64,000 nt of DNA. Origin: Comamonadaceae bacterium PBBC1 (GTDB taxonomy: Bacteria; Pseudomonadota; Gammaproteobacteria; Burkholderiales; Burkholderiaceae_C). The translations under genes and the position numbers were made by a program. Shown here one piece after another: positions 1 to 64,000 of this stretch. Under the pieces are notes generated by a model. It worked only from the letters and a program-made list of their open reading frames with translations. It did not search any database and was not told the DNA's origin. Every line of letters begins with the position of its first letter. Positions within the stretch are counted from its first letter, which is position 1. The stretch covers positions 1 to 64,000 of the forward strand of contig NKIP01000008.1 of NCBI GenBank assembly GCA_002256145.1, in the 5' to 3' direction.

Positions 1-770
1 GCCACTTGGGCACGCCGCAAGGCGGGCCGCTCAGTCCGCTGCTGGCCAATGTGTTGCTCGACGAAGTGGACAAGGCGTTGGAGGCGAGGGGCTACAGCTT
101 CGCGCGCTACGCTGACGACTGCAACGTTTACGTGGGCAGCAGACGAGCTGGCGAGCGGGTGATGGCGTATCTCAGGAAACTCTACACGGGCCTGAAGCTT
201 CAGATCAACGAAGCCAAGAGCGCGGTGGCCAGCGCCTTCGGGCGCAAGTTTCTGGGTTACGAGTTGTGGATGGCCAAGGGCAAAGAAGTCAAATGTGCGG
301 TGGCCTACAAGGCACGGGACAACTTCAAGGCCCGCATCCGGCAACTCACGCGCCGCTCGGGTGGGCGCAGCATGGCGCAAGTGGTGGAAAAGCTGCGGCC
401 CTACGTGCTGGGCTGGGAGGCGTACTTCGGGATGTCGCAAACGCCCAGGATCTGGCGAGAGTTGGACGAGTGGCAGCGCCACCGGTTGAGGGCGATCCAA
501 CTCAAGCACTGGAAGAGGCCCCGGGGGATCTATCGGGAACTGAAGGCACTGGGAGCGAAGGAGAACGTGGCGCGGCAAGTGGTGGTGAACAGCCGTCGCT
601 GGTGGCGAAACAGTGACCGATTGCTCAAGACGGTGCTGACGATTGCGTACTTTGAAGGGTTGGGAGTGCCAAGGCTGACATGACCGCAAGCGCTCGAACC
701 GCCCGGTGCGGACCCGCATGCCGGGTGGTGTGGCAGGGGTGCCTCCTACCGGAGGCCCCCTATGCCGATG
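1..770 (+). mobile_element. 3' part of a group II intron
   Basis: The window opens inside a group II intron. Its maturase reading frame ends at 683. It is followed by folded RNA that resembles intron domains V and VI: a long hairpin around 696-731 with a GC-rich base and a TGCGG/CGCA tip, then a second hairpin around 735-765 (GGGG-TGCCTCC / GGAGG-CCCC). The 3' splice boundary is probably near 770, after which composition turns AT-rich. The 5' part of the intron, the insertion target and the upstream exon lie outside the window, so intron class and insertion site cannot be read. Confidence 0.75.
3..683 (+). CDS. ltrA: Group II intron reverse transcriptase/maturase (5'-truncated by window)
   Basis: This is the C-terminal part of a group II intron-encoded protein; the frame is already open at base 3, so the real start is upstream. 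The visible part begins in the reverse-transcriptase palm with a GTPQGGPLSP block. The catalytic YADD motif follows about 35 residues later. After that come the maturase (domain X) region and a C-terminal RW-rich stretch (SRRWWRNSD) typical of this family. Such proteins bind their own intron RNA, help it splice and drive retrohoming. No frameshift is visible in the 226 residues present, so the element may be intact. No HNH endonuclease motif is apparent after domain X. Confidence 0.88.
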   Translation, partial: HLGTPQGGPLSPLLANVLLDEVDKALEARGYSFARYADDCNVYVGSRRAGERVMAYLRKLYTGLKLQINEAKSAVASAFGRKFLGYELWMAKGKEVKCAVAYKARDNFKARIRQLTRRSGGRSMAQVVEKLRPYVLGWEAYFGMSQTPRIWRELDEWQRHRLRAIQLKHWKRPRGIYRELKALGAKENVARQVVVNSRRWWRNSDRLLKTVLTIAYFEGLGVPRLT

Positions 771-917
771 GCCTGATGAATAAAAAAATGGGGTGTGAAT
801 CGTTTTTTGGTCAAGTCATTGGATAATTTTGTGTATTTTTGAATCAAAAAATTGATGGTTGTTGTCTCGGACTGACGCGTCGCCTTCGACTGACTTTATT
901 GAATGGAATCCTGATTC
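684..917. other. Intron 3' RNA end and AT-rich spacer
   Basis: About 235 bases without a gene. The first 85 or so are the folded 3' end of the group II intron. From about 780 the sequence is clearly AT-richer than the rest of the window, with several A and T runs, and leads into the CPBP protease gene. No convincing -35/-10 pair with good spacing could be assigned. Confidence 0.5.
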
Positions 918-1781
918 ATGGCTCATCACCCTGTGACGCTGCGGGCTTCAGCCGCAGCTTTCTTTTCCTTAACCGACAGAGGGCTCAACGGTTGGTGGCG
1001 CTACAGCTTGGGTGTGACACTTGTCTTGGTGGTCGGAATGTTGGGCGGTGGCTTGGTGCATTGGATGGTCGCAAGCTTGCCCTTGGGAGATGCGCGTGAA
1101 TATTTGGCCGCCAACGCGAGCCTGATGATGATGTTGTTGGGTGTGTTGATGGTTCATGTGTTTTTGCACCGAAGACCTTTGCGTTCATTGGTCACCACCC
1201 GGGATGCGATTTCTTGGGGCAGGATGTTTCAAGGTGGTGCTGTGTGGGGTGCAATCATGGTTTCTGGGGTGTTGATTGAAAGTGCGCTTTACCCCGGGCG
1301 TTACGTTTGGAGTTTTGAGTTTCAAAGTTGGTTCTTTTTCTTGGTGCTGGCACTGCTGTTGACGCCGCTGCAGTGTGCAGCGGAGGAGTTGTTTTTCAGG
1401 GGGTATTTTTTGCAAGCCATGGGGCGCATCTTTCGCAAACCTGTTGTCCCGGCTGTGCTCAGTGGGTTATTATTTTCAATTCCACATTTGTTGAATCCTG
1501 AAGCGGTCGTGCATGGCATGGGCATCATGACAGTCACTTATTTCGTCATGGGTTTGTTGCTTGCACTTGTGGTTCTGCGAGACGCTGGTCTTGAGCTTTC
1601 CATAGGAATGCACACCGCCAATAACTTTTTTCTTGTGGTGTGTTGTGGCTACAAAGATTCGCCGCTGCCTGCATCGGCCATCTTCACGTCAGTGACCTAC
1701 GATCCATTCTTTTCTTTGGTGTCCATTGCGGTGGGGGGCTTGATTTTTTATGGGTGGTTCTTTCACCGTGCACGGCAGTAA
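918..1781 (+). CDS. CPBP family intramembrane glutamic endopeptidase
   Basis: A 287-residue polytopic membrane protein of the CPBP (CAAX protease and bacteriocin-processing, ABI) family. The family signature is present: EELFFR at residues 156-161 (EExxxR) and a second motif with His190 (FSIPH). These residues form the active site of the glutamic intramembrane proteases. Several hydrophobic segments flank them. Known relatives process prenylated proteins or bacteriocins; no substrate can be inferred here. The gene stands alone between the intron end and fadD, in a locally AT-richer stretch that may mark acquired DNA. The start at 918 has only a weak upstream Shine-Dalgarno (GGAATCC). Confidence 0.82.
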   Translation: MAHHPVTLRASAAAFFSLTDRGLNGWWRYSLGVTLVLVVGMLGGGLVHWMVASLPLGDAREYLAANASLMMMLLGVLMVHVFLHRRPLRSLVTTRDAISWGRMFQGGAVWGAIMVSGVLIESALYPGRYVWSFEFQSWFFFLVLALLLTPLQCAAEELFFRGYFLQAMGRIFRKPVVPAVLSGLLFSIPHLLNPEAVVHGMGIMTVTYFVMGLLLALVVLRDAGLELSIGMHTANNFFLVVCCGYKDSPLPASAIFTSVTYDPFFSLVSIAVGGLIFYGWFFHRARQ

Positions 1782-1886
1782 ATCAATTGGACGCTAATTC
1801 ATTTCGGTGTACTCGGGAAATCCAGTATTTTGCAGAGTCAGTTTGCCGTCAGTAGTGGGGTAGACTGAACCTCAGGAGAACACCAC

Positions 1887-3569
1887 ATGAACGCGAATCC
1901 GATTTGGCTCAAGAGTTACCCCGAAGGCGTCCCAGCCGACATTGATCCGACCCAATACACCTCCTTGGTCGGTTTGCTTGAAGAGAGTTTTGCCAAATAC
2001 GCCGACCGTTGCGCCTACAGTTTTATGGGCAAGGAAATGAGCTTTGCGCAGACCGATCAAGACAGTCTGGCCATGGGGGCGTACTTGCAGTCTTTGGGCC
2101 TGAGCAAAGGGGACCGTGTCGCCATCATGATGCCCAATGTGCCTCAGTATCCTGTGGCTGTGGCGGCCGTTTTGCGTGCGGGTTTTGTGGTGGTCAATGT
2201 GAACCCTTTGTACACCGCCCGAGAGTTGGAGCATCAGCTCAAGGACTCAGGTGCCAAAGCGATTGTGATCATTGAAAACTTTGCCGCAACGCTGGAAAAA
2301 TGCATCGCTCAAACGCCTGTGCAGCATGTGGTGTTGGCGGCCATGGGTGACCGTTTGGGCTTGCTCAAAGGCAGCTTGGTCAATTACGTGGTGCGCAATG
2401 TCAAAAAAATGGTGCCCGCGTTTCACTTGCCACAAGCCGTTCGTTTCAACGATGCCTTGAGCAAGGGGCGGCAGCAGGCTTTTCGCAAACCCGAATTGTC
2501 GGCCGACGACATTGCGGTGTTGCAGTACACCGGTGGCACCACGGGCGTGTCCAAAGGGGCGGTGCTGTTGCACCGCAACGTCTTGGCCAATGTGTTGCAG
2601 TCTGAAGCTTGGAACGAGCCCGTCATGAAGCGCATTCCCGCCGGTCAGCAACCCACTTCGGTGTGTGCTTTGCCGCTGTACCACATCTTCGCCTTCACGG
2701 TGAACATGATGCTGGGCCTGCGCATGGGTGGCAAAACCATCTTGATCCCCAACCCGCGTGACTTGCCAGCGGTCCTCAAAGAGTTGTCCAAACACACCTT
2801 CCACAGCTTTCCGGCGGTGAACACCTTGTTCAATGGACTGGCCAACCACCCGGACTTCGGCACGGTGGATTGGTCCAATTTGAAGGTGTCTTTGGGAGGG
2901 GGCACGGCCGTGACGCCCAACGTGGCCAAGCTCTGGTTGGAAAAAACAGGCTGCCCGATCTGTGAAGGTTATGGCTTGTCCGAAACCAGCCCATCGGCCA
3001 GTTGCAACCCGACCACCAGCACCGAATTCACAGGCACCATCGGTGTGCCCATCCCCGGCACCTGGATGAAGCTGCTCGACGACGATGGCAACGAAGTGAC
3101 CGCCCCCGGCACGCCTGGCGAGATCGCCATCAAGGGGCCGCAGGTCATGGCCGGTTACTGGCAGCGCCCTGACGAAACCGCCAAAGTCATGACGGCCGAT
3201 GGTTATTTCAAATCGGGTGATGTGGGCACGGTGGATGAGCGTGGCTACTTCAAAATCGTGGACCGCAAGAAAGACATGATTTTGGTCAGCGGCTTCAACG
3301 TCTACCCCAACGAGGTCGAAGAAGTGGCCTCGGCTTGCCCGGGCGTGCTCGAATGCGCGGCCATCGGTGTACCCGACGAAAAAACTGGCGAGACCGTGAA
3401 GCTGGTGGTGGTCAAGAAAGACCCGGCCTTGAACGAGGCGCAGATCATCGCTTATTGCCGCGAGAACATGACGGCTTACAAGCAGCCCCGCGTGATCGAA
3501 TTCCGCGACGAATTGCCCAAAACGCCAGTGGGTAAAATTTTGCGGCGCGAATTGCGCAGCAAGGTCTGA
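1887..3569 (+). CDS. fadD: Long-chain fatty acid--CoA ligase
   Basis: A 560-residue ANL-superfamily adenylating enzyme that activates free fatty acids to acyl-CoA, using ATP, at the cytoplasmic membrane. The AMP-binding P-loop YTGGTTGVSKG is at about residues 214-224, the EGYGLSETSP motif near 360, and the hinge and C-terminal part (DRKKDMILVSGFNVYP) near 458. A catalytic Lys sits in the terminal PKTPVGKILRREL. Length and motifs fit FadD of Burkholderiales (E. coli FadD is 561 residues). The start is supported by CAGGAGAA seven bases upstream. A duplicated terminator follows. A medium-chain or aromatic-acid preference cannot be excluded from sequence alone. Confidence 0.92.
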   Translation: MNANPIWLKSYPEGVPADIDPTQYTSLVGLLEESFAKYADRCAYSFMGKEMSFAQTDQDSLAMGAYLQSLGLSKGDRVAIMMPNVPQYPVAVAAVLRAGFVVVNVNPLYTARELEHQLKDSGAKAIVIIENFAATLEKCIAQTPVQHVVLAAMGDRLGLLKGSLVNYVVRNVKKMVPAFHLPQAVRFNDALSKGRQQAFRKPELSADDIAVLQYTGGTTGVSKGAVLLHRNVLANVLQSEAWNEPVMKRIPAGQQPTSVCALPLYHIFAFTVNMMLGLRMGGKTILIPNPRDLPAVLKELSKHTFHSFPAVNTLFNGLANHPDFGTVDWSNLKVSLGGGTAVTPNVAKLWLEKTGCPICEGYGLSETSPSASCNPTTSTEFTGTIGVPIPGTWMKLLDDDGNEVTAPGTPGEIAIKGPQVMAGYWQRPDETAKVMTADGYFKSGDVGTVDERGYFKIVDRKKDMILVSGFNVYPNEVEEVASACPGVLECAAIGVPDEKTGETVKLVVVKKDPALNEAQIIAYCRENMTAYKQPRVIEFRDELPKTPVGKILRRELRSKV

Positions 3570-3608
3570 TCGCGAAGCTGCTGGGCTGAAGCCCTGGGCA
3601 CAGACCTG

Positions 3609-3664
3609 CGGCCACCTGTTTTAAGGTGGCCGTTTTCTTTTTTAAGGTGGCCGTTTTCTTTTTT
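3609..3664 (+). terminator. Rho-independent terminator with duplicated 3' half
   Basis: The stem CGGCCACC (3609-3616) pairs with GGTGGCCG (3625-3632) across an 8-base loop. A T-rich tract (TTTTCTTTTTT) follows. The right arm plus T tract (21 bases, 3623-3643) is then repeated exactly at 3644-3664. It ends the fadD transcript just before the nucleosidase gene. Confidence 0.85.
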
Positions 3665-3687
3665 GAAACACAGAACAAGGATGATCC

Positions 3688-4449
3688 ATGGCAGTGATTG
3701 GCATCATGAGCGCCATGCACGAAGAACTGGCCGCCGTGCTGGCCGCCATGCCCTACGAGCAAGGTGTGCAGGTGGCCGGGCGAGACTTTTGGGTGGGCCA
3801 TTGGCAAGGCCACTCTGTGGTGGCGGTGCTCTCGCGCATCGGCAAGGTGGCCGCAGCCACCACAGCCACGGTGCTGCTGGAGCGATTTGGCGTCGACACC
3901 TTGGTTTTTACGGGTGTGGCGGGTGGGCTTGGCTCTGGGATTCGGGTGGGCGATGTGGTGGTGGCCGATGGCTTGGTGCAGCACGACATGGACGCTTCGC
4001 CGCTGTTTCCGCGCCATGAGGTGCCGCTGTATGGCCGTGCCCGTTTTGCGGCCGATGTCGACTTGGCTCTCCAAATGGCACAAGCGAGCGAGCAGGTGTT
4101 GGCCGACGCTGCCATGCACCTGGGCGCAGGCACCTTGACCGAGTTTCAATTGAATGCGCCTCGGGTGCATCGGGGCCTGATCCTCAGTGGTGACCGTTTT
4201 GTTTCGACTTCGGCCGAAAGCCACGCCTTGCGGCAGGCTTTGCCCGATGCCTTGGCGGTGGAGATGGAGGGCGCGGCGGTGGCGCAGGTGTGCCACGATT
4301 ACGGCGTGCCCTTTGCGGCGGTCCGCACCATCTCGGACCGGGCGGATGACACGGCGCACACCGATTTCCAGCGTTTCATCCGAGAGGTGGCCAGCCGTTA
4401 CAGCTTGGCGATTTTGTCCCAGTGGCTGACCGATCGGCAGCCCGTTTGA
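3688..4449 (+). CDS. mtnN: 5'-methylthioadenosine/S-adenosylhomocysteine nucleosidase
   Basis: A 253-residue member of the PNP/UDP phosphorylase fold that cleaves adenine from 5'-methylthioadenosine and S-adenosylhomocysteine. This serves methionine salvage and removes methyltransferase product inhibition. The N-terminal GIMSAMHEE carries the conserved catalytic-region Glu. MEGAAVAQV near residue 193 is the ribose-binding Met-Glu signature. SDRADD near 213 holds the catalytic Asp. The ATG at 3688 is chosen over one at 3681, which is in another frame; AAGG lies about 8 bases upstream. The protein is somewhat longer than E. coli MtnN (232 residues). It is convergent with corA, with seven bases between them. 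Confidence 0.9.
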   Translation: MAVIGIMSAMHEELAAVLAAMPYEQGVQVAGRDFWVGHWQGHSVVAVLSRIGKVAAATTATVLLERFGVDTLVFTGVAGGLGSGIRVGDVVVADGLVQHDMDASPLFPRHEVPLYGRARFAADVDLALQMAQASEQVLADAAMHLGAGTLTEFQLNAPRVHRGLILSGDRFVSTSAESHALRQALPDALAVEMEGAAVAQVCHDYGVPFAAVRTISDRADDTAHTDFQRFIREVASRYSLAILSQWLTDRQPV

Positions 4450-4456
4450 GCAGGCC

Positions 4457-5443
4457 TTATTTGAGCCAACCCCGGCGGCGGAAATACCACATGGGCACCA
4501 CGGCGCTGGCGGCCATCAGCGCCAGGGCGTAGGGGTAGCCCCATTTTTGCGACAGCTCGGGCATGTACTGGAAGTTCATGCCGTACAAGCTGGCGATCAA
4601 GGTGGGCGGCAGCAAGGCCACGCTGGCCACCGAGAAAATCTTGATGATCTTGTTCTGGTTGATGTTGATGAAGCCGACGGTGGCGTCCATCAAGAAGTTG
4701 ATCTTGTCGAACAAAAAGGCCGTGTGCGAGTCGAGCGAGTCGATGTCGCGCAGAATTTGGCGGGCTTCTTCGAATTGCTCGGCGTTGAGCATTTTGGAGC
4801 GCATCATGAAGCTCACGGCGCGGCGGGTGTCCATCACGTTGCGTCGGATGCGGCCGTTCAAGTCTTCCTGCCGTGCAATCGCGCCCAAGACCTCACCGGC
4901 CATGGCGTCTGTCACATCCCCTGAGAGAACTTTTTTGCCAGCGATTTCTAGCTTGTCGTAAATGCCTTCGAGTGTGTCAGCGGAGTACTCGGCATCGGCG
5001 TCGAACAGCTTGAGCAGCACTTCCTTGGCGTCTTCAATCAGGCCAGGTGCGCGGCGTGCACGCATGCGCAGCAGGCGAAACACCGGCACGTCTTCGTCGT
5101 GGATAGAAAACAGCACGCCTTGGCTTTTCAGGTCGGCGTTGTGCTGGTTCAGGATGAAGGCGCAGCGCACCGTGCGCGGCTCGTCTTCGTCGGCGATTAA
5201 AAAGTCAGATCGGATGTGCAGCTCGCCGTTGTCTTCTTCATAGAAACGGGCCGATTCCTCGATGTCCTCGTCCATCGCGTCTTCCGGGATGGACAGGCCG
5301 AAGTACTGCTTGATCCAGCGTTTTTCTTCGAGCGTGGGCGACTCCAGGTCGACCCAAATGGGCTGAAAGCGGGAGAGTTCTTCCAATGACTCGATCTCTT
5401 CCTGGAAGAGGCGGCCATTGGCGAGTGTGAAGATATTGAGCAT
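4457..5443 (-). CDS. corA: CorA family magnesium/cobalt transporter
   Basis: A 328-residue divalent-cation channel of the inner membrane. It has a large, acidic cytoplasmic N-terminal domain, a long helical region and two C-terminal membrane helices. The family's YGMNF selectivity motif is at residues 287-291, followed by the periplasmic loop (MPELSQKWGYP) and the last helix ending in RRRGWLK. CorA assembles as a pentamer and admits Mg2+ by passive, Mg2+-gated flow. Length and motif match the family; the exact ion preference (Mg2+, Co2+ or efflux) is not decided by sequence. The patatin-like gene lies upstream on the same strand. Confidence 0.93.
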   Translation of the reverse strand: MLNIFTLANGRLFQEEIESLEELSRFQPIWVDLESPTLEEKRWIKQYFGLSIPEDAMDEDIEESARFYEEDNGELHIRSDFLIADEDEPRTVRCAFILNQHNADLKSQGVLFSIHDEDVPVFRLLRMRARRAPGLIEDAKEVLLKLFDADAEYSADTLEGIYDKLEIAGKKVLSGDVTDAMAGEVLGAIARQEDLNGRIRRNVMDTRRAVSFMMRSKMLNAEQFEEARQILRDIDSLDSHTAFLFDKINFLMDATVGFININQNKIIKIFSVASVALLPPTLIASLYGMNFQYMPELSQKWGYPYALALMAASAVVPMWYFRRRGWLK

Positions 5444-5503
5444 GGCGAATCCGAAAAATGGCCAGGTGCCAAAAGTTCAAAGGGGCGGCGAAGGGGGTTC
5501 TGC

Positions 5504-5546
5504 AGCTTTCGAACGATGGGCAGGGTGCTCAGCGCGTTCGAAAGCT
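5504..5546. repeat. Inverted repeat upstream of corA
   Basis: A perfect 11-base inverted repeat, AGCTTTCGAAC (5504-5514) and GTTCGAAAGCT (5536-5546), separated by 21 bases. It lies in the 155-base gap between the patatin-like gene and corA, 61 bases ahead of the corA start. There is no T tract on either side, so an operator or mRNA leader hairpin is more likely than a terminator. Confidence 0.5.
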
Positions 5547-5598
5547 ACCGACTCGGGGTAGTTTCCACGGCAGTGTGTCTCCAGAATGAATCGGCGGA

Positions 5599-6879
5599 TT
5601 ATCGCACCGGATGATGGGGTGCTGGATTCAAAAAAGTCACGATTTCCTCCGCTCGGGCCGAGACGTCCGCCCGGCCCAAGGCCATGAGTGCACCCACAAA
5701 TTCCGGTTCAAACAGCAAGTAACTGGCCAATGCCGCTCCGCTGCCCTGAAGTGCCCCCAAGCCTTGCAGCACCCGAAGAATGGGTTTGGGCAGGGTGTGA
5801 GCAAACTTTTGGGCCAAGGCGTCCAGTGAGGCACTGGGTTGCAGGGTCAAAACATCGACCGCACGCAGGGGCAACTGTGCCCTTAAGGCGTCGGGTAAAA
5901 CGCGCAGCGTCTGGTTGATGTGGGTGATTTGCTCCACATCGGCTTCCAGGGTGTCATGGAACACACTCGCCATGGCATGCCCTGCGATGGTGCCCAGCGA
6001 CGGGCGGCCAGCACTTCGGGGTGCCATCTCTGGCCCTCCCTTTTGGGGCTGGCTCACACCGATGGCCAAAATCCGGTCAGCGCCCAGATGCACGGCCGCC
6101 GACAAAGGTGAAATCTGGCGCATGGAGCCATCCCCAAAAAATTCCATACCACCGTCCACCCACAGCGGGGTGGACGGAAAGATGAAAGGAATGGCGCTTG
6201 ATGCCATCAGGTGCTCGATGGTGATGGGCTGCTGCTCGGCCCGCCTTCCCGGACGACTCCACGGGATGGGTTGGCCATCGCGGGTTTGGCAAAAAGTCCA
6301 GTGCACCCCGCTGGAATAGCTCGAAGCTGTGACGGCCAAGGCTTGCAACACCCCTTTTTGCAAGGCTTGATCGATTCGCTCCAATGCAATCGCCCGGTGC
6401 AAGGTGTTCACCAAGGCCAGGCTGTCCATGGCGGCGGCATGTTCGCGTGCCGAACTGAGCAGGCCCAGCGCTGTTGCCCAGCGGCTGAGTTTGTCCAAAG
6501 GGGTCTGTGGCAAGTGGTAAACGTCGCTGGTTCGAATATGGGCCCAAAAATTTGCCAAATCGTTCAGGCCGGCCAGGCCATCCATGGCCTTGCTGGCCAG
6601 AAATGTGGCGTTCAAGGCCCCAGCCGATGTCCCCGCCAAGACCTGAAACGGAAACCGTTGAAGGCGGGCTTCTTGACGGTCCAGCAGTTGGCCTATCGCC
6701 TGCAGAGCACCTGCTTGGTAAGCCGTGCGTGCGCCACCCCCCATCAGCACCAGGCCATTGACATGGGCTGAAATCCGTGGGTCTGGACGTGTGGGTGCTC
6801 GATCGGAGTGCGACGAAGCTGAGTGGGCGGTCAGGTTGTCAATGGGCATGGCAACAGGGGTGAGTGAACAAGGCTGCAA
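5599..6879 (-). CDS. Patatin-like phospholipase family protein
   Basis: A 426-residue patatin-domain lipase/acyl hydrolase. The oxyanion-hole glycine stretch GGGART is at residues 47-52 and the nucleophile elbow GTSAG at 83-87 (Ser85). The catalytic Asp is in the DGG motif at about residue 242, giving the Ser-Asp dyad of the family. No signal peptide is evident, which suggests a cytosolic or membrane-associated enzyme; patatin-like proteins hydrolyse phospholipid or other acyl esters. Two in-frame starts exist (residues 1 and 11); the longer is reported but the shorter is possible. It is divergent from the MFS gene across 62 bases. Confidence 0.85.
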   Translation of the reverse strand: MQPCSLTPVAMPIDNLTAHSASSHSDRAPTRPDPRISAHVNGLVLMGGGARTAYQAGALQAIGQLLDRQEARLQRFPFQVLAGTSAGALNATFLASKAMDGLAGLNDLANFWAHIRTSDVYHLPQTPLDKLSRWATALGLLSSAREHAAAMDSLALVNTLHRAIALERIDQALQKGVLQALAVTASSYSSGVHWTFCQTRDGQPIPWSRPGRRAEQQPITIEHLMASSAIPFIFPSTPLWVDGGMEFFGDGSMRQISPLSAAVHLGADRILAIGVSQPQKGGPEMAPRSAGRPSLGTIAGHAMASVFHDTLEADVEQITHINQTLRVLPDALRAQLPLRAVDVLTLQPSASLDALAQKFAHTLPKPILRVLQGLGALQGSGAALASYLLFEPEFVGALMALGRADVSARAEEIVTFLNPAPHHPVR

Positions 6880-6941
6880 AAGGCTGTGAAGGCCAGGGGG
6901 AAGATGGGTGTTAGATTCGGAGGATTAACCGGCATTGTTTC

Positions 6942-8165
6942 ATGACCCCCCACCTGACCCCACGGCGCGAGCGCTGGTTGCTCTTGACGCTGGCTGGCAT
7001 CCAGTTCACCCACATTCTCGATTTCATGATCATGATGCCGATGGGGCCGCAGTTCACGGCCTTGTTTGGCATCAGCAATGCCCAATTTGGTTTGCTGGTT
7101 TCTGCCTACACCTTGTCGGCAGGCTTTTCTGGTCTGATGGCGTCGACCTACATTGACCGCTTCAGCCGCAAGCGCTTGATGTTGACCATGTACACCTTGT
7201 TTGGATTGGCCACACTGTCTTGCGGCCTGGCCCCCGACTACGTTTGGCTGATGGTGGCGCGTGTGGCTGCGGGTTTGTTTGGTGGGGTGTTGTCGGCGCT
7301 GTCACAGACCGTGGTGGCCGATGTGATTCCTTTTGAGCGCCGTGGGCGTGCCATGAGCGTGGTGATGACCTCATTTTCTGTGTCGACCGTGGCAGGTGTT
7401 CCTATGGGCCTGTTTCTGGCGACACACTTGAGTTGGCACGCCCCCTTTTTCGGGATTGCCTTCTTGGTGGGCTTGTTGGCGTTGGCGGCTTGGCAAAGCT
7501 TGCCCCGACTGGATGCCCACTTGCATCACCCAGAGCGCGTGAGTGTGTGGCGTGGCATCGGCCAGGTCCTGGCGCATCCCAATCACCTCAAGGCTTTTGG
7601 CGTGTCAGGCCTCATGATGTTTGCCGGTTTTACGGTCATCCCCTACATCACGATTTATCTGCAGTCCAATGCGGGCATGCAAAGCCACGAGGTGCCTTGG
7701 ATTTACCTGTGCGGTGGCACGGTCACCTTGCTCAGTGCCCGGTATTTCGGACGCCTGACAGATCGGGTGGGCAAGGTGAAAGTGTTTCAACGCTTGGCTT
7801 TGGCGGTGACGCTGCCCCTGATGGCCACAACCCTTTCCCAGGGTTTACCACTTTGGGGGTTGTTGACCATCTCCACGGGCTTGTTCGCCATGATGAGTGG
7901 TCGCATGATTCCGGGCATGGCCATGATCTCTTCGGCTGTTGAGCCACGCTTGCGCGGGACCTTCATGACCCTCAACTCAGCGGTTCAATCGGCCTCGATG
8001 GGCTTGGCAGCACTGGTGGGGGGGCTGATCATCGGCCGTGATGAACTGGGGCAGCTCACCGGGTATTGGATGGCAGGTTTGTTGGGTGTACTGGCCAGCT
8101 TGATGAGTGCCTGGCTGGCAGGGCACTTGCGCTTGCACGAGAGTCAAGCCAGAGCCATGGCGTGA
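6942..8165 (+). CDS. MFS transporter (AraJ/CynX-like drug or sugar efflux type)
   Basis: A 407-residue major facilitator superfamily protein with about twelve hydrophobic segments in two six-helix halves. Between helices 2 and 3 lies DRFSRKRLM, a variant of the MFS motif A (GxxxDRxGRR). A second such loop, GRLTDRVGKVK, opens the C-terminal half. The N-terminal half resembles the group that includes AraJ and other proton-driven exporters. The substrate cannot be inferred. It shares a 62-base divergent promoter region with the patatin-like gene. It is followed by a 261-base gap before hpf. Confidence 0.82.
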   Translation: MTPHLTPRRERWLLLTLAGIQFTHILDFMIMMPMGPQFTALFGISNAQFGLLVSAYTLSAGFSGLMASTYIDRFSRKRLMLTMYTLFGLATLSCGLAPDYVWLMVARVAAGLFGGVLSALSQTVVADVIPFERRGRAMSVVMTSFSVSTVAGVPMGLFLATHLSWHAPFFGIAFLVGLLALAAWQSLPRLDAHLHHPERVSVWRGIGQVLAHPNHLKAFGVSGLMMFAGFTVIPYITIYLQSNAGMQSHEVPWIYLCGGTVTLLSARYFGRLTDRVGKVKVFQRLALAVTLPLMATTLSQGLPLWGLLTISTGLFAMMSGRMIPGMAMISSAVEPRLRGTFMTLNSAVQSASMGLAALVGGLIIGRDELGQLTGYWMAGLLGVLASLMSAWLAGHLRLHESQARAMA

Positions 8166-8349
8166 GCTGTTGGTGCCCAGCAGTGGTCCCAGATGAGGCG
8201 CAGGACAAAGGGCTTGATGAAGAAACGAGCGTGTCGTTTCAAATAGAACGATAGCACCAAAAAGGGGTTTTGGGCGCATTGCCAGCGGCCGTTACAGGTT
8301 TAGTTTTCAGGCTGTTGCATTTCATTTCTGGGCGGCGCATAGTGAGGTC

Positions 8350-8371
8350 GAACCACCCGAAAAAGTGGTTC
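8350..8371. repeat. Short inverted repeat upstream of hpf
   Basis: GAACCAC (8350-8356) and GTGGTTC (8365-8371) form a 7-base stem over an 8-base loop in the leader of hpf. It is followed by CCC-N9-GGGG and a T run near 8393-8398, which together could act as a weak terminator or a leader structure. The rest of the 8166-8426 gap shows nothing else I can support. Confidence 0.35.
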
Positions 8372-8426
8372 TGAAGCCCTGCTTCAATGGGGTTTTTTCT
8401 ATCCTGAATCTATGGAGGCGACGACT

Positions 8427-8756
8427 ATGAATTTAACCATCAGCGGACACCATCTGGACGTGACCCCTGCGCTGCGTCAGTACGTCACAGGCAAACTCGA
8501 CCGCATCACCCGGCATTTCGATCAGGTGGTCGACGTCAAAGTGCTGCTCAGCATCGAGAATCAGAAAGAAAAGGAAAAGCGCCAACGTGCAGAGTGCAAT
8601 ATCCACGTTAAAGGCAGCGACTTGTTTGCAGAAAGTGCCCACGAAGATCTTTATGCAGCCGTTGATGAACTGGTGGACAAGTTGGACCGACAAGTGGTCA
8701 AGCACAAGGACCGCATCACGGAGCATCACCACAGCGCACCCAAGCGCATGATGTAA
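8427..8756 (+). CDS. hpf: Ribosome hibernation promoting factor (HPF/RaiA family)
   Basis: A 109-residue short-form HPF/YfiA protein that binds the 30S decoding centre and helps silence ribosomes in stationary phase or stress. It starts [15 protein letters not shown], the typical first beta strand, and continues with TGKLDRI and a C-terminal basic helix ([13 protein letters not shown]). The ATG at 8427 is chosen because GGAGG (8414-8418) lies eight bases before it. An in-frame ATG at 8412 overlaps that Shine-Dalgarno and would place it inside the gene. The order hpf-ptsN-hprK is usual in betaproteobacteria, although the commonly preceding rpoN is absent here. A strong terminator follows. Confidence 0.92.
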
Positions 8757-8775
8757 GCGAAGTTGGAGCCAACAG

Positions 8776-8801
8776 GGGCCGCAGCAAGCGGCCCTTTTTT
8801 T
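8776..8801 (+). terminator. Rho-independent terminator after hpf
   Basis: The stem GGGCCGC (8776-8782) pairs with GCGGCCC (8788-8794) around the loop AGCAA, followed by seven T residues. It lies 20 bases after the hpf stop codon and separates hpf from ptsN. Confidence 0.92.
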
Positions 8802-8905
8802 ATTTTGGGTACCCACTTTGACCTGAATAGTCCAACTCAGACACCGCGGCGACACGTGGTATCCCGACCCTCAGGACTGAACAGGTGCATAATCCGGCCT
8901 CGACC

Positions 8906-9373
8906 ATGAATCGCCTTTCCTCCATATTGCCTGTTGCCCAAGTTCTTGTCGGGGTGGAAGCCACCAGCAAGAAACGTGCATTTGAAGAAGCCGGACTTCT
9001 CTTTGAGAACCTGCATGGATTGTCTCGTGCACTGGTGACCGACAGCTTGTTTGCGCGTGAACGGCTTGGTTCGACGGGTTTGGGTCATGGTGTGGCCATT
9101 CCTCACGGTCGAATCAAGGGGCTGAAGTCGCCCATGGCGGCCGTGTTCCGTTTGGCCCAGCCCATTGGCTTTGACGCGCCAGATGAACAGCCCGTTAATT
9201 TGTTGATTTTTTTGTTGGTCCCAGAAGCGGCGACCCAAAAACACCTCGAAATTCTGTCTGAAATCGCCGAATTGCTCAGCGACACTGTCTTGCGTGAAAA
9301 CATCAAGAACAGTTCAGCCCAAGAGGGCTTGCACCAGTTGATAGCCCAGTGGCGTTCAGCGCAAACCGTCTGA
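8906..9373 (+). CDS. ptsN: PTS IIA-like nitrogen regulatory protein PtsN
   Basis: A 155-residue EIIA(Ntr) domain protein, the terminal phospho-acceptor of the nitrogen phosphotransferase system. In other proteobacteria it regulates potassium transport, carbon storage and stress signalling. The phosphorylation site is the His of [11 protein letters not shown] (residue 67), preceded by the family's [12 protein letters not shown] segment. The start at 8906 gives the usual N-terminus (MNRLSSILP); a GTG at 8885 in the same frame is less likely. It is followed after 28 bases by hprK, matching the usual partner order. A potassium transporter (kup) is encoded about 11 kb away, but nothing in the sequence ties the two. 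Confidence 0.92.
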
Positions 9374-9401
9374 AGCGCCAACCCCCAGGGAGATTGCTGC
9401 G

Positions 9402-10343
9402 ATGAAGCCATCCGTCATCAGTGCCGATGTTCTGTTTGAAGATCACCGGGGAAAGTTGAAATGGCAATGGCTGGCGGGACTGGGCGCTTCAGAGCGTCGA
9501 TTTGACGATGTGGCCGTTCGAGAAGCCCGATCCGGTGCCGATCTGGTGGGTTATCTCAATTACATCCATCCCTACAGGGTGCAGATCTTGGGGCCGCGTG
9601 AGGTGGCCTACCTGACCAACTCCACTCCTGAAGATTGCGCCCGACGCATTGCCCGCATTGTGACCTTGGAGCCCCCTGTCTTGGTGTTGGCCGATGGACA
9701 GTCAGCGCCTGAGGCTTTGCTGTCCATGTGCGAGCGGGCTCAAATTCCCATGTTCTCGACCGACCAGTCATCGGCGTTCGTGATCGATGTTCTTCGGGCT
9801 TATTTGTCCAAGCATTTTGCCGATCGCACCACCATGCACGGTGTGTTCATGGACATTTTGGGCATGGGTGTGCTCATCACCGGCGAGTCCGGTTTGGGCA
9901 AGAGTGAGTTGGGGCTGGAGTTGATTTCGCGCGGCAATGGCTTGGTGGCCGACGATGCCGTGGATCTTTACCGCATCAACCAGACCACCATCGAAGCGAG
10001 ATGCCCTGATTTACTCCAAAATCTGTTGGAAGTGCGAGGGATCGGTCTGCTCGATATCCGTGCCATTTTTGGTGAAACCGCTGTGCGCCGCAAGATGCGG
10101 CTCAAATTGATTGTTCATTTGGTGCGCAAGGAGACCCTGGAGCGGGACTATGAGCGTTTGCCATCAGAGCCCTTGACCCAGGACGTGCTGGGCATTCCGG
10201 TGCGCAAGGTGGTGATTCAGGTGGTGGCAGGTCGCAACATTGCGGTTTTGGTCGAGGCTGCCGTTCGCAATACCATTTTGCAAATGCGGGGCATTGACAC
10301 CTACCAAGAATTCATTGAGCGCCAACGCCGCGCCATGACATGA
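9402..10343 (+). CDS. hprK: HPr kinase/phosphorylase
   Basis: A 313-residue bifunctional enzyme that phosphorylates or dephosphorylates HPr on a serine. The Walker A motif GESGLGKSE begins at about residue 161. The HprK signature [16 protein letters not shown] follows around 205-220. The N-terminal half has the substrate-binding-like fold typical of the family. In proteobacteria without sugar PTS permeases HprK usually sits beside ptsN, as here, and is thought to set the phosphorylation state of the regulatory PTS. The first codon ATG at 9402 follows AGGGAGA at good spacing. The gene is convergent with fur. Confidence 0.95.
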
Positions 10344-10367
10344 AGCGTCCCGGCGGCTGACTGTTCA

Positions 10368-10799
10368 TCATCCGGGGCTGCGGTGAGGGCAGGGGTTTTG
10401 AATGCAGTGGGCATACAGGCTCAGTGCATGGTCCGCAATCACAAAACCTTTGGCTTGTGCAACGGCTTGTTGGCGCGACTCGATTTCAGGGTCAAAAAAC
10501 TCCTCAACCCGACCGCAATCAAGACACACCATGTGGTCGTGGTGTTGCCCTTCATTGAGTTCATAAACAGCTTTGCCACTTTCGAAGTGGTTCCGGCTCA
10601 AAATGCCTGCTTGCTCAAATTGGGTCAATACCCGGTAAACCGTGGCCAAGCCAATGTCGGCGTTGTCTTGGAGCAAATGACGAAACACATCTTCGGCCGT
10701 CATGTGGCGCATTTGGGCGCTTTGAAAAACTTCCAGAATTTTCAAGCGGGGCAGAGTGGCTTTGAGGCCGTTGCTTTTGAGTTCTTCGATGTGGCTCAT
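10368..10799 (-). CDS. fur: Ferric uptake regulator Fur
   Basis: A 143-residue Fe2+-dependent repressor of iron acquisition genes. The N-terminal winged-helix domain includes the DNA-recognition helix segment ([15 protein letters not shown], 51-65). Metal-site ligands are visible: His86, His87 and His89 in the HHDH segment, Cys92 and Cys95 in CLDC, then His124, His131, Cys132 and Cys137. It is divergent from bamE across an 84-base gap, the classical fur-omlA arrangement in which the two promoters face away. Length and all signature residues are standard. Confidence 0.96.
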
Positions 10800-10848
10800 G
10801 GTTTCAAGGGTTCGGTCAGGGCTTGCCGTGGCTGTGCAAAGCTGCCGC

Positions 10849-10865
10849 TACAATGATCTGATCAT
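10849..10865 (+). promoter_or_regulatory. Probable bamE -10 element overlapping a 13-bp palindrome
   Basis: TACAAT (10849-10854) fits a sigma-70 -10 element about 30 bases before the bamE start. It overlaps the palindrome ATGATC-T-GATCAT (10853-10865). A TTGCCG lies upstream but with 20-base spacing, so the -35 is uncertain. The palindrome could bind a regulator; it is too short and too GATC-like to be called a Fur box. Confidence 0.4.
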
Positions 10866-10883
10866 ATCGGTACGCCCACAACC

Positions 10884-11426
10884 ATGACAGCCTCCATGAC
10901 ATTTCGCACACCTGCTCTTCTTGTTGCGCTTTTTTTGAGCGTGGGTTTGAGCGCTTGTGGCGGTCTTTCCGGCAACATCAACCGCGACACCTTCAAGCCT
11001 TATGTGCCCGAGGTGGTGCAAGGCAATTTCGTCTCCAAAGAGCAACGTCAGGCGCTGCGTCCCGGAATGCAGCGTGCGCAGGTGCGGGACATTCTGGGCA
11101 CGCCATTGATCGCCAGTTTGTTTCATGCCGACCGTTGGGACTATGCGTTCAGCATTGAGCGCCAAGGTGTCCCTGCTCAAAACTTCAGACTGACGGTGTA
11201 CTTCAAAGGCGATGTGCTTGAACAAGTGGACAGCGATGTGCTGCCCAGCGAGTCGGAGTTCGCAGGTCGATTGGCCGGCCCCAGGGCCAATGTCAAGGTG
11301 CCCGTTTTAGAAGCCACAGAAGAGGCCTTGAAGAAGTTTGAGGCACCCAAGCCTGTCATGGACACTGTGCGGCCGCCAGCTGCTCTGCCCAGCCAATACC
11401 CGCCTTTGGAGCCCGCTCTTCGCTGA
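10884..11426 (+). CDS. bamE: Outer membrane protein assembly factor BamE (SmpA/OmlA lipoprotein)
   Basis: A 180-residue outer-membrane lipoprotein of the BAM complex, which inserts beta-barrel proteins. It has a signal peptide ending in the lipobox LSAC (Cys25), then the conserved SmpA/OmlA domain with QRQALRPGMQRAQVRDILGTP and the FHADRWDYAF block. The C-terminal 50 residues are a Pro-rich extension. A second in-frame ATG (10899) would only shorten the signal peptide. It lies divergent to fur and 64 bases ahead of dapB, with a terminator-like hairpin between the two. Confidence 0.92.
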   Translation: MTASMTFRTPALLVALFLSVGLSACGGLSGNINRDTFKPYVPEVVQGNFVSKEQRQALRPGMQRAQVRDILGTPLIASLFHADRWDYAFSIERQGVPAQNFRLTVYFKGDVLEQVDSDVLPSESEFAGRLAGPRANVKVPVLEATEEALKKFEAPKPVMDTVRPPAALPSQYPPLEPALR

Positions 11427-11430
11427 GTGG

Positions 11431-11467
11431 CGCAGCCCAAGTCACCGCTTGGGCGCGGTTCTTTTTT
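11431..11467 (+). terminator. Terminator between bamE and dapB
   Basis: The stem CGC(A)GCCCAAG pairs with CTTGGGCGCG (11448-11457) around the loop TCACCG, with one bulged A. It is followed by GTTC and six T residues. It lies a few bases after the bamE stop and ends 22 bases before dapB, so bamE and dapB are probably separate or partially coupled units. Confidence 0.65.
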
Positions 11468-11489
11468 CAGATTCACTTGTTTTGAAGTC

Positions 11490-12305
11490 ATGACCTCTTT
11501 GAATTTATTGCCAATCACGGTTGCCGGTGCTTCGGGCCGCATGGGGCAGATGCTGATCGAGGCCATCTTGGCCTCTGATGATTGTCGGCTGGCCGGTGCG
11601 CTGGACATGGCGTCAAGCCCCACCTTGGGTCTGGATGCAGGGGCCTCTTTGGGCCAGGTCACGGGCACGGCCGTGACCGCTGATTTGCGCCAAGGTCTGA
11701 GCGGCTCGTCTTGTTTGATTGATTTCACGCGCCCCGAGGGCACGCTGGCACACCTTCAGGTTTGTCGTGAACTCGGGGTCAAGGCGGTGATTGGAACCAC
11801 AGGTTTCAGTGAGGCGCAAAAGGCAGAGATCGCTGAATTGGCCAAAGACATGGCCATTGTCATGGCCCCCAACATGAGCGTGGGGGTGAACGTGACTTTG
11901 AAACTGCTGCAAATGGCCGCTCAGGCCATGTCCACCGGTTACGACATCGAGATCATCGAAGCTCACCATCGCCACAAGGTCGATGCCCCTTCGGGCACGG
12001 CCCTCAAAATGGGTGAGGTGATTGCCCAAGCCATTGGCCGGGATCTCAAGGAGTGCGCGGTTTATGAGCGCTATGGCCATACCGGTGAGCGCGATCCTTC
12101 CACCATCGGTTTTTCCACCATTCGCGGCGGGGACATTGTGGGTGACCACACGGTGCTTTTTGCGGGCATTGGTGAGCGCATTGAGGTCACGCACAAATCG
12201 TCCAGTCGATCGACCTATGCGCAAGGCAGTTTGCGTGCCGTTCGGTTTTTGGCAGGGCTGGAACGGGGCTTGTTTGACATGTTCGATGTGTTGAATCTGC
12301 GTTGA
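11490..12305 (+). CDS. dapB: 4-hydroxy-tetrahydrodipicolinate reductase
   Basis: A 271-residue enzyme of lysine and diaminopimelate biosynthesis that reduces hydroxy-tetrahydrodipicolinate with NAD(P)H. The nucleotide-binding GASGRMG is at residues 13-19. GTTGF follows, and the signature [15 protein letters not shown] carries the catalytic His pair and the Lys. The ATG at 11490 gives a family-typical length (E. coli DapB is 273 residues); the frame is open upstream but that part lacks conserved sequence. An ExbB/TolQ-like gene follows after 25 bases, a common betaproteobacterial neighbour. Confidence 0.95.
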
Positions 12306-12330
12306 TCTGCCTGTCAGATCAAAAGTAGCC

Positions 12331-12978
12331 ATGAACCTGAACGACTTTTTGTTGCACAGCGATGTGCTCAGTCGGGTGTTGGCGCTTTTGTTGTTGGCGC
12401 TGTCGGTCGGCAGTTGGGTGGTCATGGCCTGGAAGTGGCGATTGTTGTCCCGAGTAGCTCAGGATGTTCCTCGCAGTGTGGCTGCGTTTTGGCAGTCCAC
12501 GGGTTTTGAGGATGCCCGACAAAGGGTGGCTCAATATGACCGCGACGCCTGTGTGTTGCCCTTGCTCGAGTCCACCCTGGAGCCCTTGGGCGGAACTTTG
12601 GCCTCGGCGGGGGAACGCCACCCCCAATTGACCCGGGTGTTGCGGGACGCCATGCAAACGGTGTTGCGTCGTCTGCAATGGGGCCAGGTGTTGTTGGCCA
12701 CCGCGGGGTCCATTTCCCCTTTTATGGGCTTGCTGGGAACGGTTTGGGGCATCTTCAATGCCTTGACCGGCATGGCCGAAGGAGGGGCTTTGACGATTGA
12801 CAAAGTGGCCGGCCCTGTGGGTGAGGCCCTGATCATGACCGCTGCCGGCCTGGCGGTGGCCATTCCTGCCGTGCTGGGCTACAACTTGCTGGGTCGACGC
12901 ATTGGTCAGATCGAGGCCGAGCTTGAAGGTTTTGCGCACGATCTTCGCGCACTGTTGTCCGACAAGCCGCTGGGCTGA
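12331..12978 (+). CDS. exbB: MotA/TolQ/ExbB proton channel family protein
   Basis: A 215-residue inner-membrane protein with three hydrophobic segments (about residues 10-32, 115-137 and 160-185). These belong to the TolQ/ExbB family that forms the proton-conducting pentamer energising TonB or TolA. The conserved GxxxxxGLLGTVWGI region (SISPFMGLLGTVWGIFNA) and the downstream GPVGEALIMTAAGLAVAIPAV segment are intact. The ExbD/TolR partner begins four bases after its stop. Whether the pair serves TonB or Tol is not fixed by sequence; the absence of tolA and tolB nearby and the later TonB-family gene (25154-26080) favour ExbB. Confidence 0.85.
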   Translation: MNLNDFLLHSDVLSRVLALLLLALSVGSWVVMAWKWRLLSRVAQDVPRSVAAFWQSTGFEDARQRVAQYDRDACVLPLLESTLEPLGGTLASAGERHPQLTRVLRDAMQTVLRRLQWGQVLLATAGSISPFMGLLGTVWGIFNALTGMAEGGALTIDKVAGPVGEALIMTAAGLAVAIPAVLGYNLLGRRIGQIEAELEGFAHDLRALLSDKPLG

Positions 12979-12982
12979 AAAC

Positions 12983-13402
12983 ATGGCATTTGGTCGCCTG
13001 TCTGCTCACAAAGCCGATCAGCCCATGAGCGAGATCAATGTCACACCTTTGGTGGACGTGATGTTGGTTTTGCTGGTGATTTTCATCGTCACGGCGCCTT
13101 TGATGAGCAGTGCCATACGACTGGACTTGCCCAGCAGTGAAGCGGGTGAGCCGGGTGCTGCCCCACAGTCGATGGTCTTGGTGGTGAATGCCCAAGGGGT
13201 GATGTTCATGAACGACCAAGTCATCACTGCCGACGCATTGCGTCTGAAACTGAGGGCAGCTGCGCAGCGCAATCCCCTGACTGAGCTAGAGCTTCGGGCC
13301 GATGCATCCGTGCCTTATGGCCGCGTGGTCGAGGCCATGGGGCTGGCCCAAAAAGCGGGCTTGAGCCGAATTGGCTTTGTGGCCCAGGTGGTTTCACCCT
13401 GA
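12983..13402 (+). CDS. exbD: Biopolymer transporter ExbD/TolR family protein
   Basis: A 139-residue partner of the preceding ExbB/TolQ protein. It has a short cytoplasmic N-terminus, one membrane helix and a periplasmic domain. The conserved [19 protein letters not shown] segment carries the essential membrane Asp (Asp25), which takes part in proton translocation. The start at 12983, four bases after the exbB stop, gives a normal length; the frame remains open upstream over exbB without conserved sequence. The tight spacing indicates co-translation. The C-terminal half ([18 protein letters not shown]) matches the ExbD periplasmic fold. Confidence 0.9.
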
Positions 13403-13473
13403 GTTTGCTGCCGGGTCACCCTGACGGTCAGGTGTGCGGGATCGCCACCGCCCAAGCCCTACAATTTAGCCCT

Positions 13474-16161
13474 ATGCAAGACAAGTACAACCACCTCGAA
13501 GTCGAACCCGCTGCACAGTCCCGCTGGACCGCCCGCGATGCCTACCGCGTCACCGAAGACGCTAGCAAAAAGAAGTTTTACGCTTGCTCCATGTTGCCTT
13601 ACCCCAGTGGCAAGCTGCACATGGGCCATGTGCGCAACTACACCATCAACGACATGCTCACGCGCAGCCTGCGCATGAAGGGCTTCAATGTCCTCATGCC
13701 CATGGGCTGGGATGCGTTTGGTCTGCCCGCCGAAAACGCCGCCTTGAAGAATGGCGTGCCCCCGGCCAAGTGGACGTACGAGAACATCGCGTACATGAAA
13801 AAGCAGATGCAGGCCATGGGCCTGGCCATCGACTGGTCACGCGAAGTCGCCACCTGCGACCCGACCTATTACAAGTGGAACCAGTGGCTGTTTTTGAAGA
13901 TGCTGGAAAAAGGCATTGCCTACCGCAAGACCCAGGTCGTCAACTGGGACCCGGTGGACCAGACCGTGCTGGCCAACGAGCAAGTCATCGACGGCAAAGG
14001 CTGGCGCACCGGCGCTCCGGTTGAAAAGCGCGAGATCCCCGGTTACTACCTGAACATCACCGCTTACGCCCAAGAGCTGCTGGACCATGTGCAGATCGGC
14101 AACGACAAGGCCACGCTGAACGGCTGGCCCGACAAAGTCCGCCTGATGCAGGAAAACTGGATTGGCAAGAGCGAAGGCGTGCGCTTTGCGTTCCCGCACA
14201 GCATCGCTGGCGCTGACGACGCTTTGATCGGCGACGGCAAGATGTACGTGTTCACCACCCGCGCCGACACCATCATGGGCGTCACGTTTTGCGCGGTGGC
14301 GGCTGAACACCCGCTGGCGCTGCATGCGGCTGCCGGCAATCCCGCGCTGGCGGCTTTTCTCGAAGAATGCAAGAGCGGCGGCACGACCGAGGCCGAAATG
14401 GCCACGCAAGAGAAAAAGGGCATGGCCACGGGTCTGTTCGTGACGCACCCACTGACCGGTGCGCAAGTTGAAGTGTGGGTTGGCAACTACGTGCTCATGA
14501 GTTACGGCGATGGCGCCGTGATGGGCGTGCCTGCGCACGACGAGCGTGACTTTGCGTTTGCGCTGAAGTACGCCTTGCCGATCCAGCAGGTCGTGTCCGT
14601 CAAGGACCAGGTCTTCGACGCCACCGTCTGGCAGGACTGGTACGGGGACAAACAAATCTGTGTGTGCATCAACTCCGGCGAACTCGATGGCTTGACCCAA
14701 AAAGTCGCTGCCTCCAAAGTGGCCGAATTGTTGGCCGCCAAAGGCTTGGGCGAGAAAAAAACCACCTGGCGTCTGCGCGACTGGGGCGTGAGCCGCCAGC
14801 GCTACTGGGGCACGCCGATCCCGATCATCCATTGCGAGGAGCACGGCGCGGTGCCCGTGCCTGAAAAAGACCTGCCCGTGGTGCTGCCGCAAGACTGCAT
14901 TCCCGACGGCTCGGGCAACCCGCTGCACAAGCACGAAGGTTTCCACGCAGGCGTAACTTGCCCCGTGTGCGGCAAAGCGGCCCGCCGCGAGACCGACACC
15001 ATGGACACCTTTGTGGATTCGTCTTGGTACTTTATGCGCTACTGCGACCCGACCAACACCGAGAAGATGGTGGCGGACGGCGCCGACTATTGGATGCCGA
15101 TGGACCAGTACATCGGTGGCATCGAACATGCGATCCTGCACCTCTTGTACGCCCGCTTCTGGACCAAGGTCATGCGCGACCTGGGCCTGGTCAAGGTGGA
15201 CGAGCCCTTCAGCAAGCTGCTCACACAGGGCATGGTGCTCAACCACATCTATTCGCGCCGCACCGCCAAGGGCGGCAAAGATTACTTCTGGCCGCACGAC
15301 GTCGAGCATGTGCTCGACGAGACCGGCAAGGTCGTGGGTGCCAAGCTCAAGAACGAAGCCGACAGCGGCGATGGCCGCTTGCCCGTGGGCACGGCCATCG
15401 ACTACGAGGGCGTGGGCACCATGTCCAAGTCCAAGAACAACGGCGTGGACCCGCAGGACCTGATCGAGCGCTACGGTGCCGACACGGCCCGCCTGTACAC
15501 CATGTTCACCGCACCGCCTGAGGTGACACTGGAGTGGAACGACTCGGCCGTGGAAGGCAGCTACCGTTTCTTGCGCCGGGTCTGGAACTTCGCGTTCAAG
15601 CACCACGAATTGCTGCGCTCGGCCACCAGCCAAGACCTGAGCCAAGCCGCTTTGGGCGATTCGGCCAAGGCCTTGCGCCGCGAAATGCACTTGGTGCTCA
15701 AGCAAGTGGGTTACGACTACGAGCGCATGCAATACAACACGGTGGTGTCCGGTTGCATGAAACTGCTGAACGCGCTGGAAGACTTCAAGCCTGATGGCAG
15801 CCCAGGAGATACCGCCGCCCTGTGCGAAGGCGTCTCGCTCTTGATGCGCATGCTCTACCCCGCTTGCCCGCACATCACCGACGACATCTGGCAGCAGCTG
15901 GGTTACGCCCAGGCCGTGGGCGAATTGCTCGACGCGCCTTGGCCCACGGTGGACGAGTCGGCTTTGGAGCGCGACCAGATCGAGCTGATGCTGCAAATCA
16001 ACGGCAAGCTGCGCGGGTCCATCCTCGTGCCCGCCAGCGCCGACAAGGCCCAGATCGAAGCCGCTGCCTTGGCCAACGAAGCTTTCGTCAAGCAGGCCGC
16101 AGGTGCCGCGCCCAAAAAGGTGATTGTGGTGCCGGGCCGTTTGGTCAACGTGGTGATTTGA
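13474..16161 (+). CDS. leuS: Leucine--tRNA ligase
   Basis: An 895-residue class I aminoacyl-tRNA synthetase charging tRNA-Leu. The HIGH-type motif is HMGH at residues 49-52 ([13 protein letters not shown]). The KMSKS loop is MSKSK at about 650. The CP1 editing domain, with its TTRADT ([11 protein letters not shown]) segment, lies between. The zinc-like loop CPVC is also present. The start at 13474 follows a TACAAT element at 13460-13465 that may be its -10 box. An in-frame TTG upstream would add an unconserved extension. The order leuS-lptE-holA-proA is standard for the order. Confidence 0.96.
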
Positions 16162-16191
16162 GCGCACGCACCGGATGGATGCACACGCCCC

Positions 16192-16728
16192 ATGAGCACT
16201 TCGCGCCGACTTTGCCTTCGGGTCATGCTGGGTTTGCCCCTCACGGCAGGCCTGTCGGCGTGTGGGTTTCAGCTGCGCGGTGCCGCTGATTACCCGTTCA
16301 AAACCCTCTATGCCAATTTTTCAAGCACCTCCTCCTTGGGGGTCGAGTTGCGGCGAAATTTACTGGGCACAGGCCGCATTGAGCTGTGGAATGATCCGCC
16401 CCAAATGTTGAGGGCCGATGCGGTGCTGGACATCTTGAGCGAAGACCGCCAACAAGTGGTGGTGGGCGTGAACACCTCGGGGCAAGTGCGTGAATTGCAA
16501 TTGCGTTTGAAAGTGAAGTTTCGCCTGCGCACGCCCCAGGGGGTGAGCCTCATTGAGCCGGTCGAGTTGGCCCAGCAGCGCGACCTGAGTTTCACCGAGA
16601 CCGCTGCACTGTCCAAGGAAATCGAGCAGGGCATGATGTACCGCGACATGCAGTCGGACATCGTGCAGCAAATCATGCGCCGATTGGCCGCTGTCAAGTC
16701 GCTCGCCATGCCCTTGTCCAAGCCCTGA
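16192..16728 (+). CDS. lptE: LPS-assembly lipoprotein LptE
   Basis: A 178-residue outer-membrane lipoprotein that plugs the LptD barrel and helps deliver lipopolysaccharide to the cell surface. It has a signal peptide with the lipobox LSAC (Cys24), directly followed by GFQLRG, the hallmark LptE N-terminus. The rest has the alternating beta-strand character of the family (QVVVGVNTSGQVRELQLRLKVKF). It sits between leuS and holA as in many betaproteobacteria and ends ten bases before holA. Confidence 0.92.
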   Translation: MSTSRRLCLRVMLGLPLTAGLSACGFQLRGAADYPFKTLYANFSSTSSLGVELRRNLLGTGRIELWNDPPQMLRADAVLDILSEDRQQVVVGVNTSGQVRELQLRLKVKFRLRTPQGVSLIEPVELAQQRDLSFTETAALSKEIEQGMMYRDMQSDIVQQIMRRLAAVKSLAMPLSKP

Positions 16729-16738
16729 TTTGCACCCC

Positions 16739-17791
16739 ATGCAACTGGCGTACTCTCAACTTTCTGCGCACTTGCAAAAAGGCTTGCGCAGCCTGTATGT
16801 GCTCCATGGCGACGAGCCATTGATGCAACAAGAGGCGGCCGACGCCATTCGCGCCACCGCCCGCGCTCAGGGCTATACCGAGCGCAGTGTGCACACCGTG
16901 TCTGGGGCCCATTTTGACTGGAGCGAGGTGCTGGCTGCAGGCGGGTCGCTCAGCCTGTTTGCCGACAAACAAATCGTGGAAGTGCGCATTCCCACGGGTA
17001 AACCTGGCAAAGAGGGCAGCACGGCACTGCAGCAATTGGCTGTATCGACACAAGACAATGATTCGACCTTGACCCTGGTTTTGTTGCCCCGCCTGGATGC
17101 CGCCACACGCAAAGGGGCTTGGTTTGGCGCTTTGGAAAACTTGGGGGTGTTGGTCACGATTGACCCGATAGAGCGCAATGCTCTGCCCCAATGGATTGCC
17201 CAGCGATTGCAAGGCCAAGGCCAGCACGTCTTGGCGGGAGAGGCAGGCCAGCGGACTTTGCAGTTTTTTGCCGATCGTGTCGAAGGCAATTTGCTGGCTG
17301 CACACCAGGAAATCCAGAAACTGGGCCTGCTCTACCCGCCGGGTGAACTCACCCAGGCGCAGGTCGAGTCGGCGGTGGTCAATGTGGCCCGCTACGATGT
17401 GTTCAAGTTGTCTGAATCGGTATTGTCGGGTCAGGTGGCCCGGGTGCAGCGCATGCTCGATGGCCTGCAGGCCGAGGGCGAAGCCGCTGTGCTGGTGCAC
17501 TACACCATTGCGGAAGACATCCGTGCCATGAAACGCGTCAAAGACGCCATTGCTCAGGGTAAACCCATGCCCATGGCTTTGCGTGAACACAGGGTGTGGA
17601 GTCCGCGGGACCGTTTGTTTGAGCGCGTGCTGCCCACCATGAGCGCAGCACGGCTGCATGGCCTGCTGCAAGCGGCCCACCAAGTGGACGGCATTGTCAA
17701 AGGCCTCAAAGTGCCCGATTGGCCGACCGACCCTTGGCAAGCCCTGCAGCGATTGGCCGTGCGTTTTTCCCGCTTTTGCATCGTTCGCTGA
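16739..17791 (+). CDS. holA: DNA polymerase III subunit delta
   Basis: A 350-residue subunit of the clamp-loader complex that opens the beta sliding clamp. The N-terminal region [20 protein letters not shown] and the [14 protein letters not shown] segment are conserved HolA features. The middle part ([16 protein letters not shown]) and the helical C-terminal collar domain follow. The ATG at 16739 lies ten bases after the lptE stop; an earlier TTG at 16730 is possible but would overlap the spacer. proA follows after 29 bases. Confidence 0.94.
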
Positions 17792-17820
17792 GCCACGTTT
17801 GCATCTGCGAAAATGCGTGC

Positions 17821-19101
17821 ATGACCGAATTGAATACCGTTGAACATGTGCAGGCCTTGGGCCTGCAAGCCAAAACAGCCTCAAGCCAGATGGCCCGGGC
17901 TTCGGCCGCCATCAAAAACAAGGCTTTGCGACATCTGGCCGCTTTGCTGCGCGAGAACACCGACGCCTTGCAACTGGACAATGCCAAAGACTTGGAACGT
18001 GCCCGCACAGCAGGCTTGGCGGAGCCCATGGTGGACCGTCTGAAATTGAGCCCCAAAGTGCTGGAAACCTGCGCCCAAGGCTGCGAACAGCTGGCCGCCA
18101 TGCCCGATGTGATCGGCGAAATCATTGGCATGAAGCAGGTGCCCAGTGGCATCCGTGTGGGTCAAATGCGGGTGCCCATTGGTGTGTTTGGCATGATTTT
18201 TGAGAGTCGCCCCAATGTGACCATCGAAGCGGCCAGCCTGTCCATCAAAAGCGGCAATGCCTGCATCTTGCGCGGCGGCTCCGAGGCGATTGAATCGAAC
18301 AAGGCCTTGGCCAAGCTGGTGCAGCAAGCGCTCGTCCACAGCGGTTTGCCCGTCAACGCGGTGCAGCTGGTGCAAACCACCGACCGCGCCGCCGTGGGCC
18401 AGCTCATCACCATGCCGCAGTTTGTGGACGTGGTCATCCCGCGTGGCGGCAAGGGCCTGATCGAGCGCATCAGCGCCGAAGCCAAGGTGCCCGTCATCAA
18501 GCACCTGGACGGCAATTGCCACACCTATGTGGACGATCCCTGCGACATCGACATGGCCGTCAAAGTGGCCGACAACGCCAAAACCCAAAAGTACAGCCCT
18601 TGCAACGCCAGCGAGAGCTTGCTGGTGGCGCGTGGTGTCGCGGCCGAATTTCTGCCCAAAATCGGCGCGATCTATGCGGCCAAAGGCGTGGAAATGCGCT
18701 GCTGCCCCAAGGCCAAGGCCATTTTGAGCCAGGTCACCGGGGCCAATTTGAAAGACGCGACCGAGCAGGACTGGTTTGAGGAATACCTGGCACCCATCAT
18801 CAGCATCAAGGTGCTTGAGGGGGTGGATGAGGCGATTGCCCACATCAACCACTTCAGCAGCCACCACACCGACGCCATCCTGACCCGCGACCACATGCAC
18901 GCCCAGCGCTTTTTGCGTGAAGTCGATTCGGCCAGCGTCATGGTCAACGCCAGCACCCGCTTTGCCGATGGCTTTGAGTACGGCCTGGGTGCCGAAATCG
19001 GCATCAGCACCGACAAGTTTCACGCCCGGGGCCCGGTGGGCATCGAGGGCCTGACCTCGCTCAAGTACGTGGTGCTCGGCGAGGGTGAAGTGCGTGGCTG
19101 A
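17821..19101 (+). CDS. proA: Glutamate-5-semialdehyde dehydrogenase
   Basis: A 426-residue NADPH-dependent reductase of proline biosynthesis that converts glutamyl-5-phosphate to the semialdehyde. The aldehyde-dehydrogenase-like fold shows [14 protein letters not shown], then [11 protein letters not shown]. The catalytic Cys is in SPCNASE (Cys261). The C-terminal [11 protein letters not shown] region appears here as [11 protein letters not shown], followed by [13 protein letters not shown]. The start at 17821 matches family length (E. coli ProA is 417 residues). The frame is open further upstream over holA but without conserved sequence. proB is not adjacent. Confidence 0.95.
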
Positions 19102-19197
19102 TCACACCCGGGGGACGGTTGTCCGCTTGGCGCTTGCAATGCGCCGGAACGTCCCCATATCATCATTTTGATTTTCTGGTTCATCGAAGGCAAGTCC

Positions 19198-20493
19198 ATG
19201 GTTCCTCATCTCGTCACCGCCCTGACCGGCCCTATCAATGAGCTCGAGCAGCGCATCCTCGACTCCATGCCCGCCATCGAGCGCTGGTTCCGTCTGGAGT
19301 GGATGGAGCACACGCCCCCGTTCTACACCTCGGTGGACATCCGCAATGCCGGCTTCAAGCTCGCGCCGGTGGACACCAATCTTTACCCCGGTGGCTGGAA
19401 CAACCTGACGCCCGAGATGTTGCCCTTGGCCGTGCAGGCCGCCCAAGCAGCCATCGAGAAGATCTGCCCCGAGGCTAAAAATCTGCTGATCATTCCCGAA
19501 AACCACACCCGCAATACTTTTTACCTGACCAATGTGGCGCAGTTGCAGCGCATCTTCCACATGGCAGGTCTGAACGTGCGCTTGGGCTCGATCAACCCCG
19601 AGATCAAGGAAACCACCACCATCGAGTTGCCCAACGGCGAGAGCGTGACCCTCGAGCCCGTGGTGCGCACCAAACACCGCCTGGGCCTGAAAGACTTTGA
19701 CCCCTGCACCATCTTGCTCAACAACGACCTGTCGGCCGGTGCCCCCGGCATTCTGGAAGAGTTGCACGAGCAATTTTTGCTGCCGCCCCTGCACGCCGGC
19801 TGGAGCGTGCGCCGCAAGACCAAGCATTTCCAGAGCTACGAAGAAGTGGCCAAGCGTTTTGGCAAGCTGCTGGGCATCGACCCCTGGCTGATCAACCCCA
19901 TGTTCAGCCAGTGTGGCGACGTGAACTTTGCCGAAGGCACGGGCATGGAATGCCTGCGCAGCAATGTGGACGCGCTGCTGACCAAGATCAAGCGCAAATA
20001 CAAGGAATACGGCATCAACGAAAAGCCGTTTGTGGTGGTCAAGGCCGACAACGGCACCTATGGCATGGGCATCATGACCGTGCGCGATGTGGCCGATCTG
20101 GACCAACTCAACCGCAAGACCCGCAACAAGATGAACGTCATCAAGGACGGTCAGACCGTCAACGACGTGATCATCCAAGAGGGTGTCTTGACCAACGAGC
20201 GCATCAACGACGCCGTGGCCGAGCCGGTGGTTTACATGATGGACCGCTACGTCGTGGGGGGCTTCTACCGTGTACATGCTGAACGCGGTGTGGACGAAAA
20301 TCTGAATGCCCCGGGCGCCAGCTTTGTGCCTTTGGCCTTTGCCGAAAGCCCGCATTTGCCCCAACCGGGCGTCAAGCCTGGGGCCAGCGTGCCCAACCGC
20401 TTTTACATGTATGGCGTCATCGGCCGCCTGGCCATGTTGGCAGCCAGCTATGAGCTGGAAGCGACCGACCCTGAGGCCGAGGTGTACGACTGA
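19198..20493 (+). CDS. gshA: Glutamate--cysteine ligase (proteobacterial GshA type)
   Basis: A 431-residue enzyme joining glutamate and cysteine, the first step of glutathione synthesis. It belongs to the family described from Acidithiobacillus and common in betaproteobacteria, which differs from E. coli GshA. Typical blocks are VDIRNAGFKLAPVDTNLYPGG, FEPEN-like IIPENHTRNTFY, and the ATP-grasp-like VVKADNGTYGMGIMTV. The start at 19198 has GAAGG six bases upstream; the upstream in-frame TTG at 19168 is less likely. gshB is not visible next to it. kup follows after about 110 bases. Confidence 0.92.
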   Translation: MVPHLVTALTGPINELEQRILDSMPAIERWFRLEWMEHTPPFYTSVDIRNAGFKLAPVDTNLYPGGWNNLTPEMLPLAVQAAQAAIEKICPEAKNLLIIPENHTRNTFYLTNVAQLQRIFHMAGLNVRLGSINPEIKETTTIELPNGESVTLEPVVRTKHRLGLKDFDPCTILLNNDLSAGAPGILEELHEQFLLPPLHAGWSVRRKTKHFQSYEEVAKRFGKLLGIDPWLINPMFSQCGDVNFAEGTGMECLRSNVDALLTKIKRKYKEYGINEKPFVVVKADNGTYGMGIMTVRDVADLDQLNRKTRNKMNVIKDGQTVNDVIIQEGVLTNERINDAVAEPVVYMMDRYVVGGFYRVHAERGVDENLNAPGASFVPLAFAESPHLPQPGVKPGASVPNRFYMYGVIGRLAMLAASYELEATDPEAEVYD

Positions 20494-20605
20494 AGTTGTT
20501 GCACTGCAACAAAATCACAAAATGAACGGTGACACAGGGCTCGAATCGGGCGCAAAATAGCCAGCTTGTTTGTCATCAGGCCTGTTTATACCCAGGCCCC
20601 TGCCT

Positions 20606-22474
20606 GTGTCCACTACCCGTTCTTCACTTGTCGCATTGACCTTGGGCGCCATTGGCGTGGTGTATGGCGACATCGGCACCAGTGTGCTGTATGCGATGAA
20701 AGAGGTCTTTGGCTCCGGCCATGTGCCTTTTACGCCGGCCAATGTTTACGGCATCCTCTCCATCTTCTTTTGGACCCTGACCACCATCGTGTCGGTCAAG
20801 TATGTGGTGTTGGTGCTGCGTGCCGACAACCACGGCGAAGGGGGGCTGGTGGCCATGTTGGCGCTTGCTTCGCAATCGGTCAAAGACAAACCGCAATTAC
20901 GCAAAGTGCTGTTGATCGTTGGCATTTTTGGAACCTGTCTTTTTTATGGTGACGGGGTCATCACACCCGCCATCTCGGTGCTGTCGGCTGTTGAAGGCTT
21001 GGAGATCATCTCCCCGACCTTCAAAAAGGCGGTGATCCCCCTCACGTTGGTCATTTTGTTCCTGCTGTTTTGGGTGCAAAAGCGGGGCACGGCGGGCATT
21101 GGCAAATTCTTTGGTCCGATCACGCTGGTCTGGTTTCTTGCCATCGCGGTCTTGGGCGTGTCGCACATCGTGCAGCGCCCCGAGATCTTGTTCGCCATCA
21201 GCCCCCACTATGCGCTGGGCTTCATGTGGAATGAGCCGGGCACCACCTTCATCATTTTGGGCGCGGTGGTCTTGTGTGTGACCGGGGGCGAAGCCTTGTA
21301 TGCCGACATGGGCCATTTCGGTAAAAAACCGATCCGCCTGGCTTGGTTCAGTGTGGTCATGCCTTGTTTGACTCTGAACTATTTTGGTCAAGGCGCGTTG
21401 CTTCTGGCCGAACCTGAAGCGGTCAAAAACCCGTTTTACATGATGGCTCCCGAATGGGCCTTGCTGCCACTGGTGGGTTTGGCCACCATGGCCACGGTGA
21501 TTGCATCGCAGGCGCTGATTTCAGGGGCTTTCAGTGTGACCAAACAGGTCATTCAATTGGGTTATTTGCCGCGCTTGCAAGTGCTGCACACCAGCGAGAC
21601 CGATACGGGGCAAATTTACATGCCCTTTGTCAATTGGGGCCTGTTTGTGGCCATCGTGCTGGCGGTGGTCATGTTCAAGTCGTCGAGCAATTTGGCTGCT
21701 GCTTACGGCATCGCGGTGTGCACCGACATGTTGATCACCACGGTGCTGACATTTTTCGTCATCCGCTATGCCTGGAAATTGCCACTGGCTCTGTGCATCG
21801 GTGCGACCGGTTTCTTCTTTGTGGTTGATCTGGCGTTTTGGGCTTCCAACATGTTCAAGTTGTTTGACGGAGGCTGGTTTCCCCTGCTCATTGGTGCAGC
21901 GGTGTTCACCCTCATGCTCACATGGCACGATGGGCGGCGACTGCTCAACGAGTCTTTGCGCACGGATGCTTTGCAGTTGGGCGATTTTCTGGAAGCGGTG
22001 TTCATTTCTCCCCCCACCCGGGTGGAGGGCACGGCCGTGTTCTTGACGGCCGAGACGGGGGCTGTGCCCAATGCCTTGTTGCACAACCTCAAGCACAACA
22101 AGGTTTTGCACGAAACCAATTTGTTTGTCACCGTGCGCAGCCACGAAGTGCCCCGTGTGGACGCTGCACAGCGCCTGGATGTCACGCCTTTGGGGCATGA
22201 ATGCTGGCAAGTCATTGTCAATTACGGCTTCAAAGACAATCCTGACCTGCCCTCTGCGCTGAGCAAAATCAAAGGAGAGGGCTACAAACTCGATCCGATG
22301 ATGACCAGTTATTTCCTGTCACGCGACATTGTGATTCCCACCATTGGTGGCGGCATGGCCACCTGGCGTGAAAAACTTTTTGCCCAGATGCACCACAACG
22401 CCAGTGCTGCGGCCGAATTTTTGAACTTGCCCACCAATGCGGTGGTTGAGTTGGGCTCCAAGATTGAAATTTAA
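20606..22474 (+). CDS. kup: Low-affinity potassium transporter Kup
   Basis: A KUP/HAK/KT-family K+:H+ symporter of the inner membrane. The signature [13 protein letters not shown] follows the start, then [33 protein letters not shown] and [13 protein letters not shown]. About twelve membrane helices and a soluble C-terminal domain are present. The GTG at 20606 yields 622 residues, the same length as E. coli Kup. A TTG at 20570 would add twelve unconserved residues. The Shine-Dalgarno is weak in both cases. The YqiA-like gene begins seven bases after the stop, suggesting one transcript. Confidence 0.93.
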
Positions 22475-22480
22475 GGCCCC

Positions 22481-23065
22481 GTGAGCACCACCCATCTGCT
22501 GTATTTGCACGGCTTCAGGTCGTCGCCGCAGTCGGCCAAAGCCCAAATCATGGCCCAGCGGGTGCAGACCTTGCACCCTGGTGTGACCTGGTGGTGTCCA
22601 CAGCTGCCCGCTTCGCCTGCACAAGCTGTTGCCCTCTTGCTGCAGGGCACGGCCGACTGGCCGCGCGGGCACATGGCGGTCATGGGGTCTTCACTTGGCG
22701 GCTTTTACGCCGCATGGCTGTCGGCACACCTGTCCATCCCAGCGGTGTTGATCAACCCGGCTGTGCACCCCTCGCGAGATCTGGCGCGATACATTGGCGA
22801 GCACCCGGTTTGGCAAGACCCGGCGCAAAGCATCTTTTTTGAACCTTCTTATGTCCAAGAGTTGGTGCAGCTCGAAAGCCAGCCCCCGCCCACCATGCCC
22901 TCAACCCTGGCCTTGATCGCCAAGGGAGACGAGGTGCTCGACTGGCGCGAGATGCTGGCCCGTCACCAAGCCGGTCAGGTGTGCTTGATCGAGGGCAGTG
23001 ACCACGCCCTGAGTGATTTTGAAGACCATTTGCCGCAAATTCTTGAATTTCTGCAGTTGGTGTGA
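22481..23065 (+). CDS. YqiA/YcfP family alpha/beta-fold hydrolase
   Basis: A 194-residue small alpha/beta hydrolase of the UPF0227/YqiA esterase group. It opens with LLYLHGFRSSPQSAKA, the family's first strand and oxyanion loop. The nucleophile elbow GSSLGG (Ser71) follows. A late Asp and His are in LIAKGDEVLDW and EGSDHALSDFEDH. Homologues hydrolyse short-chain esters in vitro; the physiological substrate is unknown. It starts with GTG seven bases after kup. Confidence 0.85.
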   Translation: MSTTHLLYLHGFRSSPQSAKAQIMAQRVQTLHPGVTWWCPQLPASPAQAVALLLQGTADWPRGHMAVMGSSLGGFYAAWLSAHLSIPAVLINPAVHPSRDLARYIGEHPVWQDPAQSIFFEPSYVQELVQLESQPPPTMPSTLALIAKGDEVLDWREMLARHQAGQVCLIEGSDHALSDFEDHLPQILEFLQLV

Positions 23066-23109
23066 AGCCCTAAGGGCTGAATGGCCGGGTGGCATGGGAA
23101 AATCCAGCC

Positions 23110-25164
23110 ATGTATGCATTTTTTGAAGAAGCCGGCAAATTCATGGCCGGACGGATCATGTCCGAAGCCGAGTCCTCTGCGCAGGTCGAACTCGACTCGG
23201 GCAAGCGGGTCAAGGTCAAATCGGCCTATTTGTTGCTCAAGTTCGACAAGCCCAGCCCTGCCGTTTTGATGAGCGAGGCCGCCGCCTTGAGCCAAAGCAT
23301 TGAGCTCGAACTGGCCTACGAGTGCGCTTCAGACGAAGAGTTTGGTTTTGGCGATTTGGCCAAGGACTATTTCAGCGCCAACGCCAGCACCACAGAGCAA
23401 GTGGCCGCCTTGCTGCGCTTGCACGAAGCGCCCCATTACTTTCGTCGGGGCAGTGCCAAGGGGCGCTTTCGCAAGGCACCCGCCGAGATCGTGCAGCAGG
23501 CTTTGCTGGCCATCGAGAAGAAAAAACAGATTCAAGCCCAAATAGACGCCTGGTCTGCCGAGCTGATGGCCGGCAGCTGCCCAGCCCCCATCCGCGAGCA
23601 GCTGTACAAAATCCTGTTTCGCCCCGACAAAAACACGCCCGAATACAAGGCCGTGGTCGAGGCCAGCAAAAGCAGCCAGACCGCGCCTTTGGACCTGCTG
23701 CAAAACGCGGGGGCCATCGCTTCGGCTTGGGATTTTCATTGGCAGCGTTTCTTGTTTGACCTGTTTCCCAAAGGCACCGGCTTTCCTCCCCTGCAAGCGC
23801 CCGCCATCCAGGACGAATTGCCGCTGGCACCCGTGCAGGCGTTTTCCATTGACGACTCGCACACCACCGAAATTGACGATGCTTTGTCGCTGCAAGGCCT
23901 GGGCACCGGCACGGTCACAGTGGGCATCCACATTGCCGCGCCTGGTTTGGCGCTGACGCCGGGCAGCCCCATCGACCAGTTGGGCCGTGCACGCCTGTCC
24001 ACCGTCTACATGCCGGGCTACAAAATCACCATGCTGCCCGACAGCGTGGTGCAGACCTACACGCTGATCGAAGGGCGCGACTGCCCGGCCGTGTCGCTGT
24101 ACGTGACCTTCAGTGAAGACACGCTGGAGGTGCAAAAGACCGAAACCCGCCTAGAGCGCGTGCCGATTCTGGTCAACCTGCGCCACGACCAGCTGGACGA
24201 TCGCATCACCCGAGAGTGGCTTGAAGGCGAGGACCCAAGCGACCATGCCGATGTGCCCGTGAGCCGCGCCACACTGGGTTTTTTCTGGCGTCTGGCCCAA
24301 ACCCTCAAGGCCCGGCGCGAAGTGGTGCGCGGCAAACCCGAGAACTTCAACCGCCCCGACTACAGCTTCAAGCTGGACCGGGCCAGCAACGACACCCCGC
24401 CTACCGGCGAAGAGACCGTGCTGATCGGCACCCGCAAACGCGGTGCCCCGCTGGACTTGATGGTGGCCGAGGCCATGATTTTGGCCAACAGCACTTGGGG
24501 CCAGTGGATGGCTCAGCTGGGGGTGCCCGGCATCTACCGCAGCCAAGCCAGCTTGGCCCCGGGCGTCAAGGTGCGCATGGGCACCAAGGCCTTGCCGCAT
24601 GCGGGCATTGGTGTGCCCAGCTATGCCTGGAGCACCTCGCCGCTGCGCCGTTACACCGACCTGGTCAACCAGTGGCAAATCATCGCCTGCGCCAAGCATG
24701 GGGCTACCGCTGCGCTGGCTGCGCCCTTCAAGCCCAAAGACGCCGAATTGTTCTCGATCATCAGCGGCTTTGATGCCGCATACAGCGCCTACAACAGCGT
24801 GCAGTCCAGCATGGAGCGCTACTGGACGCTGCGCCATGTGCAGCAGCAAAGCATGGACGAGTTGGACGCCAGCCTGGTCAAGGAAATGGGCGGCGGCAGC
24901 TGGCTGGTGCGTGCCGACACCTTGCCGCTGATGTTCAGTGTCATGGGTGCCCAGGGTCTGGCCCGGGGAGCACATGTGCGTGTCAAGCTCGGCGAGATTG
25001 ACCTGATGGCACTGGATGTGAGTGGCACCGTGATCGCGCACCTCGATGCAGACAACCCCGTGGATTGTGATGCGGAAGAAGCCGAGGAAGACGATGTCCT
25101 GCCCGCAGGACCTGTGACCATTGCTGTGGACCTTCAGGACAGCACACAAAGCCATGAAAACTGA
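23110..25164 (+). CDS. RNB domain-containing ribonuclease (RNase II family)
   Basis: A 684-residue 3'-5' exoribonuclease of the RNase II/RNase R superfamily. The RNB catalytic centre is seen at residues 248-257 (DDSHTTEIDD), whose acidic residues bind Mg2+. The later SPLRRYTDLVNQWQ block is a family signature. The N-terminal part is not the classical cold-shock domain of RNase R, and the C-terminal S1-like part is short, as in the betaproteobacterial RNB protein group. The ATG at 23110 is preferred over a GTG at 23089. Its last bases overlap the next gene. Confidence 0.9.
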   Translation: MYAFFEEAGKFMAGRIMSEAESSAQVELDSGKRVKVKSAYLLLKFDKPSPAVLMSEAAALSQSIELELAYECASDEEFGFGDLAKDYFSANASTTEQVAALLRLHEAPHYFRRGSAKGRFRKAPAEIVQQALLAIEKKKQIQAQIDAWSAELMAGSCPAPIREQLYKILFRPDKNTPEYKAVVEASKSSQTAPLDLLQNAGAIASAWDFHWQRFLFDLFPKGTGFPPLQAPAIQDELPLAPVQAFSIDDSHTTEIDDALSLQGLGTGTVTVGIHIAAPGLALTPGSPIDQLGRARLSTVYMPGYKITMLPDSVVQTYTLIEGRDCPAVSLYVTFSEDTLEVQKTETRLERVPILVNLRHDQLDDRITREWLEGEDPSDHADVPVSRATLGFFWRLAQTLKARREVVRGKPENFNRPDYSFKLDRASNDTPPTGEETVLIGTRKRGAPLDLMVAEAMILANSTWGQWMAQLGVPGIYRSQASLAPGVKVRMGTKALPHAGIGVPSYAWSTSPLRRYTDLVNQWQIIACAKHGATAALAAPFKPKDAELFSIISGFDAAYSAYNSVQSSMERYWTLRHVQQQSMDELDASLVKEMGGGSWLVRADTLPLMFSVMGAQGLARGAHVRVKLGEIDLMALDVSGTVIAHLDADNPVDCDAEEAEEDDVLPAGPVTIAVDLQDSTQSHEN

Positions 25165-26080
25165 TGCCATGGCCGATGGGCCCAAGTCAAGCGCCCCGGC
25201 GCAAACCACCAAGCCATCCCCCCACCGGGGTTTGATTTGGGCATTGTCACTCTCCGTGGCGGTGCATTTGAGTTTGGTGACTTTGCGCTTTGCCGCCCCC
25301 GAAACCTACAACCGCGTCTTTCAGGACACGCCTCTTGAAGTGATGCTTGTCAATGCCCGCAGTGACGAGGCCCCACAAAAAGCACAGGCCTTGGCACAGG
25401 TCCGTTTGGCTGGGGGTGGCGAGGTGCCTCAAGTGCGCATCGCCAGCTCGCCCTTGCCGCCGGCCTTGAATCCGGATCCTGGCACCGACATCAGCGCAAT
25501 GCAGCGCCAGATTGAGGCACTCAAAATGCAGCAAATGCGTTTGCTTACACAACTCAAGGACGAGTTGTCGGTGCTGACCCGAGAAAACGCCGGTGACAAA
25601 AAGGACGGCCCTGACCGCCAAGCCCGCGAGCAACGCCAACAACAGTTGGCTCGGCAGTTGGCCCAGATTGAGCAACGTGTCGACCAAACTCAGGGTTCGG
25701 CCCGCAAGCGCTACATCAGCCCCGCCACACAAGAGGTGGCTTATGCGCTGTACTACGATAAATTGCGCCGGACCATCGAGTACCAAGGCACCTTGAATTT
25801 TCCGGAAGCCAACGGACAAAAAATATACGGGCAGCTCACCATGGTGATCACGGTGGACAGTCGGGGCAGATTGTTGTCGACCGAGGTGGCCAAGCCATCG
25901 GGCACCCCCATGCTTGATGAACGGGCCGTGGCCATTGTGCGCAGTGCTGCGCCTTTTGGTGTGTTTACCTCCAAAATGCGCCAGCAGGCCGACCAAATTG
26001 TGGTCGTCACCCGGTTTGATTTTTCCCGGGACAACACCCTGGAAACGCGCATGCAAGCGCAAGAAAAAGCCAAACCTTGA
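25154..26080 (+). CDS. TonB-family energy transducer
   Basis: A 308-residue protein with an N-terminal membrane anchor (about residues 26-44: LIWALSLSVAVHLSLVTL). A charged, Gln-rich stretch likely to be coiled-coil (about 118-185) follows, then a C-terminal TonB domain (VAYALYYDKLRRTIEY, then MVITVDSRGRLLSTEV and GTPMLDERAVAIVRSAAPF). Such proteins span the periplasm and pass proton-motive force from ExbB/ExbD to outer-membrane receptors. No Pro-rich spacer is seen. It overlaps the ribonuclease gene by eleven bases, implying translational coupling. An alternative ATG lies at 25169. Confidence 0.82.
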   Translation: MKTDAMADGPKSSAPAQTTKPSPHRGLIWALSLSVAVHLSLVTLRFAAPETYNRVFQDTPLEVMLVNARSDEAPQKAQALAQVRLAGGGEVPQVRIASSPLPPALNPDPGTDISAMQRQIEALKMQQMRLLTQLKDELSVLTRENAGDKKDGPDRQAREQRQQQLARQLAQIEQRVDQTQGSARKRYISPATQEVAYALYYDKLRRTIEYQGTLNFPEANGQKIYGQLTMVITVDSRGRLLSTEVAKPSGTPMLDERAVAIVRSAAPFGVFTSKMRQQADQIVVVTRFDFSRDNTLETRMQAQEKAKP

Positions 26081-26116
26081 GACTGTGCAAGGTTTAACGA
26101 ACACCGAAAGATTGTG

Positions 26117-26851
26117 ATGCGTGCCCTTGGCCGATGGTTGTTGTTGGTGTTGTTGGCCGCGTTGGGCCTGCAGTTGTTTTTTGCCCTGCGCATTGTGAGC
26201 ATGAACTGGTGGATGCCCGAATCCACCACGTTTCAACGCTCCCAAGCTTGGCAGATCGTGCAACGCCAAGGTGTGCTGCCCTGGCGGCAGGAGTCGGTGC
26301 CGATGGCGGCTGTGGCCACCACTTTGCAGCGTGCCGTGATCGCCTCCGAAGACGGGGCCTTCACCCAGCACAAAGGGGTTTGGTGGCAGTCTTTGGAAAA
26401 AGCGTGGGAGAAAAATGCCAAGGCCAAAGCATTGGCTGACAAAAAAACGCAAAACCAAGCGGGCAAGCCGCCGGTCACCGCAAAAATTGTGGGCGGCTCG
26501 ACCATCACCCAACAATTGGCCAAGAACCTTTTTTTGTCCGGTGAGCGCACCCTGCTGCGCAAGGGACAAGAAATGTTGATCACCCTGACTCTGGAGGCGT
26601 TTTTGAGCAAACGCCGCATTCTGGAGATTTACCTCAACAGCGTGGAGTGGGGTGAAGGGGTGTTTGGTGCACAAGCCGCTGCACAGCATTACTTTCGCAA
26701 AAACGCCTCGCGTCTGAGCGCATGGGAGGCTGCCCGTTTGTCGGTGATGCTGCCCCGCCCGCGTTATTTTGAAAAGTTGCCCCAATCGCCTTATTTGGCA
26801 AGCCGTGCCGAAACCATCACCGCGCGCATGAACGATGTGGTTTTGCCATGA
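26117..26851 (+). CDS. mtgA: Monofunctional biosynthetic peptidoglycan transglycosylase
   Basis: A 244-residue GT51-family enzyme that polymerises lipid II into glycan strands. The N-terminal membrane anchor ([17 protein letters not shown]) precedes the GT51 domain. Catalytic Glu78 lies in IASEDGAF, and the [15 protein letters not shown] and [10 protein letters not shown] motifs are intact. There is no transpeptidase domain, which defines MtgA. The ATG at 26117 is preferred over an adjacent in-frame GTG. The stop overlaps the ruvC start (ATGA). Confidence 0.94.
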
Positions 26852-27429
26852 GCTCGCTGACCTCTGCAGCACCCTCGACTTTGCGGATTTTGGGGATTGA
26901 TCCGGGTCTGCAAACCACGGGATTTGGCGTGCTCGACATGAGCGGCTCCAAACTCCAGTATGTGGCCAGCGGCGTGATCGAGACCACGCGGGAAGAAATG
27001 GGCAATTTGCCAGCGCGCTTGAAAGTCATCTACGACGGTATACGCGAGATCAAAGCACGTTACCAACCGGATGTGGCTTCGGTCGAGATTGTGTTTGTGA
27101 ACATCAACCCGCAAGCGACCTTGCTTTTGGGGCAAGCCCGTGGTTGCTGTGTGACGGCCTTGGTGTCATGCGACTTGCCTGTGGCCGAATACACCGCCTT
27201 GCAAATGAAGCAGTCGGTCACCGGCCATGGCCGGGCGGCCAAGTCGCAGGTGCAGGAAATGGTCAAGCGTTTGTTGCACTTGCCTGTGTTGCCCCGGCAA
27301 GATGCCGCTGATGCTTTGGGCATGGCCATCACCCATGCCCACGCCAGCCCCTCGATGAACAAATTGGCCGCACAAGGCGTTCTCAACCGCAAAACCCACG
27401 GCATGTTCAGAAGCGGCCGCAGTCACTGA
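26848..27429 (+). CDS. ruvC: Crossover junction endodeoxyribonuclease RuvC
   Basis: A 193-residue Holliday-junction resolvase acting with RuvAB. The four acidic catalytic residues are seen: Asp18 in GIDPG, Glu80 in VEIVF, and Asp152 and Asp155 in DAADALG. Their spacing equals that of E. coli RuvC (Asp7, Glu66, Asp138, Asp141). The N-terminus is extended by about eleven residues. The start overlaps the mtgA stop (ATGA). ruvA and ruvB are not adjacent. The gene is convergent with scpA. Confidence 0.95.
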
Positions 27430-27506
27430 GGCTGGCGGCTCTTCAAAAGTAAAACTCGCCCTTTGGCCTGGGCAAATTTCTGACACTCGCTTGATCTGTT
27501 ACAGGC

Positions 27507-28358
27507 TCAATTGGGGGTGTAAGCCAAGCGCACGTAAATGGGGGCGAAGGCCTCGGCTTGGGTGATTTCGACCAAGGTTTCCTTGGCCAATTCGAGCAAA
27601 GCGATGAAGGTCACCACCAGCACGGGGGTGCCCAAGCTGGCATCGAACAAGTTTTCGAATTCGACAAACTTGCGACCTTGCAGGTGCTTAAGCACGATGC
27701 TCATGTGCTCTCGGACACTGAGCTCTTCCCGGCTGATTTTGTGGTGTTGCACCAAGTTGGCACGTCGCAAAATATCTTGCCACGCTGATTGCAACTCGCC
27801 CATGCTCACGTCTGGAAAACGCGGTTGCAGGCTTTGTTCGATGTGCACTTGGGCCTGCAAAAAATCCCGACCATAGTGTGGAATGAGGTTCAGCTGCATG
27901 GAGGCCAATTTCATCTGCTCGTACTCCAGCAGACGTCGCACCAACTCGGCACGCGGGTCCTCGGCCTCTTCGCCCTCGGCGACTTTTTTGGGTGGCAGCA
28001 GCATGCGCGACTTGATCTCGATCAGCATGGCCGCCATCAACAGGTATTCGGCAGCCAATTCCAGGTTGCGTGCCCGGATTTCATCCACATAACTCAGGTA
28101 CTGACGGGTCACGCCCGCCATGGGAATATCGAGAATGTTGAAGTTTTGCTTGCGAATCAGGTAAAGCAGCAAGTCCAGCGGACCCTCAAACGCTTCCAAA
28201 AAGACCTCCAGCGCATCCGGTGGGATGTACAGGTCCGTGGGCATGGCGAAAAGGGGCTCACCATACAAGCGAGCCAGAGCCACTTGGTCCACCACATGGG
28301 GCATGGCCTGGGCTTGCTCAAGTTGTGCTGGCGGCAGTTCCTTGGGGGCAGTGCTCAT
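27507..28358 (-). CDS. scpA: Segregation and condensation protein A
   Basis: A 283-residue kleisin that bridges SMC heads with ScpB in chromosome condensation. The FEGPLDLLLYLIRKQNFNILDIPMA region is the hallmark ScpA N-terminal segment, followed by YLLMAAMLIEIKSRMLLP. The C-terminal winged-helix part contains VTFIALLELAKETLVEITQ. The first 45 residues before the core are a betaproteobacterial extension. The DUF3460 gene lies just upstream on the same strand, a common pairing in Burkholderiales. scpB is not adjacent. Confidence 0.93.
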   Translation of the reverse strand: MSTAPKELPPAQLEQAQAMPHVVDQVALARLYGEPLFAMPTDLYIPPDALEVFLEAFEGPLDLLLYLIRKQNFNILDIPMAGVTRQYLSYVDEIRARNLELAAEYLLMAAMLIEIKSRMLLPPKKVAEGEEAEDPRAELVRRLLEYEQMKLASMQLNLIPHYGRDFLQAQVHIEQSLQPRFPDVSMGELQSAWQDILRRANLVQHHKISREELSVREHMSIVLKHLQGRKFVEFENLFDASLGTPVLVVTFIALLELAKETLVEITQAEAFAPIYVRLAYTPN

Positions 28359-28405
28359 GGGGGGAGAGGGGGCGTTCAGCAGAGGGGCAGGTGCCTGCGA
28401 CGTGT

Positions 28406-28609
28406 TCAGGCCAGGGTCTGGTACACGTAAGGCTTTTGGGCCACACGTCCGTCTTTGAATGCTTGCTGATCGTCACGGCTGATGGATTTGTCCCACAACA
28501 GGGCGCGACCTTGACGTTGTTGTGCTTCCAGTTGGGGATGTTCGCGCTTGAGTTGTTCAATGAATTGTGTAGTGTCCGAAACGTAGTCGGGGCGGCGAAA
28601 AATGGACAT
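28406..28609 (-). CDS. DUF3460 family small protein
   Basis: A 67-residue protein starting MSIFRRPDYVSD and ending QKPYVYQTLA, which matches the DUF3460 family of betaproteobacterial small proteins of unknown function. The ATG at 28609 is preferred because the conserved sequence begins there; the frame is open upstream for 19 unconserved residues. The protein is charged, without membrane segment or signal peptide. It precedes scpA by 47 bases on the same strand, so the two are probably co-transcribed. Confidence 0.82.
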   Translation of the reverse strand: MSIFRRPDYVSDTTQFIEQLKREHPQLEAQQRQGRALLWDKSISRDDQQAFKDGRVAQKPYVYQTLA

Positions 28610-28687
28610 GGGGGAAGTTCCGTTCGGAAAAAGAAAACTGAGCGCAGACCACGGCACAAACTCCAAGACTGTGCTGAGGACTGCATT

Positions 28688-30367
28688 TTAGCGGGCATGG
28701 TGCTCAAAGAGCCTGACAGCGCGGTTCAGTCCAGCAGACAAGTCTTTGACCAGTTGACCTTGAAGATGTTGAACCAGGCCGCTGCGCCGGGCAATATCCA
28801 GAGGTTGGTGTGACAAACCGCAAACGATGAGCTGAACCTGTTTTTTACGGCAGGTTTCCACCAGATTCATCAACGCGTCAGCTCCGGAAGAATCGATGTA
28901 GATGACGTTTTTCAGGTCCAGCACCAAAACGGGCGTTTGCACCGTATCCTCCAACTCTTCCACAAGTTTGACGGCACCAAAAAACAAGGCGCCATATAAG
29001 CGCCAAGCTTGAATCTGGTGGTCGTGGCCGGTCAGTTCGGGGTGGTCGGCCACGCTGACTTGTTCGCACCGGGTCAGGCTGGAAATGCGGTAAATGAAGG
29101 TCAGGCAGGCCGCAACCAACCCCACCTCGACGGCCACCGTCAGATCAAAGACAACCGTCAGAAAAAAGACCGCCAACAAAGTGATGCGGTAGGGCAAGCG
29201 GTATTGGCGCAAGAGTAAGAATTCGCGCCATTCGCCCATGTTCCAAGCGACAAACATCAAAATAGCTGCCAGCGCCGCCAAGGGAATGTGTCCAGCCAGA
29301 GGGGCTGCTACCAGCACAACGCCCAGCAAAGTGAGGGCATGCACCATGCCCGAAATCGGGGTGCTGCCCCCGCTTTTGATGTTGGTGATGGTGCGGGCGA
29401 TGGTCCCAGTGGCCGGCATGCCCCCGAAAAAAGGCGTCACAAAATTGGCCACACCTTGGGCCATCAGTTCCTGGTTGGGGTTGTGGCGATCCCCGATCAT
29501 GCTGTCGGCAATGCGAGCGCACAGCAGGGATTCAATGGCTCCCAACAACGTCAGGGTCAAGGTGGGCATGAGCAAATAGCGGGCGCTGTCCCAACTGAAT
29601 TCGGGCCATTCAAAAGAAGGTAAGGTCGCGGGAATGCCGCCGAATTTGCTGCCAATGGTCTCGACCGGCAGGGACAACAACCAGGTGACCAAGGTGGCAA
29701 ATGCCAGTGCGATGATGGAGCCTGGCACCATGCTGATGGCTTTGAAGCGGGTGTCTGCCAAGCGGCGGCTCATGCGCAGCCAGCCCACCAGCAAGGACAA
29801 GGAAGCCAATGCCAACAACAATGAGGTCAAACTGGCACTGTGCAAGTTGTGCCACAGGGTGTGCAAGATCCCAAAAAAATCAGCGGGCATGCTGGAAATT
29901 TTCAGGCCCAAAAAATCCTTGATCTGCGACAGCATGATCAACACCGCAATGCCATTGGTGAACCCAATCACCACCGACACCGGAATGAAGCGGATCAAGC
30001 TGCCCAACCGAAACAATCCCATCAAAAACAGCAAGACCCCCGACATGGCGGTGGCCAAAATCAGATTGGCCAGGCCATAGCGCTCGACGATGCCGTAGAC
30101 GATCACGATGAAGGCCCCGGCCGGACCGCCGATTTGCACCCGACTGCCACCCAGTGCCGAGATCAAAAAGCCCGCAATGATGGCGGTGAACAGGCCCGCC
30201 TCGGGTTTGAGGCCCGAGGCAATGGCAAAAGCCATGGCCAGGGGAAGGGCCACGACACCCACAGTCATGCCCGCGCCCACATCTTGCACCAGGCGATGTC
30301 GGCTGTAGCCGTGCAGGCTATCGAGCAAGCGCGGGCGAAAGAAGTGGGTGGCCTGCATCCAGTTCAT
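28688..30367 (-). CDS. SulP family inorganic anion transporter with STAS domain
   Basis: A 559-residue SulP/SLC26 protein. It has about ten to twelve membrane helices with the GLFTAIIAGFLISALGGSR segment, a GPAGAF motif and a PATGTIART motif in the transport core. A cytoplasmic STAS domain follows from about residue 440 (ALFFGAVKLVEELED, then VLDLKNVIYIDSSGADAL). Family members move sulfate, bicarbonate or dicarboxylates; the ion carried here is not determined. No carbonic anhydrase gene is adjacent to hint at bicarbonate. The YoaK-type gene lies 40 bases upstream on the same strand. Confidence 0.9.
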   Translation of the reverse strand: MNWMQATHFFRPRLLDSLHGYSRHRLVQDVGAGMTVGVVALPLAMAFAIASGLKPEAGLFTAIIAGFLISALGGSRVQIGGPAGAFIVIVYGIVERYGLANLILATAMSGVLLFLMGLFRLGSLIRFIPVSVVIGFTNGIAVLIMLSQIKDFLGLKISSMPADFFGILHTLWHNLHSASLTSLLLALASLSLLVGWLRMSRRLADTRFKAISMVPGSIIALAFATLVTWLLSLPVETIGSKFGGIPATLPSFEWPEFSWDSARYLLMPTLTLTLLGAIESLLCARIADSMIGDRHNPNQELMAQGVANFVTPFFGGMPATGTIARTITNIKSGGSTPISGMVHALTLLGVVLVAAPLAGHIPLAALAAILMFVAWNMGEWREFLLLRQYRLPYRITLLAVFFLTVVFDLTVAVEVGLVAACLTFIYRISSLTRCEQVSVADHPELTGHDHQIQAWRLYGALFFGAVKLVEELEDTVQTPVLVLDLKNVIYIDSSGADALMNLVETCRKKQVQLIVCGLSHQPLDIARRSGLVQHLQGQLVKDLSAGLNRAVRLFEHHAR

Positions 30368-30407
30368 GGGATTGGGGTCTTCAACGCGTGTTGGAGTGTT
30401 GGCGGGT

Positions 30408-31145
30408 TCATGTGGCGCGGCCTCGCAGGTCGGACAACAAGGGCCGCAAGCACAAAATCCAGAGCAAGGCGGCCAAGGGCAAGGTGGTGATGTAGCCCCC
30501 GTGTTTGAAACCCAAAGCCCCCATCAGTCCGCCCAGCAAAAATCCCAGCACCAAAGATCCTTGCACCCGCAAGCGTTGGCGGTTGGCCAGCACGGGTTCT
30601 GCCGGGTTGGACCGGTTCATGTAAAAAAGTTTGCCCAGTTCAATGCCCAAATCGGTGACCAGGCCAGTGATGTGGGTGGTGCGGATTTCGGCCTTGGAGA
30701 TCTTGGTGATGACCGCGTTTTGCAGGCCCATGATGAAGCACAGTAAAACGACTGTGACCGGCACAAACACCTGCGACCAAGCCGCAATGGCCGCCCCAAA
30801 CAGGCCGAAAACGAGCAAGGCCACAGATTCCAGCAATAAGGGCAGGCTGTAACTGCTGTGCAAGCGCTGGCGTAATCCCCAGTTGACCAAAATGGCGGTG
30901 CACATGGCCCCGGACATGAAGGCCAGCAGGCACACCACGCCCGCCAAGGCCAAGGTGATATTGCCCAGCACCAGATCGTCGGCCACCGAAGACACGATGC
31001 CCGTCATGTGCGAGGTGTAACTGCCCACCGCCAAAAAACCGCCTGCGTTGGTGGCTCCGGCGACAAAGGTCAGCACCAGCCCCAGCCGCAGGTTAGCCCC
31101 AGGGCTGCGCTGCACATCGGTCCATCCACGAATCAGGGGAAACAT
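30408..31145 (-). CDS. YoaK family (DUF1275) membrane protein
   Basis: A 245-residue protein with about six to seven hydrophobic segments. It carries the DUF1275 features AGATNAGGFLAVGSYTSHMTG near the N-terminus and MGLQNAVITKI followed by TTHITGLVTDLGIELG in the middle. The family's function is unknown. The ATG at 31145 is preferred over a TTG at 31163. The gene sits between metG and the SulP gene on the same strand, starting 23 bases after the metG stop, so a shared transcript is likely. Confidence 0.85.
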   Translation of the reverse strand: MFPLIRGWTDVQRSPGANLRLGLVLTFVAGATNAGGFLAVGSYTSHMTGIVSSVADDLVLGNITLALAGVVCLLAFMSGAMCTAILVNWGLRQRLHSSYSLPLLLESVALLVFGLFGAAIAAWSQVFVPVTVVLLCFIMGLQNAVITKISKAEIRTTHITGLVTDLGIELGKLFYMNRSNPAEPVLANRQRLRVQGSLVLGFLLGGLMGALGFKHGGYITTLPLAALLWILCLRPLLSDLRGRAT

Positions 31146-31168
31146 GTGCAGCGTTTTTTGCAAATGGG

Positions 31169-33274
31169 TCAGTGAATCCGCATGCCAGGCTTGGCACCGG
31201 GCCAGGGGTGCAGCACATGGATGCCCGGTTCGGCTTTTTCATCCGCGTGGCTGGCAGCCAGCACCATGCCCTCCGACACGCCAAACTTCATCTTGCGCGG
31301 CGCCAGGTTGGCCACCATCACGGTCAGTTTGCCGATCAGATCTTCGGGTTTGTACATGCTGGCGATGCCACTGAAGACGTTGCGCATGCGGCCCTCGCCC
31401 ACATCCAGCGTCAGGCGCAGCAGCTTGACCGAACCTTCCACGTGTTCGCAGTTCACGATTTGGGCGATGCGCAAATCGACCTTGGCGAAGTCATCAATGC
31501 CGATGGTGGGGGCAATGTCTTCGCCGCCGGGGATGGGCTTTTCTTCGACCACGGCGGGCGGCTCAAACAGGGCGTCGAGTTGTTCAGGGGTGACGCGTTG
31601 CATCAGGTGTTGGTAGGCGTTGATCGTATGGCCAGCACCCAGCAGGCTTTGTGCTTGGTCAAAGGTGAATGGCTTCACGTTCAGGAAGGCCTCGACCTGC
31701 GCGGCCAGTGCGGGCAGCACGGGTTTGAGTTGCAGGCTGAGCAGGCGGAAGGCTTCGATGCAGGTGCTGCACACGTCGTGCAATCGGGCGTCCTGGCCTG
31801 CTTGTTTGGCCAAATCCCACGGTTTATTTTGGTCCACGTAGCTGTTGACCTTGTCGGTCAGCAGCATGATTTCGCGCAGGGCTTTGGCGTATTCGCGTTC
31901 GTCGTAGAGCGCGGCAATGGTGGGCGCAGCGGCTTGCAAGGCCGAGAGCAGGGCTTGGCCGTCGGAGCTCACAGGGCCGAGTTGGCCGCCAAAACGCTTG
32001 GCAATGAAGCCGGCCGAGCGCGAGGCGATGTTCACAAACTTGCCGATCAGGTCGCTGTTGACCCGCGCCATGAAGTCCTCGGCGTTGAAGTCGATGTCTT
32101 CGTTGCGGGCCGAGAGTTTGGCCGCCAAGTAGTAGCGCAGCCATTCGGGGTTCATGCCCAGGCTCAGGTACTTGAGCGGGTCGAGGCCCGTGCCCCGGCT
32201 CTTGCTCATTTTTTCGCCATTGTTCACCGTCAGGAAGCCGTGCACGTTCACCTTGTTGGGTGTCTTGCGGCCGCTGAAATGCAGCATGGCGGGCCAAAAC
32301 AGCGTGTGGAAGGTGACGATGTCCTTGCCGATGAAGTGGATCTGCTCCAGATTGGGGTTGGCCATGTAGGCGGCGTAATCTTCGCCGCGTTTGTCCAGCA
32401 GGTTTTTGAGCGAGGCCAGGTAGCCCACAGGCGCGTCCAGCCACACATAAAAGTACTTGCCCGGCGCGTCCGGAATCTCAATGCCGAAGTAGGGCGCGTC
32501 GCGTGAGATGTCCCAGTCGCCCAAGCCTTCGCTGGTCGTGCCGTCGGGGTTGGTGCGAACACTGAACCACTCTTTGACCTTGTTGGCCACCTCGGGCTGC
32601 AGCTTGCCGTCTTGTGTCCATTGGCTCAAAAACTCGACGCAACGTGGGTCGGACAGTTTGAAAAAGAAGTGCTCCGATGTCTTGAGCTCAGGCTTGGCAC
32701 CCGACAGGGCCGAAAAAGGGTTGATCAGATCGGTGGGGGCATAGACCGCGCCGCAAACTTCACAGTTGTCGCCGTACTGGTCTTTGGCGTGGCACTTGGG
32801 GCACTCGCCTTTGATGAAACGGTCGGGCAAGAACATGTTCTTTTGTGGGTCAAAGAACTGCTCAACCGAGCGCACCTCGATCAGCGAGCCGCCATCCGCT
32901 GCCGAAATGTCGCGCAGGTCACGGTAGATGGCCCGGGCCAGCTCGTGGTTTTCGGGCGCGTCGGTGCTGTGCCAGTTGTCAAACTGGATATGAAAGCCGT
33001 CCAGATAAGGCTTGCGGCCAGCCGCGATGTCTGCCACGAACTGCTGGGGCGTCTTGCCCGCCTTTTCGGCGGCAATCATGATCGGCGCACCGTGCGTGTC
33101 GTCCGCACCCACAAAATTGACTTGGCTGCCCTGCATGCGCTGGAAACGGACCCAAATGTCGGCCTGGATGTATTCCATGATGTGGCCGATGTGGAAATTG
33201 CCGTTGGCGTAGGGCAGGGCGGTGGTGACGAAGAGTTGGCGGGGCGCTTCTTGAAGACCGTTATGGGCAGACAT
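31169..33274 (-). CDS. metG: Methionine--tRNA ligase
   Basis: A 701-residue class I synthetase charging tRNA-Met. The HIGH motif is HIGH at residues 28-31. The zinc knuckle CPKC...CEVC lies around 150-165, and the KMSKS loop (KMSKSRG) at about 355-361. The C-terminal tRNA-binding (EMAP-like) domain begins around 595 ([22 protein letters not shown]), so this is the long dimeric form as in E. coli (677 residues). The start at 33274 gives [25 protein letters not shown]; an upstream in-frame extension is not conserved. It is divergent from apbC across 86 bases. Confidence 0.96.
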
Positions 33275-33360
33275 GGTGGGGCAGTTTGTAGGGGAATCGG
33301 TGATTTTAGGGTGTATGGGCTGTCTTGTCGGTAAACTTCCGCCCATTCTAGAAAGTGACC

Positions 33361-34449
33361 ATGGCGACCACCGAACAACTCCTCCAGGCTTTGCAAGCCG
33401 TCATTGACCCGAACACGGGCAAAGATTTCGTATCCACCAAAGTCCTGAAAAACCTCCAAGTCGAAGGCGGCGATGTCTCTTTTGACGTGGAGCTGGGCTA
33501 CCCGGCCAAGAGCCAAATCCCGGCCCTGCGTCAGGCCTTGATCGCCGCCGCCAAAGGCGTGGCGGGCGTGTCCAACGTGTCGGCCAATGTGACCAGCAAG
33601 ATCACGGCGCACGCCGCCCAACGCGGTGTGGCGCTGCTGCCTCAGGTGAAAAACATCGTGGCTGTGGCCTCTGGCAAAGGCGGCGTGGGCAAAAGCACCA
33701 CCGCCGTCAACCTGGCGCTGGCGCTGGCCGCCGAGGGTGCCAAAGTGGGCCTGCTCGACGCCGACATCTATGGCCCCAGCCAGCCCATGATGATGGGCAT
33801 TGAAGGCCGCCCCGAGAGCGAAGACGGCCAAACCATGGAGCCCATGGAGAACTACGGCGTGCAGGTCATGTCGATTGGTTTTCTGGTCAATGCCGACGAG
33901 GCCATGATCTGGCGCGGCCCCATGGCCACCCAGGCGCTGGAGCAACTGTTGCGCCAGACCAACTGGAAAGAACTCGACTATTTGATCGTGGACATGCCCC
34001 CGGGCACCGGTGACATCCAGCTGACCCTGAGCCAGCGTGTGCCCATGACCGGCGCAGTGATCGTGACCACCCCGCAAGACATTGCCCTGCTGGACGCCAA
34101 AAAAGGCGTCAAGATGTTCGAGAAAGTCGGCGTGCCGATTTTGGGCTTGGTCGAAAACATGGCGGTGCATGTGTGCACCAATTGCGGCCATGTAGAGCAC
34201 ATCTTTGGCGCTGATGGCGGCAAGAAAATGGCCGCCGAATACGGCATGGATTATCTGGGCGCACTGCCTCTGGACATGCAAATTCGCCTGCAAGCCGACA
34301 GCGGCAAGCCCACCGTGGTCTACGACCCCGATGGCGAAGTGGCGCAAATCTACAAGGCCGTGGCCCGCCAGGTGGCGGTCAAGATCGCGGCCAAGGCCAA
34401 GGATTTTTCGAGCAAGTTCCCGACCATCAAGGTCAGCAAGGACACTTGA
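33361..34449 (+). CDS. apbC: Iron-sulfur cluster carrier protein ApbC/Mrp
   Basis: A 362-residue P-loop ATPase of the Mrp/NBP35 family that carries [4Fe-4S] clusters to apoproteins. The N-terminal DUF59 (MIP18-like) domain covers about residues 1-85. The deviant Walker [10 protein letters not shown] is at 105-113, and [10 protein letters not shown] follows. The CTNCG motif (Cys272 and Cys275) binds the bridging cluster between two subunits. The ATG at 33361 is preferred over a GTG two codons earlier. Its presence suits a genome rich in iron-sulfur enzymes such as the formate dehydrogenase downstream, but the gene is housekeeping. Confidence 0.94.
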
Positions 34450-34509
34450 TTGAGGGCTTCGGCGCAGGCCCTAAGTCGGCTCTGTTGCCACCGACCCACA
34501 GACAGCGCC

Positions 34510-34571
34510 TTGTAGGTCGGCACCTTCAGGTCCGACGTTGCCTTGTAGGTCGGTACTCGAAGAGTCCGACA
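34510..34571. repeat. Two tandem REP-like palindromes (GTCGG...CCGAC)
   Basis: Two adjacent copies of a short palindromic unit, TTGTAGGTCGG-N10/11-TCCGAC, occupy 34510-34538 and 34543-34571. They lie between the convergent apbC and amidohydrolase genes. A looser copy (GTCGG...CCGAC) precedes them around 34474-34496. The same unit recurs at 50646-50754. Their intergenic position and imperfect dyad fit REP-type extragenic palindromes. Confidence 0.7.
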
Positions 34572-34599
34572 TTCTGACCCGCAGGTGCGACACAGTTGA

Positions 34600-36309
34600 T
34601 CAGCGTTGTTGACCCGCCCGCATCAGCTGTCCCGGCAATGCGCCTGTGGCCTGCTGGTGTTCAAAGATGGGCTGGCCAGCCACCAAAGTGGCGATGTAGC
34701 CATCGCAGCGCTGGGTCAGGCGGCGTCCGCCCGCGGGCAGGTCGTACACCATCTCGGGGGCATACAGACGCAACTTGTCGTAGTCGATGATGTTGATGTC
34801 GGCCTTTTTACCCACTTGCAGCGTGCCCCGGTCGTGCATGCCGTAGATTCGGGCCGTGTCCTGCGTCTGGCGCTTGACCATGGCCTCCACGCTGAAGGTG
34901 CCGCCCCGGGTGCGCGAACGGCTCCAGTGGGTGAGCATGAAGGTGGGCATGCTGACGTCGCAGATGTAGTTGCAGTGCGCGCCACCGTCTGACAGGCTGT
35001 TGACGGTCACATCGGTCTGCAGCCATTCATGCAGGTGGTCCAGATTGCCGTAGGAGTAGTTGAAGCTCGGGTAATACAGCATGGCCATGCCGTCCCGCTC
35101 CATCATCAGGTCGTACACCACTTCCAGTCCGCTGCGGCCCTGGGCCTGCATCATGGCCTGCACGCTTTCGTGGGCTTCGGGCTCGTAGTCCGGGTTGTCG
35201 GCCAGGCGGTAGATTTTGTGGAAGTTGCCAAACATGGTGCGCATGCGCTCATCGGTGCGCAAGCGCTCGCCGGTCAGGATGGCTTCGCGCACCTCGGGCT
35301 GGCGCAGCCGGGCGATGCGCTCTGGCCAGGGCAGCTTGGCGATTTCCAGGAAAACCGGGCTCACGATGAAGGGATGCAAGCTGCTGTGCCATGAAAACAG
35401 CAGGCCCACGGGCCGTCCGCAAACGCCGCCATACAAGGGAATGTTTTGGGCATGGGCTTCCTTGAGGGTGCCCAGAATGTCTTTCCACAAATCGGGTGCC
35501 GGGTCGGTCTGCTGCAGGTTAAAAAGCACGGGCAGCTTGTTTTTGAGGGCCAGATTGCGCATCCACGGAATCTCGTGGTGCATGGAGATGTGGTTGGAGG
35601 TCATCTGGAACACGCCGTGACCCACCTCGCCCAGCACTTGGCCGAGGGTGGAAATTTCTTCGCCGGTGGCAAAGGTGCCGGGCGGATATTTGCGCTGGTC
35701 GTATTTGTGCAAAAAGGTGCGCGAGGTGGAAAAACCGTAGGCCCCAGCCTTGAGGGCTTCGCGCACAATGCCGCACATTTCGAACAGATCGTCGGGCGTG
35801 GTTTCGTCGTGCTGGATGCCGCGCTCGCCCATCACATAGGCGCGAACGGCCGAGTGGGGAATTTGTGTGGCGATGTCCAGGGCCTTGGGGCGTCGCGCCA
35901 GCGCGTCCATGTATTCGGGAAAGCTTTCCCAATCCCACTGAATGCCTTCGGACAGCACAGCGCCGGGGATGTCTTCCACGCCCTCCATGACCGAGATCAG
36001 CCAGTCGCGCTTGTCGGGCTTGACCGGGGCAAAGCCCATGCCGCAGTTGCCCATGACGACGCTGGTCACGCCGTGGGCCGTGGACGGCGAGAGGTAGGGG
36101 TCCCAGGTGGCCTGGCCGTCGTAGTGGGTGTGGATGTCGATCCAGCCGGGTGTGACGAGTGCGCCTTGGGCATCCAGGGTGCGGCGGGCAGGGCCTGCTT
36201 TGCCGCCCACTTGGCTGATGACGCCCTGGTCGATGGCGATGTCGCCTGCTTGGGCGGGGGCGCCGGTGCCGTCAATGAGGCTGCCGCCGCGAATCACGAG
36301 ATCGTGCAT
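34600..36309 (-). CDS. Amidohydrolase family protein (D-aminoacylase/N-acyl-D-amino-acid deacylase-like)
   Basis: A 569-residue metal-dependent hydrolase of the amidohydrolase superfamily. The first metal site is IDIHTHYDG (His60 and His62). It follows a small N-terminal beta domain ([21 protein letters not shown]). Further conserved segments are [11 protein letters not shown], the ligand-bearing TSNHISMHH region and the late LSDGGAH with catalytic Asp. The C-terminus closes the beta domain ([19 protein letters not shown]). Members deacylate N-acyl-D-amino acids or related cyclic amides; the true substrate is not known. A Bug-type binding protein gene is 31 bases upstream on the same strand, suggesting uptake and hydrolysis of one compound. 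Confidence 0.85.
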
Positions 36310-36340
36310 GGGGAAATTCCTGTGGTGATGGGGGAGAAGT

Positions 36341-37357
36341 TCAGTCGAGCTTGAGGTTCAGGCGTTTGATCACGCTGCCCCAGCGCTCGTGGTCGCGTTT
36401 GACGATACGGGCAAACTCTTCAGGACCAGCGCCGCTGACTTCATTGCCTTGGTTGATGATCAGCTGGCTCACCTCGGTCGATTTGAGTGCGCGGCCCATG
36501 GCGTCCGAGATCTTTTTGGCCAATGCAGGTGACATGTTGCCGGGGGCAAAAAAGCCCTGCCAGCCCACGATGTCGATGCCGTCCACGCCGGCCTCGGTCA
36601 TGGTGGGCAGATCGGGCAGCACCGACAGGCGCTTGTCGGCCGCGACGGCCAACAGCCTAAAGCGTCCGGCCTTGGCACCCTCCACGGCGGTGGCTGTGCC
36701 ATCAAAGTAAAACTGCACATCGCCTGCCATCAGGGCCCGTGTGGCGTCTGGCGTGCCTTTATAGGGCACATGCACCATTTGGGTGTTGCTGCGCATCATC
36801 AGCATTTCGGCATTCAGGTGCGATGTGGAGCCTTGGCTGTAAGAGGCAAAGTTCAGTTTGCCCGGGTTGCTGCGCGCATAGTTCACCATGTCGCGCACCG
36901 AGTTGAAGGGCGACTCCTTATTGACCACCAGCACCGTGGCGGATCGCGCCACCTGGGTGATGGGTGTGAAGTCCTTGAACGCGTCGTAGGGCAGTTTGCT
37001 GTACAGGTGCGGGTTCTGGGTGTGGGTGACCACGATGGTGTAGAGCAGCGTGTGGCCATCATTGGCCGCGCGAGCCACGTCTTGGGCACCGATCAGTGTG
37101 CCCGCGCCGGGTTTGTTGTCCACCACAAAGTTGCCACCCGTTTCCTCGTTCATCTTGCGGGCAATCATGCGAGCCAGGCCATCCGAGCCAGAACCGGCCG
37201 GGAAGGGCACCACGATGCGCACAGGTTTCCCGGGCGTGGGCCAAGTGGCGTCTTGTGCCCAGGCGAGGCCCAGCGGCCCGATGCACAGGCTGGCGAGCAG
37301 GGCGCTGGCCCAGGTCCGTCGCTGGCGCAGATTGAAAGACTTGAGAGGTGATGTCAT
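36341..37357 (-). CDS. Bug family tripartite tricarboxylate transporter substrate-binding protein
   Basis: A 338-residue periplasmic binding protein with a signal peptide (LLASLCIGPLGLAWAQD, cleavage near residue 35). Typical Bug features follow: WPTPGKPVRIVVPFPAGSGSDGLAR, NFVVDNKPGAGTLIGAQDVARA and a mid-protein MVHVPYKGTPDATRALMAGDVQ. The large set of Bug genes is characteristic of Burkholderiales. No membrane subunits (TctA/TctB) are next to it, which is usual. It is upstream of and co-directional with the amidohydrolase, and divergent from a LysR-type regulator, which probably controls both. Confidence 0.9.
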   Translation of the reverse strand: MTSPLKSFNLRQRRTWASALLASLCIGPLGLAWAQDATWPTPGKPVRIVVPFPAGSGSDGLARMIARKMNEETGGNFVVDNKPGAGTLIGAQDVARAANDGHTLLYTIVVTHTQNPHLYSKLPYDAFKDFTPITQVARSATVLVVNKESPFNSVRDMVNYARSNPGKLNFASYSQGSTSHLNAEMLMMRSNTQMVHVPYKGTPDATRALMAGDVQFYFDGTATAVEGAKAGRFRLLAVAADKRLSVLPDLPTMTEAGVDGIDIVGWQGFFAPGNMSPALAKKISDAMGRALKSTEVSQLIINQGNEVSGAGPEEFARIVKRDHERWGSVIKRLNLKLD

Positions 37358-37482
37358 GGAGGTCTCCTGTGGTTTTTATCGGTGACGCCAGCGGGGTTGG
37401 GCGCTTGCTCAGGATTCAGCTTAGAGGGTGTTCTGAATAAAAACAATTGCAAAAAAATAGCAGTTACATAAAATAAATTGAT

Positions 37483-38400
37483 ATGTTGAACCTGCGCAGA
37501 CTCGAACATCTGGCCGTCATCGCCGAGGAAAAATCCTTCCTCAAGGCGGCGCTGCGCCTGAACCTGACACAACCGGCCCTGACGCGCAGCATCCAGACGC
37601 TGGAAGAGTCATTGGGCCTGCAGCTACTCAATCGCGCGCATGAGGGCGTGAACCTGACAGATGCCGGGCAGCGCATCCTGCCCCGGGCCTTGCAAATTTT
37701 GGGCGATGCCGAAAGCCTCAAGCGAGAGGCGCAGCAATTGGTTGGGGTGGATTCTGGGCATGTGAATTTCGGCGTGGGGGTGTTCCCGGCAGAAGCTTTT
37801 TTGACCCGTTTGCTGATCGAACAGGTGCGCGAAAAACCGGGTCTGACGGTGGACGTGGACATTGGCAACTGGCAGCGATTGCGGGGCAAGTTGCAACGCA
37901 ACGAACTTGATTTTGTGGTGGCCCTGACCCACAGCCTGCCGCCGCCTGCCGACTTTGCCGTGCACCCCTTGCCGCCGCAGCGCTTTGGCTTTTTTGTGCG
38001 GCAGTCGCATCCTTTGCTGGCCTTGGATGCCTTGGCGCAGCGCCAGGCTTTGCGGCATTACAAGCTCATCGGCCCGGTCTTGCCGCACCAGGCCAGGCTG
38101 ACCCTGCAGGAGATTTATGAATTGCCCCACCACGAAGAATTGCCCGTGGGACTGAGTTGCGACAGCGTGGCGGTGTTGCAGTCGGTGATGCTGTCCAGTG
38201 ACTGTGTTTTGTTTGCCACGCACGAGGCCATGGACAGCGCTTTGTCCACTGCGCCTGCTGTCGCCCTTCAGCATGTGCAGTACGCCGCTGCACAGGCGCT
38301 GGCCACATCGGTCATCCATGCCCAAGGGCGGGTGCTGTCGCCGGCGGCCTTGTGGCTGATCGGCAAGATCGAGCAAGTGCTGGCCTGTGCAGGTCCATGA
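37483..38400 (+). CDS. LysR family transcriptional regulator
   Basis: A 305-residue LysR-type regulator. The N-terminal winged helix-turn-helix reads LRRLEHLAVIAEEKSFLKAALRLN, then LTQPALTRSIQTLEESLG. A periplasmic-binding-protein-like effector domain follows. It is divergent from the Bug/amidohydrolase pair across 125 bases of AT-rich spacer, the classic layout for a LysR regulator and its target operon. The effector is unknown. Starting ATG at 37483 lacks a clear Shine-Dalgarno. Confidence 0.9.
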   Translation: MLNLRRLEHLAVIAEEKSFLKAALRLNLTQPALTRSIQTLEESLGLQLLNRAHEGVNLTDAGQRILPRALQILGDAESLKREAQQLVGVDSGHVNFGVGVFPAEAFLTRLLIEQVREKPGLTVDVDIGNWQRLRGKLQRNELDFVVALTHSLPPPADFAVHPLPPQRFGFFVRQSHPLLALDALAQRQALRHYKLIGPVLPHQARLTLQEIYELPHHEELPVGLSCDSVAVLQSVMLSSDCVLFATHEAMDSALSTAPAVALQHVQYAAAQALATSVIHAQGRVLSPAALWLIGKIEQVLACAGP

Positions 38401-38544
38401 CAAAGTGCGGATTGCGGGTCTTTGCCAGACGCCAAGTTCCCTTGCACACCCGTTTTGCGCTGCAAAAAACCACAAATGTCGGGTAGTTACCAAATAGCAA
38501 ATAAGTATTCATTGTTATTATTCGCATTGCTAAAAAGGTGCAAT

Positions 38545-41013
38545 GTGAACTCTCCTCGACAACCTCACCCCTTATTCATCGAAAAACCGATTCGCTGGCC
38601 CCTCATTTGGGTGGGTTTGGTCTTGCTAGGATTGGGATTCGGGGTCTTGCTTTACGCCAATCGGGCCTATGAGAGCCATGTCAAGCAGGCTGCCATCGAT
38701 CGGGCCAAAGCCCATGTTCTTGGTTTGAGTCAGTTTCGATTGTTTTATGAGCAAGCCCTGTTGCCGCGCGCCATGCAGGCCGGTGTACCTTTCACCGAAG
38801 ATGAGCGATCGAGCAGAAACGCACTGCCCTTGCCCGCAAGCTTGATGGCTGACATGAGCTTGTTTTTGGCCAAAAAAGCGGGTGATATTCAAGTCCGTTT
38901 TTACAGCGATGTGCCTTTGTCTGGGCGTGCTGTGCCAGTCGAACTGGACGCCTTTCAAAAACAGGCCTTGGTGGCCCTGCGCAGTCAGCCTGAAGTGCCC
39001 TTTGTGCAGGAGGAAGTTCGCAACGGCATTCGGGTTTTACGCTACGCACAGGCCGACCGGGTGGCGGTGCAATGCGTGGCCTGCGGTGCCGGCTCTGACC
39101 ATGAACGTGTCGCACAGGCCGAGGTGGTGGGGGCGCTTGAGGTGGTGTTGCCCATGGAGACCAGCGAAGTCAGCAGCATGTTCACGGTCAAATACATCTT
39201 GCTCACGCAGTCTGTGGCGGTGCTGTTTTGCTTGCTGTTGGTGTGGTGGATGATCAAGGGTTTTCGGGGTGCCTTGCTCAAGGGCCAAAAGCTGTCCAGT
39301 GAACGCGAAGCTGTTTTGGCCCAGCTGAGCCAAGAAGTGGACCAGCGTAAAAAAGAAGAACGCCAACGCCGCCTGAGTGAAAGCAAACTGCAAAGCCTGT
39401 TCACCTCGGTGCCTGAAGCCATTGTGGTGTCGGACGCCCAAAGGCGAATTGTTCAATGCAACTTTGAAACCGTGGCCATTTTTGGTTACCCCTCAGAGGA
39501 CTTGATTGGTAAAAAAATCGACGTGCTCATGGCACCTCAAGAGATGATCGAGCCCGAGCAACCCATGGCGGAGTTCTTGCGGACGCGCGAGTCCACCTTG
39601 CTCAACCAAGCCCAGGTGATGACGGGCCGCCGTAAAAACGGCCAGCTTTTTTCATTGCGCATGACGTTCAGCGAAATGCGAGTGGACGAGGACATTTTGT
39701 ATGTGACCGTCATGCAGGATTTTTCGGGGACCGAAAACACCCAAAAACTGCTCAGCCAGGCCAAAGAAAAAGCCGAAGAAGACCGGCAATTGCGCGGTGA
39801 ATTTTTGGCCAAAATGAGCTATGAAATTCGCACCCCAATGAACGGCATCGTGGGCATGACCGAGTTGGCCATGGACACACCGGACAGGGCGGAGCAAAAA
39901 GAGTACCTGACACTGGCCAGAAACTCTGCCAACCACTTGCTTCACATCATCAACCAGATCCTTGATTTTTCAAAAATCGAAGCCAATGCCTTGAAGTTGG
40001 AGTTGCAAGACGTCAGTCCTGCGCAATGGCTTGAAAAATCGGTGGAAGACATGGTCCCCTGGGCCCGCGCCAAAAACATTGACTTGTTGACCGACTTGTC
40101 GCCTCAATTGCCCCTGTTGGTGCGCATGGACCCTGTGCGCATGCAGCAAGTGCTGACCAATCTGATTGGCAATGCCATCAAGTTCACCGATTTGGGTGCT
40201 GTGACCGTGGCCATGCAAGCCCACAGCGCCGCCAGTGCGGACAAGTGTGTCTTGCGCATCAGCATCACCGACACGGGCAAGGGTTTTGATTCGTCCAGAT
40301 CGGCCTCTTTGTTCAATCCTTTTAATCAAGTGGACGACTCGGACAAACGCATTTTTGGCAGTACAGGTCTGGGCTTGGCCATCACCCGCAGTTTGGTGCA
40401 CTTGATGGGCGGTGAAATCATTGCCAACAGCCAGCCAGAACTGGGCGCTTGTTTCACGGTGGCATTGCCCGTCGATTTGGTGTCGATGGCACCCGAGCAG
40501 GTCCGATTGGTGCAAGCGCAGTTGGACAAGCACCCCGTCAGCAAGGATCGGGGCCTTGTGCCCAGGGTGGATGACAGCCCCTTGATGGTCCAATCCATGA
40601 CCACACGGCAGGGAGAACAGGTCTCTGTGTTGTTGGTCGAGGACCATGAAATCAACCGCAAATTGGCTGAAATCATGATCGAGCGCATGGGCTGCCGACT
40701 CGTGTCTGTGCGCGATGGCTTGCAAGCCCTGGATGCCATGGATAAAACCCGTTTTGACGTGGTCTTGATGGACGTGATGATGCCCGTCATGGACGGTCTG
40801 GCCGCCCTGAAATTGGTGCGCGAACGTGAAAAAGACACCGGTTTCAGGTCGCGCGTGTTGATGGTCACGGCCCATGCCATGGCCGGTGACCGCGAGCGTT
40901 TCTTGAACGCAGGGGCCGACGGTTATGTGTCCAAGCCCATGTCTCAGGCGAGTTTGCAAACTGAAATCGAGCGCGTTTTGGCCCTCGAAGAGGGCGAAGA
41001 GCCCGCCATCTGA
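38545..41013 (+). CDS. Hybrid histidine kinase-like protein with DUF3365 sensor and altered H-box
   Basis: An 822-residue membrane protein. Order: N-terminal helix (about 17-35), a periplasmic DUF3365/Tll0287-like sensor domain, a second helix near 215-235, coiled coil, a PAS domain (about 265-385), HisKA and HATPase domains (about 415-645), and a receiver domain (from about 695). The receiver has Asp743 (LMDVMMP) and Lys797. ATP-binding N and G boxes (NLIGNAIKF, DTGKGF, GSTGLGLAI) are intact. Two key sites are changed: the H-box reads KMSYEIRTPMNG with Tyr426 in place of the phospho-accepting His, and the heme motif reads CVACG (Cys177, Cys180, Gly181), lacking the CxxCH histidine. The GTG at 38545 is chosen because AAAGGTG lies just upstream; ATG 38476 is an alternative. 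Confidence 0.85.
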   Translation: MNSPRQPHPLFIEKPIRWPLIWVGLVLLGLGFGVLLYANRAYESHVKQAAIDRAKAHVLGLSQFRLFYEQALLPRAMQAGVPFTEDERSSRNALPLPASLMADMSLFLAKKAGDIQVRFYSDVPLSGRAVPVELDAFQKQALVALRSQPEVPFVQEEVRNGIRVLRYAQADRVAVQCVACGAGSDHERVAQAEVVGALEVVLPMETSEVSSMFTVKYILLTQSVAVLFCLLLVWWMIKGFRGALLKGQKLSSEREAVLAQLSQEVDQRKKEERQRRLSESKLQSLFTSVPEAIVVSDAQRRIVQCNFETVAIFGYPSEDLIGKKIDVLMAPQEMIEPEQPMAEFLRTRESTLLNQAQVMTGRRKNGQLFSLRMTFSEMRVDEDILYVTVMQDFSGTENTQKLLSQAKEKAEEDRQLRGEFLAKMSYEIRTPMNGIVGMTELAMDTPDRAEQKEYLTLARNSANHLLHIINQILDFSKIEANALKLELQDVSPAQWLEKSVEDMVPWARAKNIDLLTDLSPQLPLLVRMDPVRMQQVLTNLIGNAIKFTDLGAVTVAMQAHSAASADKCVLRISITDTGKGFDSSRSASLFNPFNQVDDSDKRIFGSTGLGLAITRSLVHLMGGEIIANSQPELGACFTVALPVDLVSMAPEQVRLVQAQLDKHPVSKDRGLVPRVDDSPLMVQSMTTRQGEQVSVLLVEDHEINRKLAEIMIERMGCRLVSVRDGLQALDAMDKTRFDVVLMDVMMPVMDGLAALKLVREREKDTGFRSRVLMVTAHAMAGDRERFLNAGADGYVSKPMSQASLQTEIERVLALEEGEEPAI

Positions 41014-41048
41014 AGCCGAGGGCCCTGCTTGAATGGCATTTCAACAGG

Positions 41049-41070
41049 TGCCCCTCTTCAATGGGGGGCA
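41049..41070. terminator. Hairpin between convergent kinase and bclA genes
   Basis: TGCCCC (41049-41054) pairs with GGGGCA (41065-41070). It is nested inside a longer inverted repeat, GGGCCCTG (41020-41027) and CAGGGCCC (41074-41081). The structure lies in the 78-base gap between two convergent genes and could stop transcription from both sides, but no T run follows on either strand. Confidence 0.4.
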
Positions 41071-41091
41071 GTTCAGGGCCCGGCCTTGGTC

Positions 41092-42657
41092 TCAGGGGGT
41101 CTGCTTTTCCAGATCCCGAAGCTTAAAGCGCTGAATCTTGCCGGTAGCCGTTTTGGGCAGTTCGGCCACAAACTCGATGAAGCGCGGATATTTGTAAGGG
41201 GCCAGGCGCTCCTTGACAAAGGCCTTGACCTCCTCTTGGTTCAGGGTTTGCCCGGATTTGAGCACGATGAAGGCCTTGGTTTTGGTCAGGCCATCGGTGT
41301 CTTCCTTGCCAATCACGGCCGCTTCCAAAATGGCGGGGTGTTGCACCAAGGTGGATTCGACTTCAAAAGGTGAGACGTAAATGCCGCTGACCTTGAGCAT
41401 GTCGTCGTTGCGTCCCGCGTAGGTGTAGTAACCGTCGGCATCCCGCGTGTATTTGTCGCCGCTCTTGGTCCACACGCCTTGGAAGGTGTCGCGCGTTTTG
41501 CTGCGGTTGTTCCAGTACATCAGGGCGCTGCTGGGGCCCTGAATGTAAAGATCGCCAATTTCGTCGTGTCCTGTGATCACCTGGCCGTCCTCGGTGCGCA
41601 ATTGGACTTCGTAACCGGGCACAGGCTTGCCCGTGGAGCCATAACGCACATCACCAGGGCGGTTGGACAGAAATACGTGCAGCATTTCTGTCGAACCAAT
41701 GCCGTCAATGATCTCGCAGCCAAAGTGACTGGACCAGCGCTCGGCGATGTCACGCGGCAGGGCTTCACCCGCAGAGGAGCACAGCCGCAGCGCAAGCGCT
41801 TTGCGGGCTGGCAAATCGGGGTGGGCCAACATGCCGCCGTAGCCGGTGGGTGCCCCATAAAACACCGTCGGTTGATGTGCCACCAGGCGTTTGAAGGTGG
41901 CTTGAGGCGTGGGGCGTTCAGCCATCAGCACCACAGAGGCACCCACACTCAAAGGGAACGTCAGGGCGTTGCCCAGACCGTAGGCAAAAAAGAGTTTTGC
42001 AGCCGAAAAAACCGTGTCGCTCTCACGCAAATCCAGCACGCCTTGGCCATACAGCACGGCCGTCCAGTAGAGGTTGCCTTGGCTGTGCACGGTGCCTTTG
42101 GGCTGGCCTGTGGAGCCCGATGAGTACAGCCAGAAAGCCGGTTCATCGGCCAGTGTGGGTGCGGGCAGTGCGGGCGGGTTTTGGGCCACAAAGTCGGCCA
42201 TGTTGAGTTGGCCCGGGGTCAAGGCCGCTGCAGGGCGAGAGACCACGATGTGAGCCACTTCGGTTTTGCCCAGGTCCAAGGCCGCTTGCAAGGTTGGCAG
42301 CAAGGCCCCAGACACCAAAACGGCTTGTGCACGGCTGTTGCCCAACATGAAGGCGTAATCATCGGGCGTCAGCAAGGTGTTGACGGCCACAGGCACCACG
42401 CCCACGTAAAGCGCCCCCAAAAAGGCCACGACCCAGTCGCTGCTGTCTTGCATGAGCAAAAGCACACGCTCTTCGCGCTTGAGGCCCAGGGCCTTCAGGC
42501 CTCCGGCGAAACGCCGGATTTGATCGTGAAGCTCGCCGTAAGTGAGTGAACCCACGTCATCGATCAAGGCGGTTTTGCCCGTGCGCTTGGCGTTGCTGGC
42601 GATCAGGTGTTGGGCAAAATTGAAATCTGCGGGGGGTGGGGTCACGGGGCGTGTCAT
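41092..42657 (-). CDS. bclA: Benzoate--CoA ligase
   Basis: A 521-residue ANL-superfamily acid-CoA ligase that activates benzoate with ATP and CoA, the entry step of the box pathway. The P-loop YSSGSTGQPKG begins at residue 178. The benzoate-CoA-ligase-family middle part (FFAYGLGNALTFPLSVGAS, then IGSTEMLHVFLSN) follows. The C-terminal catalytic Lys is in LPKTATGKIQRFKL. The start at 42657 (MTRPVTPPPADFNF) has GGAG upstream (TGAGGAGACACAC in coding sense). The frame is open far upstream over boxD but without conserved sequence. It lies downstream of boxD on the same strand, with a large palindrome between them. Related aromatic acids may also be substrates. Confidence 0.92.
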   Translation of the reverse strand: MTRPVTPPPADFNFAQHLIASNAKRTGKTALIDDVGSLTYGELHDQIRRFAGGLKALGLKREERVLLLMQDSSDWVVAFLGALYVGVVPVAVNTLLTPDDYAFMLGNSRAQAVLVSGALLPTLQAALDLGKTEVAHIVVSRPAAALTPGQLNMADFVAQNPPALPAPTLADEPAFWLYSSGSTGQPKGTVHSQGNLYWTAVLYGQGVLDLRESDTVFSAAKLFFAYGLGNALTFPLSVGASVVLMAERPTPQATFKRLVAHQPTVFYGAPTGYGGMLAHPDLPARKALALRLCSSAGEALPRDIAERWSSHFGCEIIDGIGSTEMLHVFLSNRPGDVRYGSTGKPVPGYEVQLRTEDGQVITGHDEIGDLYIQGPSSALMYWNNRSKTRDTFQGVWTKSGDKYTRDADGYYTYAGRNDDMLKVSGIYVSPFEVESTLVQHPAILEAAVIGKEDTDGLTKTKAFIVLKSGQTLNQEEVKAFVKERLAPYKYPRFIEFVAELPKTATGKIQRFKLRDLEKQTP

Positions 42658-42712
42658 GTGTGTCTCCTCAGGGTTGTCTTGGTTGTTGAAATGACCTGTG
42701 TTGGCCCATCTT

Positions 42713-42782
42713 TTGCAGGAGCCGCGCCCTTGCGGCGATCCGCCTGCTGGGGATTTTCGTTGCGGGGGCGCGGCTCCTGCAA
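42713..42782. repeat. Long GGAGC-type palindrome between boxD and bclA
   Basis: 21-base arms, starting TTGCAGGAGCCGCGCCC (42713-42733) and ending GGCGCGGCTCCTGCAA (42762-42782), pair with two mismatches around a 28-base centre. The element ends seven bases before the boxD stop codon. Its outer GCAGGAGC...GCTCCTGC arms resemble REP-type repeats and recur at 50541-50620. As RNA it would be a strong hairpin separating boxD and bclA coding parts. Confidence 0.75.
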
Positions 42783-42788
42783 GGGGGG

Positions 42789-44357
42789 TCAGAGGGCCAG
42801 CTTGCCGCCCTGGGCGGTCAGCTGATCCAAAGCGAGCGAGCTGCCTTGCACCGCACTGCGGCGGTGGTAGAAATTGAGCGCCCGCAGGCCGCCCAGCTCT
42901 TCGCCGCCGCCCGCGCGGCCGGGGCCGCCGTGCAAGCTCATGGGCATCACGTTGCCGTGGCCGCTGTGCAGGCTTGCCACGTCGGGTGAGATGGCGTGCA
43001 CACGGCCGTGGCTGCTGGCCAAAGCCACAGAGGCTTGCGCGGTGAATACAGGGTCTTCGCTGTAGACCGAGCACACCAACGAGCCTTCGCCCCGGCGGAT
43101 CATGGCGTAGGCCTCGTCGATGCTGTCGTAAGGCATCAGGGTGGACACGGGGCCGAACACTTCGACCGCGTGCAGCACATGGGCCGTCATCGGCGATTCG
43201 GTGCCCAGCAGCACCGGCGCCACGCAAGCGCTGTTGGCGTCGGCATCGATCAGTGCGGCACTGTTGCCGTCGAACAAAACGGTGGCTTCGGTTTTCAGCA
43301 GTGTCAGGCCCGCCAGCACGCTGGCTTTTTGTTCCTGACTGACCAATGCACCCATGCGCACGGTCTCGTTGCGCGGGTTGCCCACGGTGGTTTTGGCCAG
43401 ACGCGCCCCCATGGCTTCGGCGGCGGCTTTGTACAAGGCACGCGGCACAAAAATGCGGCGGATCGCGGTGCACTTCTGGCCCGATTTGACGGTCATCTCG
43501 CGGGCCACTTCGGCCACCAGCAGCTTGAAGGCTTCGCTGTCTGCGGTCGCCGCAGGCGAGAGCAGGGCGCTGTTGAGGCTGTCGGCTTCGATGTTGCAGC
43601 GCACCGACAGCTCGGTCACCGCGCGGTGGCTGCGGATGATCTTGCCGGTCTCGGCCGAGCCGGTGAAGCTCACCACATCAAAGGCCTGCAACTGATCCAT
43701 CAGGCCTGCCGACGAGCCACAGATGACCGACAGCGCACCCACGGGCAACACACCTGCGTCGACCACGTCTTTGACCATGCGCTGGGTCAGCCAGGCGGTG
43801 GCGGTCGCGGGCTTGATGATGACGGGCACGCCCGACAGCAGTGCTGGCGCGGCTTTTTCCCACAGGCCCCAGCTGGGGAAGTTGAAGGCGTTGATGAACA
43901 GCGCCACGCCGCGTGTGGGCACCTGGATGTGCTGGGTCTGGAAGGCCGGGTCTTTGGCCATGCGGATGCGCTCGCCGTCGAGCAGCAGCGTGGCGTCGCC
44001 CAGGGCCGCGCCCTGCTTGGCGTAGTAGCCCAGGGTGAAGATCGCGCCGTCAATGTCCACGCCCGAGTCCTTGGCCACGGTGCCACTGTTGGCCGTGGCG
44101 ATTTCGTAGTAGGCGTCGCGGTTGGCTTGCAGGACTTCGACGATCTTGGTGAGCAATGCAGCGCGTTGCCCGTAGCTCAGGGCACGCAGCGCCGCGCCGC
44201 CTTGTTCACGGGCAAAGGCAAAGCCTTCGGCCAGGTCCATGCCGGTGCTGGATACGCGGGTCAGCTCGGTGCCCAGCACCGGATCGAAAAGGGGCGTGCC
44301 TGCACCGGTGCCTGTTTGCCAGCGGCCTGCAAAAAAGTTGGGAAGCAATGGGGACAT
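42789..44357 (-). CDS. boxD: 3,4-dehydroadipyl-CoA semialdehyde dehydrogenase
   Basis: A 522-residue aldehyde dehydrogenase that oxidises the ring-opened product of BoxC to 3,4-dehydroadipyl-CoA with NADP+. The NAD(P)-binding [21 protein letters not shown] region and SFTGSAETG are present. The catalytic Cys296 is in SGQKCTA, and the general-base region is CNIEADSLN. The sequence is of the PaaZ/BoxD type rather than an ordinary ALDH. It is divergent from boxR; the 202-base gap contains candidate BoxR operators. bclA lies 131 bases downstream. Generation of NADPH by this step can feed BoxA/BoxB. Confidence 0.92.
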
Positions 44358-44460
44358 GGGCGTGGCTTTCGGTTGGATGGGGGCGATGGGGACGCAATTT
44401 GCACTGACAGTGCATCAAAGTTTGTTCCACGGGGCCAGTTGGCGGTATAAACAAAGCTTC

Positions 44461-44502
44461 ATGCATTATTGTGCTTACCCTCTAGTATGCATTAAAGTGC
44501 AT
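44461..44502. promoter_or_regulatory. Candidate BoxR operators between boxD and boxR
   Basis: ATGCATTAAAGTGCAT (44487-44502) is an imperfect palindrome of the form ATGCA-N6-TGCAT. A degenerate copy, ATGCATTATTGTGCTT, lies at 44461-44476, 26 bases away. The identical 16-mer occurs upstream of boxC (45517-45532). TGCA-containing palindromes are the known targets of the related BzdR/BoxR regulators, so these are the best operator candidates for the divergent boxD and boxR promoters. Confidence 0.7.
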
Positions 44503-44559
44503 GTTTTGGGTTTCTTGAAATCCTAGGGTTTTCCCTTGTTTTGTCATTCCGTGTTGAAC

Positions 44560-45474
44560 ATGACCTCTGAAGCCAGCTTGCCCATCGATCCGACCGAGCC
44601 CGACACCCGACGCCATCCTTTTTTGGAAGCCTTGGGGGAGCGGGTGCGCAACTTGCGCTCGCGGCAAGGCATGACGCGCCGCGCCGTGGCTTTGGCCGCC
44701 GAAGTTTCTGAACGCCACTTGGCCAACCTCGAATACGGCACTGGCAACGTCTCGGTGTTGGTGCTGTTGCAGGTGGCCAATGCCTTGCAATGTTCTTTGG
44801 CCGAATTGCTCGGTGATGTGACCACCCGCTCGCCCGAATGGCTCTTGATTCGTGAGTTGCTGGGCCAGCGCAGCGAAGCCGATTTGCGCCGTGCCAGATT
44901 GCAACTGGTGGATCTATTGGGTGAAGGGGGTAACGCACAAGAGCGTCAGAACCGCATTGCCTTGATCGGTTTGCGCGGGGCAGGTAAAACCGCGCTGGGC
45001 CAGCGCCTGGCCGACGACATGGGATTTCCCTTCATTGAGCTGAGCCGAGAAATTGAGCAATTTGCCGGATGCCAGATCAGCGAGATCCACAACCTGTATG
45101 GGGCCAATGCCTACCGACGCTACGAGCGACGGGCCCTCGAAGAAGCCATTCAGATTTACCCCGAAGTGGTGATTGCCACGCCCGGGGGGCTGGTGTCGGA
45201 TTCGGCCAACTTCAATCTGTTGCTCTCGCACTGCACCACCGTGTGGCTGCAGGCCGATGCCACCGACCACATGGGCCGTGTGGCCGCCCAAGGGGACATG
45301 CGCCCCATGGCCGCCAGCCGCGAGGCCATGGAAGACCTCAAACGCATTTTGGAAGGACGAGCCGCTTTTTATTCCAAAGCCGACATGGCCATCAACACCA
45401 GTGGCCGAACAGAAGACCAGGCTTTTGAGGCCTTGCGTACTTCGGTTCGCCAACATCTGGGACGTCCGGCTTGA
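44560..45474 (+). CDS. boxR: BoxR: XRE-type regulator fused to a shikimate-kinase-like domain
   Basis: A 304-residue repressor of the aerobic benzoyl-CoA pathway. An N-terminal XRE helix-turn-helix (about residues 24-86: LGERVRNLRSRQGMTRRAVAL, then SERHLANLEYGTGN) is joined by a linker to a shikimate-kinase-like domain. The P-loop of that domain is GLRGAGKT (137-144). In characterised BoxR/BzdR proteins the C-terminal domain binds benzoyl-CoA, which releases the repressor from DNA. The ATG at 44560 is chosen; a TTG at 44536 in frame is possible. It is flanked on both sides by ATGCA-N6-TGCAT sites, suggesting autoregulation and control of both arms of the cluster. Confidence 0.93.
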   Translation: MTSEASLPIDPTEPDTRRHPFLEALGERVRNLRSRQGMTRRAVALAAEVSERHLANLEYGTGNVSVLVLLQVANALQCSLAELLGDVTTRSPEWLLIRELLGQRSEADLRRARLQLVDLLGEGGNAQERQNRIALIGLRGAGKTALGQRLADDMGFPFIELSREIEQFAGCQISEIHNLYGANAYRRYERRALEEAIQIYPEVVIATPGGLVSDSANFNLLLSHCTTVWLQADATDHMGRVAAQGDMRPMAASREAMEDLKRILEGRAAFYSKADMAINTSGRTEDQAFEALRTSVRQHLGRPA

Positions 45475-45489
45475 TGTGGAGATGAAAAT

Positions 45490-45588
45490 TTGGTTCATAG
45501 GGTAAATACCTATAAAATGCATTAAAGTGCATATTACGCGAACGGCAAAGATGCACTAAACTTCAGCTCAACATGCAGTGAACTGCAT
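45490..45588 (+). promoter_or_regulatory. boxC promoter with candidate BoxR operators
   Basis: TTGGTT (45490-45495) and TAAAAT (45513-45518), spaced 17 bases, form a plausible sigma-70 promoter. ATGCATTAAAGTGCAT (45517-45532) overlaps the -10 and start region. A degenerate site, ATGCACTAAACTTCAG, lies at 45551-45566, and a near-perfect palindrome, ATGCAGT-GA-ACTGCAT, at 45573-45588. Binding here would block transcription, fitting repression of boxCBA by BoxR until benzoyl-CoA appears. Confidence 0.72.
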
Positions 45589-45633
45589 TTTTTGACAGAA
45601 ATCAATTCCACCCCTTCACCGATGGAGACACCC

Positions 45634-47292
45634 ATGACCGCAGCGCTTCAAGTTAATTACCAAACCCACCCTTCCCATTACAAGCACATCAACCTGGCTT
45701 TTGATGGCGAGATCGCGACCTTGTCGATCAACATCAACGAAGACGCCGGCATTCGCCCTGGCTACAAGCTCAAGCTCAACAGCTATGACCTGGGTGTGGA
45801 CATCGAACTGCACGACGCGTTGCAACGCATCCGCTTCGAGCACCCCGAAGTGCGCTCGGTGGTGGTGACCAGTTTGAAGGACCGCGTGTTCTGCTCCGGT
45901 GCCAACATCTTCATGCTGGGTGTATCCACCCATGGTTGGAAGGTGAACTTTTGCAAGTTCACCAACGAAACCCGCAACGGCATCGAAGACTCCAGCAAAC
46001 ACGACGGTCTGAAATTCGTCGCCGCCCTGAACGGCGCTTGCGCGGGCGGCGGTTACGAGCTGGCCTTGGCCTGTGACGACATCGTGCTGGTGGATGACCG
46101 TTCTTCTTCGGTGTCTTTGCCTGAAGTGCCTTTGCTCGGCGTGTTGCCCGGCACCGGTGGCCTGACCCGCGTGACCGACAAGCGCCATGTGCGCCACGAC
46201 CTGGCCGACATCTTCTGCACCAGCGTCGAAGGCGTGCGTGGTCAAAAAGCCGTGGACTGGCGTCTGGTCGATGCCATCGCCAAGCCCGCAGTGTTCAAAG
46301 ATGTGGTCAGGGCACGCGCCGCAAAACTGGCCGCTGGCAGCATCCGCCCCGCAGGTGTCAAAGGCGTGGAACTGACACCCTTGAACCGCAGCATCGCGGC
46401 CGACGCGTTGACTTACACCAACGTCTCGGTGGAGATCGACCGCACCAAGCGCATCGCCACCTTCACCGTCAAGGCACCTGCCACAGCCCAGCCCACCGAC
46501 ATTGCTGGCATCGAAGCTGCAGGCATGAACTGGTGGCCGCTGCAGATGGTGCGTGAACTGGACGACGCCATCCTGCACATGCGCACCAACGAACTCGACA
46601 TCGGCACCTGGGTCCTCAAGACCTCTGGCGACCCCGCAGCCGTGCTGGCCTCGGACGCCACGATGCTGGCGAACAAAGACCACTGGTTTGTGCGTGAAAC
46701 CATTGGCCACCTGCGCCGCACCCTGGCCCGCATGGACGTGACTTCCCGCAGTCTGTTCGCCCTGATTGAAGAGGGGACATGCTTTGTCGGCACACTCGCC
46801 GAGTTGGCTTTCTGCGCCGACCGTGCTTACATGCTGGCCCTGCCGGATGACGAAGCCAAGGCCCCCAAGATTCAACTCAACGAAATGAACTTCGGTTTCT
46901 TCCCCATGGTCAACGACCAGACCCGCTTGCAGCGCCGCTTTTATGAAGAAGTGCCAGCCATGGAAGCTGCTCGCGGCGCGATTGGCAAGGCCTTGGATGC
47001 TGACGCCGCTTTGGCCCTGGGCCTGGTGACTGCTGCCCCTGACGACATCGATTGGGCCGACGAAATTCGCCTGGCCCTGGAAGAGCGCTCTTCCATGTCG
47101 CCCGATGCCCTGACCGGTCTGGAAGCCAACCTGCGTTTCGCCAGCCAAGAGAACATGCTGACCCGCATCTTTGGCCGCCTGACCGCCTGGCAGAACTGGA
47201 TCTTCCAGCGCCCCAACGCCGTCGGCGAAAAAGGTGCCCTGAAGGTCTACGGCAAGGGCGAAAAAGTCCAGTTCGATCTGAATCGCGTTTAA
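45634..47292 (+). CDS. boxC: 2,3-epoxybenzoyl-CoA dihydrolase (benzoyl-CoA-dihydrodiol lyase)
   Basis: A 552-residue crotonase-superfamily enzyme. It hydrolyses 2,3-epoxybenzoyl-CoA, opening the ring to 3,4-dehydroadipyl-CoA semialdehyde and releasing carbon 2 as formate. The crotonase core is recognised at about residue 133 (NGACAGGGYELALACDDI), followed by LPEVPLLGVLPGTGGLTR. The second half continues as the BoxC-specific part. The ATG at 45634 is chosen because GGAGA (45624-45628) lies five bases before it; ATG 45622 overlaps that site. It is first of boxCBA, 25 bases before boxB. The formate it makes gives a reason for the formate dehydrogenase encoded downstream. Confidence 0.95.
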   Translation: MTAALQVNYQTHPSHYKHINLAFDGEIATLSININEDAGIRPGYKLKLNSYDLGVDIELHDALQRIRFEHPEVRSVVVTSLKDRVFCSGANIFMLGVSTHGWKVNFCKFTNETRNGIEDSSKHDGLKFVAALNGACAGGGYELALACDDIVLVDDRSSSVSLPEVPLLGVLPGTGGLTRVTDKRHVRHDLADIFCTSVEGVRGQKAVDWRLVDAIAKPAVFKDVVRARAAKLAAGSIRPAGVKGVELTPLNRSIAADALTYTNVSVEIDRTKRIATFTVKAPATAQPTDIAGIEAAGMNWWPLQMVRELDDAILHMRTNELDIGTWVLKTSGDPAAVLASDATMLANKDHWFVRETIGHLRRTLARMDVTSRSLFALIEEGTCFVGTLAELAFCADRAYMLALPDDEAKAPKIQLNEMNFGFFPMVNDQTRLQRRFYEEVPAMEAARGAIGKALDADAALALGLVTAAPDDIDWADEIRLALEERSSMSPDALTGLEANLRFASQENMLTRIFGRLTAWQNWIFQRPNAVGEKGALKVYGKGEKVQFDLNRV

Positions 47293-47316
47293 AAATTTTT
47301 TCACCAGGAGAACATC

Positions 47317-48744
<1,428 letters not shown>

Positions 48745-48783
48745 TTGAGTCTCTTGCTGCCGTCCTCGCTGTTTGCTGGGGCG

Positions 48784-48861
48784 GCAGTTGACAGAGGAAG
48801 GGGCGGGTTCCTCATGCTGGGGCACCAGAAATCGTGACCCGCCCCTTCCCCTGCCAACTGC
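48784..48861. repeat. Conserved-loop palindrome 1
   Basis: The 25-base arms at 48784-48808 and 48837-48861 are complementary with two mismatches. The 28-base centre contains TCATGCTGGGGCACCAGAAA, in which CTGG and CCAG can pair over GGCA. The inner arm sequence (AAGGGGCGGGT) is shared with palindrome 2. It begins 39 bases after the boxB stop codon. Confidence 0.85.
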
Positions 48862-48932
48862 ATGGGTTTTATTTCGCGTCGGGGTTGTTTCTCAACTGTG
48901 GAATATTGAATGTTCTGCCCAGAGTTGAGGCG

Positions 48933-49010
48933 GTCATTGAAAGGGCAAGGGGCGGGTTCCTCATGCCGGGGTACCGAAAATCGTCACCCGCCCCTTGCCC
49001 TTTCAATGAC
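48933..49010. repeat. Conserved-loop palindrome 2 (perfect 25-base arms)
   Basis: The arms at 48933-48957 and 48986-49010 are perfectly complementary over 25 bases. The 28-base centre contains TCATGCCGGGGTACCGAAAA. Relative to palindrome 1, a T-A pair of the small inner hairpin has become C-G (CGG/CCG), a compensatory change. Both palindromes 1 and 2 are followed by ATGGGT. Confidence 0.88.
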
Positions 49011-49068
49011 ATGGGTGTGCTGAGCGATCAGGGTCCCATTAGACTCAGAGCGTTGAAGCAGGCACAGA

Positions 49069-49146
49069 GCAACGGTATGGCTTGGGGCCGGGTGCCGATT
49101 TCTGGTACCCCAGCATGAGGCGCCCGGCCCCAAGCCATACCGTTGC
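49069..49146. repeat. Conserved-loop palindrome 3 (loop inverted, different stem)
   Basis: The arms at 49069-49092 and 49123-49146 are perfectly complementary over 24 bases (GCAACGGTATGGCTTGG...), and three further pairs extend inward. The stem sequence is unrelated to palindromes 1 and 2. Its centre, ATTTCTGGTACCCCAGCATGA, is the reverse complement of their loop. The element ends 51 bases before boxA. Confidence 0.85.
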
Positions 49147-49197
49147 GGACCACGCAGGCAACAGACAGAAAACGCCAAAATACAAGAGAGCCAAGAC

Positions 49198-50508
49198 ATG
49201 AGCACAGAAGCGACGCTGATCAAACAACACCTGATCGACCCGGAAATCTGCATCCGCTGCAACACCTGCGAAGCGATCTGCCCCGTGGGGGCCATCACCC
49301 ACGATTCGCTCAACTACGTGGTCAAGGCCGACATCTGCAACCTCTGCATGGACTGCGTCTCGCCATGCCCTACAGGCTCCATCGACAACTGGCGCATGAT
49401 GCCCAAGGCAAAGGCCTACAGCATCGAAGAACAACTCAAATGGGACGAGTTGCCCGCCGAACTCAGCCCTGAAGAAATTGCAGCGGCTGGTGGCTCTGCC
49501 GACGCCGCACAAGAAGAAGCCCAAGCCGCTGTGCAGGCCGCTGCTTCTTCGTCATCGGCTGCCAGCACCGCCGCCGCTTCAGGCTTCAACTCCGCCCAGT
49601 TCGGCGCGACCATCCCCCCTTGGTCGGCTGCCCACGCCTACACCAACCTGTACGGCCCCAAAGCCGCCGAGAAAACCATCACCGCCACCGTCACTGGCAA
49701 CCTGCGCGTGACCGAAGTGGGCCAACAAGAAGGTCAACAAGACTACGACACGCACCACATCGTGCTCGACTTTGGCAGTCTGCCCTTCCCGGTGCTTGAA
49801 GGCCAGTCGATCGGCATCATCCCGCCGGGTGTGGACGCCAACGGCAAGCCGCACCATGCCCGCCAATACTCGATCGCCAGCCCACGCAATGGCGAGCGTC
49901 CTGGCCACAACAACCTGTCGCTGACCATCAAACGCGTGCTCGAAGACCACGACGGAAAACCCGTGCGCGGCGTGGCTTCCAACTTCATGTGCGATTTGAA
50001 TGTGGGTGAAAAAGTGCAGGTGATTGGGCCGTTTGGCGCGAGCTTCCTCATGCCCAACCACCCCAAGAGCCACATCGTCATGATTTGCACGGGTACGGGC
50101 TCTGCCCCCATGCGGGCCATGACCGAATGGCGTCGCCGCCTGCGGGCCAGCGGCAAGTTCGAGGGCGGCAAACTCATGCTGTTCTTCGGTGCCCGCACGC
50201 CGGCCGAACTGCCTTACTTTGGCCCGCTCAACAATCTGCCCAAAGACTTCATTGACATCGAGTTTGCTTTTTCGCGTGAAGTGGGCAAGACCAAACGCTA
50301 CGTTCAGGACGCCATGCGCGACCGTGCTGCCGACATCGCTGCACAACTCAAGGACCCCAACACCTGCTTTTATGTGTGCGGGCTCAAAAGCATGGAAGAG
50401 GGCGTGGTCATGGCCCTGCGCGACATCGCGCAAAATGCCGGTCTCGATTGGGACAGCATCGGTGCGGCCCTCAAAAAAGAAGGCCGTCTGCACCTTGAAA
50501 CCTATTGA
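49198..50508 (+). CDS. boxA: Benzoyl-CoA 2,3-epoxidase subunit BoxA (reductase)
   Basis: A 436-residue flavoprotein that passes electrons from NADPH to BoxB. The N-terminus carries two [4Fe-4S] motifs, Cys18-21-24-28 ([11 protein letters not shown]) and Cys47-50-53-57 ([11 protein letters not shown]). An Ala/Ser/Glu-rich linker (about 95-135) follows, then a ferredoxin-NADP+ reductase-like FAD and NADPH domain ([35 protein letters not shown]). Length and layout match BoxA of Azoarcus. The start has GAGAG eight bases upstream. Three palindromes precede it and REP-like repeats follow, so it is bracketed by structured DNA on both sides. Confidence 0.95.
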
Positions 50509-50540
50509 CAAAGTGCGGTGTTGGATCACCGTGCCTGTCT

Positions 50541-50620
50541 TTGTAGGAGCCAGCCATGCTGGCGATCAATGGGCCTGAGGTCTGCAGCCCGCTTATCGCT
50601 TGCAGGGCAAGCTCCTGCAA
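50541..50620. repeat. Composite GGAGC-type palindrome
   Basis: Outer arms TTGTAGGAGC (50541-50550) and GCTCCTGCAA (50611-50620) enclose a nested stem, GCCAGC-CAT-GCTGGC (50549-50563). A further GCGAT/ATCGC plus GGGC/GCCC pairing lies inside. The outer arms match those of the boxD-bclA palindrome at 42713-42782. It lies 32 bases after boxA. Confidence 0.65.
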
Positions 50621-50645
50621 AATCCCTGTTTTCTGTGGGTGCCAG

Positions 50646-50754
50646 TTGCAGGTCGCTGGCTTCAGCCCCGACGTGGGGTTCTTTCGGTGCTGAAGCTCCG
50701 ATCTGCGAGGGTCAGGATCAGGTATCTTGTAGGTCGGTGGCTTTAGCCCCGACA
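50646..50754. repeat. Three GTCGG-type REP-like units, middle one inverted
   Basis: Units at 50646-50674 and 50727-50754 share TTGyAGGTCG-N9/10-CCCCGAC. Between them, around 50681-50706, lies a degenerate copy in reverse orientation (CGGTGCTGAAGCTCCGAT). The same family is seen after apbC (34510-34571). Confidence 0.65.
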
Positions 50755-50809
50755 TACAGCGCTTGTTCATGGCAGACATGAATTTCTCAAACGGATGTGA
50801 CCATTTCGC

Positions 50810-52546
50810 ATGCAGACCGATTCCATTTCTGAAACCCGTATCGGATTGAACGCGCTGCGTGAGCAACTTCGCCAGCCTCGATCCCAGCTCAAAGGCCGTC
50901 AGGCCACTCATGAAGCCCGTGCCGAAGTGCGTGCCTTGATTGGCGAGCCACCCACAGACGGCCACCGCCGTGACTTGCTGATCGAGCACTTGCATGCGCT
51001 GAACGACCATTTCCATGGCCTGTTTGAGCGTCACATCGTGGCGCTGGCGGCCGAAATGCGGCTGTCGGTGGTCGAGGTGTTCGAGGTCGCGTCTTTCTAC
51101 CACCACTTCAATATCCTGAAGGAGAACGAAACCGCGCCGCGCATCATCGTGCGGGTGTGCGACAGCCTGAGCTGCAGCCTGTCGGGCAGCGACAGTTTGC
51201 TGCGCGAGTTGCAAAACGATTTGCAAAACAAGGGATCGGGTGTGACGGTTGTGCCCGTGCCTTGCCTGGGCCGCTGCGAGCAGGCCCCGGCCGCGCAGGT
51301 GGGTCAGCAGGCCGTGGCGCAGGCGTCGGCTGAAGCCGTGGCGCAACGTGTGGCGCAAAACCAGACGACCCCCAACGCCTTGCCTGATGCGATCCGTATG
51401 GCCGCTTACAGGAAGGCGGGCGGTTACCAATTGGCGTCGCAGGTGGCCGCTGGTTTGAAAGACCATGAGTCGGTCATCCAGTGCCTTGAATCCTCAGGCC
51501 TTCGTGGCCTGGGCGGCGCGGGGTTTCCCGCCGGACGCAAATGGCGCATCGTGCGCAGCCAGCCCGGCCCACGCCTGATGGCGGTGAACATCGACGAGGG
51601 CGAGCCCGGCACCTTCAAGGACCGCACCTGCCTGGAAGCCGACCCGCACCGTTTTCTGGAAGGTGTGCTGATCGCCGCCAGCGTGGTGGGCTGCGAGGCG
51701 GTCTACATTTATTTGCGCGATGAGTACCACGAAGCGCGTGTCTTGTTGACCCAAGAACTGGCCGCTTTGCATGCCAACCCACCATGCGCCTTGCCACGCA
51801 TCGAACTGCGCCGGGGCGCGGGTGCTTACATCTGCGGCGAAGAGTCGGCCATGATCGAAAGCATCGAAGGCAAACGGGGTGAGCCGCGCATGCGCCCGCC
51901 TTACATCGCTGAAGTCGGCCTGTTTGGTCGCCCGACGCTGGAGCACAACTTTGAGACCCTGTTTTGGGTGCGCGAACTGATTGAGCAGGGCGCAGACAGT
52001 TTTGCATCGCATGGACGTCACGGCCGTAAGGGTCTGCGCCGTTTCAGTGTGAGTGGGCGCGTCAAGCACCCGGGCGTCAAGCTCGCGCCTGCGGGCATCA
52101 CGCTGCGCGAACTTGTTGATGAATACTGCGGCGGCATGGCCGAGGGGCATACGCTTTATGCCTATTTGCCCGGTGGGGCCAGTGGCGGCATCTTGCCCGA
52201 GCGCCTGGCCGATGTGCCGCTGGACTTTGACACCTTGCAGCCGTACGGCTGCTTCATCGGTTCGGCCGCCGTGATGGTGCTGAGCCAAAACGACAGCGCC
52301 CGCGAAGCGGCCCTGAATGTGATGCGCTTTTTTGCGCACGAAAGCTGCGGCCAGTGCACGCCCTGCCGCGTGGGTACCGACAAGGCTGCGCAGCTCATGG
52401 CAGCCCAAGTGTGGGATGCCGATACCTTGCAAGATTTGGCGCAGGTCATGGGTGACGCGTCCATTTGCGGCCTGGGCCAAGCGGCACCGAATCCGATCCG
52501 GTGCGTGCTCAATGACTTTCCGCACGAAGTGGGGGCCACGGCATGA
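50810..52546 (+). CDS. NAD-dependent formate dehydrogenase beta subunit (NuoE-NuoF fusion)
   Basis: A 578-residue protein that passes electrons from the formate-oxidising subunit to NAD+. Residues about 1-165 are NuoE-like with a [2Fe-2S] site: Cys117, Cys122 (CDSLSC), Cys152 and Cys156 (CLGRC). From about 200 it is NuoF-like: the NADH/FMN site GLRGLGGAGFPAGRKW near 230, FMN loop GAGAYICGEESAMIES, and the C-terminal [4Fe-4S] motif CGQCTPC (513-519) with a later Cys in SICGLG. Fused NuoE/NuoF subunits are known from FDH1 of Methylobacterium, unlike the separate FdsG and FdsB of Cupriavidus. The stop overlaps the next gene (ATGA). Confidence 0.88.
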   Translation: MQTDSISETRIGLNALREQLRQPRSQLKGRQATHEARAEVRALIGEPPTDGHRRDLLIEHLHALNDHFHGLFERHIVALAAEMRLSVVEVFEVASFYHHFNILKENETAPRIIVRVCDSLSCSLSGSDSLLRELQNDLQNKGSGVTVVPVPCLGRCEQAPAAQVGQQAVAQASAEAVAQRVAQNQTTPNALPDAIRMAAYRKAGGYQLASQVAAGLKDHESVIQCLESSGLRGLGGAGFPAGRKWRIVRSQPGPRLMAVNIDEGEPGTFKDRTCLEADPHRFLEGVLIAASVVGCEAVYIYLRDEYHEARVLLTQELAALHANPPCALPRIELRRGAGAYICGEESAMIESIEGKRGEPRMRPPYIAEVGLFGRPTLEHNFETLFWVRELIEQGADSFASHGRHGRKGLRRFSVSGRVKHPGVKLAPAGITLRELVDEYCGGMAEGHTLYAYLPGGASGGILPERLADVPLDFDTLQPYGCFIGSAAVMVLSQNDSAREAALNVMRFFAHESCGQCTPCRVGTDKAAQLMAAQVWDADTLQDLAQVMGDASICGLGQAAPNPIRCVLNDFPHEVGATA

Positions 52547-55335
52547 GCACCGTCCAATTCACCCTCAACGGTCAAACGGTCGAATCGCCAGCCGGAAAAA
52601 GCATTTTCAACATCGCCAAAGACCTGGGCATCACCATCCCGCACCTGTGCCACAAAGAGGGCTTGAAACCCGATGGCAACTGCCGCGCCTGTGTGGTCGA
52701 GGTGGCCGGTGAGCGCACGCTGGCCCCCAGCTGCTGCCGCAGCGCCACGCCCGGCATGCAGGTGCAAACGAACAGCGAACGCGCGGTCAAAAGCCAGAAG
52801 ATGGTGCTGGAGATGCTGCTGGCCGACCTGCCCGAGCAGGGCCACAAGTGGCTCGATGACCGCGCCGAAGCCCCACACGGCGAACTGAGCCAATGGGCCG
52901 AGCACCACGGGGTGCAGGTGCGCCCAGCGCTGGCAGAGTTGCGCCGCGAAGCCGTGCCCGCCGATCTGTCGCACCCGGCCATGGCGGTGAACCTGGATGC
53001 GTGCATCCAGTGCAACCGCTGCGAACGCGCTTGTCGTGACCTGCAGGTCAACGATGTGATTGGTCTGGCTTTTCGGGGCGCACACACGCAGGTGGTGTTT
53101 GACCTGGCCGACCCCATGGGTGGCAGCTCTTGTGTGGGCTGCGGCGAATGTGTGCAGGCCTGCCCCACAGGCGCACTCATGCCCAAGAGCCACATGGGGC
53201 CGCAAACCGTGGACCGCGAAGTCGATTCGGTGTGTCCGTTTTGCGGCGTGGGTTGTCTGGTCACCTACCAGGTGCGCGATGAAAAAATCATCAGCGTCAA
53301 AGGCCGAGAAGGCCCGGCCAACGAAGGGCGCCTGTGCGTCAAGGGCCGTTTTGGCATGGATTACATCCACAGCCCGGACCGCATCACCAAGCCACTGATT
53401 CGCAAAACGGGTGTGGCCAAAGACCTGGGCCTGATCGATGGCCACACTGATTTGCGCGAAGTCTTCCGCGAAGCCACTTGGGAAGAGGCATTGGATTTGG
53501 CCACCGGGCCACTGAACGCTTTGCGCCAGCAACACGGCCCCAAGTCACTCGCCGGTTTTGGCTCGGCCAAGGGCAGCAACGAAGAGGCCTACCTCTTCCA
53601 GAAGCTGGTGCGCACCGGCTTTGGCAGCAACAACGTGGACCACTGCACCCGCTTGTGCCACGCGTCCAGTGTGGCCGCCCTGTTGGAGGGCGTGGGTTCG
53701 GGGGCAGTCAGCAACCCAGTGCGAGATGTCAAGCATTCAGACCTCATCATCGTCATTGGCTCCAACCCCACCAGCAACCACCCCGTGGCCGCTACCTGGA
53801 TGAAAAACGCAGCCCAGCGCGGCACACGCATCGTGCTGGCCGACCCGCGCATCACTGACATCGGTCGCCACAGTTGGCGCAATCTGCAGTTCAAGGCCGA
53901 CACCGATGTGGCCATGCTCAACGCCATGCTGCACGTCATCGTCAACGAGAACCTGTGCGATGAAAAATTCCTGAGTGAACGTGCCGACAACGTGGCAGAA
54001 CTCAAGGCCCATGTGCAGGACTTCACGCCCGAGGCCATGAGCGCGGTTTGCGGCATTCCGGCCGACACCCTCCGCGAAGTGGCCCGTGCCTATGCCAGCG
54101 CCAAAGCCGCCATGATTTTGTGGGGTATGGGCGTGAGCCAGCATGTGCACGGCACCGACAACGTGCGCTGCCTGATTGCGCTGGCCAGCATCACCGGCCA
54201 GATCGGCCGCCCCGGCACCGGCCTGCACCCGCTGCGTGGCCAAAACAACGTGCAAGGCGCGAGCGACGCGGGCCTGATCCCGATGATGTACCCCAACTAC
54301 CAGCGCGTGAGCGACAAGTCGGCGCACGACTGGTTTGAGAAATTTTGGGACACGAAACTCGACGACCAGCCCGGCTACACCGTGGTCGAAATCATGCACA
54401 AGGCCCTCGCGCCTGACAGCGACCCGCACAAGGTCAGGGGCATGTACATCCTGGGTGAGAACCCGGCCATGAGCGACCCGGACCTGAACCACGCCCGCCA
54501 CGCGCTGGCCAGCTTGCAGCACTTGGTGGTGCAAGACATCTTCTTGACCGAAACCGCTTGGCTGGCCGATGTGGTGCTGCCCGCCAGCGCCTGGCCCGAG
54601 AAGACCGGCACCGTCAGCAACACCGACCGTACGGTGCAAATGGGCCGCCAGGCCGTGTTGCCACCCGGCGATGCGAAACCCGATTTGTGGATCATCCAGC
54701 AGATCGCTCAGCGTTTGGGTTTGAATTGGTCTTATGCAGGCGAGCACGAGGGCGTGGCCGAGGTGTACGAAGAAATGCGCCAGGCCATGGCCCCGGCCAT
54801 TGGTGGCATCGATTGGGCGCGTCTGAATGCGGGCTCGGTCACTTACCCTTGCGTGAGCGCCGAGGACCCGGGTCAGCCCATCGTTTTCCACGACCACTTT
54901 CCCACCCCCGATGGCCGTGTGAAGTTGGTGCCTGCTGAAGTGATATTGGCAGCCGAGCGGCCCGATGCCGAGTATCCCTTTGTGCTCATCACTGGGCGAC
55001 AGCTGGAGCATTGGCACACCGGCAGCATGACGCGCCGTGCCACGGTCCTTGATGCCTTGGAGCCTGCGGCCACGGCCTCCATGCATGGTGCCGACATGGA
55101 TCGATTGGGTTTGGAGCCTGGTCAACGCATCCAGGTGCGTTCGCGCCGGGGTGAGGTGAGCCTGCAAGTCAGGCAAGACAACGGCACGCCTTTGGGCGCT
55201 TTGTTCATGCCTTTTGCCTACCAAGAGGCAGCAGCCAATTTATTGACCCATGCGGCGCTGGACCCCTTTGGCAAAATTCCGGAATTCAAATACTGCGCCG
55301 TCCAAGTCCAAGGCCTCGCCTCCCAGAAAGCATAA
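52543..55335 (+). CDS. Formate dehydrogenase catalytic (alpha) subunit
   Basis: A 930-residue molybdopterin oxidoreductase of the soluble NAD-linked formate dehydrogenase type. Order: NuoG-like [2Fe-2S] domain (CHKEG...CRAC, about residues 36-52), a His-containing cluster region, two ferredoxin clusters (CIQCNRC from 154, CVGCGEC from 197), then the bis-MGD core opening with CPFCGVGC at 231. The active site reads TRLCHAS: Cys372 followed by His373, so it is the cysteine form, not selenocysteine. The C-terminal domain has TGRQLEHWHTGSMTRR. Formate becomes CO2. It is translationally coupled to the beta subunit. fdhD and fdsC/D are not seen alongside. Confidence 0.92.
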   Translation: MSTVQFTLNGQTVESPAGKSIFNIAKDLGITIPHLCHKEGLKPDGNCRACVVEVAGERTLAPSCCRSATPGMQVQTNSERAVKSQKMVLEMLLADLPEQGHKWLDDRAEAPHGELSQWAEHHGVQVRPALAELRREAVPADLSHPAMAVNLDACIQCNRCERACRDLQVNDVIGLAFRGAHTQVVFDLADPMGGSSCVGCGECVQACPTGALMPKSHMGPQTVDREVDSVCPFCGVGCLVTYQVRDEKIISVKGREGPANEGRLCVKGRFGMDYIHSPDRITKPLIRKTGVAKDLGLIDGHTDLREVFREATWEEALDLATGPLNALRQQHGPKSLAGFGSAKGSNEEAYLFQKLVRTGFGSNNVDHCTRLCHASSVAALLEGVGSGAVSNPVRDVKHSDLIIVIGSNPTSNHPVAATWMKNAAQRGTRIVLADPRITDIGRHSWRNLQFKADTDVAMLNAMLHVIVNENLCDEKFLSERADNVAELKAHVQDFTPEAMSAVCGIPADTLREVARAYASAKAAMILWGMGVSQHVHGTDNVRCLIALASITGQIGRPGTGLHPLRGQNNVQGASDAGLIPMMYPNYQRVSDKSAHDWFEKFWDTKLDDQPGYTVVEIMHKALAPDSDPHKVRGMYILGENPAMSDPDLNHARHALASLQHLVVQDIFLTETAWLADVVLPASAWPEKTGTVSNTDRTVQMGRQAVLPPGDAKPDLWIIQQIAQRLGLNWSYAGEHEGVAEVYEEMRQAMAPAIGGIDWARLNAGSVTYPCVSAEDPGQPIVFHDHFPTPDGRVKLVPAEVILAAERPDAEYPFVLITGRQLEHWHTGSMTRRATVLDALEPAATASMHGADMDRLGLEPGQRIQVRSRRGEVSLQVRQDNGTPLGALFMPFAYQEAAANLLTHAALDPFGKIPEFKYCAVQVQGLASQKA

Positions 55336-55416
55336 TCCCGGGTGTCATGAACCGGCAGGGCAAGGACTTGGGGCCTGCTGTCGGGGTGTACCACTCACAA
55401 GGCCAGGGAGGCCGCT

Positions 55417-56907
55417 TTGAATCTGAACATGCAAACCGTCTTCTGGATGGATGCGTTTTTGTACCTGATGCTGTATGCGGCCATTTGGTATGGATTGGCC
55501 CGCTATCGCAGCCCCAGGGTGGTGCTTTGGAGTGTTTCTGGCATTGCCAGTGCCGTGGGCTTGTGCGTGCTGGGCAGTCGAGGCTGGATCTCCTACAGCC
55601 TGATTGTGGTGCTGGGTCAGTTTTTGATGGCTGCAGGCAATTGGGGCCGCCAAATCGCCTTGCGCTCCTTGGACGGGCCGCCTTCAGAGCGTTGGATGTG
55701 GTGGTCGGGTTTGGCCAATGTGGTCTATTTGGGGTTGAGTTATGGTTTGCATTTCTCGGGCGCACCCGAAAGCACCATCGTGTTGCTGTTTTACGCTTAT
55801 TACAGCGTTAACTGTGCGGATTACTGCTGGTCAGGCCGGCGCATCGGGCAGACACATGACGCCATCGGGGCCAATGCGGTTTACTGGGCGGGTTGGGTGC
55901 TGGTGTCGACTCTGGGTCTTAAAACTTTGGCTTTGCTGACGGGTTGGGGTGCAACCGATTTGTATGAGGTCACCTTGGACAACTTTGTCGTGTTTGCTGG
56001 ACAGTTCATGGCCTTGATCATGCTGAATGTGGGCTTCATGCAGATCTACATTGACAAACACCACCGCGCCAAAATTTTGATCGAAAAAACACTCTCTCGC
56101 GAGAAAGAACACTCAGCCTTGGCGCAAGAGCATGCCGAGGACCTTCGTGTTTTGTTGCTTGAACGCGATGAAATCATCCGTCAGCTGACCTTGTCCAGCA
56201 AAAGCGCAGGCATGGGGGCCTTGGTGGCCAGCTTTGCCCATGAGCTCAATCAGCCTCTGACAGCCATTTTGCTGCATGCCGAGTTGTTGCAAAGCAAGCT
56301 GTTCAAAGTGCAGCAAGAACAAGGCTTGAATGATTTGCCCATGCTGCGCTCGGTGGCCGATTGCATCGTCAGCGACACGCAGCGTTCAGCCGACATCATT
56401 CGCAAATTGCGCAATTTGTTTCGCATGAGCAAGGGCGAAAGCACCACCATTCGCATGGATCAGTTGGTGATGGATGTGATTGATTTGGTGCAGCCCAAAA
56501 TGCAAGCGGCCGATATTTTGCTCAGCACATCGTTTGAAGCCGATTTCCGCTTTCATGGTGATGCCACCCAACTGCAACAAGTGGTGCTGAATTTGCTGAA
56601 CAATGCCATGGACGCCATGATCGAAAAACGGACCCGTTACCCCCATCTGAAAATACGGGGACTGGTGCAGGAGGGGCATTTGGTGTTACTTGTGGAAGAT
56701 AACGGCAAAGGCATTCCTGTGGACTTGCAGGACGAAGTCTTCAGTTTGTTCAAAACCTCCAAGTCGCAGGGTATGGGGGTTGGTTTGTGGCTCAGTCGGG
56801 CGATTGTCGAGTCGCACGGCGGTCAACTCGACTTCAAATCCGATCCTGGCTGGGGCACGGTTTTTACAATGCGATTACCCTGCCCCGATGTTCATCTTGT
56901 TTCCTGA
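55417..56907 (+). CDS. Membrane sensor histidine kinase
   Basis: A 496-residue sensor kinase. The N-terminal 215 residues form about six to seven membrane helices with little periplasmic sequence, suggesting sensing within or at the membrane. A coiled coil follows, then an H-box SFAHELNQPLTA (His275). The ATPase domain has LLNNAMDAM, EDNGKGIP and GMGVGLWLSRAIVESHGG. This is the HPK4-type H-box (HELNQPL) of the NtrB/DctB-like group. A GGGAGG at 55405-55410 supports the TTG at 55417; an ATG at 55429 also exists. It has no response-regulator neighbour, yet sits between the formate dehydrogenase and its accessory genes. Confidence 0.88.
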   Translation: MNLNMQTVFWMDAFLYLMLYAAIWYGLARYRSPRVVLWSVSGIASAVGLCVLGSRGWISYSLIVVLGQFLMAAGNWGRQIALRSLDGPPSERWMWWSGLANVVYLGLSYGLHFSGAPESTIVLLFYAYYSVNCADYCWSGRRIGQTHDAIGANAVYWAGWVLVSTLGLKTLALLTGWGATDLYEVTLDNFVVFAGQFMALIMLNVGFMQIYIDKHHRAKILIEKTLSREKEHSALAQEHAEDLRVLLLERDEIIRQLTLSSKSAGMGALVASFAHELNQPLTAILLHAELLQSKLFKVQQEQGLNDLPMLRSVADCIVSDTQRSADIIRKLRNLFRMSKGESTTIRMDQLVMDVIDLVQPKMQAADILLSTSFEADFRFHGDATQLQQVVLNLLNNAMDAMIEKRTRYPHLKIRGLVQEGHLVLLVEDNGKGIPVDLQDEVFSLFKTSKSQGMGVGLWLSRAIVESHGGQLDFKSDPGWGTVFTMRLPCPDVHLVS

Positions 56908-56918
56908 AAAAGCCCTTC

Positions 56919-57503
56919 ATGTCCGTTCATGTCTTGTCTGAAGTGGCCATTTTGATGCGCCGCGAGCCTGTTCAAGGGCCCATGGCCCGTTGGCAGTCCC
57001 ATCGTTGGGTCTTGGCCGACGTGGTGCCGCAAGAAAGTGGCTTTGGCATTGAGCCACGTTGCCTGCGCCTGACCGAGGAAGAGGCCTTGTGGCTGTACCC
57101 ACAGTGGTCGTTGGAGTTGTTTTCAGATGATGCCGAAGGTTACTGGTTGAACCACACATCGCCTGCGCCTTGCTTTTTTGTGATGTGGCGCTTACAAGCC
57201 TCAGAGGGACAAGAGCCTCGGGCTGTGCCCCAGTCTGTGAGCCTGAGTTACCACGACGCAGGCCGTTGGCTTGATGCACAAGAAACTGTAGAAACCGTGC
57301 CCGCTTCGCCCGAAGTTGTGGCTCACCTGCAGGCCTTTACCGAGGCGTTTTATGTGCCTGAGGTCAAGCGTCGTCAGCGCCCGCAAAGTTTTCAAGGCCT
57401 CATCGACCGTTTTGGGCAACCTGCTTCGGTCAGTACCCAGGACAAGCGCAAAGGCCCAGGTGGTCCCGGACGTGCAGGCTTTGATCCAGGGGCCAAGGCA
57501 TGA
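56919..57503 (+). CDS. DUF3305 domain-containing protein
   Basis: A 194-residue protein. It begins with VAILMRREPVQGPMARWQSHRW, the typical DUF3305 opening (a VxVxMxRRP...W pattern). The conserved C-terminal segment of the family around FYVPEVKRRQRPQSF is also present. DUF3305 and DUF3306 proteins are regularly encoded together near formate dehydrogenase genes, but their role is unknown. The ATG at 56919 is 11 bases after the kinase stop; the upstream open frame overlaps the kinase and is unconserved. The stop overlaps the next start (ATGA). Confidence 0.8.
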   Translation: MSVHVLSEVAILMRREPVQGPMARWQSHRWVLADVVPQESGFGIEPRCLRLTEEEALWLYPQWSLELFSDDAEGYWLNHTSPAPCFFVMWRLQASEGQEPRAVPQSVSLSYHDAGRWLDAQETVETVPASPEVVAHLQAFTEAFYVPEVKRRQRPQSFQGLIDRFGQPASVSTQDKRKGPGGPGRAGFDPGAKA

Positions 57504-58243
57504 CTGAGCCATTTTTCAGCCGTTGGTCCAAGCGCAAGCAAGCACTGGCCCAAGGCTTGCCTGTGACAGAACCCGAGCCATCCAAGCCCGCGCCAACCCA
57601 TCCCGTCCTGCCAGACACTGCCCCTGTGCTCAAGGCCCGTGAAGGCCAGGCGGATCGCGTGCACACCGACGCACACTCGCCTGAGACTGAGCAGGGGGCC
57701 AGCCCAGAGCTGCCCAGCCTGGATGATGCAAGAGCCTTGACGCCCAAGTCAGACTTTCGTCCCTTCATGCAACAAGGTGTGGCCAGCGATGTGCGCAACG
57801 CAGCGGTCAAAAAACTCTTCACCGACCCGCACTTCAACGTGATGGACGGGCTGGACATTTACATCGGTGACTACAACACGCCCGACCCCATGCCTGCGGG
57901 CATGTTGCAAAAAATGGTGGGTGCGCAACTGCTGGGTTTGCTGGACAAACCCAATGAAGCGGCCACGCCCACTGCGGGCAGAGTCGATACCTTGTGGCCT
58001 GGCGGGAGCCCTGCTGCAGGCCTTGGTGAAAACCCTGATCAAAGTCCCGCTGCGCCGGAAGGCTCGCCAGTTGTGGCACAGTCGCCGCCTTCCCTGCCCG
58101 ATTCGGCAGGACCGGCCAGCCCCGTGCTGCCGCCCCTTGTCAACGCGCCCCCCGAACATGACCACCCTGATTTGCAACTGCAACCAAACCATGCCCCTGC
58201 AAGCCCAAGCCCTGGGCCAAGCACTGGGCCAAGCACTGGGTGA
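57500..58243 (+). CDS. DUF3306 domain-containing protein
   Basis: A 247-residue protein beginning FFSRWSKRKQ, the DUF3306 signature. A Pro-rich acidic stretch follows, then the conserved DFRPFMQQGVASDVRNAAVKKLFTDPHFNVMDGLDIYIGDY core (about 95-135). The C-terminal third is low-complexity, rich in Pro, Ser and Ala, ending in PGPSTGPSTG. The last 86 bases overlap the next gene in another frame. No signal peptide or membrane segment is seen. It is predicted to assist formate dehydrogenase maturation with its neighbours, from context only. Confidence 0.78.
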   Translation: MTEPFFSRWSKRKQALAQGLPVTEPEPSKPAPTHPVLPDTAPVLKAREGQADRVHTDAHSPETEQGASPELPSLDDARALTPKSDFRPFMQQGVASDVRNAAVKKLFTDPHFNVMDGLDIYIGDYNTPDPMPAGMLQKMVGAQLLGLLDKPNEAATPTAGRVDTLWPGGSPAAGLGENPDQSPAAPEGSPVVAQSPPSLPDSAGPASPVLPPLVNAPPEHDHPDLQLQPNHAPASPSPGPSTGPSTG

Positions 58244-60320
58244 AGACCTGACGCTGCACACCACCTTGTGCCGCCGCGAGGCCGGGCAATTCCAGAAAGC
58301 CGTGAAAACCGGTGAGACTGTGGTGGTGGCCTGCACCCAAGAAAAGCGTTTGTTCAGTGAACTGGCCGAGCAAACCGAAGGCGCGATTTCCCCGATTCGT
58401 TTTGTCAACATCCGCGAAACCGGCGGCTGGGGCCGTGAGGCTGCGCACGCCACCCCCAAAATGGCCGCCTTGCTGGCCGCCGCCCGTCTGCCCGAACCCG
58501 AGCCGGTACCTACTGTCACTTACAAAAGCGAAGGCCGCGTGCTCGTCATCGGGGCTGTGGACGCCGCCGAACGTGCTGCCAGCTTTTTGGCCGATGCGAT
58601 GCAGGTCACGATTTTTGCCCAAGGCCCCGGCAACGCCGGTGGCGGCCAAGAGCGGCGCTTTCCGGTCGTGGCCGGACGCTTGCAAAGCCTCAAGGGCTGG
58701 TTGGGCGCGTTCGAGGTGTCTTGGGATGCCAGCAATCCGATTGACCTCGATCTGTGCACCCGTTGTAACGCCTGCGTGGCCGCTTGCCCCGAGCAGGCCA
58801 TTGGCCTTGATTACCAGGTTGACCTGTCACGCTGCACCTCGCACCGCGACTGCGTCAAGGTGTGCGAAGCCGCAGGGGCCATCGACTTTGGCCGCGACAC
58901 CCGCCCACAAACCGAGCGCTTCGATGTGGTGCTGGACCTGCGCGGCGACAAAGCCTCGCCCACGTTCAGCTCGCACGCTTTGCCGCAGGGTTACTTCCGC
59001 TGGGACGGGCAAGACCTGCCAACCTTGCTCAAGGTGCGCGAATTGGTGGGCGAATTTGAAAAGCCCCGCTTTTTTGCTTACAAACAAAAGCTCTGCGCCC
59101 ACAGCCGCAACGAGCAAGTCGGCTGCAGCGCCTGCATCGACATCTGCTCGGCCGAAGCCGTGCGCTCGGACAAAAGCCGCCAGCAAATTGTGGTCAACCC
59201 CAACCTCTGCGTGGGCTGCGGCGCATGCACCACGGCTTGCCCCACGGGCGCGCTGACCTACGCCTACCCTCGCCCGGCAGAGCAGGGCGCCAAGATCCGA
59301 GCACTGCTGTCGGCCTACCAGGCCGCTGGCGGGCGCGACGCCGCGCTGCTGTTGCACAGTCAGGAAAAAGGCCAAGCCCTGATCGACGAGTTGGGCCGGG
59401 GTGCGCAGCTGGGCGTCATGCAAGGCGTGCCGGCCCGGGTGATGCCTGTGGCGCTGTGGAACACGGCCAGTGTGGGCATGGAGCTGTGGCTGTCGGCCGT
59501 GGCTTATGGTGCACGCCAGGTCATGGTGCTGCTCACTGCCGAAGAAGCGCCGCAATACCGCGCCGCGCTCATGGAACAAATGGCCGTGGCCCAAAGCCTG
59601 CTCAATGGCCTGGGCTACTCCGGCGTGCATTTCCAGCTGATCGAAGCCAAAACCGCCACAGCTTTGGACGGCGATTTGCAGCGCCTGTGCGCCCGCAGCC
59701 TCAAGGCCAATACCCTGCCAACTGGCCCGGCCACCGCCGCACGTCACGCGGTGCAGGCCGAAAAGCGCAGCAACCTGGAGCTGGTCATCGACCATCTGAT
59801 GGCCCAATCGCCCGTGATGGCCATGGATGAGGCCAGTCGCCCGAAGGCGCTCGATTTGCCAGCGGCCGGTTCCCCCTTGGGCACCATCGTGGTCGATGGC
59901 AGCAAGTGCACGCTGTGCATCAGCTGCGTGGGCGCATGCCCTTCGTCGGCCTTGCAAGACAACCCGCTGCAGCCCGAGATCCGCTTCATCGAGAAAAATT
60001 GCGTGCAGTGCGGCCTGTGCGCCAAGACCTGCCCCGAGAACGCCATCACCTTGCAACCTCGTCTGTCGTTGCTGCCCGAGCGCACTCAGGTGCGTGTTTT
60101 GCACGGCAGCCCCCCTTACGCCTGCATCCGCTGCAGCAAACCCTTTGGCACACTCAAAGGCATCGAGGCCATGCTGGGTCGTCTGGCCGGGCACAGCATG
60201 TTCCAGGGCGCGGCTCTGGAGCGCCTGAAGATGTGCGGTGACTGCCGCGTGGTGGACATGTTCACCGACGAGAATCAGGTGCGCGTTCCGGGTGCCAACA
60301 CACCTTCCAAACCCCAATAA
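58158..60320 (+). CDS. Multi-cluster 4Fe-4S ferredoxin-type protein
   Basis: A 720-residue polyferredoxin. It opens LICNCNQTMPL with an early CNC motif. Later cysteine clusters are CTRCNACVAAC (from 200), a shorter set near 225-237, CAHSR...CSACIDIC (from 313), CVGCGACTTAC (351), CTLCISCVGAC (584), CVQCGLCAKTC (615) and CIRCSKPFG with a final CGDC (656 onward). This makes about six [4Fe-4S] sites. Homologues occur beside DUF3305/3306/TorD genes near formate dehydrogenases and probably move electrons or clusters. The ATG at 58158 lies inside the DUF3306 gene, overlapping it by 86 bases; the longer open frame upstream is unconserved. Confidence 0.85.
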   Translation: MTTLICNCNQTMPLQAQALGQALGQALGEDLTLHTTLCRREAGQFQKAVKTGETVVVACTQEKRLFSELAEQTEGAISPIRFVNIRETGGWGREAAHATPKMAALLAAARLPEPEPVPTVTYKSEGRVLVIGAVDAAERAASFLADAMQVTIFAQGPGNAGGGQERRFPVVAGRLQSLKGWLGAFEVSWDASNPIDLDLCTRCNACVAACPEQAIGLDYQVDLSRCTSHRDCVKVCEAAGAIDFGRDTRPQTERFDVVLDLRGDKASPTFSSHALPQGYFRWDGQDLPTLLKVRELVGEFEKPRFFAYKQKLCAHSRNEQVGCSACIDICSAEAVRSDKSRQQIVVNPNLCVGCGACTTACPTGALTYAYPRPAEQGAKIRALLSAYQAAGGRDAALLLHSQEKGQALIDELGRGAQLGVMQGVPARVMPVALWNTASVGMELWLSAVAYGARQVMVLLTAEEAPQYRAALMEQMAVAQSLLNGLGYSGVHFQLIEAKTATALDGDLQRLCARSLKANTLPTGPATAARHAVQAEKRSNLELVIDHLMAQSPVMAMDEASRPKALDLPAAGSPLGTIVVDGSKCTLCISCVGACPSSALQDNPLQPEIRFIEKNCVQCGLCAKTCPENAITLQPRLSLLPERTQVRVLHGSPPYACIRCSKPFGTLKGIEAMLGRLAGHSMFQGAALERLKMCGDCRVVDMFTDENQVRVPGANTPSKPQ

Positions 60321-60329
60321 TTTGTTTCC

Positions 60330-60956
60330 ATGAGCCAAGATTTGAACCTGTCCGCCAGCAGCCATGCGCTGGACGAAGAAACCGCTCGCGCCGAAATTTA
60401 TGGCTTGTTGTCTCAGCTGTATTACGCAGCGCCCAGTGCCGAATTGCTGGGTCAGCTGCAGGTGGCAGTGACCGAAGCGCCCGATGCGGGTGGATTTTTG
60501 GAAGAGCCTTGGCGCGAGCTGGTGGCCAGCGCCCGCAGTTTGAATCAGGCCCAAATCGCATCCGAATACAACGATCTGTTTGGCGGTGTGGGTAAGCCCG
60601 AGGTGTATTTGTTTGGCTCGCACTACCTGAGCGGTTTTTTGAACGAAAAGCCCTTGGTGCGCCTGCGTGACGATTTGGCCGAGCTGGGTTTGGGTCGCAG
60701 CGAGGGCATGTCTGAAACCGAAGACCACGTGGCCTATGTGTTCGAAGTCATGCGTTTTTTGATCGCCGGTGATGATGTCGCGGTGTCCAACCTCTCCCGT
60801 CAGCAGGCGTTTTTCACTCAACATGTGCAATCTTGGTTGCCCGCCTTGTGCCAAGTATTGCAATCTCAGCCCCGTGCCGTGTTTTACGCTCGCGTAGCGG
60901 TTTTTACCGAAGCTTTTATCAGCGTCGAGTCACAGGGCTTCGATCTGGTGGTCTGA
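60330..60956 (+). CDS. TorD/DmsD family molecular chaperone
   Basis: A 208-residue all-helical protein of the TorD/DmsD/NarJ redox-enzyme maturation family. These bind apo-molybdoenzymes, often their twin-arginine signal, until cofactor is inserted. The family core is visible in EIYGLLSQLYYAAPSAELLGQL, in SEYNDLFGGVGKPEVYLFGSHYLSGFL and in EDHVAYVFEVMRFLIAGDD. It starts nine bases after the polyferredoxin gene. The formate dehydrogenase upstream has no signal peptide, so the chaperone may serve the cytosolic enzyme or one encoded elsewhere. Confidence 0.88.
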   Translation: MSQDLNLSASSHALDEETARAEIYGLLSQLYYAAPSAELLGQLQVAVTEAPDAGGFLEEPWRELVASARSLNQAQIASEYNDLFGGVGKPEVYLFGSHYLSGFLNEKPLVRLRDDLAELGLGRSEGMSETEDHVAYVFEVMRFLIAGDDVAVSNLSRQQAFFTQHVQSWLPALCQVLQSQPRAVFYARVAVFTEAFISVESQGFDLVV

Positions 60957-60978
60957 TTGAAAATTTTTCTGGCTCACG

Positions 60979-61013
60979 GTGAAAAAAATGACAAGTCATT
61001 TGCGGGTTTTCAC
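60979..61013. promoter_or_regulatory. Nested inverted repeats upstream of the TRAP operon
   Basis: The palindrome AAATGAC-AA-GTCATTT (60986-61001) is enclosed by GTGAAAA (60979-60985) and TTTTCAC (61007-61013). Two more copies of the half-site occur downstream as TTTTCAC (61062-61068) and GTTTCAC (61077-61083). The arrangement, 23 bases after the chaperone gene and upstream of dctP, fits an operator for a regulator of the transporter. No BoxR-like ATGCA-N6-TGCAT site is seen. Confidence 0.5.
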
Positions 61014-61100
61014 TTAGAAGTCTCATGCAACCACCTTGGATAATGGTGACTGAGCGGTAACTTTTCACGCTTAAAAGTTTCACAACCATTGGAGACCTCC

Positions 61101-62219
61101 TTGACCGAAGCCAAAACCCCACGTCGTCGCAACCTCCTCAAGGGCGCCGCTGTCGCCGCAGGTGCCATTTCTGCCCCCATGATCGCCAAGGCCCAAACCG
61201 GCCCGATCTCCATGCGTTGGCAGAGCACTTGGCCCGCCAAGGACATCTTCCACGAATACGCCTTGGACTACGCCAAGAAGGTCAATGACATGACCGGTGG
61301 CGATCTGAAGATCGAAGTGCTGCCCGCTGGTGCTGTGGTGCCTGCATTCGGTTTGCTGGAAGCGGTGTCCAAGGGCACTTTGGACGGCGGTCACGGCGTG
61401 TTGGGTTACCACTACGGCAAGCAAAACGCTTTGGCCCTGTGGAACTCCGGCCCTGCTTTCGGCATGGACGCCAACATGATTTTGGCTTGGCACAAGTACG
61501 GCGGTGGCGCTGAGTTGCTCGCCAAGTTGTACGCCTCCATTGGTGGCAACGTTCAGTCCTTCCTGTACGGCCCCATGTCCACCCAGCCTCTGGGTTGGTT
61601 CAAAAAGCCGATCACCAAGTCGGCTGACTTCAAGGGCCTGAAGTTCCGTACCAACGGTCTGGCCATTGACTTGTTCACCGCCATGGGTGCTGCCGTGAAC
61701 GCCTTGCCAGGCGGTGAGATCGTGCCTGCCATGGACCGTGGTCTGCTCGACGGTGCCGAATTCAACAATGCCACCTCTGATCGCGTTTTGGGCTTCCCCG
61801 ACGTCTCCAAAGTCTGCATGCTGCAAAGCTACCACCAGAGCGCCGAGACTTTCGAGATCATGTTCAACAAGACCAAGTACGACTCATTGCCTGCCAAATT
61901 GAAAGCTGTCATTGCGGGTGCCACCGAAGCCGCTTCGGCAGATATGTCCTGGAAAGCTGTCGATCGTTACTCTAAAGATTACGTCGAACTGCAAACCAAA
62001 GACAAAGTCAAGTTCTACAAGACTCCAGATTCAATCTTGCAAGATCAACTGAAAATTTGGTCTGAAATTCTTGAGAAAAAATCTGCTGAAAACCCCTTGT
62101 TCAAGGAAATCGTGGCTTCGCAAAAAGCATTTGCGCAGCGTGCTGTCAAGTGGGAGCAAGACACGATCATCAGCCGTCGTATGGCTGTGAATCATTTCTT
62201 CGGCGCCAAAAAGGCCTGA
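61101..62219 (+). CDS. dctP: TRAP transporter substrate-binding protein DctP
   Basis: A 372-residue periplasmic solute-binding protein of a TRAP transporter. The N-terminus has a twin-arginine-like signal (TPRRRNLLKG, then a hydrophobic stretch ending APMIAKAQ). DctP features follow: MRWQSTWPAKDIFHEYAL, GDLKIEVLPAGAVVPAFGLLEAVSKGTLDG, and KGLKFRTNG with the conserved Arg that binds a carboxylate. The TTG at 61101 is chosen because GGAG (61091-61094) lies six bases before it; a TTG at 61089 would overlap that site. The ligand should be an organic acid (2-oxoacid or aromatic acid); context suggests benzoate or a relative, unproven. Confidence 0.9.
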   Translation: MTEAKTPRRRNLLKGAAVAAGAISAPMIAKAQTGPISMRWQSTWPAKDIFHEYALDYAKKVNDMTGGDLKIEVLPAGAVVPAFGLLEAVSKGTLDGGHGVLGYHYGKQNALALWNSGPAFGMDANMILAWHKYGGGAELLAKLYASIGGNVQSFLYGPMSTQPLGWFKKPITKSADFKGLKFRTNGLAIDLFTAMGAAVNALPGGEIVPAMDRGLLDGAEFNNATSDRVLGFPDVSKVCMLQSYHQSAETFEIMFNKTKYDSLPAKLKAVIAGATEAASADMSWKAVDRYSKDYVELQTKDKVKFYKTPDSILQDQLKIWSEILEKKSAENPLFKEIVASQKAFAQRAVKWEQDTIISRRMAVNHFFGAKKA

Positions 62220-62240
62220 TCGTTTGAGTTGATCCAACCC

Positions 62241-62271
62241 ATCAGCCATCCGGCAACACCGGATGGCTGAT
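62241..62271 (+). terminator. Intercistronic hairpin between dctP and dctQ
   Basis: A perfect 13-base stem, ATCAGCCATCCGG and CCGGATGGCTGAT, encloses the loop CAACA (62254-62258), followed by TTACTTATG with only a weak T tract. It lies between the binding-protein gene and the permease genes. This position often holds a partial terminator or mRNA-stabilising hairpin that keeps binding protein in excess. Confidence 0.75.
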
Positions 62272-62291
62272 TTACTTATGTGATCCCTGAT

Positions 62292-62918
62292 ATGCAAAAA
62301 TTGTTGTTGGCAATCGACAAAATCAGCACCTGGATTGGCCAATTTTTTTCATGGCTGATTGTGGCGTTGACTCTCATGATTTCGTGGGAAGTTTTCTCGC
62401 GATATGCGCTTGACGATCCCCACCCTTGGGCTTTTGATGTGATGAGCATGATGTATGGCTCGCTCTTCATGATGGCAGGTGCTTACACCTTGTCCAAAAA
62501 TGGCCATGTGCGAGGCGATGTACTTTACGGATTTTTCCCGCCACGTCTTCAAGCTTGGTTTGACTTGATTCTGTACATTCTTTTCTTTATTCCGGGTGTT
62601 GTGGCTCTGGCCTACGCCGGTTACGGCTTTGCCGCTGAGTCCTGGGCCATCAGTGAACATTCCAACATCACGGCCAATGGCCCACCGGTATATCCCTTTA
62701 AAACCATTTTGCCAATTGCTGGTGCGTTTTTGTTGGCGCAAGGTTTGGTGGAAATCGTTCGATGCATTGTTTGTATCAAGCAAGGCGAATGGCCTTCACG
62801 TGGCGATGACGTGGACGAGGTTGATGTCGAAAAACTCAAGGAAATGGTCAACGTCAAGGACGAGGACATTGCCAAACTTGATGCGCTGGTAACTGCTGGC
62901 AAGGGAACTCACAAATGA
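62292..62918 (+). CDS. dctQ: TRAP transporter small permease DctQ
   Basis: A 208-residue membrane subunit with four hydrophobic segments (about residues 17-37, 52-70, 88-110 and 135-160), as expected of DctQ. It contains the family WEVFSRYALDDPHPWA segment after the first helix. The C-terminal 45 residues are a highly charged cytoplasmic tail (EVDVEKLKEMVNVKDED). The ATG at 62292 is preferred; a GTG at 62280 is in frame. Its stop overlaps the dctM start (ATGA), so the two permease subunits are co-translated. Confidence 0.88.
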   Translation: MQKLLLAIDKISTWIGQFFSWLIVALTLMISWEVFSRYALDDPHPWAFDVMSMMYGSLFMMAGAYTLSKNGHVRGDVLYGFFPPRLQAWFDLILYILFFIPGVVALAYAGYGFAAESWAISEHSNITANGPPVYPFKTILPIAGAFLLAQGLVEIVRCIVCIKQGEWPSRGDDVDEVDVEKLKEMVNVKDEDIAKLDALVTAGKGTHK

Positions 62919-64000
62919 AAAAAGAAGTCTGGTTTGGCTTGACGATCATGGCGTTGGTCGTTTTGGCCTCATTTATATTGCTGCCTTCGCCCTCCGAAAT
63001 GACCAATGGACACGTGGGCTTGCTGATGTTGGCACTGGTTGTGGTGGCGATCATGTTGGGTTTTCCAACCGCCTTCACCCTGATGGGCATGGGCATGATC
63101 TTTGCTTGGATTGCCTACCGCAGTCAGAACCCCGATCTGGCGGTTAACCAAACGTTGGACTTGATGGTTCAGCGTGCTTATTCGGTCATGTCCAACGACG
63201 TGCTGATTTCGATCCCCTTGTTCGTGTTCATGGGCTACCTTATTGAACGCGCCAATCTGATTGAAAAACTGTTCAAGAGCATGCACTTGGCCATGGCCCG
63301 TGTGCCAGGCTCCTTGGCTGTGGCCACCATCGTCACTTGCGCCATCTTCGCGACCGCCACGGGCATCGTGGGTGCGGTGGTCACGCTCATGGGCTTGCTG
63401 GCGTTGCCTGCCATGCTTCGCGCAGGTTACAGCGTGCAGCTGTCGGCCGGTGCAATCACTGCGGGTGGATGTTTGGGTATTTTGATTCCGCCATCGGTCA
63501 TGTTGATCGTTTATGGTGCGACGGCTGGTGTGTCGGTGGTCAAGTTGTATGCCGGTGCATTTTTCCCAGGCATCATGCTGGCCACTTTGTATGTTCTTTA
63601 CGTGGTCATTTTGGCCAAAATCAAACCCCACATGGCTCCCCCCATGTCGGCTGAGGACCGCATAGTGCCCTTGCCCGCTTTTGCACAAGTCGTGTCAACA
63701 GAGGTGAGCAACACCGTGTTGCCAGGCTTGATCGGTGCCATCAAGGGCAAGCGCAATGCCGCTGTCCCCATGCGCGAATTGCTCAACCATTTGGGCATCG
63801 CTTTGCTTCCTCTTTTGGCAGTGGCTGCCATCATGGGCACGATTTACTTCAAAGTCACAGCGCCTTTGCCACCCGAAGTGGTGGAAGGTGTTGTGGCCAT
63901 GGGCGGGGAACTGGTCGATTCTGCAGAAGAGAGCGATGAAGGTGGTTTGGCAGAGCCTCCGGGTGATGATTTGCAAACCCCACCAGGCACTGAAAAGTCT
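62915..64000 (+). CDS. dctM: TRAP transporter large permease DctM (3' end beyond window)
   Basis: The first 362 residues of the large TRAP permease; the frame is still open at the last base. It starts with ATGA overlap to dctQ. Hydrophobic segments follow with the DctM features MLGFPTAFTLMGMG, SIPLFVFMGYLIERANL, ATATGIVGAVVTLMGLLALPAML and GCLGILIPPSVMLIVYG. From about residue 245 a hydrophilic loop breaks the helix pattern, with one helix near 290 and a strongly acidic, Pro-rich stretch (about 322-362). This long insertion resembles the extended large permeases of the mannitol/chloroaromatic-type TRAP group. Confidence 0.9.
   Translation, partial: MKKEVWFGLTIMALVVLASFILLPSPSEMTNGHVGLLMLALVVVAIMLGFPTAFTLMGMGMIFAWIAYRSQNPDLAVNQTLDLMVQRAYSVMSNDVLISIPLFVFMGYLIERANLIEKLFKSMHLAMARVPGSLAVATIVTCAIFATATGIVGAVVTLMGLLALPAMLRAGYSVQLSAGAITAGGCLGILIPPSVMLIVYGATAGVSVVKLYAGAFFPGIMLATLYVLYVVILAKIKPHMAPPMSAEDRIVPLPAFAQVVSTEVSNTVLPGLIGAIKGKRNAAVPMRELLNHLGIALLPLLAVAAIMGTIYFKVTAPLPPEVVEGVVAMGGELVDSAEESDEGGLAEPPGDDLQTPPGTEKS

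What the first reader, a model, noticed from the sequence alone, without database searches (positions are those of the whole stretch)
45634..55335. Formate dehydrogenase directly downstream of the formate-releasing box pathway
BoxC releases one formate per benzoyl-CoA. A NAD-linked formate dehydrogenase (fused NuoE/NuoF subunit plus catalytic subunit) follows boxA on the same strand after 301 bases. This would detoxify formate and return NADH, helping pay for the NADPH used by BoxA/BoxB. Together with the maturation genes and transporter it suggests a single benzoate-plus-formate unit; I do not know of a published description of such a unit.
Basis: partly seen in the sequence, partly recalled or inferred. 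Interest (0 to 1): 0.8.

Follow-up and report, generated by a model that had tools for sequence, protein, structure and literature searches.

The report
Benzoate operon carrying formate dehydrogenases
In freshwater Limnohabitans bacteria the genes that break down benzoate and release formate run directly, often with almost no gap, into genes for enzymes that oxidise formate; the link recurs in other genera, but the basic idea had already been published for related bacteria.

Summary
boxC, boxB, boxA, a fused NuoE/NuoF formate dehydrogenase (FDH) beta subunit and its catalytic subunit lie in that order on one strand, 301 nt between boxA and fdhB. By BoxB identity the genome is Limnohabitans. 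In relatives the link is tighter: fdhB starts 5-9 nt after, or overlaps, the boxA stop in 12 of 18 distinct window-clade genomes examined, which suggests co-transcription. In the window BoxR-type sites occur only at boxD/boxR and boxR/boxC. Correction: the DUF3305, DUF3306, polyferredoxin and TorD genes lead into a second, Tat-type FDH3-like enzyme and an fdhD-like gene beyond the window, and follow boxA without NAD-FDH elsewhere. Of 67 Limnohabitans genomes readable downstream, 63 have all or the start of an FDH module after boxA. In the family draw FDH lies within 25 kb at 16 of 150 listed box loci (1.1 expected), FDH3 at 17 (1.2 expected); most box loci have neither listed nearby. Not unpublished: Suvorova & Gelfand 2019 predicted this for Azoarcus (passages).

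The parts
41092..42657 (-). benzoate-CoA-ligase-like gene (AMP-binding); the open frame runs to 43473, likely start ATG at 42657
   Evidence: Pfam PF00501 and PF13193 on the open frame; start from the sequence
42789..44357 (-). aldehyde dehydrogenase, boxD-like
   Evidence: PF00171; 94-95% identical copies in Limnohabitans loci L006, L008, L009, L010
44488..44501 (.). BoxR-type site TGCATTAAAGTGCA between boxD and boxR
   Evidence: pattern scans
44536..45474 (+). boxR, XRE/shikimate-kinase-like regulator
   Evidence: NF006015 434.6 bits, cut-off 204
45518..45587 (.). two BoxR-type sites in front of boxC (45518-45531, 45574-45587)
45634..47292 (+). boxC; open frame from 45592, ATG at 45622 or 45634
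   Evidence: TIGR03222 952 bits
47317..48744 (+). boxB, benzoyl-CoA epoxidase
   Evidence: TIGR03225 897 bits
49198..50508 (+). boxA, reductase of BoxB
   Evidence: TIGR03224 733 bits
50509..50809 (+). 301-nt boxA-fdhB gap with repeat copies; 5-9 nt or overlapping in 12 of 18 relatives of its clade
50810..52546 (+). fdhB, fused NuoE/NuoF FDH beta subunit
   Evidence: PF01257, PF01512, PF10589; PDB 7e5z_B 679 bits
52543..55335 (+). fdhA, FDH catalytic subunit with NuoG-like N-terminus and Cys372-His373
   Evidence: TIGR01591 701 bits; PDB 7vw6_A 1204 bits; RxCH in 72 of 72 rows
55417..56907 (+). histidine kinase, in the run after fdhA in many but not all relatives
   Evidence: HisKA and HATPase_c; 37-84% identical after fdhA in L096-L099, L101-L104, L109-L112, L115
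56919..57503 (+). DUF3305 protein (open frame from 56787; first ATG 56919)
   Evidence: PF11749; start from the sequence
57500..58243 (+). DUF3306 protein
   Evidence: PF11748
58158..60320 (+). poly-4Fe-4S protein (open frame from 57867; ATG at 58158)
   Evidence: Fer4 family matches on the open frame; start from the sequence
60330..60956 (+). TorD/NarJ-type chaperone
   Evidence: PF02613 above cut-off; TorD-type NCBIfam matches below cut-off
61089..62219 (+). TRAP transporter dctP (optional in relatives)
   Evidence: PF03480; nearest solved structures SmoM and other TRAP binding proteins
62280..62918 (+). TRAP transporter dctQ
   Evidence: PF04290
62969..64000 (+). TRAP transporter dctM; runs on beyond the window, followed on the contig by FDH3-type fdoA (65245-68292), fdoB, fdoC and an fdhD-like gene
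   Evidence: PF06808

Best explanation
This is an extended box (aerobic CoA-dependent benzoate) operon in Limnohabitans. BoxAB and BoxC convert benzoyl-CoA to the semialdehyde and formate (established pathway knowledge). The next two genes encode a cytoplasmic NAD-linked FDH of the M. extorquens FDH1 type, which would oxidise that formate to CO2 and NADH. The run continues through maturation genes into a Tat-type, probably quinone-linked FDH3-type enzyme and an fdhD-like gene, which could oxidise formate that reaches the periplasm. Transcription is most likely driven from the BoxR-controlled promoter before boxC and reads through; in the window fdhBA has no BoxR-type site of its own. Shown here: gene identities, order, tight junctions in relatives, recurrence, site placement. 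Inferred: co-transcription, induction, enzyme activity, location of the second enzyme, and the fate of the NADH.
For: Family assignments. fdhB starts 5-9 nt after, or overlaps, the boxA stop in 12 of 18 distinct window-clade genomes examined. 63 of 67 readable Limnohabitans box loci have an FDH module after boxA: 47 NAD-FDH, 12 FDH3 with its alpha gene on the contig, 4 only the start of the FDH3 island (DUF3305 onward) before the contig ends. Family draw: 16 FDH and 17 FDH3 within 25 kb of 150 listed box loci, 32 of 33 downstream on the same strand (4 and 3 of these are Limnohabitans). At least 8 changes of the link on the FDH tree are forced by supported branches. Window sites: the only three TGCAN6TGCA matches flank boxR. 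Only one other PF01512 gene in the genome, nuoF-like by its place near a NuoG-type match. In Pandoraea, BoxA and BoxB were seen only on kraft lignin, where FDH also rose (PMC5987411, passages): weak, another genus and substrate.
Against: 66 of 80 nearest box loci show neither module in the DNA held, at most 10 kb each side and often cut by contig ends. In the family draw 134 of 150 listed box loci have no listed FDH and 133 no listed FDH3 within 25 kb. In this genome the gap is 301 nt with a terminator-like hairpin just after boxA, though such hairpins are about as frequent in shuffles (19 found, 15.9 expected). NAD-FDH and FDH3 lie near each other at 42 places in the family draw, 34 of them not near a listed box locus, so the FDH island also exists without box. 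TGCAN6TGCA is not more frequent than chance over the window (3 found, 4.3 expected), and one match lies 88 nt before fdhB, inside boxA, in L108. No expression data.
Confidence: 0.8

Rival explanations
1. The FDH island is a general formate or C1 energy module that happens to sit after box; it is expressed on its own and serves formate from any source.
For: NAD-FDH and FDH3 lie near each other at 42 places in 299 family genomes, 34 not near a listed box locus. Some Limnohabitans keep NAD-FDH far from box. A LysR-type gene precedes fdhB in one box-linked relative, L141, and transporter genes vary in the run.
Against: Overlapping or 5-9 nt boxA-fdhB junctions in 12 of 18 genomes; 32 of 33 near placements downstream on the same strand; different FDH lineages after boxA.
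Confidence: 0.15
2. Chance neighbourhood, or one rearrangement inherited widely, without functional meaning.
For: Within Limnohabitans one old event could be inherited by many genomes; on the tree, gains and losses cannot be told apart.
Against: About 14 times the random expectation in the family draw, in ten genera downstream on the same strand; two unrelated FDH types; at least 8 forced changes of the link; a published case on the divergent arm in Azoarcus.
Confidence: 0.05

Closest known systems
BoxR regulon with FdhBA in Azoarcus EbN1 and BH72 (Suvorova & Gelfand 2019, PMC6449761; passages seen)
   Same: box genes with a two-subunit FDH next to them, predicted BoxR control in EbN1, same proposed role (oxidise BoxC formate)
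   Different: There FdhBA is close to the lactonase gene of the box cluster (in BH72 too far for co-transcription, the authors say); here it follows boxA on the boxCBA strand. The passages read mention no FDH3 island and no overlapping junction.
M. extorquens tungsten FDH1 (PDB 7vw6, 7e5z; organism recalled)
   Same: Two subunits, fused NuoE/NuoF beta, long alpha, near full-length similarity
   Different: Metal here (W or Mo) not determinable; here linked to box genes.
FdwAB of Cupriavidus (PMC2842291, passages seen)
   Same: Described there as a putative dimeric tungsten-containing NADH-yielding FDH, the same make-up
   Different: Not compared by sequence here; no box linkage is mentioned in the passages read.
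FDH3-type membrane-bound FDH with DUF3305/DUF3306/TorD genes
   Same: NF038355 FDH3 beta and TIGR01583 gamma above cut-off; DUF3305 and DUF3306 reported beside dmsD-fdhGHI operons (PMC4464133, passages seen)
   Different: Here the run continues from a box operon and a NAD-linked FDH; its alpha scores below the TIGR01591 cut-off (481 against 666).
FdsGBACD soluble NAD-FDH
   Same: NAD-linked FDH with NuoE/F/G-like parts
   Different: No separate FdsG; the NuoE-like part is fused. Similarity to chains 6tg9_A and 9wxb_B is far lower (559 and 574 bits against 1204).

Membership tests
box (aerobic CoA-dependent benzoate) pathway | BoxA, BoxB and BoxC present above curated cut-offs | tested here: met
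   TIGR03222, TIGR03225, TIGR03224
box (aerobic CoA-dependent benzoate) pathway | BoxR regulator and TGCA-repeat sites at the box promoters | tested here: met
   NF006015; sites at boxD/boxR and boxR/boxC in the window; binding not tested
box (aerobic CoA-dependent benzoate) pathway | ligase and aldehyde dehydrogenase on the divergent arm | tested here: met
   AMP-binding and Aldedh genes on the minus strand
FDH1-type NAD-linked formate dehydrogenase | fused NuoE/NuoF beta plus alpha with NuoG-like N-terminus | tested here: met
FDH1-type NAD-linked formate dehydrogenase | catalytic Cys-His (motif recalled) | tested here: met
   Cys372-His373; RxCH in 72 of 72 rows
FDH1-type NAD-linked formate dehydrogenase | metal at the active site; NAD+ reduction by formate | not testable with these tools
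   needs purified enzyme
FdsGBACD-type FDH | separate FdsG subunit | tested here: not met
   NuoE-like domain fused into fdhB
FDH3-type membrane-bound FDH (next to the window) | FDH3 beta and gamma cytochrome b above cut-off | tested here: met
   NF038355 339.9 over 240, TIGR01583 175.2 over 115.85
FDH3-type membrane-bound FDH (next to the window) | Tat-exported alpha subunit | tested here: inconclusive
   RRSFLRR near the alpha N-terminus seen in the sequence; no signal-peptide program run
BoxR-regulon FDH as in Azoarcus EbN1 | FDH close enough to box genes for co-transcription | tested here: met
   5-9 nt or overlap in 12 of 18 relatives; 301 nt in the window
BoxR-regulon FDH as in Azoarcus EbN1 | induction with box genes | not testable with these tools
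   no expression data

The most novel reading that the evidence does not exclude
Formate disposal has been attached to the box operon repeatedly with different enzymes. In Limnohabitans one operon could route BoxC formate two ways: inside the cell to NADH, and outside to the quinone pool. Lineages with only the FDH3 module after boxA would rely on formate leaving the cell and being oxidised on the periplasmic side, a formate shuttle built into benzoate breakdown.
Probability: 0.3. Interest if true: 0.6.

Novelty: new variant of a known kind. Interest (0 to 1): 0.42.

Why it matters
Growth by the box pathway costs NADPH and oxygen and yields one formate per benzoate (recalled). A built-in FDH would explain where that formate goes and return reducing power. 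The different arrangements (NAD-FDH, FDH3, or both) within one genus of freshwater bacteria make the value of each route directly testable, and would tie aromatic breakdown to formate turnover.

Tried and rejected
Rejected: chance neighbourhood. Rejected: the maturation genes as accessories of the NAD-FDH alone; they lead to the FDH3-type enzyme and follow boxA without fdhBA in L116, L118, L120, L122, L124, L126 and L128. Rejected: a BoxR-type site of its own before fdhB in the window. Thought unlikely: the C27 gene as a second NAD-FDH; it scores 525.6 against the FDH alpha cut-off of 666, scores close behind on assimilatory nitrate reductase models but below their cut-offs too, reads RLCM where the FDHs read RLCH (meaning recalled), and the only other PF01512 gene lies on another contig.

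Led nowhere: plasmid search (23 records, none covering 80% of the query; the ten listed match only the FDH part); Rfam on 44000-64000, five matches all below gathering scores; literature on Limnohabitans, benzoate and formate (3 papers in the listing, not opened). Searches bearing on whether the unit is in print; passages read. PMC8402940 (passages) also proposes that box-derived formate may be used, with FDH genes described elsewhere in that genome. Gescher 2006 was not seen; it is cited in PMC6449761.

Weak points. Family listings are cut: coordinates for 135 of 160 box genomes (150 loci), and about 150 matches each for FDH (210 genomes had one) and FDH3 (144 genomes). From the FDH3 listing I left four fragment rows out (two of G275, one each of G278 and G330); none lies on a listed box contig. 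The expectation assumes random placement in 4.5 Mb, and 'near' means up to 25 kb; 11 of 16 FDH are within 6 kb. The tree used the quick method with SH-aLRT only; its 29 'far' rows were my choice, its 43 'linked' rows include three duplicates and some FDH up to 18 kb from box, and three rows have long branches. The 18 genomes are those fetched, not all of the clade; start codons are inferred. The pattern was made from the window's own sites, so its 4 against 0.27 is circular. 'Readable' in 63 of 67 is my sorting after the fact: 15 of 82 box genomes were set aside because the contig ends within about 2 kb of boxB or cuts boxB (for G063 judged from the cut match only). The four readable genomes without a module are G035 (two histidine kinases), G052 (nothing known), G067 (start of dctP, then the contig ends) and G025 (DUF3305 and fdhD pieces). 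Whether FDH presence goes with box presence overall was not tested.

Full report
The sequence. The window lies in a genome of 4.59 Mb in 60 contigs; its BoxB is 95-99% identical to that of records named Limnohabitans, so I call it Limnohabitans. On the plus strand it reads boxR, boxC, boxB, boxA, fdhB, fdhA; a ligase and an aldehyde dehydrogenase lie divergently. The three Box proteins and the FDH alpha pass curated cut-offs. The beta subunit has NuoE, NuoF and 4Fe-4S parts in one chain. Both subunits align nearly end to end with a tungsten FDH of solved structure (7vw6, 7e5z). The alpha has a Cys-His pair at residue 372, and RxCH occurs in 72 of 72 FdhA rows.

What lies beyond. After fdhA come a histidine kinase, DUF3305, DUF3306, a poly-4Fe-4S protein and a TorD-type chaperone, then a TRAP transporter. 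Past the window end follow an FDH alpha with a twin-arginine stretch, an FDH3 beta and a gamma cytochrome b (both above cut-off), and an FdhD-like gene (129 bits against a cut-off of 141). The alpha itself is below the TIGR01591 cut-off (481 against 666). So the maturation genes most likely serve this second enzyme. DUF3305 and DUF3306 are reported next to dmsD-fdhGHI operons (PMC4464133, passages read).

One operon? In 12 of the 18 distinct genomes of the window's FDH clade that I examined, fdhB starts 5-9 nt after the boxA stop or overlaps it; the other six have 79, 157, 157, 189, 231 and 301 nt (three duplicate loci removed, recognised by identical FdhA). The window's gap holds a 27-nt repeat twice and I read it as a later widening. 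The window's three TGCAN6TGCA matches flank boxR; their number is not above chance (4.3 expected), their placement is what speaks. Sites at the box promoters also occur in 7 of 8 other loci checked with that region held (L004, L006, L008, L009, L010, L012, L030; not L050), while L108 has one match 88 nt before fdhB, inside boxA. A terminator-like hairpin follows boxA in the window, but such hairpins are about as common in shuffles.

How often? Genus: 82 of 90 genomes have a BoxB match, partial ones included. 46 have the NAD-FDH alpha 3.2-5.7 kb downstream of boxB on the same strand; 12 more have the FDH3 alpha 5.5-7.2 kb downstream and no NAD-FDH alpha there. Reading the rest adds one NAD-FDH case (G047) and four that begin the FDH3 island before the contig ends (G060, G026, G053, G039), leaves four readable loci without, and 15 whose contigs end too soon: 63 of 67. 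Family: 160 of 299 genomes have BoxB. Among 150 listed loci FDH lies within 25 kb at 16 and FDH3 at 17, against 1.1 and 1.2 expected; 32 of 33 are downstream on the same strand, the exception an FDH 15 kb upstream on the other strand. Four and three of these are Limnohabitans. The downstream FDH cases span ten genera, the FDH3 cases nine. Order: 42 of 200 genomes have BoxB above the cut-off; reading coordinates by eye, besides the window one FDH lies 3.5 kb downstream and two lie 12-15 kb away on the divergent arm, all three in one other family. Nearest 80 loci: fdhBA follows boxA in 8 (one cut) and DUF3305 onward without fdhBA in 6; 66 show neither in the DNA held.

Origins. On a tree of 72 FdhA (43 box-linked, 29 not), the link changes at least 9 times, 8 forced by well-supported branches (quick method). 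Within Limnohabitans two FDH lineages sit after boxA. In the second a transporter gene lies between boxA and fdhB: in L109 it matches lactate and oxalate/formate MFS models below their cut-offs and an OXA tail domain above its own; L113 has a similar frame. Its neighbours can stay close to the window's (polyferredoxin 78-93% in L109-L112, TRAP dctP 95-96% in L109 and L110), whereas L113 and L114 have an fdhD-like gene after fdhA. This suggests replacement in place. Gains and losses cannot be separated on this sample.

Prior work. Suvorova & Gelfand 2019 (PMC6449761, passages) state that FdhBA may belong to the BoxR regulon in Azoarcus EbN1, lies near box in BH72, and may oxidise BoxC formate.

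Verdict. A real, recurrent unit that looks functional; a new variant of a known kind. Expression, induction and the fate of the NADH remain inferred.

Noticed in passing
48745-49197: The boxB-boxA spacer holds three large hairpins with stems of 25 bp or more that differ between copies and a conserved loop of about 28 nt (one copy inverted). Among the 27 loci spacers run from 13 to 624 nt, 13-27 nt in the three FDH3-only ones; the pattern taken from the core occurs four times in the genome, three here.
   Followed up: partly
50646-50753: A 27-nt repeat twice in the boxA-fdhB gap; its 21-nt core has no other match in the window with up to 3 mismatches.
   Followed up: partly
L003: A contig labelled Akkermansia muciniphila carries a 99% identical BoxB and the Limnohabitans-type box-FDH run; probably misbinned or mislabelled.
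   Followed up: no
L011, L151, L116, L118, L120, L122, L124: BoxB is 95-97% identical to the window while BoxA is 70-75% and BoxC 75-87%; boxB may recombine on its own or be unusually constrained.
   Followed up: no
55417-56907: Histidine kinase in the run with no response regulator among the neighbouring genes examined; two kinase-like matches follow boxA in L180.
   Followed up: no
L100, L101, L102, L115: TRAP transporter genes follow fdhBA (with or without the kinase) and no FDH3 module is seen; these four genomes have no FDH3 alpha match at E 1e-150. In three of four the dctP is only 47-48% identical to the window's.
   Followed up: no
L144 (G225): fdhB matches appear in three pieces next to box, possibly broken or misassembled; described only.
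   Followed up: no
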